Positions 1-64,000 of a stretch of DNA of 64,000 bases are shown here, piece by piece (positions within the stretch are counted from its first letter, which is position 1; every line of letters begins with the position of its first letter). Source of the stretch: Oscillospiraceae bacterium (lineage in GTDB: Bacteria; Bacillota; Clostridia; Oscillospirales; Acutalibacteraceae); the NCBI GenBank assembly GCA_015066515.1, contig SVOH01000009.1:1-64000 (forward strand). Direction: 5' to 3'. The notes beneath the pieces were generated by a model. The model saw only the letters and a list, made by a program, of their open reading frames with translations, searched no databases and had not been told where the DNA came from. Made by a program: the position numbers and the translations under genes.

Positions 1-2670
1 ACCATTTGCTACAACACATGCGTCGCGTACATGAAGATTCTTTACAGTGCCGCCTGCAAGCACAGGGATAAGACCTGCACTATCCTCACTATTAGCATAA
101 AGACCTGTTACTGCATAGCCGTCACCGTCAAGTACGCCTGCAAAAGGTCTATATGAATATTTAGGATCATCAAGAACACCGTCACCGTTAGAATCTATAG
201 CATAGTCTTTTTGATCGATCCAACGAAGGCCGCCAACATTTATGTCGTTGGTAAGCTTAAAGTAAAGCTTTTCGGTATAGTTGGTACCACCCGAGCCAAT
301 TACACGAGCAAGTGTTAACGCGTCGCTTATAAGATATGGGTCATCTTTTGTGCCCGAGCCCTGCATATTTTCATAGTTAATATATACGCCGTCTTCATGT
401 GCGCCTATCATAGTCCAGTTACCAACAGAAGAAGCAGGTTGGCTAAGACTCCAACGTGATTCGTTTGTGTAAGCGATTGCTTCTTTCCAGTTAGTAGCGT
501 GACTGTACGCTGCCGAATTACCTGTAACCGCAAGCATGCCGTCTATAACCGACCACTGTGTCCAGTTAAGGTTTGGCATTGTATCTGCCGAATATTCTGT
601 AATACCGCCTACAAGGCCTGATTTGGTAGAAGCTTCACTTGTATAGCAATTTACATATTGGGGATAATCATTTGCCTTATTGTCGGGATACACACCCAAT
701 GATACACAGTTTTCGAAATAGAAATGCTGTGTGCCCGACTGGCCAAGGTTTATAAATCCGCCTTTTCCCGTGCCTGCATCTGGAGCAAAACCGTCGGGAA
801 CTACAAGCTCGTTAGAAGAATCAAACAAGCAATTTGTAAAGCTACAAGCAGCCGGTGTGCCGTGTGAAGCAACAAAACCTGCAACACCACCAAAACCACT
901 AGTAGAGTTAGTTTGAACTCGTGAGTTTTTAACAGTTACATTGTGGATTCCAACACTTGTAACAGCAACTGTTGAACCGTTAACTGTCTGTCCACCGCTT
1001 GTGCTAGGATCAAGATCTGTATTAGTAGCCTTTGTATCATCATAACCTAGTGATGCTGTGATTACACCCGCATAGGTATATCCGGTGTTATGAATAAACG
1101 CCTTATCAAATGTAACGTTTTTAATAACGGCATCGTCCATAAGTGCAGGAACAAAACCAACACCTTCATTATTCCAACCACGGTCTACCGTTTTACTGTA
1201 AAGACCGTGAATTGTAACCCCGTTACCGTCAAACTCGCCACGGAAAGCAGTCGCCTGATCGCGAATGCCATCACCATCTGTATCGGCCGAAAACGAAGCA
1301 TTGGTAAAAAGACCCGCCGTCCAGTTGATTACTTTATTAGAACCTGCACTAACCAAATCCTTCAGTATATCAAGTGTACCGCCAACTACGGGGCTTAAAT
1401 AAATATCGGTTACGCCATCAGCTACCTTATAATATGCTTTTTCATACACTTTTACGGTAACCTTTGTGCCATTATTATCAACCTGCTTTGTCTTGCCTGT
1501 GTCAATGCGACCGCCTTCAAGCACCATCTTGCGAAGCTGCGCTGCAGTTTCAATAATATATGGGTCGTCTTTGGTACCCTTACCGCCTGCAAATTCGGTA
1601 GCGGCTGTACCGTCCCAAATATCAGGTGCTTCAATATATGTCCATCCTTCAGGTTTAATGTTTGCAGGGTATCCACTTTCACTTACATACCAAAATCCAT
1701 CTTCACTATCGGTCGCCCAATCAAGACCTGGCATGTTAACCTGCGCCATAACACCCTTCATACTCTCTGCAGGAAGTACTGTAACACCACTTGTAGATAC
1801 AGACTGATCGGTATAACAGTCTATATATGTACAGGTTTGGCCAATTTCTGTTTTAACGCCAATTGCAACAGTATCTTCAACCGTATTGCCTGTTGTAGCA
1901 TCGGTATAACCTATAATTTGCGAAATATTACCTGCGTTATCGTAAACCAAGCAATTTTTTACTGTTACTGGATCATTACCTGCATGACCAATTATAGCAC
2001 CCTTGGTGCCTGTTGAATTTATATAGTTAAGTGCTACAACGCAATTTTCTATAGTTGTAGAATATACTGTACCCCAACTGCTTACGCCAACAACTGCGCC
2101 CGCAAAGCCCGAACAGTTAGCATAGCCTTTCATAACCGACACATTTTTTATTGTGCCACCATTTATCTGATGGAAAAGGCCAAAAGTCGACTGTGAACCG
2201 CCTGTATATAAACCGTATACAGTCGCCCCATTACCGTCAAAATTACCTTGGAATGTACCGTTTGACCAATATATTCTGCAAGAAGCTGCGTTTGCTTCAT
2301 AAAAATCTTTTACTTCTGCCGCAGTGGTAAGAGCGTCAATACCACTTTTTAAAGACTCGGACTGCATATAAAATGCATCAACGCCGTCTTTTACCTTAAA
2401 GTATACACCGTCTGTAGTAACCTTATTTGCCGTAACAGCATAAAGCTGTTCGCAGGTTTCAATTATATATGGGTCGCCGGCTACACCAGTACCACCTGAA
2501 AAGCTTGTATTGCTGCTTCCATCCCAGGTGTCGTATACATAGCCATCATCTGCCGCATTGGCATTTATATTAAAGCCAATATTAGCGGTAAAGAGCGTAC
2601 CTATAACCATTGCAAGTGCAAGGGCTATACTTAATACTCTTTTAGCGCTTTTGTTTATTTTAATTTTCAT
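1..2670 (-). CDS. Large secreted GLUG/beta-helix-like surface protein, C-terminus outside window
   Basis: The reading frame is open from an ATG at 2670 to the window edge (890 codons, no stop), so the C-terminus is missing. A GAGAGG ribosome-binding site precedes the start. The N-terminus is a signal peptide: a basic stretch, then a hydrophobic segment ending near ANAA. At least three modules follow, each opening with a G-(S/T)-G-x-x-x-DPY-(I/L)-I motif. Each contains a FDGNG/LDGDG element, a GLY/GLF/GLIP element and an IKN/VKN element, typical of GLUG-type or right-handed beta-helix surface repeats. It is probably exported and binds carbohydrate or acts as an adhesin; this is inferred from fold type only. 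It lies downstream of the 41-aa ORF and the 1597-aa paralogue, probably in one operon. Whether it ends in a wall anchor cannot be seen. Confidence 0.85.
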   Translation of the reverse strand, partial: MKIKINKSAKRVLSIALALAMVIGTLFTANIGFNINANAADDGYVYDTWDGSSNTSFSGGTGVAGDPYIIETCEQLYAVTANKVTTDGVYFKVKDGVDAFYMQSESLKSGIDALTTAAEVKDFYEANAASCRIYWSNGTFQGNFDGNGATVYGLYTGGSQSTFGLFHQINGGTIKNVSVMKGYANCSGFAGAVVGVSSWGTVYSTTIENCVVALNYINSTGTKGAIIGHAGNDPVTVKNCLVYDNAGNISQIIGYTDATTGNTVEDTVAIGVKTEIGQTCTYIDCYTDQSVSTSGVTVLPAESMKGVMAQVNMPGLDWATDSEDGFWYVSESGYPANIKPEGWTYIEAPDIWDGTAATEFAGGKGTKDDPYIIETAAQLRKMVLEGGRIDTGKTKQVDNNGTKVTVKVYEKAYYKVADGVTDIYLSPVVGGTLDILKDLVSAGSNKVINWTAGLFTNASFSADTDGDGIRDQATAFRGEFDGNGVTIHGLYSKTVDRGWNNEGVGFVPALMDDAVIKNVTFDKAFIHNTGYTYAGVITASLGYDDTKATNTDLDPSTSGGQTVNGSTVAVTSVGIHNVTVKNSRVQTNSTSGFGGVAGFVASHGTPAACSFTNCLFDSSNELVVPDGFAPDAGTGKGGFINLGQSGTQHFYFENCVSLGVYPDNKANDYPQYVNCYTSEASTKSGLVGGITEYSADTMPNLNWTQWSVIDGMLAVTGNSAAYSHATNWKEAIAYTNESRWSLSQPASSVGNWTMIGAHEDGVYINYENMQGSGTKDDPYLISDALTLARVIGSGGTNYTEKLYFKLTNDINVGGLRWIDQKDYAIDSNGDGVLDDPKYSYRPFAGVLDGDGYAVTGLYANSEDSAGLIPVLAGGTVKNLHVRDACVVANG

Positions 2671-2736
2671 AAAAAACCTCTCTTTTCTTTTCACAAATTA
2701 AGTGAATTTATAGGTTTGTTTCTTTTGTTCTAATAA

Positions 2737-2862
2737 TTATCTAGGCCAAATTACGATATCATCGTCTTCATCGCCAAAGTTTGCGTTAGGGTCGCTTGTA
2801 ACGATAATATCTGTAAGGTCAAGTTCATATATTTCGATTTTAGATTTCTGGAACATATTCAT
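2737..2862 (-). CDS. 41-aa acidic small protein between two GLUG genes
   Basis: I choose the ATG at 2862 because a clean AAAAGGAGAAAT ribosome-binding site precedes it. A longer in-frame start at 2967 would overlap the end of the upstream gene and has no such site. The peptide starts MNMFQKSKIEIYEL, has a central DIIVTSDPN segment, and ends in a cluster of Asp/Glu followed by IVIWPR. It has no signal peptide or membrane segment. It lies 22 nt after the stop of the 1597-aa surface protein and 66 nt before the next GLUG gene, so it is probably cotranscribed. Short peptides with a K(I/L)E-x-(I/F) start, a (D/E)-(I/V)-I-(T/V)-(T/A)-S core and an acidic tail occur in Clostridia, but I know of no assigned function. 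It could be a short regulatory or modified peptide; the coding call rests on the ribosome-binding site and spacing. Confidence 0.6.
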   Translation of the reverse strand: MNMFQKSKIEIYELDLTDIIVTSDPNANFGDEDDDIVIWPR

Positions 2863-2884
2863 ATTTCTCCTTTTTATATTATCA

Positions 2885-5800
2885 TTATGCGCCATAACGT
2901 GCTTCGAGCATCTGGCTGTAGAACAAAAGCGCTTTTGCTGCTTCGTATCTTGTTTCGTAATAATCACATGGGTTTATTCTGTTGGCTCTGTAAGCCTCTA
3001 GTGCAAAGCCCTCTGCGCTAAATGTACCAAAGTCGGTACCGTTTACTGTAACTGAAATGCCTGTACAAAGTGCTTTTACAGGAACATCTTTAAGCCTATA
3101 AAGGTGATATCTACCTGCACCATCGTTGTTAACCATTTCAGAAGCCTTAACGGTAGCGATAACAGTATCACCAGACTTAAATGTTGCCACAACAGAATCG
3201 CTCTGCCTGTAGTCACCCGCAAATGCAAAGGTAAATGCAATATAAGGATTAACCTTTAGATTAAGGCTTGTAGCGTACATACCGTAAGTATCTGTGCTTG
3301 CGCCATATATATCGTAGTTATCAAGCACAAGTGCATCATACTCTGCCTGAAGATCAGCCGGCATATAGGTTAATTTAACAGGTGTAAGTGAAGGATATTC
3401 TCCACGGTTTCCTGTATACCATACACTATCCCAAGCAAGAGCTGGCATATTATCCCTTGCTGCCGCACCCTTCATTTGAGAAATGTCAAGTTTTGTTATT
3501 TTGTCTGCATAACTTATACTAAATGCTGTTTCAGCTACGCTTAAATCTTGGTCGGTATAAACGTTTGTATATGCTTCTGCATTACTAATTCGCTTAAAGT
3601 CGCCAAGTTTTGTTGTATTTAATGTGTATGGTGCTGTTCCAATAGATATTGAGTTTTTAATTGTTGGTGTACTACCGGTAAATCCAACAAATCCCGGAAT
3701 AGTGTCACAAGCATTTTCTGTTATATTGCCTGCAACAAAACAGTTATCTATTGTAATTGTTGGACCCCAATATCCGTTACCAACAATCGTGCCTACACTG
3801 CCGTAATATGATGAATTGTCTGCGTTTTGCGATGCTAGATAACAATTTACTACTGAGCAGTTGTTAATTGTAAGTGTGCCTGCGTTTGTTGAGGTTGTTG
3901 CCACTATACCACCAACAACATTTGAACCTCCGGTTCCCGCCGTAGATGCAAAATAGCAGTTTTTAACATTTATGTTTTCAATCACAGCGGAAGTTCCTAC
4001 AATGTGGAACAAACCACCGTTTGCTTGATTATCTTTAGGAGAATACACACCGTATACTGTAGCACCGTTACCGTCGAAGTGACCGTTAAAACTACCATAT
4101 GACCACCAAATAGAACCACCGCTTGTTTCAAAATAATTCTTAACTTCAGTAGCACTTGTAAGATTAGCAACCGTTTCTCCGCCATTCATATAGAACGCTT
4201 CGATATTATCTGCAACCTTAAAATACATATTTGTGGTGTCTATACTGCCTTTTTCTGCGCCTAAAGTATCAGTTATTCTGTTAGCACAAACAGATGCTAA
4301 ATCGTTTGCATCATATATAATATATGGATTTTCTTCAGAGCCGTTGCCCTCTTGTGCAGGGTCAACTATAAAGTCGTCGTCATAGCCGCTATATGTGCTT
4401 GCAATTTTTTCAACCGCGTCAGATTTTACAGGTGCAATTGACGGATACTCGCCCTGGGCACCATATACCCAAACATTTTCCCAGTCAAAACCGCTAGCTG
4501 TAGCCATTGCCGCTACACCCTGTAGTGACTCTTTGCTTACACTTGTAACATTATATTTTGCAAGTGTTGTGTCAGTATTATCTGCATTTTTTGCCTTTAG
4601 ATCTGCCAAATCAGAATCTGTATATACGTTTTTGAAATATCCATTTCCTATATAGAACAAATTCCAACCCTGACCACATACAGAAGAACCAATAACTATA
4701 AGATTATTTACATATGAGTTTACTGTCACGCCATCAACGGTTGAACTGTTTGCAGAGTTAGATATTACCGGCATAACCTCGCCATCTTTGTAAGCAAATT
4801 TTGTAACATTGTCTGCAACAATGCAGTTTTCCGCATGTACTGTAGGTGTTGTGTTAGCAAGCAACACACCACCAAAGCTTCTGTAGTCGCTACCGTTTCG
4901 ATTACACTTTATATAGCAATCTTTCACGGAACAGTTTTCTATTGTAATAACACCCGCATCACTGCTGCTGCTTGCAACAATGCCTGCAGTCTTTGCTCCG
5001 CCTTCGATATATGAATTCTTTAAATTTATGTTTTTAATGGTTACACTTCCAGCAACCTTGGGGAATAATGCCGCAGAATCCTGCACGTAACCCTTAGCAG
5101 TAGAACCGGTATAAAGACCATATATTGTTACGCCGTTGCCATCAAAATGGCCTCTAAAATATTCAGAAACACTACTGCTTGTGGGCAACCACCATACTGC
5201 GCCACCATTTGCTGTAAAGTAATCTTCAACCGCCTCAGCACTTGTAAGGTTAGCAACGGTTTCGCCGCCATTCATATAAAACGCCTTAACGCCATCTGCA
5301 ACCTTAAAATACTTTCCTTCTGTTACAACATAACCACGTGCTACCGCCGCAAACTGATTTGCTGTCTCTACAATGTATGGGTCATCTTGAGTACCTGTAC
5401 CGGAAGTAAACTCAGTATATTGGCTTGCATCTGTATAAGTGCTGGATGTTATTTCTGGGGTAGTATTCGATGCCAATGCATCTTTTGCTGCGTGACCGTA
5501 ATTAATAAGTGCCGCGGCAACCTTTTTGTCGGCTGTTTTTTGATCATCTGTGGTAGAGCTAGCGTATGTAGCGTTACCGTCCATAACGTCTAACGCGTAA
5601 TCTTCTATAGAGATTTGCTGTGTTTCAGAGTATACTATCTCGCTATCATCTTCACTGGTAGTGATAATTGTTGGTAGCCAAACGGTATCAATCTCTCTTG
5701 CAGAGAGATTTTCAATTGTATACATTTTAGCGCCTGCAGGCAAAAGACTGCCGGCATATGGTGAATCGGTTGCCGTAGTAAGCTTGATAAAACCTTCTTT

Positions 5801-7678
5801 ACCGGTAGTTTTTGGAACATAGAGCGCCGCATCGTCTGAATCATATGGTGGAACAAAATGGAAATTAATATCAAAGCTTCCATCATCGGCATAGGTAATA
5901 TTTACCGCCTGTAAAGTCCAATCGTAATCAGTAGTATCGCTAGCTTCAAGGTCAAAGCCTTTAAGCAAGGTCGGATACTGACCCGATTTACCTACAAACC
6001 AAATACCGTCGGTATTGTCGGCTGTGTTCCAATCAAGGTCGGCACCAGGGAATGGCCAACCGTTTGCATCACGTATAGCTTTGTTTGCCGCAGTAGCTTC
6101 GGCTGTTGCAACAGAAGCATTAGCACCAAGAAAATCGCTGGATGCAATATTACCGTTTATGTTGAATTTAACTCTATTAGCCTCGGTATTTTGAGACGGA
6201 GCAAAATTAAGTAACGCTTGAACATCTTGATCGGTAAATATGTTTACAAAGTTACCGGTATCTATATGATTGCGTGACCACGGAGCCGCTAAGTCCCACG
6301 GAGTAGCACCTATTGAAATAACATTTGTTATATAAGTGGCGCCGCTACTGTAGCCTACTAATAGCTTTTTGTTGTAACTTGTTGAAAAACTGTTTTCTAT
6401 AGTATTGTCATAAACTAAACAGTTATTTACTGTAACAGCGCCATAACATCTACCTAACAGCGCGCCACCATTCATTTCACTTGTATTGGTGCAGCTTATA
6501 TAGTTATTAGTCGATGTACAATTTTCAATTATTGTGCTGCCCGCATTACCACGCATGTTACCTATAATTGCGCCTGCCGCAGTTGAAGCTGTAAGATATG
6601 AATTTTTAATAGTAATATTCTTTATTGTTTGAGGATCGGCGGTAGTGCTACCATAGCTCGAATACGGAAACAAACCTGCCGAATAACCGTCGGAGTATAA
6701 ACCGTAGATTGTAACACCATTACCATCAAAGTTGCCATTGAAAGTGACACTCTTACTCCACCACGTGTTTGTGGCACCATTTTCCTCAAAATAAGCCTTA
6801 ACTGCTGCAGCAGAGGTGAGATCAGCAACCGCCTCGCCACCATTCATATAGAACGCGTCTATACCGTCTGCTACTTTAAAGTACTCGTGATTTGTACCTA
6901 CAACAGTCCCATTACATGTAAGTTCATCCCTACTTAAAGCGAATATCTGACCGGGGTTGGTGATTATGTACGGATTGCTTTCTGAGTTTTCTTTTGTAGG
7001 ATCAAGAAGCTCAACAGTGGTAACCTTGCCAGTATAAGAAATTGCTGTATAATCTTTGGTTTCCACCACCGGTTTTACCTGATAACCGCTCTTTGCCTCG
7101 CCGCAAAGGGTACATACTGCGCTTGAGTAAACAGCATATCCGTTATCAACATCGGTGTAAACGGGATCACCGCTTACAGAATACACGTGAGTACAGCCGG
7201 CGGTAAACTTGCCGTTTGTGGCTGTGAATTCGGTATAGTTTTCATCATACAAGCCGCTAAAGTCAAGCTCACTCAAGGTGATGTCTATGTCGCTTGTAAT
7301 AGGTGCTGAAAACACAAAACTAAGATTAAAGCTTAGTGAGGTAAAAAGCTCTGCATCAAGAGTTCTAAACTCAACCCTGCCGTCTAATACCTCACATTCC
7401 ATATTTGCGGTATCACTGACAATAGGTTTAACATCAACCGATTCATACCAATCATTAGTATTATCGATTGTGAAGATACCTGCAGCCATACCGCCCGGCA
7501 CAGTGAACTCTACCGTAGCGGTAGCTTCGGTATCATTTTTTTTGCACTGAGCGCCTGTAATAACATAAGAGGGACCTTCAGCCGCGTTTACGGTTATAAG
7601 ACAACCCAAAACGGCTGTGGCGCAAATTGCTATTGAAAGAATTATTGATAGCAATTTGGCAAATGTTTTGTTAGACAT
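2885..7678 (-). CDS. Secreted 1597-aa GLUG-module surface protein
   Basis: A signal peptide occupies about residues 1-33 and ends near VNAAEG. Residues about 35-165 form a beta-rich domain resembling cohesin-like/CBM2-CBM3-superfamily modules (alternating hydrophobic strands, ITLSELDFSG segment). Three GLUG/beta-helix modules follow, opening at SESNPYIITN, TQDDPYIVET and SEENPYIIYD. Each closes with a W-(F/V/Y)-x-G-x-x-G-x-YP(T/S)L-like segment. Two similar beta domains, one between modules 1 and 2 and one at the C-terminus, end in Ala/Leu-rich helices (AAALINYGHAA and AKALLFYSQMLEARYG). No LPxTG-like motif or C-terminal membrane helix is visible, so it is probably released or held non-covalently. 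It is first in its local operon, about 215 nt from the beta-propeller gene. Ligand unknown. Confidence 0.85.
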   Translation of the reverse strand: MSNKTFAKLLSIILSIAICATAVLGCLITVNAAEGPSYVITGAQCKKNDTEATATVEFTVPGGMAAGIFTIDNTNDWYESVDVKPIVSDTANMECEVLDGRVEFRTLDAELFTSLSFNLSFVFSAPITSDIDITLSELDFSGLYDENYTEFTATNGKFTAGCTHVYSVSGDPVYTDVDNGYAVYSSAVCTLCGEAKSGYQVKPVVETKDYTAISYTGKVTTVELLDPTKENSESNPYIITNPGQIFALSRDELTCNGTVVGTNHEYFKVADGIDAFYMNGGEAVADLTSAAAVKAYFEENGATNTWWSKSVTFNGNFDGNGVTIYGLYSDGYSAGLFPYSSYGSTTADPQTIKNITIKNSYLTASTAAGAIIGNMRGNAGSTIIENCTSTNNYISCTNTSEMNGGALLGRCYGAVTVNNCLVYDNTIENSFSTSYNKKLLVGYSSGATYITNVISIGATPWDLAAPWSRNHIDTGNFVNIFTDQDVQALLNFAPSQNTEANRVKFNINGNIASSDFLGANASVATAEATAANKAIRDANGWPFPGADLDWNTADNTDGIWFVGKSGQYPTLLKGFDLEASDTTDYDWTLQAVNITYADDGSFDINFHFVPPYDSDDAALYVPKTTGKEGFIKLTTATDSPYAGSLLPAGAKMYTIENLSAREIDTVWLPTIITTSEDDSEIVYSETQQISIEDYALDVMDGNATYASSTTDDQKTADKKVAAALINYGHAAKDALASNTTPEITSSTYTDASQYTEFTSGTGTQDDPYIVETANQFAAVARGYVVTEGKYFKVADGVKAFYMNGGETVANLTSAEAVEDYFTANGGAVWWLPTSSSVSEYFRGHFDGNGVTIYGLYTGSTAKGYVQDSAALFPKVAGSVTIKNINLKNSYIEGGAKTAGIVASSSSDAGVITIENCSVKDCYIKCNRNGSDYRSFGGVLLANTTPTVHAENCIVADNVTKFAYKDGEVMPVISNSANSSTVDGVTVNSYVNNLIVIGSSVCGQGWNLFYIGNGYFKNVYTDSDLADLKAKNADNTDTTLAKYNVTSVSKESLQGVAAMATASGFDWENVWVYGAQGEYPSIAPVKSDAVEKIASTYSGYDDDFIVDPAQEGNGSEENPYIIYDANDLASVCANRITDTLGAEKGSIDTTNMYFKVADNIEAFYMNGGETVANLTSATEVKNYFETSGGSIWWSYGSFNGHFDGNGATVYGVYSPKDNQANGGLFHIVGTSAVIENINVKNCYFASTAGTGGSNVVGGIVATTSTNAGTLTINNCSVVNCYLASQNADNSSYYGSVGTIVGNGYWGPTITIDNCFVAGNITENACDTIPGFVGFTGSTPTIKNSISIGTAPYTLNTTKLGDFKRISNAEAYTNVYTDQDLSVAETAFSISYADKITKLDISQMKGAAARDNMPALAWDSVWYTGNRGEYPSLTPVKLTYMPADLQAEYDALVLDNYDIYGASTDTYGMYATSLNLKVNPYIAFTFAFAGDYRQSDSVVATFKSGDTVIATVKASEMVNNDGAGRYHLYRLKDVPVKALCTGISVTVNGTDFGTFSAEGFALEAYRANRINPCDYYETRYEAAKALLFYSQMLEARYGA

Positions 7679-7840
7679 AATCTCAATCTCCTTTTGATTT
7701 GAATGTTTTATGCTATTATTAAAAAAGTTGCAACGAGTCCATAATATAGCATGATAATCACATAATCATTTTATCACAAGTTAGTAAACACTACAATATA
7801 AGCATTTAAACTCATTATGTAACAATATAAACTTGAAAAA

Positions 7841-7875
7841 ATATACAACCCCCACAAAAAGTGAAGGTTGTATAT
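7841..7875 (-). terminator. Rho-independent terminator after beta-propeller gene
   Basis: Ten-base arms (7841-7850 and 7866-7875, ATATACAACC with its complement) flank a 15-nt loop. On the minus strand the hairpin is followed by TTTTTTC. It lies just past the stop at 7894 and separates that operon from the surface-protein operon starting at 7678. Confidence 0.8.
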
Positions 7876-7893
7876 CAAAAATATTATGAAAAT

Positions 7894-9918
7894 TTAACCT
7901 ATTTTTGCTATTTGTAAAAAGGTATTTATATCAAATACCTGTAACGCATTTTTAGATACAATATAAAATGCATCGCCGACAAATAAGCCTCTTACATCGT
8001 CCATAGCATATTTATAATCGCTTTCTATTGTTAGAGTAGCTGCTTTTACAAAGCCTTCGTCCGTGTACTTAAAGATAATGTACTTGCCGTTACTGTAGTC
8101 ATCGGTTGCAGCAAAACCGATTAAGTTTTTATCCTTATGAACAAGCATTGCCTTGTGATTATTAAGTGCCGGAGAATAGCTGTAACCGTCAATTATGTTT
8201 TTATCTTGCTCGGTTACGTTTGCAGGGTCGGTAATATTAAACATAGAAAGCTTAAGGTCGCGAGTTCTGCCGGTGTTTTCATCGGCATCCATACCAAATC
8301 CCAAAAGCAAGCCGTCGCCGTATGGATACATATATTCTGAAAAGCCGGGTATTTTAAGCTCGCCCAAAATTTTTGGATTTGTAGGGTCGCTTAAGTCTGC
8401 ACTAAAAAGCGGGTCGGTTTGACGGAAGGTTACAAAGTAGGCCGTGTCCCCCATAAAACGAACCGAGTACACACGCTCGCCCTTTGCTAAATTGGTTATT
8501 TCGCCCACCTTTTTAAGCTCACTGTCAAGCACGGTAAGACGAGCGGTGGTATTGCGGCTATATGATATAATTTCGTGCTCGCTGTTATCAAACTTTTGCT
8601 TTACCTGAGTAGTTACAGTCGCTGTAGTGACAAAACGGAAATAGTCATTGTATTCGTCAATAAAAAACTGATTTTCAAGCGTGCCATCTACCTCGCCCGA
8701 GGTTTTATATTCGATTGTACCAGTCTTTATAGCAAGCCTTGATACTACTGTTTTTTCAGCAACATAACTTTCGGTATCATCAGACGTATCATTATATTGT
8801 GTATCGGCAAGAATTATATTACCCTGACTGCAATAAATGTTATCGGTGCCACCCAATAGACTTGCAGTGTCGCACATAGCGCCGTCTTTATAGTTATATG
8901 AGCCTATAACCGTATACTGACTATTGTAGTTTTCTTGTTCATAACGGTAAATACTGTCGGCGGGCACCGGTTTGCACACATCATTTACCTCGGTTGTGGG
9001 AACAAAGGTTGTGGGGTCATCTTTATCTATTTCATAAACATTTATATGACAGTTTGATATTAGGTACATATAGTCCCCTACCATACGCGCAGAATTGTAT
9101 ATACCATCTTGACAAACCTGTGCTATCTGCTTAGGATTTTTAGGATCGCTTATATCGTATATTAAAATCAGTACTGAGCTTTTGGCTTTATTGTAGTGGT
9201 CGGGTTGCAAAATTATGGCACGGTCGCCCTTTAAAAACATATCGCCGTAATCGGTAGTGTATTCGCGTGAAAGCTCGGTTTTACTCAAAAGCTTTGACGC
9301 TTCACCCTCGGCCGAAAAAATACTGAAGGTTGTTCCCTTGATGTAATAGATATGTTTGCCATCTGTTTTAACAATATCGGCCTCGGAGACACCCTCTACC
9401 TGCTCGGTGGTGTTAGAAAAATCCCCTTTGTCAGATTCGTCGCCTAAATTTGCGCTTGTGTCCTTACCACTTGAACCGCCCGGTTTTGCGTTGGTGCTGC
9501 TACCGTTTGTAGATGACGGCGCACTAACAACACCATCAGAATCGCCTTCTGCATATTCAATTTCCTCTTCATAAATAATAGCCTCATCGTCGGTTACGCC
9601 AAAGCCGTTCCAAAAGCTATAATCCTTTTTAGGCTTTATAAGCTTGTAAATCTCATCATATGATTTTGAAACCTTGAGTGTCTGAGTAGAGGATGTATTA
9701 TCCTTAACAAGTGGTTTAAAGCTATCGCGCGGCACAAATATAATACCTAAAACAATGGCAATACAAGCCACGCAAGCAAATGCTACGCGCCAAGGAATTG
9801 CAGGATTTTTACGGTCGCGAAGCTCTTCTTTGAGTATAATCTTATCTAAAATTTTATCGTGCGTTTCTCGGTCAACGGTTATATGGTCCATTGCAGACTT
9901 ATAATTCTTATCAAACAT
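7894..9918 (-). CDS. Membrane-anchored beta-propeller protein, partner of ECF sigma
   Basis: I use the ATG at 9918 rather than 9927: AAAGGAG lies 9 nt upstream of 9918 but directly abuts 9927. The 674-aa product has a short cytosolic N-terminus (about residues 1-42), one membrane helix at about 43-63, a Gly/Ser/Asp-rich linker to about 180, then a large beta-propeller domain. Its EGVSEADIVKTDGKHIYYI signature is the hallmark of the 'beta propeller domain' family PF09826. The gene overlaps the sigma-factor gene by 8 nt, the usual place of an anti-sigma factor. By inference the cytosolic segment binds the sigma factor and the external propeller senses an envelope signal or ligand; no zinc-binding HxxxCxxC motif is seen in the N-terminus. 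It could instead be only a target of the sigma factor. Confidence 0.8.
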   Translation of the reverse strand: MFDKNYKSAMDHITVDRETHDKILDKIILKEELRDRKNPAIPWRVAFACVACIAIVLGIIFVPRDSFKPLVKDNTSSTQTLKVSKSYDEIYKLIKPKKDYSFWNGFGVTDDEAIIYEEEIEYAEGDSDGVVSAPSSTNGSSTNAKPGGSSGKDTSANLGDESDKGDFSNTTEQVEGVSEADIVKTDGKHIYYIKGTTFSIFSAEGEASKLLSKTELSREYTTDYGDMFLKGDRAIILQPDHYNKAKSSVLILIYDISDPKNPKQIAQVCQDGIYNSARMVGDYMYLISNCHINVYEIDKDDPTTFVPTTEVNDVCKPVPADSIYRYEQENYNSQYTVIGSYNYKDGAMCDTASLLGGTDNIYCSQGNIILADTQYNDTSDDTESYVAEKTVVSRLAIKTGTIEYKTSGEVDGTLENQFFIDEYNDYFRFVTTATVTTQVKQKFDNSEHEIISYSRNTTARLTVLDSELKKVGEITNLAKGERVYSVRFMGDTAYFVTFRQTDPLFSADLSDPTNPKILGELKIPGFSEYMYPYGDGLLLGFGMDADENTGRTRDLKLSMFNITDPANVTEQDKNIIDGYSYSPALNNHKAMLVHKDKNLIGFAATDDYSNGKYIIFKYTDEGFVKAATLTIESDYKYAMDDVRGLFVGDAFYIVSKNALQVFDINTFLQIAKIG

Positions 9919-10384
9919 TAACCTCATCTCCTTTAAGGTCTATTTTTAGTTTTTGTCGTGCGCGGTAAAGCCAAGACTTAACCGTGGAGGGTTTGGATTT
10001 TAAAATCTCGGCAATCTCTTCCACACTGTAGCCCATATAGTAATGCATATGTATTACTGTGCGATACTTTTGTGGTAAGCGCATAACAATATCAAGCGTA
10101 TCAGAACATTCATCCGTTACACTTAAATTTTCATTCAAAGGCTCGGTACGCTTAAACCAACTGCTTGTAAGCATACTTTTTGAGCAGTTAATGGTAATGC
10201 GTATAAGCAGCGCTTTTAAATGCTCGTCATTTTCAACGCTGTCTTTACACTTAATAAAACGCAAAAAAACCTCCTGCAATATGTCGTCCGCATCATATTT
10301 ATTTTTTACTCTTGCAACGGCAAGACGGTACACCATATCGGAGTGTTTTTTAAAGGCTTCGGCAGCCGAAATTTTGTATTCCAT
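9911..10384 (-). CDS. ECF-type RNA polymerase sigma factor
   Basis: The 157-aa protein has sigma region 2 (HSDMVYRLAVARVKN, then DADDILQEVFLRF) and region 4 (LPQKYRTVIHMHYYMGYS, then a helix-turn-helix in EEIAEILKSKPSTVKSWLYR). Length and the absence of regions 1 and 3 fit the extracytoplasmic-function group. The ATG at 10384 follows an AAGGAGGG site. Translation is coupled to the downstream beta-propeller gene through an 8-nt overlap. A sequence resembling an ECF promoter lies just upstream (10405-10432), suggesting autoregulation. Confidence 0.93.
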   Translation of the reverse strand: MEYKISAAEAFKKHSDMVYRLAVARVKNKYDADDILQEVFLRFIKCKDSVENDEHLKALLIRITINCSKSMLTSSWFKRTEPLNENLSVTDECSDTLDIVMRLPQKYRTVIHMHYYMGYSVEEIAEILKSKPSTVKSWLYRARQKLKIDLKGDEVNV

Positions 10385-10404
10385 TATTTTCCCTCCTTGA
10401 ACAT

Positions 10405-10432
10405 AATACTTTTAAAGACCTAAAAAGGTTGC
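10405..10432 (-). promoter_or_regulatory. Candidate ECF autoregulatory promoter
   Basis: On the minus strand GCAACC (10427-10432), a 16-nt spacer beginning with a T-run, and AGTATT (10405-10410) lie just upstream of the sigma gene's ribosome-binding site. ECF promoters in Firmicutes often have an AAC-centred -35 followed by T-rich sequence. This is a single-site pattern match and could be chance. Confidence 0.4.
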
Positions 10433-10466
10433 AAAAAATCGCCCAAAAAATTTTTGGGCGATTTTT
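10433..10466 (-). terminator. Rho-independent terminator after glnN
   Basis: A GC-cored stem (TCGCCCA with TGGGCGA) flanked by long A and T tracts lies 10 nt past the glnN stop. The hairpin is almost symmetrical. Confidence 0.9.
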
Positions 10467-10475
10467 ATATTGCTA

Positions 10476-12566
10476 TTAGATTTTAAATAATATATCGCCG
10501 TATGTTGGATATGGCCAATATTCACGTGATACTATTGTTTCGGCTTCATCTGTAATGTAACGAATGTTATCCATTATAAATAATACCTTGTTACAATAAG
10601 TTTGAGCACGTGCAAGCAAATCGGTAGTTGACTGCGATTTGTCTACTGCGTTTTCCAACTCTTTAACAAGCTGGTTAAGATGCTCATTAAATGACGAAAG
10701 TTTTTCTATAACCTCTGTTTCGGCGGCACAATTAATTGCGTCACTTACACTCTGCTTTTTGATAACAGTATCACAAAGCACGCCCTGATATGCACTTATG
10801 GCAGGTATAACATCTCTTTTCACCATTTGCAATAAAGTTAGCGCTTCAATATGTATAGTTTTGCTATAGCTCTCAAGACTTATATCGGCACGACCGTTAA
10901 TTTCGGCGCCACTATATACACCATGGCGTTCAAAAAGTTCGATATTTTCTTTGGTTCGCCAATATGGCAATGCGTCTACCGTGCTTCTTAAATTAAGAAG
11001 TCCTCGTTTTGCCGCCTCTTGCTCCCAAGCTTTTGAATAACCGTCACCGTTAAATATAATACGCTTATGTGCCTTGACGGTAGTACGTATAAGCTCTAAA
11101 ACATCTTTTTCAAAATTCTTTGAAGCTTCAAGCTTGTCCGCAAAATCCATAAACACATCGGCAACTATAGTATTTAACACAACATTTGTTTCAGAAATTG
11201 ATGAAGCAGAGCCGAGCATTCTGAACTCAAATTTATTACCTGTAAACGCAAACGGCGAAGTACGGTTGCGGTCGGTATTATCTTTTCTTATATAAGGAAT
11301 TACATCGGTACCGACCGTCATTTTAACCTTGTCAGAATCGATGTGATGTTCACCATGTTCGATAGACTCTAAAATTTCATTAAGTTCATCGCCCAAATAC
11401 ATAGAAATTATTGCCGGCGGAGCCTCGGCGCCGCCAAGACGATGGTCGTTACCTGCAGTTGCAACCGAAACGCGCATCAAATCTTGATGCTCATCTACCG
11501 CGCGAATAACTGCAGCAAGTGTCAGCAAAAAGAGTAAGTTGTCACTTGGATTTTTACCAGCTTTAAGAAAATTGATACCTGTATCGGTAGAAAGCGACCA
11601 GTTATTATGCTTACCACTACCGCTTACATCTTTAAACGGTTTTTCGTGAAGCAAGCATACAAGTCCATGCTTTTCTGCAATCTTCTTCATCATTTCCATT
11701 GTAAGCTGATTATGGTCGGCCGCAATATTGGTGGTAGTGAAAACAGGCGCAAGCTCGTGCTGTGCGGGAGCCGCCTCGTTGTGTTCGGTTTTTGCAAAAA
11801 CACCAAGCTTCCAAAGCTCTTCATCAAGCTCACGCATAAACTCTTTTACACGAGGCTTAATTACACCAAAATAATGGTCGTACATCTCTTGACCCTTTGG
11901 CGGTGTTGCGCCCAATAAAGTTCTGCCACAAAACATAATATCAGGGCGTTTTTGTGCCATTTCGCTATCGATTAAAAAATACTCTTGCTCGGGACCCACC
12001 GTGGTGTTAATGCTTTTAACATTTTCAAGTTTAAAAAGCTTAGCAATACGCAACGCCTGTTTGCCTACAGCTTCCATAGAACGCAACAGCGGAGTCTTTT
12101 GGTCAAGGGCCTCACCGTTATATGAGCAGTACGCGGTGGGGATGCAAAGGGTATTATCCTTTACAAAGGCGTAAGAGCTTGGGTCCCACGCAGTGTAACC
12201 ACGCGCCTCAAATGTAGCGCGCAATCCGCCCGATGGAAAGGACGATGCGTCCGACTCGCCCTTAATAAGCTCCTTGCCCGAAAATTCCATTATAATATTT
12301 CCTTCACCGTCAGGTGATATAAAACTGTCGTGCTTTTCGGCAGTGATACCTGTCATTGGTTGGAACCAATGAGTATAGTGAGTGGCACCCATCTCTATTG
12401 CCCACTCTTTCATAGCGTTTGCAACAATATCTGCAATTTTACGGTCAATACTTTTACCGAGCGATATTGCGGTTTTAAGCTCGTTATACGCGTTTTCGGG
12501 AAGACGCTCTTTCATAACAGCGTCACCGAAAACATTTATACCAAAAAATTCATCTACCCTTTTCAA
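10476..12566 (-). CDS. glnN: Glutamine synthetase type III
   Basis: The 696-aa length, the N-terminus with [11 protein letters not shown], and the core signatures match the dodecameric GSIII family: [44 protein letters not shown], and the [16 protein letters not shown] segment. GSIII makes glutamine from glutamate, ammonia and ATP in the cytosol. The start follows an AGGGGG-type site (complement of ttcccccta at 12570-12578). The gene stands alone, with its own strong SigA promoter at 12606-12634 and a terminator at 10433-10466. No GlnR box or amtB/glnK neighbour was recognised. Confidence 0.97.
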
Positions 12567-12605
12567 AATATTTCCCCCTAGATGAAAATGTATATACTTG
12601 CTTAA

Positions 12606-12634
12606 ATTATATAATATTGGGCAAAAAATGTCAA
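12606..12634 (-). promoter_or_regulatory. SigA promoter of glnN
   Basis: TTGACA (12629-12634), a 17-nt spacer and TATAAT (12606-12611) are perfect consensus hexamers on the minus strand. The -10 box lies about 40 nt upstream of the glnN ATG. Confidence 0.9.
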
Positions 12635-12657
12635 CGATTTGAAATATAAAGCTTTTT

Positions 12658-13263
12658 CTAATTTACAAATTGCGCTCGGCTACTCATATCTTTTAGATAA
12701 TCTAACCATACAATACAATCCACAAAAGACAGGTTGCCTTCGCTGTTTTCGATTATATAAACAAAATCATCCTTTGAAAAATTGTTTTTAGAAATTTTGT
12801 CAAATACTTGTAAAACAATCTCGCGTTTCATATCCTTAGCGCGACCGTACGCAATAAGGTCTATCACCTGCACACCTGTATACCGCTGTTTTTGACCGTC
12901 GATTTCCAGTTCTATTCCACCTACACGGTCTACTATGCCCTCTATAAGCTCGTAACTTATTTGTATAGAGTAGTCTACTGTATATCCGTAGTATTCAGGA
13001 CACGACTCATCAAAGTTTTCTATATCTAAAAGTCTAATACATTCTTCATCAAAATCAAGATACGCAAGTGTTGCACTTCCGCTTGGAAACACTATGGCAA
13101 TACCTCGGCTTTCGGGAGTTCTTATATAAGGCACTGTATAATCCTTTTGGTCGGTATCGCGGGCAGGCTTACCAAGACTGTGATCAAGATACGCAAACGA
13201 CGCACCAAAGAAGATTGCACCGCTCAAAAATGTAATTATTGCCGTTTTCAATATTCTTTTCAA
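12658..13263 (-). CDS. Divergent LytR-CpsA-Psr-like membrane protein
   Basis: The 201-aa protein has an N-terminal membrane anchor (about residues 5-25) and a small extracytoplasmic domain. The segment [17 protein letters not shown], then [17 protein letters not shown] and a spaced [11 protein letters not shown], matches the core of LCP domains (V-D-x-x-GG-(I/V), Y-x-G-x-x-A-L-x-Y-x-R, R-Q). Canonical LCP enzymes attach wall polymers to peptidoglycan. Here the N-terminal part of the domain is short and the usual D-(T/S)-I and R-x-D arginine cluster is not clear, so activity is uncertain. The start codon is TTG at 13263; no ATG fits. The GGGTGA upstream of it lies inside the terminator hairpin of the preceding operon. 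Confidence 0.55.
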
Positions 13264-13297
13264 AAAAAATCACCCATATTATTATGGGTGATTTTTT
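13262..13297 (-). terminator. Terminator of cassette A
   Basis: Arms ATCACCCAT (13269-13277) and ATGGGTGAT (13284-13292) with a 6-nt loop are followed on the minus strand by eight T. It lies 6 nt past the GH16-like lipoprotein stop and overlaps the TTG start of the next gene. T-runs on both sides could make it bidirectional. Confidence 0.85.
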
Positions 13298-13303
13298 GTT
13301 TAT

Positions 13304-15061
13304 TTATTCGTTATAAGCGGGTGTGCAAACATCGATTTGATCAGGCAACTGATATAGACGAACGTGATCTATCCAAGAAGAAATCGGAAGAGTTCTGTTG
13401 TCTTCTATAACTGCCCACTGACCAAGACTGGTACCCGGTGTATAGATAAACTGGTTCATAATAAGGTAGTAGTAAAGCTCGTATCCCCAACCGTTATTAT
13501 TATTACAGTCAAAGCCATCTACACCGTCGTATGCTGTATCCCAATCACGCTCGAGCCAGCATTCACCGTCAAGATATACCTTATATCCTTCGGCTGTGTG
13601 TAAATAACCATAGGTATGGTATGTATCATTTAGTTTTTCAAGAGCTTCGCCAGTGAAAACATACTGTTGCTTACTTTCTTCAATGCTGTCGTAATGGTCG
13701 CGCCAGCTTGTGATAGTACCCCAAGTTTGATAACGATCGCCATCTTCGCGAATGTTTATCTTATTGTATTTATCAATACCTGCTAAGCTATAAATTTCTT
13801 CGCCGTTGAATAAAATCCTATTTGCAAGATTACCGTTTTCATCGTATTGTTGATATGTAATACCGTTAGAATATCTTACACCGTCGTATACAACGTCATA
13901 TGACTTATAGTATTTATGGAAGCTTACATCCCAACGATTACCGTTTGAAAATGTTTCAAAAATATCAACCTCGCAAGTCCAAGGTGCAGTAAACTGTTCT
14001 CTTGGAATAGCTGAAGATTCTTCAGGGTTACTCATAAGCCAAAGTGGCGGAAGAGAACCTTGTGTATAAGCAAGCTTAGCGTGAATTTCGATATAACCGT
14101 TTCTGTATGCCATTGTATGAGCAGTATCGTATGAGCCGTGCGTTGCGTGTGCATACTGGTCGGTATCTTCAGGCAAATAACGGATACCGCTAAGACGCAG
14201 TCTGCCGTTTTCTACGCCACAAACCTCTTCATTGTCAATAAACGCAAGATCAGGGTTGGTTGCCATATGACCCGCAACCTGCCACTTGGTTTTATCAACG
14301 TGTTCAATACCGTCAAATTCATCGCCCCATACGTATACAAGGTCCATACCGTTAACGGTCTTGGTTGAAGTAAAGTTGTCTTGTGTACCTTTAAGTGTAG
14401 CAACCTTACCCTTTTCACGCTTGATGGTTATAAACCAGTCAACCGCTTTTTCTGCCATAACAAAGTGTCCGCCCTCAAACACAAGCTTGTCGCCCTTAAG
14501 ATTTACAGCAAACTCTGTTTCTTTAAGGTTTGATTTATAGTAGGCGGTATCGCCCACTATAATCATTTTGGTAACACCTTCAAGGGCCGGGTCGGTATCC
14601 TTGTAAACAGGTAGGTCTACGTTGTCGTTATCTTTAAAAAATACTGCAAGTTTGTTTGCCAAAACGCGCATATTTGTTGTAGCGCCATGCTTGTCAGTAG
14701 ATGGTGAATAAACAATAACATAACCCTCAGGTCCTGCCCAATCAACATTTTGTGACTCGTATTCGGGATAGAAGGTTTCCTTGTGCAGTTCATCAAAAGA
14801 AAGAACCTTTTCTTCCTTTTCCTTTTTAAGAAGATCACGCTTTGCACGTGTGACTGCATCCTCTGTATTATCGTTATCATTATTGGAAATGTCAGAGTTT
14901 GTAGAATCATCTTCATCTTTGTTGCTTGGTACTACCGTGATTTTGTCACGAACTACCACTTTTTGAGGCTTCTTTTTCTTTTCTTCTTTACAGCCTACTA
15001 CAGTAAGCACCATTAAAAGAGCGAGCAAAAAACAGCTAATTCTTTTTATAGAAATTTTCAT
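13304..15061 (-). CDS. GH16-like secreted lipoprotein (cassette A)
   Basis: The 585-aa product has a type II signal peptide with lipobox VVGC (Cys24), then a Lys-rich and a Ser/Asp/Asn-rich linker. Residues about 95-225 form an alpha/beta domain (IIVGDTAYYKSNL, then a GGHFVMAEKAVDWF segment) resembling N-terminal accessory domains of some glycosidases. The C-terminal domain from about residue 240 is GH16/concanavalin-like: it opens with LVYVWGDEFDG, has YRNGYIEIHAKL, and carries E364-V-D366-I-F-E369, matching the GH16 E-x-D-x-x-E catalytic motif. GH16 enzymes cut beta-1,3/1,4-glucans or galactans; the substrate here is unknown. It is last in its operon, 21 nt after GLUG2, and is paralogous to the gene at 31010. 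Confidence 0.8.
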   Translation of the reverse strand: MKISIKRISCFLLALLMVLTVVGCKEEKKKKPQKVVVRDKITVVPSNKDEDDSTNSDISNNDNDNTEDAVTRAKRDLLKKEKEEKVLSFDELHKETFYPEYESQNVDWAGPEGYVIVYSPSTDKHGATTNMRVLANKLAVFFKDNDNVDLPVYKDTDPALEGVTKMIIVGDTAYYKSNLKETEFAVNLKGDKLVFEGGHFVMAEKAVDWFITIKREKGKVATLKGTQDNFTSTKTVNGMDLVYVWGDEFDGIEHVDKTKWQVAGHMATNPDLAFIDNEEVCGVENGRLRLSGIRYLPEDTDQYAHATHGSYDTAHTMAYRNGYIEIHAKLAYTQGSLPPLWLMSNPEESSAIPREQFTAPWTCEVDIFETFSNGNRWDVSFHKYYKSYDVVYDGVRYSNGITYQQYDENGNLANRILFNGEEIYSLAGIDKYNKINIREDGDRYQTWGTITSWRDHYDSIEESKQQYVFTGEALEKLNDTYHTYGYLHTAEGYKVYLDGECWLERDWDTAYDGVDGFDCNNNNGWGYELYYYLIMNQFIYTPGTSLGQWAVIEDNRTLPISSWIDHVRLYQLPDQIDVCTPAYNE

Positions 15062-15082
15062 ACTTATAAACCCTTCCTTTCC

Positions 15083-18000
15083 TTAAAATTTTTCAATGCA
15101 ATTTTTCTTGGATACAACAGCAATAAGTGCGCAAGCCACGATTGCTGATACAAGAATTGTTGCCACTGCGGTGTCGGCAGTTTGTGGTGATATAGGAGCC
15201 TTATCGCCGTTTACCACAACATTATTACCGCCACTTACAACGGTGCCCTTTGGAGCAATTACAATGTCATCAAAATATAGACTTGAGTTACCCGATGCTC
15301 TTATAGACACCCAGTTGGTTTGTGCCTTAAAGTCATATGTGTACTGCTTCCACTCGCCAACTCGCAAGCCTGTAGCAGTTACCATAGGCTCTACGCCTAC
15401 TTCTGTACCTAAATAATCAGGATGATTATTGTGAACAAGTGACAATGTGCAGTTGGTATCAGCCTTGTCGGTTGCTACCCAAAATACCATTGTATATTCC
15501 TGACCAACATCTAACCATTCATCATAGTTGACAAGCAAATCTGCACTCTCTGAGGAATTGTCAAGCAATTGCATTGACTTTGTTCCTGAACGAACGTAGT
15601 CAAGCTTGTAACCGCCGCGTGAACCCGGCTTGTTATAGTTCCAACGGTCTAAGTCACAATCGTAGAACGAGTAAGTATAATTTTCAAAGTTTTGAATTAC
15701 ACCATTTTGCTCCCAACCGGCAAAAAGATTAATATTACGAGGAATTAGATAATCATACGGATATTCAAGTGTAATATCAGGATATGAATACCAACCTGTA
15801 AATGTATAACCAGGACGTGAAATTGTTGGTAAGGTAATTTTTTCATATGGCTTACCCGTGATAGGTTCAACCACTATTTCAGGATCGTCGGTAACAAAAT
15901 AAATGCTTACATCGGCAACCTCAAACTGCTTGTCAGAGAACATCGAAGCGCTTCTGCCCGGCTTGTCAAATACGCGAAGCACAGGAGTACCATCAGGCTC
16001 TGTGCGCCAGGTGTTTTCCCAGTCAAAATATGGCATAGCGGTTTGGGCATCTTCGCCAACACGCCAATTTGGACGCGCTACACGTGTAGTACCAACAATA
16101 TTTTTAGTACCGTAATAATAACAATTTTCAAGTGCGTAATATGAATTAGCGGCATCTCTTATCCACTGCTGATTACCGTTACAGAATTTAATGTCATTTT
16201 GTGGGAATGAAACCGAGTTGTAAATACGTTGACCATTTGACCACGCATTACCCATAAGGCCACCGGTTTGATTATCATTAGCGCCAACTATTGTTGCTGT
16301 TACTATACAGTCACGTACAACAATTATAGCACCGCCCGGACAACCTGTACCACCGGCAGAGTTTGCCTCGATATAACAAGTATGGTCTACAAAGCAGTTA
16401 GTAAATGAAGGAAGCTTTACATATTCTCCCTCTTTGGTTACATTGCCGTCTTTATCAACTGTAGGTGGTACATAGAACTGGTCGCCAACGGTTTCAGTAT
16501 AGCTGGTTTTTTGACCATAGAAGTCATAGAACGAACTACCCATACCAAAAAGACCGCCTGCATATACGCTTTCGTCACCGATAGCAGCCTTAATATATGC
16601 TTGTGAAACACCTACGTTTTTAATCTCGGCCGAGCCACCAATTCTTGGGAACAAGCCAAGATATGAGTTTTTAGGTGTAGCCTTGTAGTTATAGTACATA
16701 CCAAATACTACGTAGCCGTCACCATCAAAATGACCTGCAAAGGAATGATAACCAAGGTCGTTGTTATGAAGCCAAGTATTACAACCAACCTTTGCGGTCC
16801 ATAGCTCGTCTGATACGTCGTTAAGATAAATGTCGCATATCATCTTGTAATAAAGGTCGCCATTACTGTTATTGCGCGCAATAGCAAGAGCTAATTGTTC
16901 ACCTGTAGCAATTAAGTATGGATCTGTTTCGCTACCTGTACCGCCTGCAAAGTTACTTGCAATCTGGCCTGACCAAATTTCACCCTGAACACCGTCGAAG
17001 GATTTAACCTTATATATTGGCATTGGGTAAGTATCGGTAGTAGCCCAAATGTCTGTAAAATCGAGCTCGGTCATATAAGTCTTGGCGTTTGCGCCGATTA
17101 TCTGACTGTTTTCGAGTACAGTTACATTTTCAAGACTGCAATCAACATCAGTATAAATTGCATCTGCTTCAATCATATCTGTACTTGCAAATGGAACCAC
17201 GCCGACGCTTACTGATGTTTCAACATTAAGCTTACCGGTTACTTCACCAACAATACCGCCAACCTTACCTGTAGCAGTAATCTTGCCTGTGAAAATACTG
17301 TTGTCCATTCTAAGCTTGGTAAATCCTACTTTACCAACAATACCGCCTGCTGTAGCATTTCCTGCAAGGGTAACGCCCTCGCCAACATATGCTGCGCGAA
17401 GTGCGGTAATATTGGTTGCATTATCCTCTACCGCGCCAATTACCGCGCCAATTACCGCGCCGTTTTCGCCCGATAAATATGAATTGTCAACCTTAACGTT
17501 ACGTGCCTCGCCGCCCGAGCCAAGCACAGGTATAAGACCTGCCGACTCGCCCGACTTAGCGTCGCTATAAATTCCGTAAACGATATGGTCATTACCGTCA
17601 AAAATACCTGTAAATGCGCCTACGTCAGATGAAGTAAGCCATTTTCTTGCCGTACTGGTCCAATTATTCGCACTTGTATCATTTATATTGATATCGGCAG
17701 TCAGTGCGTAGTATTTGCCCGACTCGCTATACATAAGCATTTGAGCAAGTCTTTCGGCTGTGTTAATCTGATATGGGTTATTTGCGCTACCGTCACCACC
17801 GGCATAAATATCTGATATAGCGCCTGTCCAAGGTTTACCCTCAACGCCTGTCTCAGATATGTGCTTGCGTGGCATTGGTATGCTGTCAGTAGCAGTCCAA
17901 GATTTTTCCCAATCGAGCACGCTTGCCGTATCCTTTACAGCATTACCCTTAATTGCATCTGCTTCAACAACGTTAACGCCAACAGCGGTCTGTTCTGCCA

Positions 18001-20056
18001 TTGTAGAAGGAGCGGCTGTATCGGTCCAAACGTTTTTAAAGCTTGTAGAATATGACTGAAGATTGTCGGCTGCAGGATAAACACCAAAGGCAAAGCCGTT
18101 CTTTACTGCGTGTGAACCACTTAAAGAACCTGCTACGAAGGCTGCATGGTTTGTTGAGCCTAAATCAGACGTAATCTGACCGCCATAAACCACGCTATCA
18201 TCAATAAATACATTACTGCTGAGGTTTGATGATGCTACCATACCGGCTGCATTCTTTGTGCTAAATACGTAACAATCAATTACTGCAATATTACGCATAT
18301 TTACAGTAGCGCCACCGTAAAGGTCAGCTACCACTGCCGCTGCGCCTACTGTTTTAGTAGTGGTTTCCGACAAATTGTCGGTTGCAGTAAATGTTGAATT
18401 TTTAATAGTAAAATTCTTAAATGTTGAATTGCCTGCTTGTGGAATAAGGGCACAACGCTCTTTTGCAGTAGATTTAATACCGTGAATTGTAACACCGTTA
18501 CCATCAAAATAACCGCTAAAGTTATTTGTTTCACCGGGATTATAAACGTTCATCTTTTTTGACTTAAGCATATTCATAGCCTCTGAATAGTTAAGCCCCT
18601 TAACGTCGTTAAAGTAAAGGTCGGTAACGCCATCAGCAACCTTATAATAACCGCTTGCATTAAGTGTTGTTACCATAAGGTAGAACTGCTCGCAGTTTTC
18701 TATAAGATATGGGTCGTCAATTGTACCTGTACCTGCGGCGTAGTTTTTAGCTGCCTTGCCGTTCCAGAAGTCCTCGCTACTTGCAGGACCACCGTTTTCA
18801 TAATACTCGTCACCCGTAGGTGCTATGTAGTAATTTTGTGGAATGGGGTAGTCATCGTCAACTACTTTCCAGTTGTATTCCCAGTCGAGATTAAGCTTTT
18901 CTTCGGCCTTCTCTCCCTTTAAATAGCCTGATTTTACTACGTTGATTTCGGGATCGGTATAGTTTAACTTGCCGTGTGTATAATGATCTACCGAGTACTT
19001 GTGTTCAACGTTTGAATAAACGTTTTTAAAGAGGTATGACGTCTGAATTGAAGGAACCTGATATCCACCCCACATTACGTCACGACCACTTGCGCCATAA
19101 ACTTGAACGTCGGCAACGATACAGTCCTCAATAGTACCCATATCATCACCACCATATACATGGCTGAAAATACCTGCGGTAATACCTTGGACTCTGCTTT
19201 CGGTGCTTGTTGCATTAAGCTCTACATCTGCTACCAAGCAGTTTTTAACTGCCGGATAATGACCGTTTACAGCGCCTAAAATACCTGACGCAAAATAACT
19301 AGCCTCTACGTAAGCGTCTCTTATAGAGCAGTTATAAACAGATGGTGCTGCTTCTGCCCAAGTAATTAAAACTGCGGCCGAGCCATATCTAAGGTCGTAC
19401 CAAGTACGATTACCGCTTGTAATACCGTTTCCTGCGTCTTTGCCTTCTTGATCATTTGAATTAATATTTGCAGTATTTACACAGTATGAATTTCTTAAGT
19501 GAACATTCTTGATTACGGCTTCATCAGCAGCAGTCGGGAAAAGTCCGGCAAACTGGTAGCCTTCGGCATAAAGACCGTAAATAAAATGACTGTCACCATC
19601 AAAGTTACCGTGGAAGGAATAATTGTTTGGAGTTATTTTACTATTATAGTAATTGCTGAAATAACCCTCGTTTTCATACCAGTTGTTAAGCACCGACCTA
19701 TCAAAATTGTCATCGCCCCACTGGTTATAGTTTGTTATGTCGTTAAGATAAATATCGGCGCCAAGCTTATAGTATGTAGCTTGGTCGTTAGCACTTAAAC
19801 CAAGGTCATATATCATTCTAAACAACTGATCGCCGTTTGTAATAATATACGGATTCAATGCGCTACCATCGCCGCTGTCAAACGGAATAGCCAATTTTTG
19901 ACTATCATAGCCGCCCCAAATCTCTGCATCTACCGGTGTTTCAGCTACAGCCTTAAAATCAACACCAATAAACACCGAAAATATTGACACCGCTAAAATT
20001 GAAAGTACCGAAAGAATTGTTATAAGTTTTCTTCCGCCGTCAATAGTTTTTTTCAT
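15083..20056 (-). CDS. GLUG2 surface protein with InlB-type repeat, CBM-like domain and anchor (cassette A)
   Basis: The 1657-aa protein has a signal peptide (about 1-38, ending near AVAE). Four GLUG/beta-helix modules open at SALNPYIITNGDQL, TIDDPYLIENCEQF, SANNPYQINTAERL and SETDPYLIATGEQL. An InlB B-repeat-like unit follows at roughly 1395-1465 (PGYTFTGWYS and NLFAGWE). A jelly-roll carbohydrate-binding-like domain (about 1470-1615) ends in SSLYFDDIVIAPKG, similar to CBM4/9-type domains. The C-terminus has SPQTAD at residue 1623, a hydrophobic helix and a basic tail, a non-canonical sortase-like anchor. Start: ATG with AAGGA 10 nt upstream. It probably displays glycan-binding modules on the wall. 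Confidence 0.85.
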   Translation of the reverse strand: MKKTIDGGRKLITILSVLSILAVSIFSVFIGVDFKAVAETPVDAEIWGGYDSQKLAIPFDSGDGSALNPYIITNGDQLFRMIYDLGLSANDQATYYKLGADIYLNDITNYNQWGDDNFDRSVLNNWYENEGYFSNYYNSKITPNNYSFHGNFDGDSHFIYGLYAEGYQFAGLFPTAADEAVIKNVHLRNSYCVNTANINSNDQEGKDAGNGITSGNRTWYDLRYGSAAVLITWAEAAPSVYNCSIRDAYVEASYFASGILGAVNGHYPAVKNCLVADVELNATSTESRVQGITAGIFSHVYGGDDMGTIEDCIVADVQVYGASGRDVMWGGYQVPSIQTSYLFKNVYSNVEHKYSVDHYTHGKLNYTDPEINVVKSGYLKGEKAEEKLNLDWEYNWKVVDDDYPIPQNYYIAPTGDEYYENGGPASSEDFWNGKAAKNYAAGTGTIDDPYLIENCEQFYLMVTTLNASGYYKVADGVTDLYFNDVKGLNYSEAMNMLKSKKMNVYNPGETNNFSGYFDGNGVTIHGIKSTAKERCALIPQAGNSTFKNFTIKNSTFTATDNLSETTTKTVGAAAVVADLYGGATVNMRNIAVIDCYVFSTKNAAGMVASSNLSSNVFIDDSVVYGGQITSDLGSTNHAAFVAGSLSGSHAVKNGFAFGVYPAADNLQSYSTSFKNVWTDTAAPSTMAEQTAVGVNVVEADAIKGNAVKDTASVLDWEKSWTATDSIPMPRKHISETGVEGKPWTGAISDIYAGGDGSANNPYQINTAERLAQMLMYSESGKYYALTADININDTSANNWTSTARKWLTSSDVGAFTGIFDGNDHIVYGIYSDAKSGESAGLIPVLGSGGEARNVKVDNSYLSGENGAVIGAVIGAVEDNATNITALRAAYVGEGVTLAGNATAGGIVGKVGFTKLRMDNSIFTGKITATGKVGGIVGEVTGKLNVETSVSVGVVPFASTDMIEADAIYTDVDCSLENVTVLENSQIIGANAKTYMTELDFTDIWATTDTYPMPIYKVKSFDGVQGEIWSGQIASNFAGGTGSETDPYLIATGEQLALAIARNNSNGDLYYKMICDIYLNDVSDELWTAKVGCNTWLHNNDLGYHSFAGHFDGDGYVVFGMYYNYKATPKNSYLGLFPRIGGSAEIKNVGVSQAYIKAAIGDESVYAGGLFGMGSSFYDFYGQKTSYTETVGDQFYVPPTVDKDGNVTKEGEYVKLPSFTNCFVDHTCYIEANSAGGTGCPGGAIIVVRDCIVTATIVGANDNQTGGLMGNAWSNGQRIYNSVSFPQNDIKFCNGNQQWIRDAANSYYALENCYYYGTKNIVGTTRVARPNWRVGEDAQTAMPYFDWENTWRTEPDGTPVLRVFDKPGRSASMFSDKQFEVADVSIYFVTDDPEIVVEPITGKPYEKITLPTISRPGYTFTGWYSYPDITLEYPYDYLIPRNINLFAGWEQNGVIQNFENYTYSFYDCDLDRWNYNKPGSRGGYKLDYVRSGTKSMQLLDNSSESADLLVNYDEWLDVGQEYTMVFWVATDKADTNCTLSLVHNNHPDYLGTEVGVEPMVTATGLRVGEWKQYTYDFKAQTNWVSIRASGNSSLYFDDIVIAPKGTVVSGGNNVVVNGDKAPISPQTADTAVATILVSAIVACALIAVVSKKNCIEKF

Positions 20057-20087
20057 TTAACTAGCGTCCTTTCTGAAAAATCTTATG

Positions 20088-20114
20088 TTACCGCCCCTAA
20101 AATAGAGGCGGTAA
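20088..20114 (-). other. Intercistronic hairpin between SBP and GLUG2 (cassette A)
   Basis: Arms TTACCGCC (20088-20095) and GGCGGTAA (20107-20114) lie in the 74-nt gap after the binding-protein stop. No clean T-run follows on the minus strand. It may partly terminate or protect the upstream mRNA, as is known for highly expressed binding-protein genes. A hairpin of different sequence sits in the same gap in cassette B. Confidence 0.7.
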
Positions 20115-20130
20115 AATCAAAAAGCTTATA

Positions 20131-21591
20131 TTATTCTCTGATACCTATATTTTTAGATACAAATTTGTTAAGTGTATCAACAGCCTTGTCAACCGAAGGT
20201 GACATAGCGTTAAGCTTAGTAGCCATCTGTGTTGGGTCGCCAAGATAAAGACCTTCCCAATCCCACTCAAAGAAGCCTGTTATACCTTGTGTTGAGTCAC
20301 CTGATGTAAACTGTGGGTGGAAATTATCCATAGAGATGCCTTCGGTCATCTTGAAGAAGAACTTTTCAGCTTCTGGAGAAATGAAAGCGCCCTGTGTGTC
20401 ATAGTTACCTGCATCGAGGTAATAGCGCAAGAACAGACCTGCAGCAACAGGTTCGTCGGCACCGCGGCAAATACCCCAAGCCTTAAACATTGATGTTCCG
20501 CCCGGTTTCATACCCTCTTTATAAGCGGGTAAAGTATAGAAGCCAATGTCAGCCCAGTTAGAATAGTTTGCGTTAGAACCTGTCTTTTTAAGTGACCAAC
20601 CAAGACCACATACAATACCGGTATTACCCTTTACAAATGGGTCAACTACAGAGTTTGTTACGAAGCCTTCTTTGTTCCAAGAAGAAATCTTTGAATATGC
20701 TGTTGCGTGTTCCGGATCCTTAAGACCATTTATGAACTTGCCGTCTTCAAACTTATAAAGCTGGAAGCCTGCAGAAGCAAGAAGATAACCGTCATCAATG
20801 TATGTACCGCGTATACCCTTACCTAAGCCGTCAATATTGTCAACAGCCTTCGCAATGGCAGCGTATGCGTCCCAAGTCCATTTACCCTGCTGGTCATATT
20901 GATATGGTTCATAAGCACCAGCACGCTTAAGTAAGTTCTTGCTGTAAACTACGCATGCGTTTTCGGTCCATACATTGTTGTTTGTATCGCAGCAATATGG
21001 CTCGCCGCCAAATGTTGTATACTTAAAGATTGACTGATTCCAGATAGGATCGGTCATATCAAGCTTTGCAGCGGTAAGTGGCTGTAAAACTGCCATTGCT
21101 GCAGGGAAGTCACCACAGGTACGCATTACGTCGATGTTTGTACCTGCCGCAATCTTACCTGCGATTTCGTTTACGTTGTCACCAACAAGAATTTCTTCAA
21201 CTGTGATGCCGTATTTCTTTTCAAAGGCATCTACAACAGGACCTGATTCGTCTGTTTTAGAAAGAATTGTTGTTGCAAAAACAACTTTTTTACCACGATA
21301 ATCCTCAGGATTTACACCGCCTGTAGTGGTATCGCCACCCGGCTTGGTATCGCCGCCCTGCTGAGTATCGCCACCCTGCTGAGTGTTGTCACCCTGCTGA
21401 GTTTCATCGTTGTCATCAACAACGTTATCATTAGTAATCGGATTACCATTTTCATCAACAAGTACTTCGTTGTCTACGTATGTAATGCCGCCTGAAGACA
21501 TTTCCTCTTCGTTATTGCTACAGCCGACAAGTGCAAATACCATAGCCAAAGCTAACACCAATGCGATTATTTTTTTAACTGTACTTAACAT
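20131..21591 (-). CDS. Extracellular solute-binding lipoprotein (cassette A)
   Basis: The 486-aa protein has a type II signal peptide with lipobox LVGC (Cys24), an acidic linker with Q-Q-G-G-(D/N)-T repeats (about residues 60-92), and a family 1 (sugar-type) solute-binding fold. That fold shows GKKVVFATTILSK, VDAFEKKYGITVEE, NEIAGKIAAGTNIDVM and a long alpha/beta C-terminal lobe with WTWDAYAAIAKAVD. Such proteins deliver sugars to ABC importers, but no permease or importer ATPase is encoded in the window. It may serve a shared importer elsewhere or act as a surface glycan binder. It lies 22 nt after GLUG1. Paralogue at 37875. Confidence 0.85.
   Translation of the reverse strand: MLSTVKKIIALVLALAMVFALVGCSNNEEEMSSGGITYVDNEVLVDENGNPITNDNVVDDNDETQQGDNTQQGGDTQQGGDTKPGGDTTTGGVNPEDYRGKKVVFATTILSKTDESGPVVDAFEKKYGITVEEILVGDNVNEIAGKIAAGTNIDVMRTCGDFPAAMAVLQPLTAAKLDMTDPIWNQSIFKYTTFGGEPYCCDTNNNVWTENACVVYSKNLLKRAGAYEPYQYDQQGKWTWDAYAAIAKAVDNIDGLGKGIRGTYIDDGYLLASAGFQLYKFEDGKFINGLKDPEHATAYSKISSWNKEGFVTNSVVDPFVKGNTGIVCGLGWSLKKTGSNANYSNWADIGFYTLPAYKEGMKPGGTSMFKAWGICRGADEPVAAGLFLRYYLDAGNYDTQGAFISPEAEKFFFKMTEGISMDNFHPQFTSGDSTQGITGFFEWDWEGLYLGDPTQMATKLNAMSPSVDKAVDTLNKFVSKNIGIRE
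21328..21399 (-). repeat. 18-nt tandem repeat encoding the SBP linker (cassette A)
   Basis: Four adjacent 18-nt units (starting 21328, 21346, 21364 and 21382) are near-identical and encode the six-residue G-G-D-T-Q-Q type repeat. The units stay in frame, so gain or loss would change linker length only. Confidence 0.8.
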
Positions 21592-21613
21592 CGTGTTCGT
21601 ATCTCCTTAATTA

Positions 21614-24600
21614 TTATAAATTTTTTATCTTGCGAGCAAATACAATTGCTGCAGCCGAAAGTGCTGCTACAACTGCTGCTGATGCAACATTTTGAGTCTT
21701 TGTTGCAGGGCTGGTAGAGCTTGTGTCACCATTAATGCCTGCATTATCGCCGTTATTTATGAAGCCGCCGTTAAAGTCTATGTCGGTGTCAGTGTCATCA
21801 TCAACAACGCCACCGCCTACGAGTTCTTTTGATGCAACCGCATAAAAACCTGTCTTATCTATGTTTGCAATAGCAACCAAGATTATGTTTTCGTCTTCGT
21901 CCTTGCGTTCTTCAAGCTTGACATCAATCATCTGAAGCTTACCGTTTTGAACATCAACGTAGTAAATTGCCGCATTGCTACCGTATATATCGCCGACTAC
22001 CATCTCTAATTTAATCGAGCCGCCCTCGGCGATTTCTTCGGTTGGTGAGAAATCGTATGCCGTAAAGTTTTTGTGACCCTCTTTTTCAAAAATTTCTTTA
22101 AGCTTACTATAATCAAGAGATTCTTCATCTATTTTGAAAATATCGGTAATTACGTCTTTGCTGAATACATTTTCGGTACCGGTAACACTAACTAAACCGT
22201 CATCACTTTCAAGTGAATAACTAAATGTTTCGTATCCGCAGCTGTTACCTTCGGCATCTTCACACCACTGGTATACGCCTTCGCCACTATCGTCAGTTTC
22301 AAGTGTGTGTTCGGCATATTCCGCCTTGCCGCAATCAGCACAATTATACCAGTGACCATTATCATCGTATGCCTGAATAGGTTTACCCTTTTCGTTAAAG
22401 TCTACATAATCGTGTACTTCATACAAACAAATTACACACTTACCCTTGTGTCCAACAGTAACTTCGGTATCGTACTGTACATCATGAGAAACTTTTTCGA
22501 ATTCGCAGCCGCAATATTTACATATCATCCAGTGTTTTTGACCGTTCATGCCATAAATAATATTGCCCTTTGAATCTTCAATAGGTAAATGTTTTTTGGT
22601 TGCCTTAAGAACTGTTTCGTCCAATTCAACAGCTGTATCCATTGCCGCCATTTTATCGTCGGTCAAAAATACTTTTTCACACTCTTCACAAGTCCAGTAA
22701 TCAATATTACCGTCCTTAGTACAAGTAGCTTCTTTAGCATCTGTCTTTACAAGTTTATGACCTTCTGCCGAACCGTGATATTCGGTGTGTACATATCCGC
22801 ACTCGCATTCAGTACGAGTGTAAGGAGCAGTTACACAATCGCCCGCATCATCTTTTACTGTTTTATAATCTGAATTTTCGTGATCACAAACAAATCCGCA
22901 AACCGAGCATGTGTATGTGTCGTTGTAAATATGTGCACTTACTGCAACACCCTTAATTCCGCACTCTTCGCAGTCTGCCTTGTGGCCCGAATAAGGCTCC
23001 GAAGCATTTGCTGTACCCTTAAGTGTATGGAAAATTTGAAGCTCGGGTGTGCCTTCATTTGCAAACCAAATCTTTGCATAATCAAGAGCTAGATTGTCAA
23101 GACTTGCTACGCCGCTCATTTCGGCTGTTGTAAGGCACTTGATTTGTTTTTCATTGTATGCAGCGCTTGTTTCTTTATCTGTGTAAACATTGTTATAACA
23201 ATCAGCGCTTGTTACAAATTCTTCTAAAACAGATGAAGTATTAGCGCTGGCTGTAGGATAAGGCAAAGTTCCTATTGATACCGAATTCTTAATTTCGGCC
23301 TTAGGAGCATAGTGCGAGGTGTTGCCGACAAATCCGCCTACAATGTTTATCGTTTCAAGCAAATTGCCCTTTGCAAGACAGTTATTTACTATTGTCTTAT
23401 TGTGTGCGACACGGCCTGCAATTGTGCCCGCTGTTCTTGAACAAGCCGGATTGGTATCACCGGCATCTGTCATATAACAGTTTTCTACCATACAGTTTTC
23501 AAAAACCAAATTTTGTGAAGTGGTTATCGCGGTTGCATTACCAACTATACCGCCTGCGCAGTGATAACCGGCAAAATACGAAGCCTTAACAGCAACGTTT
23601 TTAATTGTTACCGTTTTTTCATCATTATCGGTGTTAACGTTTGGGAATAATCCGCCATAACCCATTTTGGGGCCGTATACGTTATAAATAATAACACCGT
23701 TTCCATCAAAGTTACCGTTAAACTTAGCACCATCACTGGTCCATTTATATGCACCGTTCTTTGGTGCACTCTTAATCTCGGCCGCCGTAGAATTAAGCGT
23801 AATACCAATGGCGCCGTTCATATTGAATACAGCATTATCTGTAACCTTGAAATATTTGCCTTTACTGTCGAGTGTTGTACTGAGTGCTACATATGCCATT
23901 TGCTCAGCAGTTTTAATTATGTAAGGATCATCCTTGGTACCGGTACCACCGGCAAAAGCTGTAGCCTGTGTACCGTCCCAGCTGTCTTTCATTTGGGTGA
24001 TGGGTTTCTCGTACCCACAAGCACAGCTACTAACCATTGTATCAAAATTATCTACTAGGTTGTGTGTCTCTTCAAGAGACTTGCCACATTTTGAACAGCT
24101 TATTGAATGACCCGAATCGCCATTTGATGTGGTGGTAAGATTATGCGTTACTCTAAGGTCAGGATATTCGCCGTCAAAGGCAATAAGCTTTGACCAATCA
24201 AGTGATGGCATATTTGCCTTTGCCGCACTGCCCTTCATATCGTCAAGTGAAAGCTTTGTAACGTATCCTGTGTAAGTAGAGGCTACATCCTGATCAGTAT
24301 AAATATTGCTGTAGCAGGATGCCTTTGTAATCTTGTCCTGTATTACTTTTGTAGAACCTGTTTGCACAGTAGGATACGGTGTAGAACCGATAACAACCGA
24401 ATTTTTAAAGATACTTTCATCAGCGTAAGCTGAAGTATTACCAACAAAACCACCCTTTATATCGGTTGCGGCAATAACATTGCCAATTGCAATACATCCG
24501 TCAACTGTTACCTTGCTGTGCGCCGCGCCTGCCACCATCAAAGCACCTGTTCGATTACAAGCTGTATTGGAGTCGATGGCGTTAATATAGCAATTTTCAA

Positions 24601-25216
24601 CCTTAACTCCTGTAATATTTACACTGCGTCCAGAACCAGATGCATCTGCAAGACCAACCAATGCCGCCGCATAATGATATCCCTTGATATAAGAGGATTT
24701 GATTGTTATGTTGCTAAAACTACAGGTTTTATCGGTGCTTTCAATATAAAGCCATGGAAACAAGCCATTATACGCTCCCGACGAATGCATATTGTATATA
24801 ACAACGCCGTTACCATCAAAACTACCTGAAAATGTATGAGAACCACTGGTCCAGTTATTTCCTGTAGTCGCGGCATCATTTACTTCACTTGCGGTAGAAT
24901 CAAGTGTAATACCAACACGTCCGTTAAGGTTAAAGACTGCATTGTCAACAACCTTATAATTTTTATCTTTGGTCTCTTCGGTAGTGCCCTCAAGAGCAAC
25001 CCACGCCAAGTGTTCGGCATTTTCGATAAGAATATTGCCACCATCATCGGTCTTGGTGGGTTTCACCTTTGTACCATCCCAAGTGTCTTCAACCGCGGCC
25101 GCACTAGCTTTTAAATTGATTGCAGGCAATGCCGCAAACAATGACACTGCAATTACCGCAAAACTAACCGCAATGCTAAACGCAGATTGAACCACTTTAA
25201 ACAGTTTGTTCTTCAT
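21614..25216 (-). CDS. GLUG1 surface protein with CxxC arrays and C-terminal anchor (cassette A)
   Basis: The 1200-aa product has a signal peptide (about 1-39, ending near KASAAA). Two GLUG/beta-helix modules, the second opening at TKDDPYIIKTAEQM, are linked by a short segment with CSKCGK. Residues about 745-1020 hold repeated His/CxxC units (CEECG, CSVCGF, CEECEK, CKYCGC, CADCGK) resembling zinc ribbons. A beta domain and a Asp/Asn-rich linker follow, then SPATKTQN (from residue 1169), a hydrophobic helix and a basic tail. A (G)AAAGGATG ribosome-binding site precedes the ATG at 25216. It is first in the operon. Function is inferred as surface binding; the role of the CxxC array is unknown. 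Confidence 0.83.
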   Translation of the reverse strand: MKNKLFKVVQSAFSIAVSFAVIAVSLFAALPAINLKASAAAVEDTWDGTKVKPTKTDDGGNILIENAEHLAWVALEGTTEETKDKNYKVVDNAVFNLNGRVGITLDSTASEVNDAATTGNNWTSGSHTFSGSFDGNGVVIYNMHSSGAYNGLFPWLYIESTDKTCSFSNITIKSSYIKGYHYAAALVGLADASGSGRSVNITGVKVENCYINAIDSNTACNRTGALMVAGAAHSKVTVDGCIAIGNVIAATDIKGGFVGNTSAYADESIFKNSVVIGSTPYPTVQTGSTKVIQDKITKASCYSNIYTDQDVASTYTGYVTKLSLDDMKGSAAKANMPSLDWSKLIAFDGEYPDLRVTHNLTTTSNGDSGHSISCSKCGKSLEETHNLVDNFDTMVSSCACGYEKPITQMKDSWDGTQATAFAGGTGTKDDPYIIKTAEQMAYVALSTTLDSKGKYFKVTDNAVFNMNGAIGITLNSTAAEIKSAPKNGAYKWTSDGAKFNGNFDGNGVIIYNVYGPKMGYGGLFPNVNTDNDEKTVTIKNVAVKASYFAGYHCAGGIVGNATAITTSQNLVFENCMVENCYMTDAGDTNPACSRTAGTIAGRVAHNKTIVNNCLAKGNLLETINIVGGFVGNTSHYAPKAEIKNSVSIGTLPYPTASANTSSVLEEFVTSADCYNNVYTDKETSAAYNEKQIKCLTTAEMSGVASLDNLALDYAKIWFANEGTPELQIFHTLKGTANASEPYSGHKADCEECGIKGVAVSAHIYNDTYTCSVCGFVCDHENSDYKTVKDDAGDCVTAPYTRTECECGYVHTEYHGSAEGHKLVKTDAKEATCTKDGNIDYWTCEECEKVFLTDDKMAAMDTAVELDETVLKATKKHLPIEDSKGNIIYGMNGQKHWMICKYCGCEFEKVSHDVQYDTEVTVGHKGKCVICLYEVHDYVDFNEKGKPIQAYDDNGHWYNCADCGKAEYAEHTLETDDSGEGVYQWCEDAEGNSCGYETFSYSLESDDGLVSVTGTENVFSKDVITDIFKIDEESLDYSKLKEIFEKEGHKNFTAYDFSPTEEIAEGGSIKLEMVVGDIYGSNAAIYYVDVQNGKLQMIDVKLEERKDEDENIILVAIANIDKTGFYAVASKELVGGGVVDDDTDTDIDFNGGFINNGDNAGINGDTSSTSPATKTQNVASAAVVAALSAAAIVFARKIKNL

Positions 25217-25288
25217 AAAATCATCCTTTCATATAATGCATCTACAATATCATCAAATGTTTATCGACAATAATAATTACACAATTTA

Positions 25289-25317
25289 ATTATAAATTAT
25301 CTTTCAAACAAAAGCAA
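25289..25317 (-). promoter_or_regulatory. Candidate SigA promoter of cassette A
   Basis: TTGCTT (25312-25317), a 17-nt spacer and TATAAT (25289-25294) lie on the minus strand about 73 nt upstream of the GLUG1 ATG. The serpin promoter has the same -35 hexamer. In AT-rich sequence a chance match is possible. Confidence 0.6.
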
Positions 25318-25546
25318 GTATTCGCCTTTTGTTTCCTTGTTTTTTCTTTTTAAGTTTTTTATCTTTTTTTTACAATTGTAATTTTAAAATATATATGATA
25401 CACTGTGTTAAATGAAAATTCCCCCAAAATGAAAAGATATTAAAAAATATTATAATTATTTTCTATTGTATTATATCAAGAAATTATTATTTTGTATAGT
25501 GTTTTTATTTTAAAAATAGCATTTTTGTACTAAATTTTAAAAAATA

Positions 25547-25575
25547 TTGACATTGTGCGCGTTTGCTAGTAAAAT
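25547..25575 (+). promoter_or_regulatory. SigA promoter of the ABC-2 operon
   Basis: TTGACA (25547-25552), a 17-nt spacer and TAAAAT (25570-25575). It implies a leader of about 250 nt before the ATPase gene. Confidence 0.7.
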
Positions 25576-25667
25576 TCAGTGTGCAAACACATTCTTTATT
25601 GCAACACCATATTTCGAATGATATAATCTTAATCTAAAGGTTTTTAATAAATCCATAATAGTTATGT

Positions 25668-25695
25668 GCCGTATATCTTACGGTTGCGTTTTTTC
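25668..25695 (+). terminator. Weak leader hairpin with T-run, possible attenuator
   Basis: CCGTA (25669-25673) and TACGG (25679-25683) form a short stem, followed by TTGCG and six T. It lies in the leader of the ABC-2 operon. Five base pairs is marginal. Confidence 0.3.
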
Positions 25696-25831
25696 TTTAT
25701 TTAATGTATAATAATTTTTGTTATTATTATATATTTATATATAATGCGTAATGATTAACATTTTGTTTACAAATTAAATTGATTTGTTTGTTATGATTAA
25801 TCAAAATCTTTACCACAAAGGAGTAGTAAAA

Positions 25832-26881
25832 ATGATTGAAGTTACCGGACTCAGCAAAAGATACGGTACATACCTTGCTGTTGAAAATGTAAGTTTTTCA
25901 ATTAACAAGGGTGAGATTGTAGGTTTTTTGGGCCCTAACGGCGCAGGTAAATCTACAATTATGAATATTCTTACCGGATATCTTTCTCTGACACAAGGCA
26001 AGGTTACCATTGACGGATTTGACATTGCCGAAAATCCTGAGGAAGCCAAAAAGCGTATAGGCTATCTGCCTGAGCTTCCACCACTTTATACAGATATGAA
26101 GGTCCGTGAATACCTTAACTTTGTATACGATCTTAAAAAAGTTAAGTTTCCAAAGGGCCCACATATTGATGAAATTATGCGACTTGTGCGTATAGACCAC
26201 GTTCAAAATCGACTTATCAGAAATCTTTCAAAGGGATACCGTCAGCGTGTTGGTTTTGCGCAAGCTCTTATAGGCAACCCGGACGTACTTATTCTTGACG
26301 AGCCTACTGTTGGTCTTGACCCACAGCAGATTATCGAAATCCGCAATCTTATTACAAGACTTGGTAAAAATCACACTATTATTTTATCATCACATATTCT
26401 TTCTGAAATTCAGGCGGTTTGCGACCGTATTATAATCATCAACTACGGCGAAATTATTGCCGACGATCTACAAGACAACTTGTCTGAAAAACTTTCTACC
26501 GATCACTCACTTGTAGCGCGTGTTATTTGTGACGACCGCGATATGCTGGCGGCTCTAAAAACCGTTAAGGACGTTAAAGATGTTGTGTTACTCGGTAAAA
26601 AAGAAAGCGGTGCATATGACTTTGAAATTATACCTGAAGAGGGCGCTGATATTAGAGCAGGTGTTTCGAACAGAATTGCCGAACGCAAAAAAACCTTGCT
26701 GTCTCTTACAAGTAACCGCTTAACGCTTGAACAAATATTCCTAAAACTTACTCAAGCACCAAATAATGATGAGGCAAGAAAGATGCTTGGACTTAACGAG
26801 CAAAAGGACGACATCTCTGTCGATACATCTGATATAGTTATCGAAATGCCTACAGAGACCGAAAAGGAGGATGAAGAATAA
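25832..26881 (+). CDS. ABC-2 type transporter ATPase, GldA-like
   Basis: I use the ATG at 25832, preceded by AAAGGAG 8 nt upstream; an in-frame ATG at 25784 has no such site. The 349-aa protein has Walker A (GPNGAGKST), the signature LSKGYRQRVGFAQ, Walker B (VLILDEPTVGLDP), the D-loop and the switch His (SSHILSE). A C-terminal extension of about 120 residues follows. It energises the ABC-2 membrane partner encoded next (1-nt TAATG overlap). The set resembles the GldA-GldF-GldG family; in Firmicutes, which lack gliding machinery, the substrate is unknown. It is an exporter-type system, so it does not supply the importer missing from the cassettes. Confidence 0.93.
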   Translation: MIEVTGLSKRYGTYLAVENVSFSINKGEIVGFLGPNGAGKSTIMNILTGYLSLTQGKVTIDGFDIAENPEEAKKRIGYLPELPPLYTDMKVREYLNFVYDLKKVKFPKGPHIDEIMRLVRIDHVQNRLIRNLSKGYRQRVGFAQALIGNPDVLILDEPTVGLDPQQIIEIRNLITRLGKNHTIILSSHILSEIQAVCDRIIIINYGEIIADDLQDNLSEKLSTDHSLVARVICDDRDMLAALKTVKDVKDVVLLGKKESGAYDFEIIPEEGADIRAGVSNRIAERKKTLLSLTSNRLTLEQIFLKLTQAPNNDEARKMLGLNEQKDDISVDTSDIVIEMPTETEKEDEE

Positions 26882-27636
26882 TGTTAGCAGTATTTAAACG
26901 TGAATTTAAAGCATACTTTGCAAACCCATTAGGCTTTATATTTCTTGCGGTAATTTTCTTCTTTATAGGCTTTGGATTTTACCAAATGTTTGGTGCAGGA
27001 GCTCCTATGGTTGAATTTGCCGTGCTTTTCCCTGCTCAAGTTGGTATTTTGTTTTTTGTTATACCCGTTATAACGATGCGTCTTTTCAGCGACGAACGAC
27101 GCACCAAAACCGACCAGGTACTGTTTACCGCACCGGTTAAACTCATAAACATCGTTTTAGGTAAATTTTTAGCTTCTTTTGTACTGTATGCCATTAGCTT
27201 TGCTCCCACAATTATTTTCCAGATAATTGTAATGAGTTTTGTTTCGGTAAATGTGTTTTACTACATTTACGCACTTATTGGCGCTATGCTCTTTGGCGCT
27301 GCACTTATTGCTGTAGGTATGTTTATTTCATCGCTTACAGAGAGTCCCATCATTTCAATAATATTTACACTCGTTGCAAATGTGTTTATTATGTTTGCCG
27401 GTAGCTTTGCAGGTATGATATCCGTGCCAAGCACAACCAATAATATCTTTGAAACTGTATGGGCTTTTATATTAAAAACATTTGTAAATTTCCTTAATGG
27501 TATGGATTTTGTTAACGTGCTCTCCAGTTTTAGTAATCAAGCTCTTGCTTTAAAAGACATTGTGTTCTTTGTTAGCATTACAGCTGCATTTATATTCCTT
27601 ACCGAGCGCTCGCTCGAGAAGAGAAGATGGTCTTAA
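26881..27636 (+). CDS. ABC-2 type transporter permease, GldF-like
   Basis: The 251-aa protein has six predicted membrane helices and the N-terminal MLAVFKREFKAYFANPLGF pattern of ABC-2 permeases. The motif ITMRLFSDERRTKTDQVLFTAP, typical of this subgroup, follows helix 2. It starts inside the stop codon of the ATPase gene, so translation is coupled. It forms the membrane channel with the ATPase and probably works with the downstream GldG-like and DUF4340 proteins. Confidence 0.9.
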   Translation: MLAVFKREFKAYFANPLGFIFLAVIFFFIGFGFYQMFGAGAPMVEFAVLFPAQVGILFFVIPVITMRLFSDERRTKTDQVLFTAPVKLINIVLGKFLASFVLYAISFAPTIIFQIIVMSFVSVNVFYYIYALIGAMLFGAALIAVGMFISSLTESPIISIIFTLVANVFIMFAGSFAGMISVPSTTNNIFETVWAFILKTFVNFLNGMDFVNVLSSFSNQALALKDIVFFVSITAAFIFLTERSLEKRRWS

Positions 27637-27650
27637 GGAGGTAGAAAATT

Positions 27651-29336
27651 ATGGAAAAAAAAGATAATAATTTAGAAATAATCGAAACCTCTGCTACTGT
27701 TGAGGAAGCTCCCGAGGTGAAAACAAATAATTTCAAAAACATTCTTTCTTCAATCGGTTCTTTCTTTAAGAAATTTAAAAGCGGTAAAATAAAGAACGAG
27801 GCATTGCTTCGTCGCGGTGGTTATTCGGTTATTATTACCGCGCTTGTTCTTGCGGGCCTTATAGTTGTTAATGTGCTTACCGCATCCCTTGCTGACCGTT
27901 TTAACCTAACACTTGATATGACCTCCGACAAGAAAAACTCTATCAGTGAAGAAAATATTGACTACATCAAAAAGCTTGATGCAGATGTGTCTGTTACCGT
28001 TGTCGGCACAGAGGAAGAATACTCAAACTACATGGCTTATTATGCACAAAATCTCTATGGTGTTGCCATTAGTTCTCAATCAGAACTAGAGTATTTTGAA
28101 CAAACAGTAACTCTTGTTTCAAAATATCATGATTACAACGATAGAATTACCGTAAAATATATTGACCCACAATCTACCGAATTTACCGCAATTACCACCA
28201 CCTATTCTTCATACGAGCTTGGCTATGGTGATATGATAGTAACCAGCAATGTTGGTGGCAAAGAGCGTGTTAAGGTTTTAAGATTTGATGATATATATGT
28301 TACAAGCAGTTCGGATTCAAACCCCTACTACCAGTCATCCACACTTGCAGCAAACAAGTTAGAAACCGCCCTTACCAGCGCTATCGCTTACGTTACAAGT
28401 GCTGATAGCAAAAAGGTTGCGGTGCTTTCAGGTCATAGTCAAAACAACTACACCGATGCTTACAAGGAATTGCTTACTGCTAATAACTACGATATAACCG
28501 ATATTTCAGATAAGCTTATCACCAATATTTCAAGCGAATATGATGCCATCATAATTTCGGCTCCATCAATTGACTTTATCGGTAGCGAGCTTGATGTAAT
28601 TGGCAATTACCTTGAAAACGGCGGCAAGAAGGGTAAGGGTTTGATATTCTTTGCCGATGCTACATGCCCTGCTCTTCCTAACTTCTATTCGTTCCTAAAG
28701 CAATGGGGTATTGAGGTTGGCGAAGGCATACTCTTTGAAACAGATTCTAGCAATCATATGCCCGACGAGCCTACTACAATGGGTATTTACCCTGTACCGC
28801 TCGAAGATGATGACATAACAGAAAAACTCAATATGGCCATTGCAAACTATATTGTACCAATGAAGGTTTGCGAGGATTCGTCACTGCAGATAACTGCAAC
28901 ATCACTTATGCATACGCTCGAAAGCGCAGTTGCGGCACCTATTGGTTCATCAAAAACTTGGGCTGATTACACCGATGACGATAAACAACAATACGACTGC
29001 GTTATTCAGTCGGTTAACAGCGATTTTGACAGCGAAAACAATAAAATTACAAGCTATATAATGGCTTTCTCAAGCGTAGAGTTTGTGCAGTCAACATGGG
29101 CTTCATACTCCGACCTTTCAAACCAGGATGTAGTTATGGCTTGTACCGATAGAGCTGCTCACGTAGGTGATACAAGTATGACCTTTACTTCAAAGGTTAT
29201 CACAAACGAAAGTTTTGCTTCATCCGTTAATGCCGGTAATACCAGGGCTGTACTTATAATATTTGTATTTGTAATTCCTATAGTTGTTATTGCTTTAGGT
29301 ATTGTAGTATTTGTAAGGAGAAGAAATGCACGATGA
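27651..29336 (+). CDS. GldG-family ABC transporter auxiliary protein
   Basis: The 561-aa protein has a cytosolic N-terminus, a membrane helix at about 60-80, a large extracytoplasmic domain beginning LTLDMTSDKKNSISEEN, and a C-terminal helix (about 535-556) with a basic tail. The domain order and the KVAVLSGHSQ element match the ABC_transp_aux/GldG family. Start: ATG after TAAGGAGG. It overlaps the DUF4340 gene by 4 nt. It is expected to assemble with the ABC-2 permease; no catalytic role is known. Confidence 0.85.
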   Translation: MEKKDNNLEIIETSATVEEAPEVKTNNFKNILSSIGSFFKKFKSGKIKNEALLRRGGYSVIITALVLAGLIVVNVLTASLADRFNLTLDMTSDKKNSISEENIDYIKKLDADVSVTVVGTEEEYSNYMAYYAQNLYGVAISSQSELEYFEQTVTLVSKYHDYNDRITVKYIDPQSTEFTAITTTYSSYELGYGDMIVTSNVGGKERVKVLRFDDIYVTSSSDSNPYYQSSTLAANKLETALTSAIAYVTSADSKKVAVLSGHSQNNYTDAYKELLTANNYDITDISDKLITNISSEYDAIIISAPSIDFIGSELDVIGNYLENGGKKGKGLIFFADATCPALPNFYSFLKQWGIEVGEGILFETDSSNHMPDEPTTMGIYPVPLEDDDITEKLNMAIANYIVPMKVCEDSSLQITATSLMHTLESAVAAPIGSSKTWADYTDDDKQQYDCVIQSVNSDFDSENNKITSYIMAFSSVEFVQSTWASYSDLSNQDVVMACTDRAAHVGDTSMTFTSKVITNESFASSVNAGNTRAVLIIFVFVIPIVVIALGIVVFVRRRNAR

Positions 29337-30949
29337 GTGACCTTTTCGAAAACCAACCCAACGAATTAAAAACCGATGCTGCTGACGAAACCGTCAGCAG
29401 CACGGAAAATACAGTAAATGAGGAAAGTACTGTTTTTTCGGCACCTGTAGAGCACAAGGCTAAGGCTCCTGTAAACGCAGGCAAAAAACGTATTACCTCT
29501 ATCATAGCTGCTTGCGTTGCAGTTGCGGTGCTCGTAGGCGGCACAATAGCCATAGTAAAGCTTATCCCCGAAATGAAGGGTGACGAAACCGTTAGCTCTG
29601 TGTTTGAGGATATTGCCGTTGTCGATGCTGACTCTAACGCGTTTACCGCGGTTACCGTAAACAATAAAAATGGTGAGTTTAAGTTTGTAACACAACAACT
29701 AAACGGTGTCGATGCTGACGGAAAAGAAGAAGTTACAAACTATTGGACGGTTGAGGGCATAGATGTTTCAAAGCTAAGCACAACAACAACCAACACAATC
29801 ATTAAAGCAGCAGCCGACGTTATTGCTACACGCGAAATAGATACAAAAACACCTGCCGAATGTGGATTTGATTCACCAAAATATAAAATCTCGGTTACAT
29901 CAAGTGCTACTGACCCATACACAATTTTGGTTGGCAATACATCTCCAGATGGCTTAGGTTCTTATATGATGCTTGAGGGCAGTGAAAAAATCTATGTAGC
30001 GCCCGATTCGGAATTTAGTGATTTTGATTTTGCTTTACTTGACCTTTCGGATAAAACCTCTATTCCAATCACAACATTCTCGTCAAGTACGGCTGATAAC
30101 AAAACCGCCGATGGAACTTATGCATTCTTTGATTCGTTAACACTTTCGGGTAAGCTTTTCCCCGAAACCGTAACAATAGTAAACAACAAAGATACCGGCG
30201 ATTCAGCCGCATTGTTACCGTACATTATAACAACACCTACCCAGCGATATGCCAACCACGAAAACCTTAGTTCGCTTGTTGCGCTTTTCTCTACCGAGTC
30301 TGCTGTTGCCGGTAACTATGCACTCGATGTTAACGATGAAACCATTAAATTACTTGGACTTAACAATCCTGACGCCATAGTTACTATGACCATCAACGGC
30401 GAAGCAAGAACATTTAAGTTTGTAAAAGTAGATAGCGAGTACAGTGCGGTTATTTATGACGGCGCACCAATGATACGTAAAGTTATTACAAGCAACTTTG
30501 CTTTCTTATCACTCAAGTCTGAAGACCTTTATTACAAGAACTTGTTTATGAATTCCATAAACGACATTAAAGGATTAAAGTTAAAAGACGCTGAAGGCGA
30601 AGTGAATTTTGATATTTCTTACACAGAGGATGAAAACTCTAACAAGACATATAAAATAATTGCTAACTCAAAAGAAATTGTAGCTAAGAATTTTCAAGAC
30701 TTTTACGCCGACTTTGTTGGTATACAATGTTCTGATTTTAAGACACAGGAAATAAATACCGAGCCTGACGGAACAATCACATTTACGTTCCACGACGATT
30801 CAGAAACAGTTATTGAGTTTTATCGAGCAAACGATACCGAGTATCAATATTCACGTGATGGCAAAGCAATGGGTAAAATTACATCATCTGAATACAACAA
30901 AATGATTAACAATATCCGCAAGATTGCCGCTGGCGAAGCTCCGGTATAA
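29333..30949 (+). CDS. DUF4340 domain membrane protein
   Basis: The 538-aa product has an acidic cytosolic N-terminus (about 1-45), one membrane helix at about 48-72 and a long extracytoplasmic region. That region contains NYWTVEGIDVSKLST and the tandem lobes of DUF4340. Genes of this family usually follow GldG-like genes, as here (ATGA overlap). It is last in the operon, with a strong terminator at 30964-30995. Function unknown. Confidence 0.82.
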   Translation: MSDLFENQPNELKTDAADETVSSTENTVNEESTVFSAPVEHKAKAPVNAGKKRITSIIAACVAVAVLVGGTIAIVKLIPEMKGDETVSSVFEDIAVVDADSNAFTAVTVNNKNGEFKFVTQQLNGVDADGKEEVTNYWTVEGIDVSKLSTTTTNTIIKAAADVIATREIDTKTPAECGFDSPKYKISVTSSATDPYTILVGNTSPDGLGSYMMLEGSEKIYVAPDSEFSDFDFALLDLSDKTSIPITTFSSSTADNKTADGTYAFFDSLTLSGKLFPETVTIVNNKDTGDSAALLPYIITTPTQRYANHENLSSLVALFSTESAVAGNYALDVNDETIKLLGLNNPDAIVTMTINGEARTFKFVKVDSEYSAVIYDGAPMIRKVITSNFAFLSLKSEDLYYKNLFMNSINDIKGLKLKDAEGEVNFDISYTEDENSNKTYKIIANSKEIVAKNFQDFYADFVGIQCSDFKTQEINTEPDGTITFTFHDDSETVIEFYRANDTEYQYSRDGKAMGKITSSEYNKMINNIRKIAAGEAPV

Positions 30950-30963
30950 TTCACAAATTAAGA

Positions 30964-30995
30964 ACTCCCCGATTAGATTTCTAATCGGGGAGTTT
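30964..30995. terminator. Bidirectional terminator between convergent operons
   Basis: Fifteen-base arms (30964-30978 and 30981-30995, CTCCCCGATTAGA with its complement) give a very stable hairpin with TTTTGTTTT on the plus side. It lies between the DUF4340 stop (30949) and the cassette B GH16-like stop (31010), so it can serve both. Confidence 0.93.
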
Positions 30996-31009
30996 TGTTT
31001 TATTATGTT

Positions 31010-32785
31010 TTATTCAACGTATGCGGGGGTTTCTATTTCAATAGAATCAGGCAACTGATAAATACGAACCGAGTTGATATATGAAGAAATTGGAGTATCA
31101 AATGCATCTATCCACATATCAGGTGTGTATCCACTGTTTTCGGTATATGGATGTTGGTTCATAATAAGATAGTAGTAAAGATCATATCCCCAGCCGTTGT
31201 TTTTGCTAAGAGCTTCATCTGTGAGATCCCAGTCATAAACCCAGTCACGCTCAAGCCAGCACTTACCGTCAATATACATCTTATAACCCTCTTTGGTATA
31301 AAGCAAACCATATTTATGGTAAGAGTCGTTAAGTTTTTCAAGCTCTTCGCCTGTAAACTTATACTTTTGCTTCTCGTTATCTTCAGGATTATAATACGGG
31401 TTATTTGGGTCTGAATAGGCAGGGCGCCAACTTGTAATAAAGCCCCAAGCTTCCCAGTCAAGAATTCTTGAACGGAATTTGTCAACCCTAGGTTTTGCTT
31501 CACCCGGAACGTTATGATAAACAACATCGCCGTGGAAGGTTGTAAGCTCCACAGGATTACCGTTTTCATCTACGCTCGTATTCACAATGCCGTTTGTTAT
31601 AAACTTTCCATTATGATTATAGCTGTAAGGCTTATAGTATTTGTGCAAGCTTACGTCCCAAGTATCACCGTTAGAAAAGGTTTCAAAAATATCAAATTCC
31701 AAAATCCACGCTGCGCTATACTGTTCTTTTGGAATTATAAGACCACCGTCAGGGTTGCTCATAAGCCATAACGGCATAATAATACCGTCGGTGTACGAAA
31801 TTTTAGCGTCAAACTCTATATAACCGTTACGGTATGCCATCGTGTCTTCAGTATCGTATGAACCGCAAGAAGCATATCCAATATCAGGATTATCTTCCGA
31901 AAGCTTACGTATAACCGTCATACGCAGTCTGCCATCTTTAACATAGCAAACGTCTTCGTCGTTTTTGAGGTATTCAAGGTCTGACCACTGTGGCATATGA
32001 GAACCAATGTGCCACTTACTGCGGTCTACAAGCTCATCGCCGTCGAATTCGTCGCCCCAAACGTAAACAAGCTCTTTATCGTAATTTTCAAGTGTGATGG
32101 TTGAGGTAAAGTCTTTTTGTTCACCCTTTAGTGTTGCGATTTTACCCTTTTCACGCTTAACTGTTCTAAACCAGTCAACCGCTTTTTCAGCCATTACTAT
32201 ATGTCCGCCTTCAAACACAATATTGTCGCCTTTAATATTTACGGCAAATTCCTGTTCAGAAAGGTTTGACTTATAGTAGGCGGTGTCGCCTACTATAATC
32301 ATCTTTTCATTGCCTGTTACAGTCTTTTCTTCTTTAACCGGAATTATAACGTTGTCATTATCCTTAAAGAAGCTCGCAAGCTTTTCTGCCAAAACACGCG
32401 CATTTGTAGGAGCGCCATTTTTATCCTTTGAATTTGAGTACACAATAATGTAGTCGGCAAGATTACCTGCAAAATCTACATTTTTATATTCAAATTCAGG
32501 AACGTACTCCTCTTTATGTAATTCATCAAATGAAATTTTTTCCCCTTCTTCTTCCGGTTCGGGAAGCAATTGTCGTTTTGCACGGGTTGTAACATCCTCT
32601 ACCTTGTCAATAGGTTTAGAAGTGTCAACATTTGAATTATCATTGCTTGGTTCACGAAGAATAACCTTATCGCGAATAACAACCTTGGGCGGTTTCTTTT
32701 TCTTGTTTTCTTTACAGCCTACTACTGAAAGCACCATAAAAACCGCAAGCAAAAAGCATATTACTTTTTTTGCTGAAATATTCAT
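31010..32785 (-). CDS. GH16-like secreted lipoprotein (cassette B)
   Basis: I use the ATG at 32785, the position equivalent to the cassette A start with the same GGAAAGGAAGG leader; a longer frame to 32821 would overlap GLUG2. The 591-aa protein has lipobox VVGC (Cys24), a KKKKPPK linker, the accessory domain (IIVGDTAYYKSNL, GGHIVMAEKAVDWF), and a GH16-like domain with E363-F-D365-I-F-E368. The catalytic-motif residues are kept. It has insertions relative to cassette A around the region after the motif (GEAKPRVDKF), so substrate preference may differ. Ends at the bidirectional terminator 30964-30995. Confidence 0.8.
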   Translation of the reverse strand: MNISAKKVICFLLAVFMVLSVVGCKENKKKKPPKVVIRDKVILREPSNDNSNVDTSKPIDKVEDVTTRAKRQLLPEPEEEGEKISFDELHKEEYVPEFEYKNVDFAGNLADYIIVYSNSKDKNGAPTNARVLAEKLASFFKDNDNVIIPVKEEKTVTGNEKMIIVGDTAYYKSNLSEQEFAVNIKGDNIVFEGGHIVMAEKAVDWFRTVKREKGKIATLKGEQKDFTSTITLENYDKELVYVWGDEFDGDELVDRSKWHIGSHMPQWSDLEYLKNDEDVCYVKDGRLRMTVIRKLSEDNPDIGYASCGSYDTEDTMAYRNGYIEFDAKISYTDGIIMPLWLMSNPDGGLIIPKEQYSAAWILEFDIFETFSNGDTWDVSLHKYYKPYSYNHNGKFITNGIVNTSVDENGNPVELTTFHGDVVYHNVPGEAKPRVDKFRSRILDWEAWGFITSWRPAYSDPNNPYYNPEDNEKQKYKFTGEELEKLNDSYHKYGLLYTKEGYKMYIDGKCWLERDWVYDWDLTDEALSKNNGWGYDLYYYLIMNQHPYTENSGYTPDMWIDAFDTPISSYINSVRIYQLPDSIEIETPAYVE

Positions 32786-32807
32786 TCTATTCTGACCCTT
32801 CCTTTCC

Positions 32808-35800
32808 TTAATTTTTTTCAATAACTTCGGTAGAATTTTTCTTGGATACTACCCAAATTACAGCGCCACAAACAATTACAGATATAAGTGCGATAATTGT
32901 TGTTGTATCCGCAGTTTGCGGAGATACAGTACTTGTTGTGCCACCGCCTACTATATAATTGTTACCACTGGTATCAACCTGTATCATACCTTTAGGAGCT
33001 ATAACAATATCATCAACAAACAAGCTTGAATTACCTGTAGCTCTTAAAGATACCCACTGAGTCTTAGCTGTAAAGTTAATGGAATATTGTTTCCATATAC
33101 CTGATTGCTGATTGGTTATAGTGGCAATTGGCTCTACGCTTACTTCAGTGTCTAAATAATCTGGGTGATTATTTTGAACCAAAGACAATGTAACGTTGTT
33201 ATTGGGCTTATCTGTTGCTACCCATAAGGTCATTGTATAGTCCTGACCCACTTTTAATCTTTCTTCGTAATTAATCAGTAAATCAGCACTTGTAGCCGCG
33301 TTGTCGAGCAGTTGCATCGACTTGGTGCCTGTATGCACATACTCAAATTTATAACCAACACGAGAACCCGGTTTGTTATAGTTCCAACGGTTTAAGTCGC
33401 AGTCATATGAAGAATAGGTGTAGCTTTCAAAGTCCTGAGAAATACCAACCTTCTTCCAACCTGCATAAACGTTGATATCGCGTGACAAGAAGAATTCATA
33501 AGGATAGAGTAGTGAGCAGTCGGCAAATGCATACCAACCGGTAAATACATATCCCTGTCTTGAAATTGTTGGGAAGGTTATAGGTTCATATGGTTTACCA
33601 ACAATAGGCTCTAACTCTATACTTGAGTCACCGGTAATAAAGTTAACCTTTACTTCACCTGTGTCATACTGTTTATCAGAGAATAGAGATGCACTTCTGT
33701 CATCTTTATCAAATACGCGAAGTACAGGCGTGCCGTCCTCTTCTGTGCGCCATGTGTTCTCCCAGTCAAGCTCAGGCATAGCGGTCTTTGCCTCTTCGCC
33801 AAGACGCCACTGTGGACGCTTAACGCGAGTAGTACCAAATACATTCTTGCTGCCGTAATAATATACATTTTCAAGGTGAATTACATTACCACCGGCATCA
33901 CGCACATTGGCCTGTGTACCGCCTATTGCACCACTATTGCTTTGTGTAAACGAAACGCAGTTATAAACACGTGAAGCATATGTCCAGAAAGAACCAATTA
34001 TACCGCCTTCACGCGATTTAACCGTGTCGTCACCTTTAATTCTTGCAGTAACAATACAATCACGCACCGCTACCGCAGCGCCACCTGGGCAACCAATACC
34101 GCCAACGCTTGTTGCCTCAATATAACACGTATGGTCTACAAAACAGTTGGAAATTTCAGGCAGCTTTGTTGGTTTTGAATTGCCTGGAACTAAATACTCA
34201 TCACCAACAGTATCGTGATAATAAATTTTCTGGCCGTAGAAGTCATAAAACGCGCTACCCATACCAAATATACCACCTGCGTATACACTGGTATCAGTAA
34301 CTGTAGCCTTGATATATGCTTCTGATATGCCAATATTTTTAACAGTTGCCGAACCGCCAATACGAGGTATAAGAGCTAAGTATGAATTTTGCGGTGTTGT
34401 TTCATAGTTGTAGTACATACCAAATACTACGTAGCCGTCACCATCAAGGTGAGAAGTAAATGCATGGGAGAAGTTTGCACCGTTAAACCAAGTGTTGCAT
34501 CCAACCTTTGCCTGCCATAATTCATCTGAAACATCGTTAAGATATATGTCGGCAATAAGCTTAAAGTGCTTATCCCCATAAGTATTAGAGCTAATAAGCA
34601 ATGCCAATTGTTCGCCGGTTGCAATAAGATACGGTGACAATTTTGTACCCTTACCGCCTGCAAACTTGCTTGCAATTTCGCCTGACCATACCTGACCCTC
34701 TACACCGTCAAAGGATTGAACCTTATGTTTAGGCACAGGATATTTTTCGGTTGTGCTCCAAACATCACCAAATGGAAGCTCTTCCATATTGTCAGAAGCG
34801 TTGTTGCCTATCATTTCACTGTTTTTAATGGTAATTACTCCAGTGGTTTTGATGTCAACATCAGTATAAACCGCACTTGCAACTACTTTATCAGCAGATG
34901 CAAATGGAGCAATACCTACAGAAACACTTTGCTTCACGTCAAGCTTACCTACAATCTCGCCAGCCAAACCGCCTATTTTACCGGTAGCCTTAATTGTACC
35001 CATAAAGATACTATTATCAAGGCGGAGTTTGGTAAAGCCTATGCGACCCACAACACCACCGGCATTAGCAGCGCCTTCAAGAGTTACGTTTTCACCTACC
35101 GCTGCTGCACGAATTGATACAATGTTTGAAGCGTCATCCTCGATACCGCCTACAACCGCACCAATATTTGCACCACTGTTACCTGAAAGGTAAGAATTAT
35201 CAATCTTAACATTTCTAAGCTCAGCCGCGGACGCCAATACAGGTATTAAGCCTGCGTAAACGCCCGACTTAACATCTTTATTGTAAAGGCCGTAAACTGT
35301 ATGGTCGTTACCGTCAAATATACCACCAAAATTGTTTACGTCTTCCGATGTATACCACTGTTTTGCATTTTTTGTCCAATCAGCAGTACTTGTATCATTA
35401 AGATAAATGTCTGCCGTAAGAGTATAGTATGCACCTGTACGGCTATAGTTTAACATTTGCGCAAGTCGCTCGGCTGTATCAATCTGATACGGATTGTTCT
35501 TACTGCCGTTACCGCCTGCATATATGTCGGAAATATTGCCCGACCATACCTCACCCTTAGTTCCTAAGGTTGAAACATGGTTTAAAATTTCAGGAATATC
35601 CTTGGTTACCTTCCAAGTATTTTCCCAATCGAACGCTGCAGCTGTCTTTTTTACTGCCTCGCCCTTAAGCTCGTCTGTAGCTACTTTCTTTATACCGGTT
35701 GCAAATTCCTCTACCTTGGGCGACGGAGCGTCTACATCGGTATAAACATTTTTATACGTACTTATATATGACAATTCATTGTCAGCAGACGGATGAATAC

Positions 35801-37793
35801 CATATGCGATACTATTTTTAATCTTATGTGAGCCGCTGTTTGATGTTGCAACAAATGCTGCTTGATGCGAAGTACCCTGATCAGACATAATACTTCCACC
35901 CGCTGCTATGCAATCGTCAATAAACACTGTGCCGTTTATGTTTGAACAGCCAACAAATGCGGCAGCGCCCTTTATACTGTTCACATTACAATCAATAACA
36001 TCAACGTTACGAATGCTCGCGTTACCGTTTGGTGAAAGGTCACCTATAATAGCTGCGGCACCTACAGTTTTGGTGGTTGCCACAGGGAAAAGGTCGTTCG
36101 CATAGAATTTTGAATTTTTAACGGTAAAGTTTTTAAGAGTTGCATTACCCGCCTGAGGAATTATACCTGCGCGGAGAGCACCCTCCGACTTAATACCGTA
36201 AATAGTAACACCGTTACCGTCAAAATAACCGCTAAATGAATTATTTTCACCCGGAGCATAAAGATTCATCTTTTTTGATTTGAGTACATTCATGGTTTCG
36301 GCATAAGTAAGTCCCTTGACATTATTAAAGTAAAGAGCCTTCACGCCGTCGGCAATCTTATAATTACCGGTAGCCTTGAGTGTACTTACCATAAGATAAA
36401 ACTGCTCACAGTTTTCAATCAAGTATGGGTCGTTTATAGTACCCGTTCCTGCAGCAAAGTTTTTAGCAGTTGTGCCATCCCAAAAATCTTCTTCGGCTTT
36501 AGGACCACCTGCTGCATAATAATCTTCACCGGTAGGAGTAATATACTGCTTTGCAGGCATTGGATAATCTCCGTCTACTACAACCCAGTTGTGTTCCCAG
36601 TCAAGATTAAGTGTTTCCTTTGCCTTGTAACCCTTGAGATAATTGGTTTTAACAACCTTAATTTCAGGGTCAGCATAAGTCAATTTGCCATATGTAGAAT
36701 GATCTACCGTATATGTGTGATCTACGTCCGAATAAACGTCCTTAAACGAATATACAGAAGCCGCAGTAGGAAGCTTATAACCATTCCAAGCACTATCGCG
36801 ATCATCTGCACCGTAAACCTTTACACCTGCCGAAATTACACCGTCAATCATTGCCGAATCAGCATAACCTTGTGGTGTGTTTATAATACCACCTTCAACA
36901 CCCTCGGCATGTTCTTCTTTACAGGTTGTTTTAAGTGTAACGTCTGCAACCAAACAGTTCTTTACCGTAGGATAAGCAGCGTTTGATAAAGAAACACCGA
37001 TAATTGCAGATGTAAATGCGCTTGCCTTTACGTAAGCATATCTTACCGAGCAGTTATTAATAGCAAGCGGTGCGTTTTCAACGTAGTTAACAATAACCGA
37101 TGCAGTACCATAGTTAGCGTCATTCCATGAGCGGTGACCCGAATTAACACCGGATTTATTGTTAAAGCCTTCTTTATCTGTGAAGCTAGCAAGTTCTTCT
37201 TCGCTAAGAGTGTTACGATCAACCTCAGGCTGATCCTTAACGTTTACACAGTAAGAGTTTCTAAAGTGAACATTTTTAATAACGGCACTGCCTTCAACCT
37301 TGGGCAAAAAAGCCGCATAGAGCGTACCTTCGGAATAAAGACCGTAAATATAGTGACCGTCACCATCAAGCGTACCTGCAAACTTTGCAAAGTTGCTTAT
37401 ATTTGATGCTTGATTCCAGTTATTGAGTGAAGCCATATCAAAATCTTCTGTGCCCCACTTTTCATAATCTGAAATATCATTAAGATAAATATCTTTTGCC
37501 AACTTATAATACGCAGGTGCACCATTTGATTTACCATTACTACTCACCATTGTATAAAGCTGGTCGCCGTTTGAAATTATGTACGGATTTACTGCAGTAC
37601 CTTCGCCGGCATCAAACGGAGTTTTCTCTACGTTTTCATGCCAGCCGCCCCAAATATCACTATTGACTTCGGGGTTTTCTGCAACAGCGGTAAAATCTAC
37701 ACCAATAAGTGCCGAGAACACCGATACTGCGAGAATAGAAAGCACCGAAAGAAATGTCAGCAGTTTTCTTCCGTACTGAATAGTTTTTTTCAT
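32808..37793 (-). CDS. GLUG2 surface protein with InlB-type repeat, CBM-like domain and anchor (cassette B)
   Basis: The ATG at 37793 (GGGAG site upstream) matches the cassette A N-terminus MKKTI; an in-frame ATG at 37826 would add 11 non-homologous residues. The 1661-aa protein has a signal peptide and four GLUG/beta-helix modules (TAVNPYIISNGDQL, TINDPYLIENCEQF, SKNNPYQIDTAERL, TKLSPYLIATGEQL). An InlB-type unit (QGYVFTGWYA, NVYAGWK), a CBM4/9-like domain ending SSLFVDDIVIAPKG, and SPQTAD at residue 1624 before a helix and basic tail follow. It is collinear with the cassette A protein from end to end. Confidence 0.85.
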   Translation of the reverse strand: MKKTIQYGRKLLTFLSVLSILAVSVFSALIGVDFTAVAENPEVNSDIWGGWHENVEKTPFDAGEGTAVNPYIISNGDQLYTMVSSNGKSNGAPAYYKLAKDIYLNDISDYEKWGTEDFDMASLNNWNQASNISNFAKFAGTLDGDGHYIYGLYSEGTLYAAFLPKVEGSAVIKNVHFRNSYCVNVKDQPEVDRNTLSEEELASFTDKEGFNNKSGVNSGHRSWNDANYGTASVIVNYVENAPLAINNCSVRYAYVKASAFTSAIIGVSLSNAAYPTVKNCLVADVTLKTTCKEEHAEGVEGGIINTPQGYADSAMIDGVISAGVKVYGADDRDSAWNGYKLPTAASVYSFKDVYSDVDHTYTVDHSTYGKLTYADPEIKVVKTNYLKGYKAKETLNLDWEHNWVVVDGDYPMPAKQYITPTGEDYYAAGGPKAEEDFWDGTTAKNFAAGTGTINDPYLIENCEQFYLMVSTLKATGNYKIADGVKALYFNNVKGLTYAETMNVLKSKKMNLYAPGENNSFSGYFDGNGVTIYGIKSEGALRAGIIPQAGNATLKNFTVKNSKFYANDLFPVATTKTVGAAAIIGDLSPNGNASIRNVDVIDCNVNSIKGAAAFVGCSNINGTVFIDDCIAAGGSIMSDQGTSHQAAFVATSNSGSHKIKNSIAYGIHPSADNELSYISTYKNVYTDVDAPSPKVEEFATGIKKVATDELKGEAVKKTAAAFDWENTWKVTKDIPEILNHVSTLGTKGEVWSGNISDIYAGGNGSKNNPYQIDTAERLAQMLNYSRTGAYYTLTADIYLNDTSTADWTKNAKQWYTSEDVNNFGGIFDGNDHTVYGLYNKDVKSGVYAGLIPVLASAAELRNVKIDNSYLSGNSGANIGAVVGGIEDDASNIVSIRAAAVGENVTLEGAANAGGVVGRIGFTKLRLDNSIFMGTIKATGKIGGLAGEIVGKLDVKQSVSVGIAPFASADKVVASAVYTDVDIKTTGVITIKNSEMIGNNASDNMEELPFGDVWSTTEKYPVPKHKVQSFDGVEGQVWSGEIASKFAGGKGTKLSPYLIATGEQLALLISSNTYGDKHFKLIADIYLNDVSDELWQAKVGCNTWFNGANFSHAFTSHLDGDGYVVFGMYYNYETTPQNSYLALIPRIGGSATVKNIGISEAYIKATVTDTSVYAGGIFGMGSAFYDFYGQKIYYHDTVGDEYLVPGNSKPTKLPEISNCFVDHTCYIEATSVGGIGCPGGAAVAVRDCIVTARIKGDDTVKSREGGIIGSFWTYASRVYNCVSFTQSNSGAIGGTQANVRDAGGNVIHLENVYYYGSKNVFGTTRVKRPQWRLGEEAKTAMPELDWENTWRTEEDGTPVLRVFDKDDRSASLFSDKQYDTGEVKVNFITGDSSIELEPIVGKPYEPITFPTISRQGYVFTGWYAFADCSLLYPYEFFLSRDINVYAGWKKVGISQDFESYTYSSYDCDLNRWNYNKPGSRVGYKFEYVHTGTKSMQLLDNAATSADLLINYEERLKVGQDYTMTLWVATDKPNNNVTLSLVQNNHPDYLDTEVSVEPIATITNQQSGIWKQYSINFTAKTQWVSLRATGNSSLFVDDIVIAPKGMIQVDTSGNNYIVGGGTTSTVSPQTADTTTIIALISVIVCGAVIWVVSKKNSTEVIEKN

Positions 37794-37828
37794 CAAACTA
37801 TCTCCCTTTCTCAAAATTTTACACACGC

Positions 37829-37862
37829 TAAACCCCTGCCGCTATAAGAGCGGCAAGGTTTA
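37829..37862 (-). other. Intercistronic hairpin between SBP and GLUG2 (cassette B)
   Basis: TGCCGCT (37837-37843) pairs with AGCGGCA (37849-37855), extended by TAAACC/GGTTTA outer arms. It lies in the 81-nt gap after the binding-protein stop, at the same place as the cassette A hairpin but with different sequence. No clean T-run follows. Confidence 0.7.
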
Positions 37863-37874
37863 AAGGAGATTTAA

Positions 37875-39302
37875 TTATTCGCGTATACCTGTGTTCTTTG
37901 CAACGAATTTATTCATAACGTCACAAGCTCTGTCAACACCGTCAGAAAGCTTATCAAAAGTAACGTTAACCTGACTTGGGTCGCCATAATTACACTCTTC
38001 CCAAGGTTGCTCGTCAAAACCTGTAAGTTTTTCGGTTGAATCCTCTTTTGTGTATAGAGGAGTAAAATTATCCATACCGATGTTGTCTGTCATACTAAAG
38101 AAGAAGGTTGCAGCCTCGTCAGAAATAAATGCGTCCTTTGTATTATAGTTGCTTGAGTCAAGATACTGACGAAGGAATATACCTGCGGCAACAGGCTCAT
38201 CAGCACCACGGCAAATACCCCAAAGCTTAAGCATTGCGGTACCGCCTGCCTTCATACCTTCTTTATATGCAGGCATATAATAGAAACCTATGTCATTCCA
38301 GTTGTAATTTGCGTTAGAACCATTCTTTTTAAGAGACCAACCTGCAAGACCGGTGGTAATACCAACTCTGCCTTCTGGGAATGGAATCCAACCAGAAACG
38401 AAGCCTTCCTTGTTCCAAGTAGCCAGCTTTGTCATAGCCTCACGATGCAACGGATCGTTAAGACCGTTTACAAATTTACCGTCTTCATATTTGTAAAGCA
38501 CGCAACCAATTGAACCCAATAGATAGTTTGCAACGTCGTGACAACCACGAATACCTGTACCCATACCATCAATACTGTCTACTGCTCTTGCTATAGCTGC
38601 AAAAGCGTCCCAAGTCCATTTACCTTCTTTATCATACTGTTCTGGAGTATAGCAGTTTGCACGCTGAAGAAGATTTTTTGAATAGATAACGCAAGCGTTT
38701 TCTGTCCAAATGTTACTAATTGTATTGCAAAGATATGGCTCACCGCCGAATGTGGTGTACTTAAATACTGATTGATCCCAAATAGGATCTGTCATATCAA
38801 GCTTTGCTGCGGTAATAGGCTGTAAAACTGCCATCGCTGCAGGGAAGTCAGAGTTAACACGCATTACGTCAACGTTTGTACCTGCTGCCAAAAGACCTGC
38901 TATTTCGTTTACGTTGTCTCCAACGAGAATTTCTTTAACGGTGATACCGTAGTCTTTTTCGAACTTGTCAATAACAGGACCTGATTCGTCAGCCTCTGAC
39001 AAAATTGTTGTAGCAAATACAACGGTTTTGCCGCGGTAATCTTCGGGATTTACACCGTTTGTGTATATAGCATTGCCGCTTTGTGTTGTGTTGCCACCCT
39101 GCTGAGTGTTGCCACCCTGCTGAGTGTTGCCGCCCTGCTGAGTGCCGTCACCGCTCGAAGTTTCAACGTCTTCATATATAGTGTTATACTGATAGATAAC
39201 ACTGCCTTCAGAATAATCATCCTCTGTATTGCTGCATCCTGCAAGCGAGAAAACCAAAACAAGTGCCAAAAGTAAAGCAATTATTCTTTTAGATGTGTTC
39301 AT
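37875..39302 (-). CDS. Extracellular solute-binding lipoprotein (cassette B)
   Basis: The 475-aa protein has lipobox LAGC (Cys23), a linker with Q-Q-G-G-N-T repeats (about 55-77) and a family 1 solute-binding fold with the same landmarks as the cassette A copy (VVFATTILSEADESGPV, KDYGITVKEILVGDNVNE, WTWDAFAAIARAVD, terminal KNTGIRE). It lies 23 nt after GLUG1. As in cassette A, no importer permease is nearby. Confidence 0.85.
   Translation of the reverse strand: MNTSKRIIALLLALVLVFSLAGCSNTEDDYSEGSVIYQYNTIYEDVETSSGDGTQQGGNTQQGGNTQQGGNTTQSGNAIYTNGVNPEDYRGKTVVFATTILSEADESGPVIDKFEKDYGITVKEILVGDNVNEIAGLLAAGTNVDVMRVNSDFPAAMAVLQPITAAKLDMTDPIWDQSVFKYTTFGGEPYLCNTISNIWTENACVIYSKNLLQRANCYTPEQYDKEGKWTWDAFAAIARAVDSIDGMGTGIRGCHDVANYLLGSIGCVLYKYEDGKFVNGLNDPLHREAMTKLATWNKEGFVSGWIPFPEGRVGITTGLAGWSLKKNGSNANYNWNDIGFYYMPAYKEGMKAGGTAMLKLWGICRGADEPVAAGIFLRQYLDSSNYNTKDAFISDEAATFFFSMTDNIGMDNFTPLYTKEDSTEKLTGFDEQPWEECNYGDPSQVNVTFDKLSDGVDRACDVMNKFVAKNTGIRE
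39088..39141 (-). repeat. 18-nt tandem repeat encoding the SBP linker (cassette B)
   Basis: Three adjacent 18-nt units (starting 39088, 39106 and 39124), the first two identical and the third differing at one base, encode G-G-N-T-Q-Q repeats. One unit fewer than in cassette A. Confidence 0.85.
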
Positions 39303-39325
39303 AGTGTTTATACTCCTTTTTAATA

Positions 39326-42300
39326 TTATATCTTTGCCTTGCGAACAAACAAAAGTGTTACGCTTGCAAGAATTGCAATGATTGATTCAGGGAAAATAAC
39401 ATTTTCACCTGTTGGTGGGCTGGTCATACTGTTATCACCATTAACTCCACCCATATTGCCGATTGCTCCGTCCTCTGCAACTGCATCGCCCGCAGCCAAT
39501 ACAAAGTAACCAAACTTGTCGAGAGTAATGGTTGCAATATTTACGGGAATTGCAACCTTTTTAACTTCCTCGGGGTCGTTTTCGTTAACAATATTGCCCG
39601 ATTTATCCAACAAAATAGTCTTTGTAGTGGTAGGCATTTTTATAAGCTTGCCACTTTCAATATCAACAAGATACATTGCTGCATTCAAGCCTAAATCGTT
39701 AGGAATTTCCATAATTACGGTAGCATTACTACCAGCAGGAAGCTCCTGACTTGGAGAAATTTCGTATGGATAGAGATGCTTTTGACCTGTTTTGTCAAAT
39801 ATAGCCTTTATATCCTCATAAACCAAATCATCCTTTTTGATTGCAAAGATGTCGGTAATAACATCCTTAGTAAAGGCATTGGTAGGTGCAGTTATTTGCA
39901 ACTTATTTTCCTCGTCTAAAACACAGTAATCAAACGTACTGTAGTTGCAACCGTAGCCGCTTTCATCTTCACACCATCTGTATGTACCTTCGTAATTTTC
40001 ATTGTCTTCTACCATAGTATGCTCGGCATAATCGCCCTTGCCGCATACGTTACAGTTGTACCAGTGATGTGTATCATTAAATTCGTGCACAGGAGTGCCG
40101 TTAGCATCAAAGTCAATGTAATCGTGACCAAGCTTTTCTATTGTTACGGTTTCTTTTTCAATCACAGTAGTTGCCTGTGCATCGCTAAATCGAACATCAC
40201 ATACAGTACATCTATAGTGAGCAGTGCTTACTCCCTCTTCGCTACAGGTAGCGTCTGAAAGCTCAACCGCCTCAATAGTACCTTCATGTGTACAAATCCA
40301 CTTACAGTCACGACATTTTTCGCTATCGGTCAAAAAGGCATGAGCCTCATTTTCAGCAACCTCGTAAAGACAAACTTCACATAAACCATCGTGTGAAGCT
40401 GTTCCATCACTTGTAAACTTAACGGTGTGTTCCACACGAGAAAGTTTTGCTAAACACACCTCGCAGGTAGTCCAATGACTTTCGTAATCCATAAAGTATA
40501 CGATTTTACCTTCGGAGTCTTTGATTTCAGTGTGCATACCAGTTGCTTTCAATACAACTTCACTGGCAGAAACGGCAGAATCATAAGGCGCCATTACATC
40601 ATTTGTCAAGAATATGCACTCGCAGTTTTCACAAGTGTAGTATTCTACATTACCATCCGCAGCGCAGGTAGGTGCTTTTGCCTCGGTCTTTTCAAATATA
40701 TGACCTTTTGCTTCGGTGTGGTTTAACTGCTCTGTGTATCCGCAAGCACATTCGGTTTTTGTGTGTTTGGGGGTTATACAGTCATTTTCTTTATATTCAG
40801 TCACCTTGTGATATTCTGTATTTTTATGGTCGCAGGTAAATCCACAAACCGTACAGTTATAATTATCGGTATATTGGTGATTTAAAATCACTACGCCTGC
40901 AAGTCCGCAAGCCTTACAAACGGCTGTATGACCTGCATAGCCGTCACCAGGATTTACGGAACCCTCTATATTGTGGCAAACCAGAAGATCCAATACACCT
41001 TCATTTGCAAACCAATGTTTACCAAAGTCAAGGTTCGTTTTTTGAGGAGCATTTGTACCGCTTAAATCGTCAATAGTAAGAGTTCTTATCTGTGCTTTTC
41101 CGTATCCGTTTATTACCTGATCGGTATAAACATTGGCAAAGCAGTTTACATTAACAGCATGATCGTGTATTGTTTTGTTTCCAGCTGAGGTCGGCATAAT
41201 CTCGGGATATGGCATACTGCCAATCATTACAGAATTTGTAATTGTGGCATAACCGCCCCACGCACCCGCTTGAGCCAAGAAACCACCGCTGATATCGGTA
41301 GCTACAAACTTGTTGTTAACAGATAGGCAGTTATTAATTGTAGCCACGTTGTTACCACAATTACCAACAATAGCACCGGCTGTTCTTTGGCAAGCGTTAT
41401 TAGTGTTACCGTTATCGCCCATTAAACAGTTCTTTACCGCGCAGTTTTCTACAATAAGTGTTTGACCGCCGGTTGAACATTCTGCAGCACCTATGATACC
41501 GCCTGAGCTGTGATAACCTGCAAAACGCGACGCTACAATCGTAATATTTTTAATTGTAACGGTTTTCTCGGTATTGTCAGTAACAGGGTGTGGGAACAAA
41601 CCACCATAACCGTTTGACCTACCGTTGCCCGAACGAAGGTTATAAATTATTACACCGTTACCATCAAAATTGCCCGCAAACGTTTTGCTATCGTTTACCC
41701 AATCCTTACCTTCGGTTGCATTTTTAACATCTTCTACAGTTGAATCAAGTGTTATACCTACCATACCATTCATATTGAATATCATGTTAGGAGCAACCTG
41801 ATAATATTTACCAGCCGATTCTGCCGTTGTGGTTTTAAGTGCTACATAGGCCATATTTTCGGCAGTCTTTACTATGTATGGATTTTCTTTAGAACCATCA
41901 CCCGCAGGGAAGTTGCTGTCGTATGAACCATCCCACACATCAGTACGTCTTTCGGTAATTGGAGCCGAAAAACCGCACGCACATATGCCTATGGTACCGG
42001 TAGCATTTTCAACAAAAGTATGGGTCTCTGCCATAGCTTTGCCGCAGTCGGTGCAGGTTATATTATGTGTAGCATCATCTTTTTGCTCAAGTACCAAGGT
42101 ATGATTTGCTCTATAGTCAGGCAATTCGTCTTCAAAAGCAATCCATATTCCCCAGTCAAAGTCGGGCATATTGATTTTTGCGTTAGGCCCTTTCATATCG
42201 GCCTCTGCAACCTGCTTTATCTGATTCGCAGCATAGTTTGTATCTACCGGCTGATCGGTATAAACACCGGCGTAAGTACCGGGAACATTAAGATGCTTAT

Positions 42301-43192
42301 TTATTTTTTGGTTACTGCCGGTTACTATTGGATAAGCGCTGGAGCCTAACACGATACAGCTTTGTATTGAAATACTAGGACAATATAAACTTGTCTGACC
42401 TACAATACCGCCGCTTATCTCGGTAGCGCTTGTAACGTTTCCGGAAGCAAAACAGTTTTTAATTGTTGCAGTATTGTGAGTAATGTTACCAACAATTATA
42501 CCACTAGATTTTTGAGCACTTGGGTTTGTATTGTTGTTATCGGTAATCCAACAGTTTAATACCTTGCAATTTTCAACCGCCGCTGTTCTTGAGGTATCAG
42601 GTGCGTGATATTCACCCACGATACCTCCCGCTGTATGATAACCTATAGAACGAGAAGCAAGTAGTGTGATACCTTTTATCCAAGACGTTTTTTGAGTATT
42701 ATCGTTGGTAGGACGTGGAAAAAGGCCGCCCTGAGCATAGCCGCCAGAATACATATTATAAATTATGACACCATTACCGTCAAAGTAACCTGCAAAGGTT
42801 CGGGCACCATCGCCGGATGTTCTCCAATTTTTGTCGGTATCAGCCGTCATAACGTCACCAACTGTTGAGTCAACCGTTATATCCTTCATACCGCTAAGGT
42901 TAAATGTAGCATCGGCTATAACTTTAAAGTATTTGCCGCTTGACACTGTAGACGGACCCAATATCGCATAAGCCAATTCCTCAGCTGTGGCAATTATATA
43001 TGGGTCTTCCTCAGTACCGCTACCACTCGAAAAGCCCGTAGCCAAAGTACCGTCCCAAGTGTCTGTCACGGTAGCTGCAGATGCGCCAAAGCTAATACCG
43101 GGCACAGCCACAAATAAGGACACCACCAAAATTGCAACCGCAACCATAACGCTAAGCAATGACTTAACCGCTTGAAACAGTTTGTTTTTCAT
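39326..43192 (-). CDS. GLUG1 surface protein with CxxC arrays and C-terminal anchor (cassette B)
   Basis: The 1288-aa protein has a signal peptide (about 1-39), two GLUG/beta-helix modules (TEEDPYIIATAEEL and SKENPYIVKTAENM) joined by a CTDCGK segment, and a His/CxxC-rich region at about 755-1085 (CKACG, CTVCGF, CENCEC, CEVCLAK, CRDCKW, CTVCDV, CNVCGK). This region is longer than in cassette A by about one repeat. A beta domain and linker lead to SPPTGEN (from residue 1258), a hydrophobic helix and a short basic tail. SPPTG fits the (S/P)PxTG motif known for some clostridial class B sortases. First gene of cassette B. Confidence 0.83.
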   Translation of the reverse strand: MKNKLFQAVKSLLSVMVAVAILVVSLFVAVPGISFGASAATVTDTWDGTLATGFSSGSGTEEDPYIIATAEELAYAILGPSTVSSGKYFKVIADATFNLSGMKDITVDSTVGDVMTADTDKNWRTSGDGARTFAGYFDGNGVIIYNMYSGGYAQGGLFPRPTNDNTQKTSWIKGITLLASRSIGYHTAGGIVGEYHAPDTSRTAAVENCKVLNCWITDNNNTNPSAQKSSGIIVGNITHNTATIKNCFASGNVTSATEISGGIVGQTSLYCPSISIQSCIVLGSSAYPIVTGSNQKINKHLNVPGTYAGVYTDQPVDTNYAANQIKQVAEADMKGPNAKINMPDFDWGIWIAFEDELPDYRANHTLVLEQKDDATHNITCTDCGKAMAETHTFVENATGTIGICACGFSAPITERRTDVWDGSYDSNFPAGDGSKENPYIVKTAENMAYVALKTTTAESAGKYYQVAPNMIFNMNGMVGITLDSTVEDVKNATEGKDWVNDSKTFAGNFDGNGVIIYNLRSGNGRSNGYGGLFPHPVTDNTEKTVTIKNITIVASRFAGYHSSGGIIGAAECSTGGQTLIVENCAVKNCLMGDNGNTNNACQRTAGAIVGNCGNNVATINNCLSVNNKFVATDISGGFLAQAGAWGGYATITNSVMIGSMPYPEIMPTSAGNKTIHDHAVNVNCFANVYTDQVINGYGKAQIRTLTIDDLSGTNAPQKTNLDFGKHWFANEGVLDLLVCHNIEGSVNPGDGYAGHTAVCKACGLAGVVILNHQYTDNYNCTVCGFTCDHKNTEYHKVTEYKENDCITPKHTKTECACGYTEQLNHTEAKGHIFEKTEAKAPTCAADGNVEYYTCENCECIFLTNDVMAPYDSAVSASEVVLKATGMHTEIKDSEGKIVYFMDYESHWTTCEVCLAKLSRVEHTVKFTSDGTASHDGLCEVCLYEVAENEAHAFLTDSEKCRDCKWICTHEGTIEAVELSDATCSEEGVSTAHYRCTVCDVRFSDAQATTVIEKETVTIEKLGHDYIDFDANGTPVHEFNDTHHWYNCNVCGKGDYAEHTMVEDNENYEGTYRWCEDESGYGCNYSTFDYCVLDEENKLQITAPTNAFTKDVITDIFAIKKDDLVYEDIKAIFDKTGQKHLYPYEISPSQELPAGSNATVIMEIPNDLGLNAAMYLVDIESGKLIKMPTTTKTILLDKSGNIVNENDPEEVKKVAIPVNIATITLDKFGYFVLAAGDAVAEDGAIGNMGGVNGDNSMTSPPTGENVIFPESIIAILASVTLLFVRKAKI

Positions 43193-43234
43193 CTAATCTC
43201 CCTTTCTTTATGCATAGATATTTATACTTTATTG

Positions 43235-43263
43235 ATTATACCACAAATCAGTACTACCGTCAA
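43235..43263 (-). promoter_or_regulatory. SigA promoter of cassette B
   Basis: TTGACG (43258-43263), a 17-nt spacer ending in TGG (extended -10 element) and TATAAT (43235-43240), 42 nt upstream of the GLUG1 ATG. It is stronger by consensus than the cassette A promoter. Confidence 0.8.
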
Positions 43264-43495
43264 CCAGAAGCCTACTAAATCAACACCCGAAACGCAATGA
43301 AAATATTGGATGTTTATTCCTTTACGGCAATCTTACGATTGACTTGCATATACTCTTATCTAATTTATATTATAATTGGTCCAAAAGCATAAATCTATAT
43401 AAATTTAGACTAATATGTGTGATTTTGGTTCAAAAAACAGTTGATAAGCTACAAAAAACAAAAACAGATACATTATACCCCTGACAAATGACGCA

Positions 43496-43525
43496 AAAAC
43501 CTAGATTTAAAAGAATCTCGGTTTT
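43496..43525 (-). terminator. Terminator after GH95-like gene
   Basis: Arms AAAACCTAGATT (43496-43507) and AATCTCGGTTTT (43514-43525) with one internal mismatch and a 6-nt loop; five T follow the stem on the minus strand. It lies 4 nt past the stop. Confidence 0.8.
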
Positions 43526-43529
43526 GTTT

Positions 43530-46133
43530 TTACCTCTTTAAATAATTGATTACATTAAAGCGTAAATTGTATCTATCTACCTCTAACTGACTTGCGGGAT
43601 GAAGGGTACTAAGCGCACCGTCAACCGCAGCATCATAACTACCGTCAACGCAAACAAGTTTATATGTTAATCTCGCCTTATTGTTGACATTGTGCGTAGC
43701 ATCAATAAATTCACACTTTTCGGTTTCGCCAATAAGTGTGTAGCAGCTATCATTACCCTCTGCTCTGTAAATGGCATATTTACTTGCCGTGCCGTTCCAG
43801 CGAAGCTTTACACCCTCCGTTGTCCAATCAGATGTAAAGTTCGTAGCTATTTCTCGCCTTTTTACCGGCTTAAAGCCACTGAAAATATATGTACTTCCCG
43901 CCACTGTTTCAAATTCGGCAAAGAAACCATCACATACTACGTCTATTATCTTGCCGCCACACATTACCGTTACATTATCAAAGCCCTCATAACGTAGTTT
44001 TAACCTACCGCCACACTCGGATTTTATTTGTAAACTACTAACCGTACCGTTTGTATAGTCGCAATCAACCGTAAAATTACCACGTGCCTTAAGTCCTTTA
44101 AAACTAATGCTTTTCCAAGCGTCCGGTAATGCGGGCAATAGTGTTACATAGCCCTCGTGACTTTGAAGTACCATCTCGGTCATACCCGACGTTGCACCAA
44201 AGTTACCGTCTATTTGGAAAGGTGGATGCACATCCCAAAGATTTGGGTGTGTACGCTCTTTAAGTAAATTTTGTAAAAGAACGTATGCGTGATTACCGTC
44301 ACCCACACGTGCCCACGCATTAAGTCTGTGTGCAAGTGCCCAACCGGTTGATTTATCTCCGCGCATTTCGAGCGTGAGCCGCGCAGCATCTAGCCAAGCG
44401 GGTGTACTGTGGGTTACGGTGCTACCCGGTGTAAGTGCTACAAGCTGTGAAATATGGCGGTGATTTGCTTCACCGATTTCACCATAAAAATGCTCTTCGT
44501 CATATTCTTTAATCTGACCGCTATAGCCTATTTGAACAGGACCGTAATATGCAAGCTGCTGCCTTTCGGTTTCGGTAGTTTCGTCTGTTACACCAAGCAA
44601 TTCAGAACACTTAATATCATCCAAAGCATTCTCATAAATAAACTGTTGGTCAAAAGCGCAACCTACCGTTTGCCAATACTGTTGATGCTTATGTGCCATT
44701 ACCCAATCGCCCGAAAGTATCTGCTCCGGAGAGGCCGAAAAAGCGCACAAATATCTACCGTCATAATTCTTGACATTTTTAGTGAGAAATTTTGACATAC
44801 CGTGAATTGCGGGATAAGAATAATTTTTAAGTATTTCATTATCACGTGTAAAATCATAATAATCCCAGAACATTTTACTGGTCATACCGCCCGTACCGGG
44901 GCCTGAATGGGTATATTTACCCATACCTTCAACCTGATACATCCAAGCGCCTGTGCCTATAATCCAGCCACATTCACCCTCGCCCTCGACGTATTGCTCG
45001 GGGTTGATTTCTCTTATCCAGTTAGCCGCGCTAATAAAAGCTGCGTGCTTATAATTGTTCCAATATTCAGCATAAGCCTTAAAGGTTTCGGCAAGATTGG
45101 TGCTGAATGCCGGCCAATAGTTCATCTGAACGTTTATATTATGCCAAAAGCCACAAGTCCATGGGGATTTGTCGTGTACAGTCCATACGCCCTGAAGTGA
45201 TGCTGGTGGTGTACCCTCTCTTGAAGATGAAACAAGCAAATGTCTACCGTAAGCGTAGTATATTTCTTCAAGATACAATTCTTCATTTCCGCCTTTGTAT
45301 GATTCCAGCAACTCTTCGGTTCCTCTGCCGTCATCTTTGCCACCCAAATCAAATTTTACTCTACCTATTAGCTCGGTATAGTCTTTGATATGGCGTTCGT
45401 AAAGTTTATCCCAACCGAGCATTTTAGCATTTTCAAGACAGGCAACAACCCTTTCGTGTGGGTCAGTACCAAGAGCTTTAAAGCAGCCGTTCATAAACAC
45501 CTCGGGACAAAGCTTGTACGAAGTATCAAGTGTGTAATACACGGTTGCTACAGTAGCATCCTTTACGCAAAGAGTTTTGTCATTTATTGAAACTATACCA
45601 TCGGTATCCACAGCCAAACGTGCCTCGTAAATGAGCTCGCGCGAGGGCAAAGTGCCACGCATTACGAGAGTATTATCTTCTATAGTTATGTCACCCGTTC
45701 TGCCACCATCATCTAAAGAACGATCGCCAAGATATGGGATAACAAGCTCTATATCAAAATTAACCGAGCCGTTTTGTGCATCAATTTTGTAAGCGAAAAC
45801 CTTATCGGGATAGCTTGTAATAGCTTGACGATTAATTGCAACACCGTTTGAAACATAACGCGAATATGCAACACCGCTGTCAAGCAATAGACCACGCTCA
45901 TAATCGGTTACATTTTGGCTGTTAAAATGAATTAAAAACTCTCCAAAATTTGAAACACCGCCTTTGCTATAGTCATTAGCAAAGGTGTTGGTTGTAAACT
46001 GTATACGCTCGGTGTCATAGCCTCCGAATATGCTTGCGCCAAAATATCCGTTACCTATGGGCATTGAATATTTTTCCCATCCCTCGTTACTGCGCTCAGC
46101 CGGAGAAAAATATCTCATAATAAGTTTTTTCAT
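43530..46133 (-). CDS. Glycoside hydrolase family 95-like enzyme (alpha-L-fucosidase/galactosidase type)
   Basis: I use the ATG at 46133 with GGGGTG upstream; an in-frame GTG at 46142 is too close to that site. The 867-aa protein has no signal peptide, so it is probably cytosolic. The N-terminal beta domain has YSMPIGNGYFGASIFGG and ERIQFTTNTF (GH95 pattern). The (alpha/alpha)6 domain keeps the catalytic set known from bifidobacterial AfcA: N332 and N334 in WHNINVQMNYW, E470 in SASPEQI, and D642 in QIDGNFG. About 100 extra C-terminal residues look fibronectin III-like. GH95 enzymes remove alpha-1,2-L-fucose or alpha-L-galactose. It is last in the 48900-43530 operon, 15 nt after the phosphatase gene. 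Confidence 0.85.
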   Translation of the reverse strand: MKKLIMRYFSPAERSNEGWEKYSMPIGNGYFGASIFGGYDTERIQFTTNTFANDYSKGGVSNFGEFLIHFNSQNVTDYERGLLLDSGVAYSRYVSNGVAINRQAITSYPDKVFAYKIDAQNGSVNFDIELVIPYLGDRSLDDGGRTGDITIEDNTLVMRGTLPSRELIYEARLAVDTDGIVSINDKTLCVKDATVATVYYTLDTSYKLCPEVFMNGCFKALGTDPHERVVACLENAKMLGWDKLYERHIKDYTELIGRVKFDLGGKDDGRGTEELLESYKGGNEELYLEEIYYAYGRHLLVSSSREGTPPASLQGVWTVHDKSPWTCGFWHNINVQMNYWPAFSTNLAETFKAYAEYWNNYKHAAFISAANWIREINPEQYVEGEGECGWIIGTGAWMYQVEGMGKYTHSGPGTGGMTSKMFWDYYDFTRDNEILKNYSYPAIHGMSKFLTKNVKNYDGRYLCAFSASPEQILSGDWVMAHKHQQYWQTVGCAFDQQFIYENALDDIKCSELLGVTDETTETERQQLAYYGPVQIGYSGQIKEYDEEHFYGEIGEANHRHISQLVALTPGSTVTHSTPAWLDAARLTLEMRGDKSTGWALAHRLNAWARVGDGNHAYVLLQNLLKERTHPNLWDVHPPFQIDGNFGATSGMTEMVLQSHEGYVTLLPALPDAWKSISFKGLKARGNFTVDCDYTNGTVSSLQIKSECGGRLKLRYEGFDNVTVMCGGKIIDVVCDGFFAEFETVAGSTYIFSGFKPVKRREIATNFTSDWTTEGVKLRWNGTASKYAIYRAEGNDSCYTLIGETEKCEFIDATHNVNNKARLTYKLVCVDGSYDAAVDGALSTLHPASQLEVDRYNLRFNVINYLKR

Positions 46134-46148
46134 TGTCTTCACCCCAAA

Positions 46149-46865
46149 TTAAATATAAAAAGCATTACTATATTTTGTAGGTAATCCCTCACGATAAATG
46201 TGAGAATCGTTTGAAAGTGTAAGAATTGTTGGTAATACGTAGCCATCTTTTTCAGGAAATTCAATAATCGTCACGCCCGTATGCGTCATATCAAAGCGTG
46301 TACTAAAGGTGGGATATGGGATTAGTGAAATTATGCTAAGCAGTAATAGTCCCATTCCTTGATGTGCAAAAAGGGCCACTCGTTTGTTACCCTTGGCGGT
46401 GCATTTATACATTCCCTTTTGCTCATCGTATGTAAAACCAAACCCTGCCAAAAACTCAAAGGCTTTTTTGCGTGTAACCTCTATTCCCTCTTTAAAGTTT
46501 TTGTCGGCAAAATCGGTGTGCTCGTACCACTTGTCACCTAAATCGACAACCTCTTTTGATGCAAATTTCTCAATATAGCTCGGCTGTGCAAAAACCCAGC
46601 CACGCTCACCGTTTTTACTGTCAAAGAAAAAATATTTTGCCGCCACAGCCTCGTGACACCATTCGAGTATGGTAGCCTCTTTATTTAGTATCTCACAGGT
46701 GGGCTGTGATGTAAGTATTGCACGATTTGAGCTTGAAGAATATATTTCATCAATGCCGTGAAGCGCGAGTCTTTTGGCCACCGCCTCAGCTTGCCTGTGA
46801 CCAAGCGGTGTTAAACTGTCGGGATTGTAGATAGGGTCGCCATGTCTTACGTAATATAAAAGCAT
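46149..46865 (-). CDS. Histidine phosphatase family protein
   Basis: The 238-aa protein begins MLLYYVRHGDPIYNPDSLTP, with the catalytic RHG motif, the TPLGHRQAEAVAKRL helix and a second His in ALFAHQGMGLLL; ECCHEA-like CHEAVAAKY may provide the acid. This superfamily covers phosphoglycerate mutases and sugar- or nucleotide-phosphate phosphatases; the substrate cannot be read from sequence. It lies 11 nt after the MFS gene and 15 nt before the GH95-like gene, so a sugar-related role is plausible. Confidence 0.85.
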   Translation of the reverse strand: MLLYYVRHGDPIYNPDSLTPLGHRQAEAVAKRLALHGIDEIYSSSSNRAILTSQPTCEILNKEATILEWCHEAVAAKYFFFDSKNGERGWVFAQPSYIEKFASKEVVDLGDKWYEHTDFADKNFKEGIEVTRKKAFEFLAGFGFTYDEQKGMYKCTAKGNKRVALFAHQGMGLLLLSIISLIPYPTFSTRFDMTHTGVTIIEFPEKDGYVLPTILTLSNDSHIYREGLPTKYSNAFYI

Positions 46866-46876
46866 AATTTTTCTTC

Positions 46877-48106
46877 CTATTCTTTATTCTTATTTCGGGT
46901 AATTGCCAGCATAAACGGTATGGCAAGTAACGGAAAAATCGCTCCCGAAAGTATACCGATTTTCATACTCAATTGCTCGGTTGTAAGTGAAAGCTGTGTT
47001 GCAAGCTCAGTTACGGCAGGCAGTGTCATTGCCTTGTCGGTAACTACACCCAAAAGCTGTGGGCCCAAAGCCGCACCCAAGTCGCCGCCCGATGCCATCA
47101 TAGCAAAAATGAACACACCGCCCGTCGGAAAACGCTCGGACGATACAAGTATACTGCCCGGCCAAAGCATAGACACACAAAAGCCCGTAAATACACAAGC
47201 AATAATTCCAATTATAGCATTACTTGTAAGTGCCGCTGTTATGTAACAGATAAATGCGCCTGCCGAGCCGAAAATCAAAACCCTGCTAACGCTTTTGCCC
47301 CTTGCACTGTAAATTGTGCGGCCCAGTCCCAAAAATAGTGCAAAAAGCGCCATGCCCAATAGGTCACCCCAAATTTTTGGAATACCCATTGATTTTTCAA
47401 GATAAGCCGAACACCACTGTGTCATTGTCATCTCGGCGGCACCGCCAAAGAATATTGCCGTAACGCATAGCCAAAGCATTTTGTTTTTTAGCAAAGCGGA
47501 AATTCCCGACGCCTTTTGTGGTGTTTCTATTTCGGGCATATCGGTAGAGAAAAACAAAGCGGTTGAGGTTATGGGAATAAGTAAAAACAGCATTGCCAAC
47601 CACTGCCAATTCTCACTACCTACAAAAAACAAAAACGCAGTGCCCACAATTATTACACCAACTACACCCCAAGGGTATACCGCGTGTAATTTGCTGATTT
47701 CTTTGTCGGGGTTATCGGACGGAATAGACAGTATTAGCGGATTTGCCAAAACCTCATTAAAGCCGCTTGATGCAGAGAAAATTACCGTGCCTATTACAAG
47801 CCCCGTATATACGTGGTTTGGGAAAACAAACGGAAATACTGCATATATTAAAAGTCCTATTGTCACAAGTACAGGAATAAGCCGCACAGTTTTTTTGATA
47901 TTGAATTTATGCGGAATAAACGACAGCATCAAATCAATGCCAAGCTGGGTTAAAAAGTTTATTAAAACAAGAAGTCCAAGCTTGGTGAAAGAAATGCCAT
48001 AAAGTGTACGAAATGTTACAAACAGCAGCGGCGAAAGACAGGCCACCACCGACATTGAAAGATTGGCGGTATATGCCGCCCATTTAAGACGATTATAGTT
48101 TATCAT
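46877..48106 (-). CDS. Major facilitator superfamily transporter
   Basis: The 409-aa protein has about 12 membrane helices in two bundles. The inner loop after helix 6 is hydrophilic (STDMPEIETPQKASGI), and the C-terminal half has the LGLGRTIYSARGKS loop typical of MFS carriers. It overlaps the amidohydrolase gene by 4 nt (ATGA). In this operon it probably imports a sugar or small glycoside for the GH95-like enzyme; the substrate is inferred from context only. Confidence 0.87.
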   Translation of the reverse strand: MINYNRLKWAAYTANLSMSVVACLSPLLFVTFRTLYGISFTKLGLLVLINFLTQLGIDLMLSFIPHKFNIKKTVRLIPVLVTIGLLIYAVFPFVFPNHVYTGLVIGTVIFSASSGFNEVLANPLILSIPSDNPDKEISKLHAVYPWGVVGVIIVGTAFLFFVGSENWQWLAMLFLLIPITSTALFFSTDMPEIETPQKASGISALLKNKMLWLCVTAIFFGGAAEMTMTQWCSAYLEKSMGIPKIWGDLLGMALFALFLGLGRTIYSARGKSVSRVLIFGSAGAFICYITAALTSNAIIGIIACVFTGFCVSMLWPGSILVSSERFPTGGVFIFAMMASGGDLGAALGPQLLGVVTDKAMTLPAVTELATQLSLTTEQLSMKIGILSGAIFPLLAIPFMLAITRNKNKE

Positions 48107-48900
48107 TTTTCTATCCCCAATAGCTTCCCAGCGTTTTTGTGCGTAATTTTATCCATATCTTCGCTTGTAAGTCCAAGTGTACCGAGTAGTCGCTTTTCCA
48201 TATCGGGTGTGTGCCACGGAGTATCGGTACCAAAAAGCATACGGTCGGGTGTGTGAAGCGACATAATCTTTTCGGCGTAATATTTTGGCATCATTGCATA
48301 GCCAAACGAAATATCAAAATAAATATCTTTTCCGCAAAGATATTTAATTACATCCTCGTTACAGTTAATGCCGCCCCAATGAGCCGCCACCACAGGCGTG
48401 CTAAACCACTCAAGCGCACGTGCCATTTTGTCGGGCGTGGCGCCGTAAGGCGGTGCAAAGCCGTAGTCAAACCCTGCGTGAAAAACGGTAATAAGTCCAA
48501 GCTCCGAAATCTTTTTATAAAGCGGTTTAAGGCGAATGTCGTCAACATTAAAGCCCTGATAATCAGGATGCAGCTTAACGCCCTTAAGTCCTAACTCTTT
48601 TATGCGTTCAAGCTCATCGAACGCATCCTCACTGAACGGAAAAACCGAACCTAATGAAAAAATAGTTTTATTATCATTTATCGACGCGGCAAAGTCATTT
48701 ACACTGTGTTGCTGATGCGCGTTGGTAGCAATATTTAACACTACCGATGCATCTACCCCACCCTTTTTCATAGAATCCTTTAGCCCTGATACCGTGCCAT
48801 CGGTATATGGGGTCAGTCCTCCCGAAGTAAAGCTTAATTTTTCGATAGCCTTGGGCGCTATTTTGTCGGGGAAACAGTGGGTATGAAAATCTATAAGCAT
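48103..48900 (-). CDS. Amidohydrolase-family metal-dependent hydrolase
   Basis: The 265-aa TIM-barrel protein shows the family metal ligands in order: DFHTHCFP (HxH), VFHAGFD, VAAHWGG and LFGTDTPWH. This fits the amidohydrolase-2 group (PF04909), which includes decarboxylases and sugar-lactone hydrolases; fucose and galactose catabolic loci often contain a lactonase of this group. Its place ahead of an MFS carrier and a GH95-like enzyme makes a sugar-lactone role possible but unproven. First in its operon. An imperfect hairpin (GAGATAA at 48919-48925 with TTATCTC at 48931-48937) lies just upstream and could be an operator. Confidence 0.82.
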   Translation of the reverse strand: MLIDFHTHCFPDKIAPKAIEKLSFTSGGLTPYTDGTVSGLKDSMKKGGVDASVVLNIATNAHQQHSVNDFAASINDNKTIFSLGSVFPFSEDAFDELERIKELGLKGVKLHPDYQGFNVDDIRLKPLYKKISELGLITVFHAGFDYGFAPPYGATPDKMARALEWFSTPVVAAHWGGINCNEDVIKYLCGKDIYFDISFGYAMMPKYYAEKIMSLHTPDRMLFGTDTPWHTPDMEKRLLGTLGLTSEDMDKITHKNAGKLLGIEK

Positions 48901-48954
48901 TTAAAAACCTTCTTTTTTGAGATAAACTTATTATCTCCCATTGCAAATACAAAA

Positions 48955-48984
48955 TTCGGCGCGGCGTAAAATCGCCACGCCGAA
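48955..48984 (-). terminator. Terminator after the 76-aa gene
   Basis: Twelve-base arms TTCGGCGCGGCG (48955-48966) and CGCCACGCCGAA (48973-48984) pair with one G-U on the minus strand, and AATTTTGTATTT follows. It separates the small gene from the amidohydrolase operon. Confidence 0.85.
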
Positions 48985-48997
48985 CCTGTGTTTAAAA

Positions 48998-49228
48998 TTA
49001 GTGAGCCTTGCGCCACTCGTCAGCCTTTTCGGCAGACATTCTCTTGATGTTTTCCTCAGGGTAAATAGAGTCAACACCGCCATTTACATAAAGAAAATAT
49101 TTTCCGCTTTCGGTTACGTAAAGGCTTTCTTCATAACCGTCGGTGTCACCAAATGCGCCGTATGTATGCTTTTTAATAAGCGCTGCGGTTTCGGTATCGT
49201 ATTCTACCTTGCAAATAATCTTTTTCAT
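48998..49228 (-). CDS. Small conserved-type protein, function unknown
   Basis: The 76-aa protein begins MKKIICKVEYDTETAALIKK and has a tyrosine-rich middle (ESLYVTESGKYFLYVNGG) and a charged C-terminal helix (SAEKADEWRKAH). It has no signal peptide or membrane helix. The pattern K-x-YDTETA followed by E-(S/T)-LY-x-(T/K)-x-(S/T)-G-x-(F/Y)-FLY is shared with small proteins common in Clostridia, often on mobile elements, with no known function. It has its own SigA promoter (49259-49287) and terminator (48955-48984), so it is a single-gene unit. Confidence 0.8.
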   Translation of the reverse strand: MKKIICKVEYDTETAALIKKHTYGAFGDTDGYEESLYVTESGKYFLYVNGGVDSIYPEENIKRMSAEKADEWRKAH

Positions 49229-49258
49229 TTACTTTCTCCTTTATTTTTGTCGTGTAAT

Positions 49259-49287
49259 ATTATATATTGCAATAAAGATAATTTCAA
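49259..49287 (-). promoter_or_regulatory. SigA promoter of the 76-aa gene
   Basis: TTGAAA (49282-49287), a 17-nt spacer and TATAAT (49259-49264). The -35 box overlaps the stop codon region of the methyltransferase gene. Confidence 0.75.
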
Positions 49288-50036
49288 GTTTTTTTAAAAA
49301 CAAATAAATATTCGTGAGCAATAAGTAAAAAATTATATTTTATACTATTTGTTTTCCAGTAACCTGTAGCTTTACAATTATGCTGTTCTTTTATGATAAG
49401 TTCTTTTAATTTAAATCCTGCGTCTTCAAAGATCCGCATAACGTCAAATGACATTGGTATCATATGACCTTTTTGGCGAGTATCGCCCATAAGAATAGCG
49501 CAAAACTTATCTTTTTTAAGAACGCGGTAACTTTCACTTGCTACCTTTTTCATTTCCTCTAAAAAATCTTTAACTTTTAGTAGAGATAAATCTTCGGGTA
49601 TATCTTCGCTATAATTGATTATGTCGGCATAGGGTGGATGAGTGCATATTAAGTCAATGCTATCATTAGGTACAAAATCTAAATTTCGTGCATCGCCTTT
49701 ATGGATATAAACCTTGCCGTTTGCACCTTCATGTTCAAAATTAGTCTTATCTTTACATCGTTCAAGGGCAACGTCATTTACATCAACGCCGATTATATCT
49801 CTATTAAGCAACTTTGCCTCTACAAGTGTTGTTCCGCCACCAGCAAATTGATCAAGAATTAAATCCCCCTCATTAGAATAGCGCAGAATAATATTCCTTG
49901 GGATATATGGTGACCAATTTCCACGCCATTTTGCATCGTGAGTAGCCCAATCACCACGTTTTGGAAAAGACCAGTGCGTTGTCATTTCCAGTTCAAAATC
50001 TTCGGGTTCCCATTTTGTAATCTTTTTATTAGGCAT
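49284..50036 (-). CDS. DNA methyltransferase M2 of a restriction-modification system
   Basis: The 250-aa protein has the AdoMet-binding motif I (LDQFAGGGTT, F64-T70) ahead of the catalytic motif IV (T132-H-P134-P-Y136). This fits the N6-adenine/N4-cytosine DNA methylase family PF01555. The N-terminal WSFPKRGDWATHDAKWRGNW segment and FKLKELIIKEQHNC near the C-terminus are typical of one subgroup found beside restriction genes. It would methylate the site cut by the nuclease encoded upstream; TAATG overlap couples the two. The target sequence cannot be deduced. Confidence 0.82.
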   Translation of the reverse strand: MPNKKITKWEPEDFELEMTTHWSFPKRGDWATHDAKWRGNWSPYIPRNIILRYSNEGDLILDQFAGGGTTLVEAKLLNRDIIGVDVNDVALERCKDKTNFEHEGANGKVYIHKGDARNLDFVPNDSIDLICTHPPYADIINYSEDIPEDLSLLKVKDFLEEMKKVASESYRVLKKDKFCAILMGDTRQKGHMIPMSFDVMRIFEDAGFKLKELIIKEQHNCKATGYWKTNSIKYNFLLIAHEYLFVFKKT

Positions 50037-50575
50037 TATACAGTTTCCTCTTTTTCATCAGGAACAGGTAATCCCAATTTTGAAAGCGGAATATAACCGA
50101 AGTAATACTGACATCTTACACTTATTATATAGTCTAATACATCCTTATATTTGGGATCTCTAAACCAATCATCCAATATATAAATGTATTCAACATCTAT
50201 ATTTGCAGGTGCCAAAAGTTTCTGATACTGTTTTCTTTTAAAATCGCACGTTTGTAATTTTTCATCAACCGAACCCGCTACCTGTTGGTGTTTACATTCA
50301 ATAACATATAGTGTATTTTTTACAATTACATATATACTATCGTCGGGAAATAATCGTTTAGAAATAATTTTCTCCCACTCAATTCCAATCTCTTTCAAGA
50401 AGGTATAAAAAGCGTGCTTTTTAAAAATACGCCCCACTTGGGTGCCTTTGTAATAAACTTTTCCGTCAGTTACTGAATAACCGTCCTGTTTTGCCAAAAA
50501 AGTTGCCAAGTCAGTTTTGCCTTCAAAAATTAGACCTGTTTTTGTGTTGCCGCCGCCTTTGCCACCTTTTATCAT
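50036..50575 (-). CDS. Probable type II restriction endonuclease, PD-(D/E)xK
   Basis: The 179-aa protein starts MIKGGKGGGNTKTGLIFEGK, a Gly-rich opening followed by an (F/L)E acid seen in several type II nucleases. The candidate active site is P77-D78-D79 with E93-C94-K95 (LFPDDS, then a beta hairpin, then VIECK), the PD-(D/E)xK arrangement. It lies between two DNA methyltransferase genes, 12 nt after M1 and overlapping M2 by 1 nt, which supports the assignment. Restriction enzymes diverge fast, so the recognition site is unknown. Confidence 0.72.
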   Translation of the reverse strand: MIKGGKGGGNTKTGLIFEGKTDLATFLAKQDGYSVTDGKVYYKGTQVGRIFKKHAFYTFLKEIGIEWEKIISKRLFPDDSIYVIVKNTLYVIECKHQQVAGSVDEKLQTCDFKRKQYQKLLAPANIDVEYIYILDDWFRDPKYKDVLDYIISVRCQYYFGYIPLSKLGLPVPDEKEETV

Positions 50576-50587
50576 TTTTATTCCTCC

Positions 50588-51658
50588 TTAAAAATTACTA
50601 ATAAGTAATTCTTTAATTTTTCCTCTTGAAGCACCCTTGCTGTTAATCATTCGATTTGCTTCTACGCGATTTATATTATGCTTCGAGTAAATGTCATCAA
50701 AGAAATTATCTTCCGAATTCGTGTTTTTGGGATCGGAGTTACTAATAACTATTTTTGCACCCTTTTTGTCCATCAAATCAACAAACTTTGCAAGCTCAAT
50801 TTGTTCTGCATCATTAAAAAGATTTTCGGTATATGCCGTAAAACCAGATGTTTCGGTAATTGGTCTATAAGGCGGATCAAAATAAACGAAAGTTTTCTCG
50901 TCTATAAAATCTGCCGCTTCTCTATAATCGCCGCATACTATTGTAACATCCTGCAACTTTTCTGAAACCAAACGCAGATTTTCTTCATCACAAATCAATG
51001 GATTTTTATACGCCCCCATAGGTACATTGAAAAACCCTTTTTTATTAACACGATATAAGCCATTAAAGCACGTTTTATTCAAAAATATCATTAAAGCCGC
51101 TTTTTCAATGTTCGCATTTATATCGCCATTAACTTTCAAATAATTGAATCTATCTCGTTTTTTTGAGTAATAAGATTTTCGATTTTCTGCATCTAACGGA
51201 AGAAAGTCATTTTGTAATGTATAAAGCGTTTCAATTAAGTAATCGACATTATCACGAATTACCATATATGTATTGATAAGTTCTACGTTGATATCGCTAA
51301 TATAAATTTCTTTTAAATCATATTTACCGAGTATATCAAATAAAACTGCGCCACCGCCAACAAAAGGCTCGGCATATTTTGTTACACCGTTATTAAACGG
51401 ATAATATTTTTGAATTTCGTGAAGCAGTTGACCTTTTCCTCCAGCCCATTTAAAAAACGGTTTAACAGATTTTTCTGCAGTTGTATTATATCGTAAACTT
51501 CTTGCATCTTCAGGCTTTTTAGCGTCAATAGGAATTATCCACATATTTCCAAGAGTTGCAACGTTTGTTATACGGTTTTCTTTGCATAACGTTAAAACTC
51601 GTCTATGTGATATATTCCATTTTTCAGCAGCTTCGCTTGCAGTCATATACGCCAACAT
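50588..51658 (-). CDS. HTH-fused D12-class DNA adenine methyltransferase M1
   Basis: The 356-aa protein has two parts. Residues about 1-55 form a helix-turn-helix domain (MTASEAAEKWNISHRRVLTL, then WIIPIDAKKPEDAR). Residues about 65-356 are a D12/Dam-class N6-adenine methylase with motif I (FFKWAGGKGQLL), FLNKTCFNGLYRVNKKG, and motif IV D261-P-P-Y264. M.DpnII-like enzymes of this class usually methylate GATC. Start: ATG at 51658 with AAGGA 10 nt upstream. It is first in the operon, and an inverted repeat sits inside its promoter, so the HTH part may autoregulate the system. Confidence 0.87.
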   Translation of the reverse strand: MLAYMTASEAAEKWNISHRRVLTLCKENRITNVATLGNMWIIPIDAKKPEDARSLRYNTTAEKSVKPFFKWAGGKGQLLHEIQKYYPFNNGVTKYAEPFVGGGAVLFDILGKYDLKEIYISDINVELINTYMVIRDNVDYLIETLYTLQNDFLPLDAENRKSYYSKKRDRFNYLKVNGDINANIEKAALMIFLNKTCFNGLYRVNKKGFFNVPMGAYKNPLICDEENLRLVSEKLQDVTIVCGDYREAADFIDEKTFVYFDPPYRPITETSGFTAYTENLFNDAEQIELAKFVDLMDKKGAKIVISNSDPKNTNSEDNFFDDIYSKHNINRVEANRMINSKGASRGKIKELLISNF

Positions 51659-51682
51659 TCAAATCACATCCTTATATGTATG

Positions 51683-51711
51683 ATTATATTCCAAAACTGG
51701 AACAAATGCAA
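51683..51711 (-). promoter_or_regulatory. Promoter of the R-M operon with embedded inverted repeat
   Basis: TTGCAT (51706-51711), a 17-nt spacer and TATAAT (51683-51688). The spacer contains TTCCA (51689-51693) and TGGAA (51698-51702) around a 4-nt centre, a candidate operator that a bound protein would block. Confidence 0.7.
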
Positions 51712-51720
51712 TACCAATTT

Positions 51721-51752
51721 AAAATTCCCAAAGAAAATCCTTTGGGAATTTT
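51721..51752 (-). terminator. Terminator after GH38 gene
   Basis: Arms AAAATTCCCAAAG (51721-51733) and CTTTGGGAATTTT (51740-51752) with a 6-nt loop lie 5 nt past the stop. A and T tracts on both sides. Confidence 0.88.
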
Positions 51753-51757
51753 TGTGT

Positions 51758-54700
51758 TTATTTTATAAATTTAAGTGTAACTATCTCAAAATTCGACACG
51801 GGAACGGTGACCTTGTTGCCGTCGAATTTAAGCTCCTCTATTTCGTTTTCCATAAGATCGCACAGATATGCCGCCTTAAAGCCATCTGCTACGGTGATGG
51901 TAGCGTTTGCACGACGGTTAAATGCGTCGTACATACGAACTATCATACCATCGTCTGCCTCTGCCTTTTTAACCGTTTCAACAATAACGTTTGGCTTGTT
52001 GCAAGAAACGAGTGAGAACTCGTCGGCAAGTGTGCCGCTGTTTGCCTTGACCTCAGTTACGGTAAATGGCTGATTTAACGCATATGCTTCGTTTATAAGA
52101 CCTGCTTCGCGGAAATCGCCCTCGTAAGCCATAATTGAATAGGTAAGCTTATGCTCGCCCTGATCGGCCTCGGCATTGGGGTACTGGCTGCATTTAAGTA
52201 CGGTAAGCTTCATTGTGCTACCCTCGGTATTAAAACCGTACTTACAATCGTTAAGCAGTCCCACACCATAACCGTTTTCGGCTACAGTCATCCACTTGTG
52301 AGCGCAAACTTCAAATTTCGCAGCATCCCAACTTGTGTTAGTGTGTGTTGGTCTCTCAATATGACCAAACTGTGTTTCATAAGTTGCAGTATTGGTATGC
52401 ACGTCAACCGGGAAAGCAACCTTTAACACCTGATGATGCTCGTGCCAGTCGAGTGTTGTATCAAAATCAATACGGTTTGTATCAGAATATAGCCATATAT
52501 GCTGACAAATTGAAGAGTCAAGATAGCGCTTTTCAACCTTAAAGCCTGCACGTGAGCCATCGGTAACAGGTGTAATGTCAGCCGTATCATCGAGCACCCA
52601 TTTCTTTTGCTTGTAGTAATCGGTAAGCTCCCAGTTTTCATATACACGCGGTATATCCTCAAAGGCTTGAAACTCGTTACCGTATTCGCCACTCTTTAAC
52701 ACCTGACGGTCCGCCTTTTTGTCATAAAGTTCTACTATTCTACCCGCGTTATCGAGTGTCATCTTATAGAACTTGTTTTCGGCGGTAAGTCCGCCAACTT
52801 CAACATCGGTTGTATCCTTAAACTCTTTTACTACCTTGTAACCAAACGGTGCTACTGTATCGCAAAGTTCAACCGTTTTACCGTCAACTTGGGCCACACC
52901 CTTGCGGCTAAAGCCCGATGGGTTATACACAAGCACGCCACCGTCGGTAGTAATGCTTTTAGCGATAGTATTCATTTTTTCCTTAGTTACGCTGTCGGTA
53001 TATTCAAGTATTTCCCTATAATCAATATCGGTACCGTCATAAACCTCTTTGATAGATGAACCCGGTATAATATCATGAAACTGATTATGTAAAACACGAT
53101 TCCAATTATAATATAACCCGTTGGCATCATAATCGCTGCCAAGCATCAAACCAAGATATGAAAGTCCCTCTGCGCGTGAAAGTGCAAATTCGCTTATACG
53201 GTTAGCACGCTTGTTTTTTGCGATTGAAGTGTACGTGCCTCGATGAAATTCAAGATACAATTCGCCCACCCATTTTGGTGTACGCTTTAACTTTTTGCAG
53301 GCGGTGTCAAATTCCTCACGTTTTGTATCAAGATGTTCGAGTAATGTCGGTAATTTTGTGACAGGCATACCCGGAATTCCAAGCGACAAGCGTCGTTGAT
53401 TTTCGAGCATTTCTTTTGTGGGACCGCCGCCGCCATCACCAAAGCCATAGGTTGTAAGCGCGTGGTTAGAGTACTGCTTTTCAATAAATTTATTCCATGT
53501 GCCTTTGATTTCGCTTGGATTTAGTCGACCAACATAGGTAGTATATCTGTCTGGATTTATGCCCTTATAATCTTGCGCTGTAATAAAATTGGTAAAAATC
53601 TCACTTCCGTCAAGGCCCTCCCACATAAATGTGTCAACAGGCATTGTATTTGTCTCGTTCCAGGCAATTTTAGATGTTACAAAGTGACGTATGCCCGACT
53701 TGTTGAGTATTTGCGGTAATGCCGCAGAATACCCAAAAACATCGGGTAAAAACAGCACCTTACAATCAACGTTAAACTCATCTTTAAAGAATTTTTTACC
53801 CTGATAAATTTGGCGAATGAGGCTCTCGCCACTTGCAAGATTACAGTCCGCTTCAACATACATAGCGCCTTCAGGTTCCCAGCGGCCGTCGATTACGAGT
53901 TGTTTTAACTCCTTATACTTTTCGGGAGCCTCTTCCTTTAAATAGCGGTAAAGTTCAGGTTGAGAAAGCATAAACTTAAACTCAGGATACTTTTTCATAA
54001 GAGCCAGCACATTTGTAAAACTACGCTGAATTTTTTCTTTTGTTTGGGCACGTGTCCAAAGCCACTCGATGTCAATATGTGTATGCGCTATGCAGTCAAC
54101 GATAGGCTTGCCTTCTGTTGTACAAGCTTTTTCATAAAATTCCTGTTTTATGAAATCTATTGCCTCATTAACACTCTTTTTATACTCATTACTGCGTGGC
54201 TTTCTAAAGTCGATAATATTACAGGTCTGCTCTAGTATTGGCACAATAATCTCGTGCGCATCTTCGTTACTGTGATGCATCATAGCAACCTCATAAGGCA
54301 CACGAATATCGTAATAAAGCTGCTCGCTGTTTTCATCAAGCTCATAAAGTGCCATATTAAGCGGTACGCTGTTTTGATTTAGACCTACGTAAAAATAGTT
54401 GTGCATTACATATTCGGTGTCGGGCTGTAAATATATTTCGGTATGGTTGGTATCAACGCCCTGCACCATTTCACCATTTAAGTATATTAATCCTTGTGGA
54501 TTTGTAGCGTCCCACTGGCCCTCAAATCCGCTAGTACACTTAATGTAATAAGACGTATTTTCCTTTGCGGGTGGAGTTTTAAAGCTTGCACGCAACCAAT
54601 AGTGCGCGTCACGGCCACTCATTCGACTGTCGGCAGTAAAGGGCCGCCAATCGCAATCGGGCATAATATTATTAGTTTTGTAATCGCTTTTTATATACTC

Positions 54701-54787
54701 TACACCCTCAAGGTTATAAAGCTTAGTGTTAGCAATGCTGTTAAGTTTTTGGAAAGTAAGACGTATTTTTTCAGCAATAAAAGCCAT
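51758..54787 (-). CDS. Alpha-mannosidase, glycoside hydrolase family 38
   Basis: The 1009-aa length and order of domains fit GH38: an N-terminal beta extension (to about 225), a catalytic domain opening H235-T-H237-I-D239 in the zinc-binding HxHxD...WLW segment, the nucleophile Asp349 in LPDVFGYSAALPQ, and a second zinc-site region near NQFHDIIPGSS. C-terminal beta domains follow. There is no signal peptide, so it acts in the cytosol on imported alpha-mannosides. It lies 12 nt after the DUF6259 gene and close to two GH130 genes, consistent with breakdown of mannose-rich oligosaccharides such as N-glycan fragments or mannan. Confidence 0.94.
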   Translation of the reverse strand: MAFIAEKIRLTFQKLNSIANTKLYNLEGVEYIKSDYKTNNIMPDCDWRPFTADSRMSGRDAHYWLRASFKTPPAKENTSYYIKCTSGFEGQWDATNPQGLIYLNGEMVQGVDTNHTEIYLQPDTEYVMHNYFYVGLNQNSVPLNMALYELDENSEQLYYDIRVPYEVAMMHHSNEDAHEIIVPILEQTCNIIDFRKPRSNEYKKSVNEAIDFIKQEFYEKACTTEGKPIVDCIAHTHIDIEWLWTRAQTKEKIQRSFTNVLALMKKYPEFKFMLSQPELYRYLKEEAPEKYKELKQLVIDGRWEPEGAMYVEADCNLASGESLIRQIYQGKKFFKDEFNVDCKVLFLPDVFGYSAALPQILNKSGIRHFVTSKIAWNETNTMPVDTFMWEGLDGSEIFTNFITAQDYKGINPDRYTTYVGRLNPSEIKGTWNKFIEKQYSNHALTTYGFGDGGGGPTKEMLENQRRLSLGIPGMPVTKLPTLLEHLDTKREEFDTACKKLKRTPKWVGELYLEFHRGTYTSIAKNKRANRISEFALSRAEGLSYLGLMLGSDYDANGLYYNWNRVLHNQFHDIIPGSSIKEVYDGTDIDYREILEYTDSVTKEKMNTIAKSITTDGGVLVYNPSGFSRKGVAQVDGKTVELCDTVAPFGYKVVKEFKDTTDVEVGGLTAENKFYKMTLDNAGRIVELYDKKADRQVLKSGEYGNEFQAFEDIPRVYENWELTDYYKQKKWVLDDTADITPVTDGSRAGFKVEKRYLDSSICQHIWLYSDTNRIDFDTTLDWHEHHQVLKVAFPVDVHTNTATYETQFGHIERPTHTNTSWDAAKFEVCAHKWMTVAENGYGVGLLNDCKYGFNTEGSTMKLTVLKCSQYPNAEADQGEHKLTYSIMAYEGDFREAGLINEAYALNQPFTVTEVKANSGTLADEFSLVSCNKPNVIVETVKKAEADDGMIVRMYDAFNRRANATITVADGFKAAYLCDLMENEIEELKFDGNKVTVPVSNFEIVTLKFIK

Positions 54788-54799
54788 TTGTTTTCTCCT

Positions 54800-56941
54800 T
54801 TATTTAAAAAGAATCATTACTACGGAATTTCGGGGTACATTGATTGTGCAAACTTCGGCCGAAAGTGTTTTTATAACATTACCGTTTTGGTCCATCACTT
54901 CTGCGCCCTTTGTGTTGCTTAAATCAATAGTACAAACCTTATCCTGAAGACAGTAATTTGCCAAAAACTGCGCGTGTGTACCGTCGCTTGCCTTCCAAGC
55001 GGTTGTAAGCACGCACGGGTATTCGGTAAAGCGCTCGGCATTTGTTTTATACATTTTCACTGTGTCGCAGTCAACATAGTAAGGCTTTATCATCTCGCCA
55101 AATGTTAGATATTTTTTACCAATGCCACGCTTATATGAAGTAGCAGATTTTATAAAGCTTAAAACAGCCTCTTGGTCGGGCAGATAATCAAATTCGCGTT
55201 CGCCCCATGCCCAAGCAATTTTACCGTCTTCATTTATAACCAAAGTCATAAAGTCACCGGCAAGGAAGGAATGTGCCGCACGAAGCAGATAACTGTCAGG
55301 AGAACGGCGTTCGTCAAAAATATCTTGCGAGCAGACCGAATTGCCCGAAAAATTTTGTAAATATTTGTGATAAATGTACCCATAAAGCGGTATAAATTTA
55401 CCGACATAGCCGTTAAGATTAAAACGGTTATCGCTAAGATTCATATACGGTATGTAGCTTTCGGCGGCGGCAGATTCACAGCCTAAAAGCACGTTTTTAC
55501 CAACAGTAGCTTTCAGCTTAACCAAAAAATCGGTCATATGCTCAACCATCCATTTGCCCGGTACTGCAGGATGAGAGTGCTTATCACTAAAGCAAAAATA
55601 TGGTGTGCCACCGTGATTTTGGTCGAGAATTTGTATGTAATCAAGACCGCTTGATGCCATTTTACGAGCCTCGTCTAAAAGCACCCGCTTTGTAAAGTCC
55701 TCGGCTATACACATGTCATAACTCTTGCGTTGTGCCTGACAGGTTTTAGATATTATTTCGCCTGTGGGTGACGCACACATATGACGAGAAAGTCCCTTTT
55801 CGTCATATTCGTTTTGCATATTGTAATCATTAATATTACTTTGTAGGGTGTAGCTTATGCCGCTACAGTAAACGCCCAACATATAATTTCTTTTGTGCAG
55901 TTCGTTACAAAAATCGGCAAGCATTTTTTCTCCACCCAAAGGTGGCCATACATAAGGCGGAGCCCACGGGGCTGTGCTTTCCCAATGCATAAGCACCGCC
56001 ATAATACGACTGTCTGTCGCCTTACCTATTTTTTCAAGATAAGGCAGAGCGTTACTATAAGGAAAAAGTCGATTTGGGCCCGATGGATCCATATCGTGAA
56101 TACCTTGTACGGGATATGTTACAACAAGCGGCGAATCGGTATACCACTCCGGAAGGTCTTGGTTTTCTTCTATAGGTAAAAGATATTTGGGCAAATTTTC
56201 TTCAAACCACTCACGATACATTTGGGCTGCATTATACCAATCACCACAAAAGAAATCCATTACAAGATTATAGCCAAGATTAAATTGAGTAACGCCTTTT
56301 TCTATACCGGGATACAGCTTAAACTGCAACTTTATCGCATCGTCTAAAGGACCAAAATCTATACCCTTTACAGTTCTTTCGGTATCTTCCGCCGCAATAT
56401 AAATACCTGCGGTATCATCATAATAGCTTAAAAACTGACTTTGCACCACAGCGGGAAACATAGCGTATAAACCTTCGCTTGGATAATCGAGCGACCTAAA
56501 TTTATACGGGTAAAAGTTTTCTTTAAGCTTTATATCCTCAATAAGCATACCCTCGTTTGTATCTATTATAATATGGCCGTTACCGCCCGTGCTTACCAAA
56601 TCGTTTGGTACTGCAAGAGGGCAAAACGATACCCACTCAACATACATATTAGTATAATTTTGAAATGAAAAGGTTGCTTCTATTCTATTGCCAAAAACCA
56701 TTTTTATGTCAAAGGTTAAACTTTTAAATTCGTATTTAAGCTTTATATTATCGCCATTATCACAAAGTGTAATGTTTTGTGCTTGATCTGAATTTATTAT
56801 TTGTGTGTTGCCACCATCACGCAACTGAAAGACAAAAAGAGGCAATCGCTGCTTTATAAACTGCTTTCCCATACTTTTAAGTGACATTACAGCGCCCATC
56901 TTATCAAGTTGTAATTCATACTTTTGGTTTGAAAATTTCAT
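54800..56941 (-). CDS. DUF6259-type putative glycoside hydrolase
   Basis: The 713-aa protein has an N-terminal beta-sandwich (to about 230) and a TIM-barrel-like centre. That centre has RIMAVLMHWESTAPWAPPY, YMLGVYCSGISY, and acidic residues at strand ends (GLDYIQILDQNHGG, NVLLGCESAAAES), and a small C-terminal beta domain follows. The arrangement resembles the DUF6259 group, related by fold to GH36/GH101-like enzymes. No signal peptide. I read D in ILDQN and E in GCESAA as candidate catalytic residues, but this is a guess. It shares an operon with GH38 and has its own promoter at 56981-57009. Confidence 0.7.
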   Translation of the reverse strand: MKFSNQKYELQLDKMGAVMSLKSMGKQFIKQRLPLFVFQLRDGGNTQIINSDQAQNITLCDNGDNIKLKYEFKSLTFDIKMVFGNRIEATFSFQNYTNMYVEWVSFCPLAVPNDLVSTGGNGHIIIDTNEGMLIEDIKLKENFYPYKFRSLDYPSEGLYAMFPAVVQSQFLSYYDDTAGIYIAAEDTERTVKGIDFGPLDDAIKLQFKLYPGIEKGVTQFNLGYNLVMDFFCGDWYNAAQMYREWFEENLPKYLLPIEENQDLPEWYTDSPLVVTYPVQGIHDMDPSGPNRLFPYSNALPYLEKIGKATDSRIMAVLMHWESTAPWAPPYVWPPLGGEKMLADFCNELHKRNYMLGVYCSGISYTLQSNINDYNMQNEYDEKGLSRHMCASPTGEIISKTCQAQRKSYDMCIAEDFTKRVLLDEARKMASSGLDYIQILDQNHGGTPYFCFSDKHSHPAVPGKWMVEHMTDFLVKLKATVGKNVLLGCESAAAESYIPYMNLSDNRFNLNGYVGKFIPLYGYIYHKYLQNFSGNSVCSQDIFDERRSPDSYLLRAAHSFLAGDFMTLVINEDGKIAWAWGEREFDYLPDQEAVLSFIKSATSYKRGIGKKYLTFGEMIKPYYVDCDTVKMYKTNAERFTEYPCVLTTAWKASDGTHAQFLANYCLQDKVCTIDLSNTKGAEVMDQNGNVIKTLSAEVCTINVPRNSVVMILFK

Positions 56942-56980
56942 TTTTTAACGCCGCCTTTTATATGCGCTCAATTTAACCTT

Positions 56981-57009
56981 AATATACACCAAAACACAAT
57001 ATAATACAA
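56981..57009 (-). promoter_or_regulatory. SigA promoter of the DUF6259-GH38 operon
   Basis: TTGTAT (57004-57009), a 17-nt spacer ending TGGTG and TATATT (56981-56986), directly after the GH130 terminator. Confidence 0.65.
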
Positions 57010-57011
57010 GA

Positions 57012-57039
57012 AAAATCTCCCGTAAATTCGGGAGATTTT
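57012..57039 (-). terminator. Terminator after second GH130 gene
   Basis: Arms AAAATCTCCCG (57012-57022) and CGGGAGATTTT (57029-57039), followed by TTCTTG on the minus strand. Nearly the same stem occurs after the other GH130 gene. Confidence 0.85.
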
Positions 57040-57044
57040 AAAAT

Positions 57045-58034
57045 TTAAAGCGAATTTTCTTTTGTAAATTTAATAAGCTCGTCAACGGTTGTAAAGGCTA
57101 CGCCTACGTAAGTGTCAGCCGCACCGTAGTAAAGAGCTATTCTGCCTGTGTCGGCATCGCATAGAGTTGATACAGGGAACACAACGTTTGGCACGTCGCC
57201 TGCGCGCTCATATATTTCACGCGGTCCTAACACGTAATGCTTTGTGCGATAAAGCACCTTGGTAGGATCATCAAGGTCCAAAAGCGCTGCGCCCGCATAG
57301 TAACAAAGTCCATTACAGGTACCCTTTACGCCATGATAGATAAGAAGCCAACCTTCGTCAGTCTCAATAGGTGTGGGACCTCCGCCGATTTTTCCGCTTT
57401 GCCAACCGCCTGCCGGTGACATAACAAGGCGATGCTTGCCCCAATATGTAAGGTCGGGACTTTCGCTATAATAAATACTGCCGGCACCAAGTGTTCCATG
57501 ACCTGCTTCTGACGGACGTGAGAACATAACATATTTACCGTTTATCTTACGTGGAAACAACACACCGTTGCGGTTATATGGCAAAAACGCATTTTCCATA
57601 TGATAAAATTTTTCAAAATCGTCGGTATATGCCATACCGATTGTAGGATCCCAGTTAGCCATACCGGTACACCAAACGATATAGTATCTGCCATCGAGTT
57701 CGCAAACGCGCGGGTCGTAACCGTATTCGTAAGGAACACCGTCAATTTTATTTTCAAACTCAAGAGGTTCATCATTTATGTCCCAATGAATACCGTCCTT
57801 GCTCTTGCCAACGTGAAGTTTAGGCAACATATCGGTACGGTCGCAACGGAACACACCGCGAAATTCACCGTTAAATGTTATAACCGAGCTGTTAAATAAC
57901 GTATTTGCCTTTTTAATATCTTTGTATGAAAGTATTGGGTTTTCACTATATCTCCAAACAACCTCGTCACAATCGACAGGTTTGTCCTGCCAAGGCATAT
58001 TTGGGATTGATTTTCCGTTAATTACTTTTGCCAT
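57045..58034 (-). CDS. GH130 mannoside phosphorylase-like protein (second copy)
   Basis: The 329-aa five-bladed beta-propeller protein has the family landmarks: GVFRCDRTDMLP, the candidate acid D107 in YEYGYDPRV, NRNGVLFPRKI, GGGPTPIETDEGWLLIYHGV, and RAGDVPNVVFP. GH130 phosphorylases cleave beta-mannosides with phosphate to give mannose 1-phosphate. The length and the conserved Arg/Lys/His region fit the phosphorylase subgroups rather than the hydrolase one. No signal peptide: cytosolic. It is paralogous over its full length to the gene at 58130. It has its own promoter and terminator. Confidence 0.9.
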   Translation of the reverse strand: MAKVINGKSIPNMPWQDKPVDCDEVVWRYSENPILSYKDIKKANTLFNSSVITFNGEFRGVFRCDRTDMLPKLHVGKSKDGIHWDINDEPLEFENKIDGVPYEYGYDPRVCELDGRYYIVWCTGMANWDPTIGMAYTDDFEKFYHMENAFLPYNRNGVLFPRKINGKYVMFSRPSEAGHGTLGAGSIYYSESPDLTYWGKHRLVMSPAGGWQSGKIGGGPTPIETDEGWLLIYHGVKGTCNGLCYYAGAALLDLDDPTKVLYRTKHYVLGPREIYERAGDVPNVVFPVSTLCDADTGRIALYYGAADTYVGVAFTTVDELIKFTKENSL

Positions 58035-58066
58035 GGTTACATCTCCTTAAATACTTTATTGTCTTT

Positions 58067-58095
58067 ATTATACACAAAGGCATTACATTGCACAA
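58067..58095 (-). promoter_or_regulatory. SigA promoter of second GH130 gene
   Basis: TTGTGC (58090-58095), a 17-nt spacer ending TGTG (extended -10) and TATAAT (58067-58072), 33 nt upstream of the ATG. Confidence 0.7.
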
Positions 58096-58096
58096 G

Positions 58097-58126
58097 AAAA
58101 ATCTCCCAAAAAATCGGGAGATTTTT
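58097..58126 (-). terminator. Terminator after first GH130 gene
   Basis: Arms AAAAATCTCCC (58097-58107) and GGGAGATTTTT (58116-58126) with an 8-nt loop, followed by a short T-poor tail. The stem is nearly the same as that at 57012-57039. Confidence 0.85.
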
Positions 58127-58129
58127 AAT

Positions 58130-59119
58130 TTAAAACGTATTTTTCTTTGCAAATTCAATTAAGTCATCAACTGTGGTGTGCGCCATACCGACAACTGTAT
58201 CGGCAGCGCCATAGTAAATGGTAATTCTACCGGTATCAGCATCACACAGAGCAGACACAGGGAACACAACGTTTGGCACGTCACCCACACACTCATAAGC
58301 TTCACGAGGACTAAGTATGTATTTTTTTGAGCGGTAGAGTACTTTGGTTGGATCCTCAAGGTCTAATATAGCAATACCCGCATAGTAGCAAAGACCGTTA
58401 CAAGTCGATTTAACGCCGTGGTAGATAAGAAGCCAACCCTCGTCGGTTTCGATAGGGGTAGGACCTGAGCCTATCTTGCAAGATTGCCAGCCACCTTTTG
58501 GCCCCATAACAAAACGATGGTGTCCCCAAAATTCTAAATCTTTACTGACGCTACAATGAATACTACCAACCCTTGGGTTGCCGGGTGACATAGGGCGAGT
58601 AAGCATTGTATAGTAACCGTTTATCTTACGAGGAAAGAGTGAACCGTTACGGTTAAATGGCAAAAACGGATTTTCCATAAGATAGAATTTTTCAAAATCC
58701 TCGGTCCAAGCTAACCCTAACGCTTCTGCCCACTGACCGCTATATGCATTTCTGCACCAGATGATATAATACTTGCCTTCAAGCTCGCATATACGTGGGT
58801 CATAGCCATATTCATAACGCTGACCTTCAACCTCGTTTTCAAACTTGAGTGGCTCGTCATCAATATCCCAGTTGATACCGTCTTTACTTTTTCCCTTGTG
58901 AAGAAGCGGAAGCATATCGGTCTTATCGCAACGGAATACGCCACGGAACTCGCCCTTATATGCTATAACAGAACTATTGAAAAGGCTGTTTGCGTCTTCA
59001 ATGTCATCGCGAGTAAGAATTGGGTTAAGTGAGCTTCTCCAACAAACGTCTTTGCAATTTGAAGGTTTTTCTTCCCATGGAATGTTTGGTATAGATGTGC
59101 CGTTAAGTACCTTTGCCAT
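58130..59119 (-). CDS. GH130 mannoside phosphorylase-like protein (first copy)
   Basis: The 329-aa protein aligns without gaps at its start and end with the 57045 gene: MAKVLNGTSIPNIPWEEKPS, GVFRCDKTDMLP, D107 in YEYGYDPRI, NRNGSLFPRKI, GSGPTPIETDEGWLLIYHGV. It differs in the loop after the catalytic Asp (WCRNAYSGQWAEALG versus WCTGMANWDPTIG), so the pair may handle different mannosides. It is the first enzyme gene after the AraC regulator, with its own promoter at 59150-59178. Confidence 0.9.
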   Translation of the reverse strand: MAKVLNGTSIPNIPWEEKPSNCKDVCWRSSLNPILTRDDIEDANSLFNSSVIAYKGEFRGVFRCDKTDMLPLLHKGKSKDGINWDIDDEPLKFENEVEGQRYEYGYDPRICELEGKYYIIWCRNAYSGQWAEALGLAWTEDFEKFYLMENPFLPFNRNGSLFPRKINGYYTMLTRPMSPGNPRVGSIHCSVSKDLEFWGHHRFVMGPKGGWQSCKIGSGPTPIETDEGWLLIYHGVKSTCNGLCYYAGIAILDLEDPTKVLYRSKKYILSPREAYECVGDVPNVVFPVSALCDADTGRITIYYGAADTVVGMAHTTVDDLIEFAKKNTF

Positions 59120-59149
59120 AGAATCAACTCCTGATTATTATTTTAGTTA

Positions 59150-59178
59150 AATATATCACCAAGCCTAAAAAATAACAA
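59150..59178 (-). promoter_or_regulatory. SigA promoter of first GH130 gene
   Basis: TTGTTA (59173-59178), a 17-nt spacer ending TTGGTGA and TATATT (59150-59155). It lies between the AraC stop and the GH130 start. The TTGGTG before the -10 also occurs at the DUF6259 promoter. Confidence 0.65.
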
Positions 59179-59195
59179 GAAGTATTTAATTCACT

Positions 59196-60005
59196 TTAGG
59201 AATTATTTTTACTTTTTGCGTACTCTTTTGGTGTAATTCCATACTTTTCTTTAAAGCGACGGCTAAAATTACGCACGGTACCAAAACCGCTTTCAAGGCA
59301 AGCGTCAATTACCCTATTTCCATTTCTGAGTAGCTTTTTGGCATAGTCAAAACGCTTTTCCGCGAGATAATCGTTAAAGCACACACCGGTTCGTCGCTTG
59401 AATTCGCGGCTAAAATATGCCGGCGAAATATTAAACCTGTCTTTTATTACGTTAAGGGTAATTTCTTGTCTGAAATTTATATTTATATATCCTATCGCTT
59501 GCGAAACGCTGTCTGAAGCATACTTTTGTTCAAAGCTAAATGCCTTACCGCCAAAAAGGTCAAGAATAATTATTTCTATAACATTTTTAATTTGTAAAAT
59601 AGCGTAGTTACGGTTAGCTTTAAAAACCTTTACAAGATATTCTAAATCGGCAACCGTTTTCTCGCCTACACCCTTTACAATATCGGCATTAAGGAAGCCA
59701 AGTATTTGTGCAATTTCGGGTGACATATCTTTGGCAAAAAAATGCAGCGTTATGGTTTTTATATTTTGGGTTTCAAAGCCGTGAAAATCCATAGGGGTAA
59801 TAAACAGCAAATCACCCTTTTGTACAGAATATGACCTGTCGTTTATAAGATGGGTGCCGCTACCCTCGGTTATATATTCTATTTCATAAAAATCATGCTG
59901 ATGTACAGGATGATTTTGTTGCATAATGTTTTCATTAACCAAAAAATCTCCAATTTTTCTCCAATTGTTTTGATTATAGATTAAAGGAACTGTTTTCTTT
60001 TTCAT
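59196..60005 (-). CDS. AraC-family transcriptional regulator
   Basis: The 269-aa protein has an N-terminal cupin-like sensor domain (HPVHQHDFYEIEYITEG, then GDLLFITPMDFHGF) and a C-terminal double helix-turn-helix (about 165-265, NISPAYFSREFKRRTGVCFN and ESGFGTVRNFSRRFKEKYG). Such regulators sense sugars and activate nearby catabolic genes; the GH130/DUF6259/GH38 genes directly downstream are the likely targets. The start lies 3 nt after the DUF4097 stop with only a weak ribosome-binding site, so it may be translated partly by coupling with the PadR operon. No separate promoter was seen upstream. Confidence 0.9.
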   Translation of the reverse strand: MKKKTVPLIYNQNNWRKIGDFLVNENIMQQNHPVHQHDFYEIEYITEGSGTHLINDRSYSVQKGDLLFITPMDFHGFETQNIKTITLHFFAKDMSPEIAQILGFLNADIVKGVGEKTVADLEYLVKVFKANRNYAILQIKNVIEIIILDLFGGKAFSFEQKYASDSVSQAIGYININFRQEITLNVIKDRFNISPAYFSREFKRRTGVCFNDYLAEKRFDYAKKLLRNGNRVIDACLESGFGTVRNFSRRFKEKYGITPKEYAKSKNNS

Positions 60006-60008
60006 ATC

Positions 60009-60923
60009 TTACTTTACCGTTTCAATTTTTATAATTTCTATATCGCCCGTATCGGTTGTAATTTCACATTTACCGCCGTTCGTAGTTTTTGGGACATCAA
60101 TATCGCCAGTATCGGTTTTACATATAAACACTTTATCAGTAAGCAGAGTACCGCTTACGTCACCCGTGTCGGTCGTTATAAAAATCTCACCCGCATCACA
60201 CGCGACAAACCTTATATCACCCGTACTTCTTTTAATATTAAAGTCTTTTGCCGCTATAACGTCTGTTAGTTTTATATCGCCTGTATTGCCGTTTGATACT
60301 AAAGAATTGCAGTTTACATTAGTTAAATACGTTTCACCGGTATCGGTTTCAAGCGTTATGTTTTGTGCTGTGATATCTTGTATTTTAACATCGCCCGTAT
60401 CGGTGGTTATATCAAGCGTATCAAATACCTGTGACAGCAGTTGAATGTCGCCTGTATCGGTTTCGATATCTACGTTACCAAATGTAAAATCTTTTTGTAT
60501 TACTATATCACTTGTTGATGCCTCTATATTAAGTAAATCATAACTATCCTTTGGTAAGTGAATTGTTAGTGACGGCGACATAGTAAAAACACCAATATAA
60601 TCATACCATTTGCGGCTATCTTCTAACGAAATCATAAGAGTGCCATTTTCTACCGTGATTATGTGCCTTGTCTTTTCTGTATCAATAGAAACTATCATAC
60701 AGTCATTGTTTTCAGAACGCACAAACTCTATGTTAGAAGTGTCTACGTCAATTTTAATATTTGTAAAATCTTCGGCAAAAATGTGTTCGTTAGATATGTA
60801 TTTTTGCGTATTAAGATTATTAAAATCAAAACTCATTTCGGCAAGTGATACTGTGCTTATTAAAGCGCCCAAAACTATTAAAGAAACGGCTATAATTATC
60901 CATACTATTTTAGATTTTTTCAT
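60009..60923 (-). CDS. DUF4097 family beta-strand repeat membrane protein
   Basis: I use the ATG at 60923 with AGGGTGA upstream; an in-frame GTG at 60932 is inside that site. The 304-aa protein has an N-terminal membrane helix (about 5-28) and an extracytoplasmic repeat domain. Eight T-D-T-G-D-like turns, spaced about 18-20 residues, are the hallmark of DUF4097 and predict a solenoid of short beta-strands. It overlaps the DUF1700 gene by 14 nt. PadR-DUF1700-DUF4097 sets are common in Firmicutes, with a suspected envelope-stress role. Confidence 0.88.
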   Translation of the reverse strand: MKKSKIVWIIIAVSLIVLGALISTVSLAEMSFDFNNLNTQKYISNEHIFAEDFTNIKIDVDTSNIEFVRSENNDCMIVSIDTEKTRHIITVENGTLMISLEDSRKWYDYIGVFTMSPSLTIHLPKDSYDLLNIEASTSDIVIQKDFTFGNVDIETDTGDIQLLSQVFDTLDITTDTGDVKIQDITAQNITLETDTGETYLTNVNCNSLVSNGNTGDIKLTDVIAAKDFNIKRSTGDIRFVACDAGEIFITTDTGDVSGTLLTDKVFICKTDTGDIDVPKTTNGGKCEITTDTGDIEIIKIETVK

Positions 60924-61521
60924 TACTGTCACCCTTTCTTATAAAGCAGCTTTTTACGCAAAGCCATATTTTTTTACTTGTCCAAATAAGACCCTTAGCT
61001 ACCAAATTTGATACCATAAACATAAATATACCAAGTCCCAAACACAGTAATCCGGCTCCAAGCATAAATGCACCTACTGCACCCTTACCCAGACATATAA
61101 ATACTACTCCCGAAACCACACCGCCAACAGCAGATGCTACAAAAGCGGCGGCCACACTGTATAGGCTTATTATAACAGACCACAACGATACATAAACCGC
61201 AAACACAACAGCCATTACTGCAATAATAAGCGATAACCATATCGGTGAACCGAGAATAAGCAGCACAATTTCTAATGCACTGATTCGACGTTTTGGTTTT
61301 ATTTTTTGCCGCACAAGCTTTGTAATTGGAATGTCTGCTAAAATTTGTTTTGCAATCTCTTGAGGCTCGCCTATGGCGGCTACCGCCTCTTGCTCGCCTA
61401 AACCATCTTCTATCAAGTCGTCTATCATTTCGCTGTAAAAATCTAATGACTTTTGAATATCATCATCGGGCAGACCTACAAGCGCATTTTTAAGCGCATC
61501 TAAAAACTCGTGTTTGTTCAT
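60910..61521 (-). CDS. DUF1700 (HAAS) membrane protein
   Basis: The 203-aa protein has an N-terminal helical domain (MNKHEFLDALKNALVGLP, then DLIEDGLGEQEAVAAIGEP), the HAAS/DUF1700 signature, and about four membrane helices after residue 80. A GGGAGG site precedes the ATG. It overlaps PadR by 4 nt. HAAS domains are thought to act as signalling modules that pair with PadR-type regulators. Confidence 0.9.
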   Translation of the reverse strand: MNKHEFLDALKNALVGLPDDDIQKSLDFYSEMIDDLIEDGLGEQEAVAAIGEPQEIAKQILADIPITKLVRQKIKPKRRISALEIVLLILGSPIWLSLIIAVMAVVFAVYVSLWSVIISLYSVAAAFVASAVGGVVSGVVFICLGKGAVGAFMLGAGLLCLGLGIFMFMVSNLVAKGLIWTSKKIWLCVKSCFIRKGDSNEKI

Positions 61522-61832
61522 TTTTCTTCCTCCCTTGTCACAAAGTTATAGATACCGATTATCTCTTGCCACTCGCATTTAAAATCTTCTATTCGTTTTA
61601 AGCCTAATTCGGTTATATGGTAATATTTTCGCAGTCTGCCATTGTGCTCGGCAGTACGCACGGTAAGTAAATCGGCCGTTTCAAGTCGTCGTAAAATAGG
61701 ATAGAGCGTCGACTCTGAAATCTCGACAAAAGGCTTCATATCTTTTATAATCTGATACCCGTAAGAATCCTCTCCCTTTATGGCCGAAAGAACACAAATA
61801 TCTAATAGTCCACGTTTAAGTTGAATATCCAT
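61518..61832 (-). CDS. PadR-family transcriptional regulator
   Basis: I use the ATG at 61832 (AGGGAGG upstream); an in-frame ATG at 61883 lies inside the promoter. The 104-aa protein is a winged-helix regulator: MDIQLKRGLLDICVLSAIKG, SYGYQIIKDM, SESTLYPILRRLETADLLTV, GRLRKYYHITELG, and a short C-terminal dimerisation helix. It probably represses its own operon through the inverted repeat that overlaps the promoter. Confidence 0.93.
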   Translation of the reverse strand: MDIQLKRGLLDICVLSAIKGEDSYGYQIIKDMKPFVEISESTLYPILRRLETADLLTVRTAEHNGRLRKYYHITELGLKRIEDFKCEWQEIIGIYNFVTREEEK

Positions 61833-61849
61833 ACGATACCTCCCTTTGT

Positions 61850-61876
61850 ATAATACTATACAACGCATAGTATTAT
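61850..61876. promoter_or_regulatory. Candidate PadR operator
   Basis: A perfect inverted repeat with 10-bp arms, ATAATACTAT (61850-61859) and ATAGTATTAT (61867-61876), around a 7-nt centre. It covers the -10 and most of the spacer of the PadR promoter. Confidence 0.7.
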
Positions 61877-61883
61877 TTGTCAA
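61855..61883 (-). promoter_or_regulatory. SigA promoter of the PadR operon
   Basis: TTGACA (61878-61883), a 17-nt spacer and TATAGT (61855-61860). It overlaps the inverted repeat at 61850-61876. Confidence 0.85.
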
Positions 61884-61918
61884 GCGACATTTTTTTGCAC
61901 TTGTATTATATAGAAAAA

Positions 61919-61938
61919 GGCGCGGATTAATCCGCGCC
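61919..61938 (-). terminator. Terminator after serpin gene
   Basis: A perfect 20-nt palindrome: GC-rich 8-bp stem (GGCGCGGA) with a TTAA loop, followed on the minus strand by TTTTTCTATATAA. Confidence 0.9.
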
Positions 61939-61952
61939 CTACAGTATATTAT

Positions 61953-63212
61953 TTAGTTTTCTACACTCATAACCGTACCCATAAATATAGGCACATTGTT
62001 TTGGCAATCAATTATCACATAAACAAACGGTCGGTCAAGGTGGACTGTTTTTATTTCTTTATCCACATTAACAAGCGCTGTCTTTTTCTTTATTCTTGTT
62101 TCGGTTGCCGCTGCCGCTTTAGTGCCGTCTTCATTAACACCGATAAATGTTTTGTGAAGAACTTCGCCAATATAAAGGTGAGCTCCCGTTGCGTGACCTA
62201 ATTTTGATAAATCGGCTTTGTCTTCATCAAATGCCAACGGCATACCCATTTGTTTTAAATTCTCGTTTAGTGTTATTTCGTATTTATGTTCAAACTTTGG
62301 TATTGCCGCGTTTACTATAACATTGGGTTTACTCACAAGAAGATTGCTTATTTTTTCACCGTTAAGTAAATTCACATATTTAGAAATAGTAATATTTTCG
62401 TTTGGAAGCAGTGCCACAAAAGCATACTTGCAATCATAATAATACTTTGAAAAGCCTACTGTGTTTTCGTCTTCGTGATATAGGGTTTCTGTACTGTACA
62501 TAAACTTTACGTTCTGCGTTGTGCCGTCTTCTTGCGTAAACACACCCGATTTTACGTTGGCATCTTTATATTTTGTCGACCACTCCGCATCAAAGGTTAA
62601 CGCGTTTATCAAAAACATTACATCGTCATCTTCAATTTTTTCAACAATTTCAGGTATCATTTTTTCGGTTTTAAGGCTTGCCCATTTGTTTATATCGTTC
62701 AAGGTTGACTTTTTTGAAAAATCAGCCTCATAAATATTGGCATCGTAATAGTTTGCATTGGTTTGTAAAAAAACTTGATTAGCTTTAAAATCTTTTGCTT
62801 TGCTAAACCATATCGAATTTGCAAGATTTAATTTATATTTTTCGCCCTGCGGCAAAGCATTTTTATAACTGTACAAATATTCGTTTAAATCATTTATCGG
62901 CATACCCAAAACATCTTCCATTTCTGCAAGAGTGTCGCCATCTGCACCGTTTGCCGTCATTGCAAGGGAGTACATAACCGATAGGGGTGAAGTAAGCGTG
63001 TTTTTGCCACTTTGCTCGCACTCTTTAAAAAGGCGCACCGCAAAATCGATAGCAGCAATATTGCCGTTTTGAAGGTCGGTAATGGGCTTTGTTTTTTGAG
63101 CGGTTATATCTTTCATAAGATTTTGTGACTTTATATTGCCGCAACCAACAAGATTAAGACATAAGATAAAAATCAACAAAAACGATATAAGCATAAACAG
63201 TTTTTTCTTCAC
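61953..63212 (-). CDS. Serpin-family lipoprotein
   Basis: The 419-aa protein has a type II signal peptide with lipobox LVGC (Cys24) and then a full serpin fold: NTLTSPLSVMYSLAMTANGA, LNLANSIWFS, FLINALTFDAEW, and VHLDRPFVYVI near the C-terminus. The reactive-centre loop hinge is E361-D-G-T-K-A-A-A-A-T (P17 to P8), the pattern of inhibitory serpins. By spacing, P1 is about Lys377, which suggests inhibition of trypsin-like proteases. The start is GTG at 63212, after AAGGAGGAG; the overlapping ATG is out of frame. It would act on the outer cell surface against host or competitor proteases, as known for other gut bacterial serpins. Confidence 0.93.
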   Translation of the reverse strand: MKKKLFMLISFLLIFILCLNLVGCGNIKSQNLMKDITAQKTKPITDLQNGNIAAIDFAVRLFKECEQSGKNTLTSPLSVMYSLAMTANGADGDTLAEMEDVLGMPINDLNEYLYSYKNALPQGEKYKLNLANSIWFSKAKDFKANQVFLQTNANYYDANIYEADFSKKSTLNDINKWASLKTEKMIPEIVEKIEDDDVMFLINALTFDAEWSTKYKDANVKSGVFTQEDGTTQNVKFMYSTETLYHEDENTVGFSKYYYDCKYAFVALLPNENITISKYVNLLNGEKISNLLVSKPNVIVNAAIPKFEHKYEITLNENLKQMGMPLAFDEDKADLSKLGHATGAHLYIGEVLHKTFIGVNEDGTKAAAATETRIKKKTALVNVDKEIKTVHLDRPFVYVIIDCQNNVPIFMGTVMSVEN

Positions 63213-63234
63213 ATTATCTCCTCCTTACATTTGT

Positions 63235-63263
63235 ATTCTAATATAAATACACCTAAAAAGCAA
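63235..63263 (-). promoter_or_regulatory. SigA promoter of the serpin gene
   Basis: TTGCTT (63258-63263), a 17-nt spacer and TAGAAT (63235-63240). Confidence 0.65.
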
Positions 63264-63267
63264 GGAA

Positions 63268-63294
63268 AAACGGGAGACGCTATGTCTCCCGTTT
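63268..63294 (-). terminator. Terminator after GltS-like gene
   Basis: Arms AAACGGGAGAC (63268-63278) and GTCTCCCGTTT (63284-63294) with a 5-nt loop; TTTTTCC follows on the minus strand. It lies directly before the serpin promoter. Confidence 0.9.
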
Positions 63295-63321
63295 GAAAAA
63301 TGTTTATTTTTAAGATGTGTC

Positions 63322-64000
63322 TTACTCTGCCTCGTCTACCCATTCTTCAACAGTAGAATTTTTGTATTTCTTTTTAAGGATTCTTCTACGGAATATAAAT
63401 ATTGTATATACAAGCCATAACACAAAGAAAATTGCGCAAGCGATTATTGTGTGGGTTAGTGATTTTCCTGCAAAAGCAAGAAGCAGTAACAGTGGCGCAA
63501 TCATAACCATAGCCGGAAAATTAGAAAGGATATACAGGCTTGACGTTGGTGTGCGAAGACCGGGATCTACCTCTTTCATCAAAATCATACCGTTTGATGC
63601 AGTTCCTGTAAGTGTGCCAAAGCTCATTAAGAACATTTCGTGCTCAAAGCCCTTAAAGCATTCTTTAGAAGCCAGACGAATATATGCGTATGTAATTACA
63701 GCGCCTACTACACTTAAAATTATAACCGGTAAAATATAATTTTTTATATCGTTAATTTCAATAGCCGCAACACCCGCAACAATCATAAGGTCAAACATAA
63801 AGCCTGAAATACGATCCATCTGATAATTGTTGATATGCTCACGGTTCATCAGTTTACTTTTACGCAAGCTTTTTACAACAAGCTTAATAAGCATAGCCGC
63901 CAAAGATGCCCATAAGAAGTTAAAGCCCCAGGCAATTTTATTTGTAAAATCAGAAAGCGAACCCAGTAAATACATAAACCCAAACGAAAGCGCATACGCA
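63322..64000 (-). CDS. Sodium/glutamate symporter (GltS-like), C-terminal part
   Basis: The frame stays open through the right edge of the window, with AYALSFGF before the first internal Met, so the N-terminal half is missing. The 226 visible residues have five or six membrane helices. They match the C-terminal half of GltS carriers: DRISGFMFDLMIVAGVAAIE, HEMFLMSFGTLTGTASNG (re-entrant-loop motif) and DPGLRTPTSSLYIL. It imports glutamate or a related dicarboxylate with sodium. The C-terminus is extended by a basic, then acidic tail. A terminator follows at 63268-63294. Confidence 0.82.
   Translation of the reverse strand, partial: AYALSFGFMYLLGSLSDFTNKIAWGFNFLWASLAAMLIKLVVKSLRKSKLMNREHINNYQMDRISGFMFDLMIVAGVAAIEINDIKNYILPVIILSVVGAVITYAYIRLASKECFKGFEHEMFLMSFGTLTGTASNGMILMKEVDPGLRTPTSSLYILSNFPAMVMIAPLLLLLAFAGKSLTHTIIACAIFFVLWLVYTIFIFRRRILKKKYKNSTVEEWVDEAE

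Follow-up and report, generated by a model that had tools for sequence, protein, structure and literature searches.

The small gene analysed here, which lies in a 64,000-nucleotide window (the whole stretch of DNA that was analysed), probably encodes the precursor of a RiPP resembling the linear polyphosphorylated peptides (LPPs), which would be matured in trans and supplied stoichiometrically as the partner of a C-terminal domain (CTD) of secreted proteins. We found that it is a conserved, multi-copy coding gene, that by its sequence it belongs to a peptide family spread over the Clostridia, that this family co-occurs with a set of maturation genes and its leader covaries with one of them, and that the peptide gene is paired with the CTD. 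Of this proposal, the maturation steps have the stronger support and are likely to hold, while it is nearly an even question whether partnership with the CTD is the function.

An earlier note on this DNA had described a 41-aa open reading frame at 2737–2862. Direct reading of the sequence confirmed the frame (minus strand, MNMFQKSKIEIYELDLTDIIVTSDPNANFGDEDDDIVIWPR) and the gaps of 22 and 66 nt to its neighbours, but the start had to be moved. Because all the other copies of the gene begin with MFxK and the spacing of the ribosome-binding site fits, the start is most likely ATG 2856: the Shine-Dalgarno sequence AGGAG (2867–2871, minus strand) lies about 10 nt from this codon and just 4 nt from ATG 2862, and the first two codons of the longer frame have no counterpart in the other copies. 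The product would then be a precursor-like peptide of 39 aa (MFQKSKIEIYELDLTDIIVTSDPNANFGDEDDDIVIWPR, 2737–2856, minus strand), encoded 28 nt behind the upstream giant gene. It has a single Trp near its C terminus and no Cys, and scans with Pfam and NCBIfam gave no match, no NCBIfam model reaching its cut-off.

The peptide gene is real, as the earlier note had supposed. Sequence searches of the window's own genome (G000; 2.0 Mb, 98% complete) found four copies that are 92–100% identical, on contigs C14 (the window), C7, C24 and C32, and divergent family members on C8 and C1. Three copies encode an identical peptide; compared two by two, they show 6, 11 and 10 synonymous codon changes and not one non-synonymous change, so selection acts on the amino-acid sequence. 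The flanks of the copies are largely unrelated, the similarity mostly ending at the start and stop codons. Reading frame and start are also conserved in relatives, a lack of which the earlier note had named as grounds for dropping the gene.

Similar short peptides with an I-x-T-S core had been expected in Clostridia, rightly, since we found a class-wide family. By sequence alone, 28 of 149 relatives have a match; in profile searches at E ≤ 0.1, members turned up in 35 of the 200 taxonomic-family genomes and in 50 of 391 of the class, with up to 13 per genome. The close relatives are uncultured Clostridia, mostly from the hindgut of goat, sheep, roe deer and water buffalo. Viral spread was considered and rejected, as viral contigs yielded no relative; plasmids yielded none with one canonical family member as the query. 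The N-terminal regions of 68 members align nearly without gaps as xxx[Y/F]xxPxIExxxFxxxD[IV][IV]x[TA]S, in which the final Ser is invariant and the Asp is conserved in at least 90%, and are followed by a variable tail. The window peptide belongs to this family, with its conserved lasso-like leader and variable tail. Its leader region (MFQKSKIEIYELDLTDIIVTS, 2794–2856, minus strand) comprises a predicted RRE-binding strand, where the YxxP motif is degenerate and reads FxxS before KIEIYEL, and the D-I-I-V-T-S motif; the leaders in this genome are of FxxS or FxxA type. The invariant Ser21 (2794–2796, minus strand) is the candidate phospho-acceptor, and the acidic tail (DPNANFGDEDDDIVIWPR, 2740–2793, minus strand), nearly the same across the copies of one genome and different between genomes, is the candidate core. 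Many-copy genomes share tail motifs among their copies, NPLTALATKTF..W.D.V in G341 (L172, L175, L184, L185) and YV..G.K.W in G340 (L164, L180, L190), and thus the tail is under constraint, not the leader alone.

LPPs, first described in 2026, have a leader motif YxxPxVLxHQxIxFETxxS with the Ser at Y+18; the PqqD-like LppB binds YxxP, LppK polyphosphorylates a Ser three residues after the leader, and the SipW-like LppS (Ser-His-Asp) cleaves (Popov et al. 2026, PMC13381572). The clostridial family resembles them in having a leader motif followed by a conserved Ser and a variable C terminus in precursors of 35–200 aa, and in its set of an HprK-like kinase, a discrete PqqD-type RRE, a SipW-like peptidase, an MsbA-like exporter and an NTP-transferase, with no cyclase recognised in the clusters viewed. 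The published motif itself is not reproduced: the two share a [Y/F]xxP-like start, reading FxxS in the window, and a terminal Ser, whereas HQ and FET are not conserved, the clostridial IExxxFxxxD[IV][IV]x[TA]S standing in place of VLxHQxIxFETxxS. The clostridial Ser is at Y+19, one residue farther, and therefore Ile or Val would occupy P1 if the LPP cleavage rule were copied exactly. Unlike LPP precursors, that of the window lies outside a biosynthetic cluster, although family members in relatives lie inside one; each precursor in this genome is paired with a CTD-bearing secreted protein, with no capsule locus at the peptide; and some clostridial relatives add a radical SAM enzyme.

Two other RiPP classes were considered and rejected for this genome. 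Paeninodin-like phosphorylated lasso peptides have a similar leader type (MKKDWTIPTLEVLDINMTMA; PMC7533575), a PqqD-type RRE, an HprK-like kinase, an NTP-transferase and an ABC exporter, but the lasso B2 peptidase (PF13471) is absent from the window's genome, and of 19 other genomes with the peptide 18 lack it too, G098 having a partial match elsewhere. No asparagine-synthetase-like cyclase was recognised by eye in the clusters viewed, and the window tail lacks the pattern of Gly1 with Asp/Glu at 7–9. Radical SAM/SPASM systems (TIGR04463, Clo7bot, PapB-like) come to mind because some same-genus relatives have a maturase beside the peptide family and the HprK-like gene. The enzyme of those clusters has no homologue in the window's genome at E ≤ 1e-20, however, and a sacti- or ranthipeptide is further disfavoured by the Cys-free window peptide. 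The relatives' maturases near the peptide and kinase (L289, L291, L292, L293, L296, L297, L298) belong to no recognised equivalog family, and the peptides of G022 and G131 have Cys in the tail; these loci look like a further RiPP variant.

In relatives the peptide heads clusters of maturation genes. Behind it, in G226, G089, G534, G539, G409 and others, come genes for an HprK/ScmC-like kinase, a PqqD protein and a signal-peptidase-like protein, mostly also with an ABC exporter and/or NTP_transf_5. A secreted protein, the peptide, the kinase, the PqqD protein, the SipW-like peptidase and the exporter and/or NTP-transferase stand in one row. The same gene types are linked in G112, G098, G022 and G131, with the radical SAM/SPASM enzyme as an extra in the latter two and in other genus relatives. 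Among the 149 relatives sampled, kinase and peptide occur together outside the genus in 18 genomes, the peptide alone in 1, the kinase alone in 2 and neither in 58 (Fisher p = 1e-14, phylogeny uncorrected); within the genus the corresponding numbers are 38, 1, 20 and 11 (p = 3e-4, likewise uncorrected), the 20 genomes with the kinase having no peptide detectable at E ≤ 0.01. All five LPP gene types are present in the window's own genome but dispersed rather than in one cluster, unlinked to the peptide copies and with none beside the window precursor: the HprK-like kinase is on contig C26 at 105.0 kb, a PqqD protein with an adjoining SipW-like signal-peptidase-like gene is on C1 at 35.9 kb, and a second PqqD protein, the MsbA-like ABC exporter and NTP_transf_5 are on C30. 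A sequence search with the kinase against the PDB gave no match, while its model (pLDDT 95) matched PEPCK and HprK/P structures in a fold search; the peptidase carries GxSMxPLL, LHRI and GDN segments, and the RREs of the clusters match the structures of LppB (9x8z) and of lasso RREs. Directly before the kinase, with a 1-base overlap, is a CapA/PGA_cap protein (PF09587; L283:8733–10061, minus strand, on C26) that weakly matches the lasso Trp epimerase MslH, and this order is conserved in genus relatives (also L284, L285, L302). A third PqqD-like protein (L225:5437–5778, plus strand, on C22) lies directly behind a large membrane protein resembling an oligopeptide (OPT-type) transporter, in an unrelated context.

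Further evidence came from covariation between leader and RRE. LppB contacts the leader Tyr through a hydrogen bond from Asp70 and the leader Pro through packing of Phe74 (PMC13381572); residue numbers in the 9x8z chain differ by 18 from those of the paper, and with this shift the residues that the paper names match within the aligned stretch. Across 37 genomes, Asp70 accompanies a Tyr leader in 11 of 12 cases and a Phe leader in 1 of 25; of all RRE columns this one scores best (p = 1.6e-7, shared ancestry uncorrected). Outside the genus, Asp is found in 10 of 11 Tyr genomes (the other has His) and is missing in 3 of 4 Phe genomes, and within the genus the sole Tyr genome has Asp. Leader Pro and an aromatic residue 74 go together in a similar way (14/3 against 2/18, p = 1e-5, shared ancestry uncorrected). 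These p-values overstate the evidence because many genomes share ancestry and the independent lineages are few. G034 has two RREs, with Ser70 on its contig C55 and Asp70 on C7, and its Tyr-type peptide match is also on C7, less than 1 kb from the Asp70 RRE. In the window's genome, the C1 RRE has Ser70 and Leu74 and the second RRE (C30) has Asp70. The pocket of the C1 RRE appears to be matched to the leader in a compensated form, and since its Ser70 and Leu74 suit the FxxS/FxxA leaders, the window peptide would be tied to this RRE although the two are unlinked. Of the options raised in the earlier note, a modified peptide thus gains support from the family context, the co-occurrence with maturation genes and the covariation, whereas nothing spoke for a toxin-like peptide.

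The other constant companion of the peptide is a secreted protein. Just upstream lies a giant gene (2885–7678, minus strand) encoding 1597 aa with a signal peptide and a C terminus that has neither a sortase signal nor a membrane anchor; its last 150 aa (2888–3337, minus strand) form the CTD, which has no Pfam family, a confident model (pLDDT 88) and no significant match of that model in the PDB. In nine genomes, 22 of 24 CTD genes have the peptide behind them, a one-to-one pairing. The two others are G009:C127, which ends at the contig end, and G034:C71, whose CTD is fused to an acidic extension (EEDDGEYDEDEDNPGANVDDEDDFTGGRI); this tail (L308, first 830 bases, minus strand) resembles the peptide tails and may represent a natural fusion. 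Conversely, every peptide of the window type with an upstream gene on its contig follows a CTD. Each precursor is the second cistron behind a CTD-bearing secreted protein, and the precursors are dispersed. At the family and class levels, a signal-peptide-like N terminus was seen in 43 of the 50 upstream neighbours that could be assessed, at a median distance of 27 nt, against a background of 68 of 198 ORFs, and 45 of 92 upstream C termini join one CTD superfamily by phmmer single-linkage. The gene downstream varies by locus, being a giant gene, a convergent kinase gene starting MKKVLAFDFGASSGRA, or others; in the window it is a second giant secreted protein gene (1–2670, minus strand) that is cut by the contig end and is found at some peptide loci only. 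The suggestion of GLUG neighbours was not borne out, Pfam finding no family in either. That of a chaperone-like role for the giant neighbours is incorrect in its particulars, since the pairing involves the CTD of the upstream giant and not both giants, but the tie to the upstream one is real.

The window's other four giants (15083, 21614, 32808, 39326) end in sortase-like signals, SPQTAD, SPATK or SPPTGE with a membrane segment and a basic tail; none of them has a family member behind it. Like sortase and PEP-CTERM sorting, the proposed system would target the C-terminal part of secreted proteins; unlike in those systems, the C terminus of the CTD giant is a folded domain with a separate peptide gene, and no sorting signal or transpeptidase was identified. 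Within the window, 13304–25216 and 31010–43192 are two similar four-gene modules (lipoprotein, giant, lipoprotein, giant, the giants with a sortase-like tail) that flank a transporter operon at 25784–30949.

Peptide and CTD differ in how they diverge. Peptide identity is 87% on average (median 95%) within a genome, 60% between genomes and 54% when one locus is compared across genomes, while CTD identity is 45% within and 40% between genomes; in the window's genome, CTDs that are 33–53% identical accompany peptides that are 92–100% identical. By these comparisons, the peptide is kept near one sequence per genome as the proteins it accompanies diverge, with G004 (peptides 42–49% identical) as an exception. 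Such uniformity would be expected of copies that all have to suit a single shared machine, and it is also consistent with recombination between copies. Palindromic short repeats (gcgagtgatattgctaaagcagtgatattg) occur 3' of peptide copies in G018 and G009 (L038, L041).

Based on these observations, we propose that the N-terminal strand FQKSKIEIYEL would be bound by the PqqD-type RRE on C1, as the covariation supports; that the HprK-like kinase on C26 would phosphorylate Ser21, following the LPP precedent; that the SipW-like serine peptidase encoded beside the RRE would cut off the leader near the T-S motif; and that the product would be exported via the MsbA-like exporter on C30. At the cell surface, the matured acidic peptide may then bind the CTD or become joined to it. 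This contact is suggested by the gene pairing, and the stoichiometric role by the fact that a CTD gene almost always comes with its own copy of a near-invariant peptide; a ratio of one precursor to each CTD gene favours stoichiometric use over a diffusible signal.

The same maturation could instead yield a free secreted peptide, a signal or bacteriocin-like molecule for which the CTD gene is just a convenient expression site. LPPs and lasso peptides, whose roles are unknown, are presumed to be diffusible (PMC13381572), and tails uniform within a genome but different between species would suit a species-specific signal. A signal, however, needs no copy behind every CTD gene, yet 22 of 24 carry one; genes for a receptor, immunity or a regulator do not recur next to the copies, and the acidic tails do not look membrane-active, so we regard this reading as rather unlikely. 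Still less probable is a small protein that stays unmodified and serves the giant in the cytoplasm, as an export chaperone or a folding partner. The absence of a signal peptide, the strict pairing with a secreted protein and the similar intergenic spacing would all fit, but it leaves unexplained why kinase, RRE and peptidase co-occur with the peptide across families and in contiguous clusters, why RRE and leader covary, and why the T-S motif is invariant.

That the window frame lies between two giant genes could point to a translated attenuator or coupling ORF tuning the downstream gene, but at other loci a convergent or unrelated gene stands downstream and it is the upstream CTD gene that is constant; together with the selection on the amino-acid sequence, this largely refutes the idea and leaves it a very slim chance. 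Short ORFs are common by chance, and a chance frame or decaying remnant might also be thought of, yet four copies, purifying selection and class-wide conservation refute it.

The precursor of an LPP-like RiPP thus remains the preferred reading. What is new here is that no maturation genes stand beside the precursor and that each copy instead follows a secreted protein with one and the same Pfam-absent CTD; a precursor family of this kind would escape a search confined to biosynthetic clusters. The natural swaps of RRE–leader specificity, Tyr/Asp versus Phe/Ser, are available in these genomes. More speculatively, and with considerable doubt, the system could be a dedicated surface-protein maturation pathway: one set of enzymes would make an LPP-like phosphopeptide in trans, and this would be fixed to the CTD of many different secreted proteins, by a covalent bond or as a tight subunit, each protein having its own precursor gene. 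Such a pathway could stand in for sortase anchoring and would be what LPPs do in Clostridia. When LPPs were described, their biological role was stated to be unknown (PMC13381572), and a large clostridial branch with its precursors behind CTD proteins would offer the first testable clue to what LPP-like peptides do.
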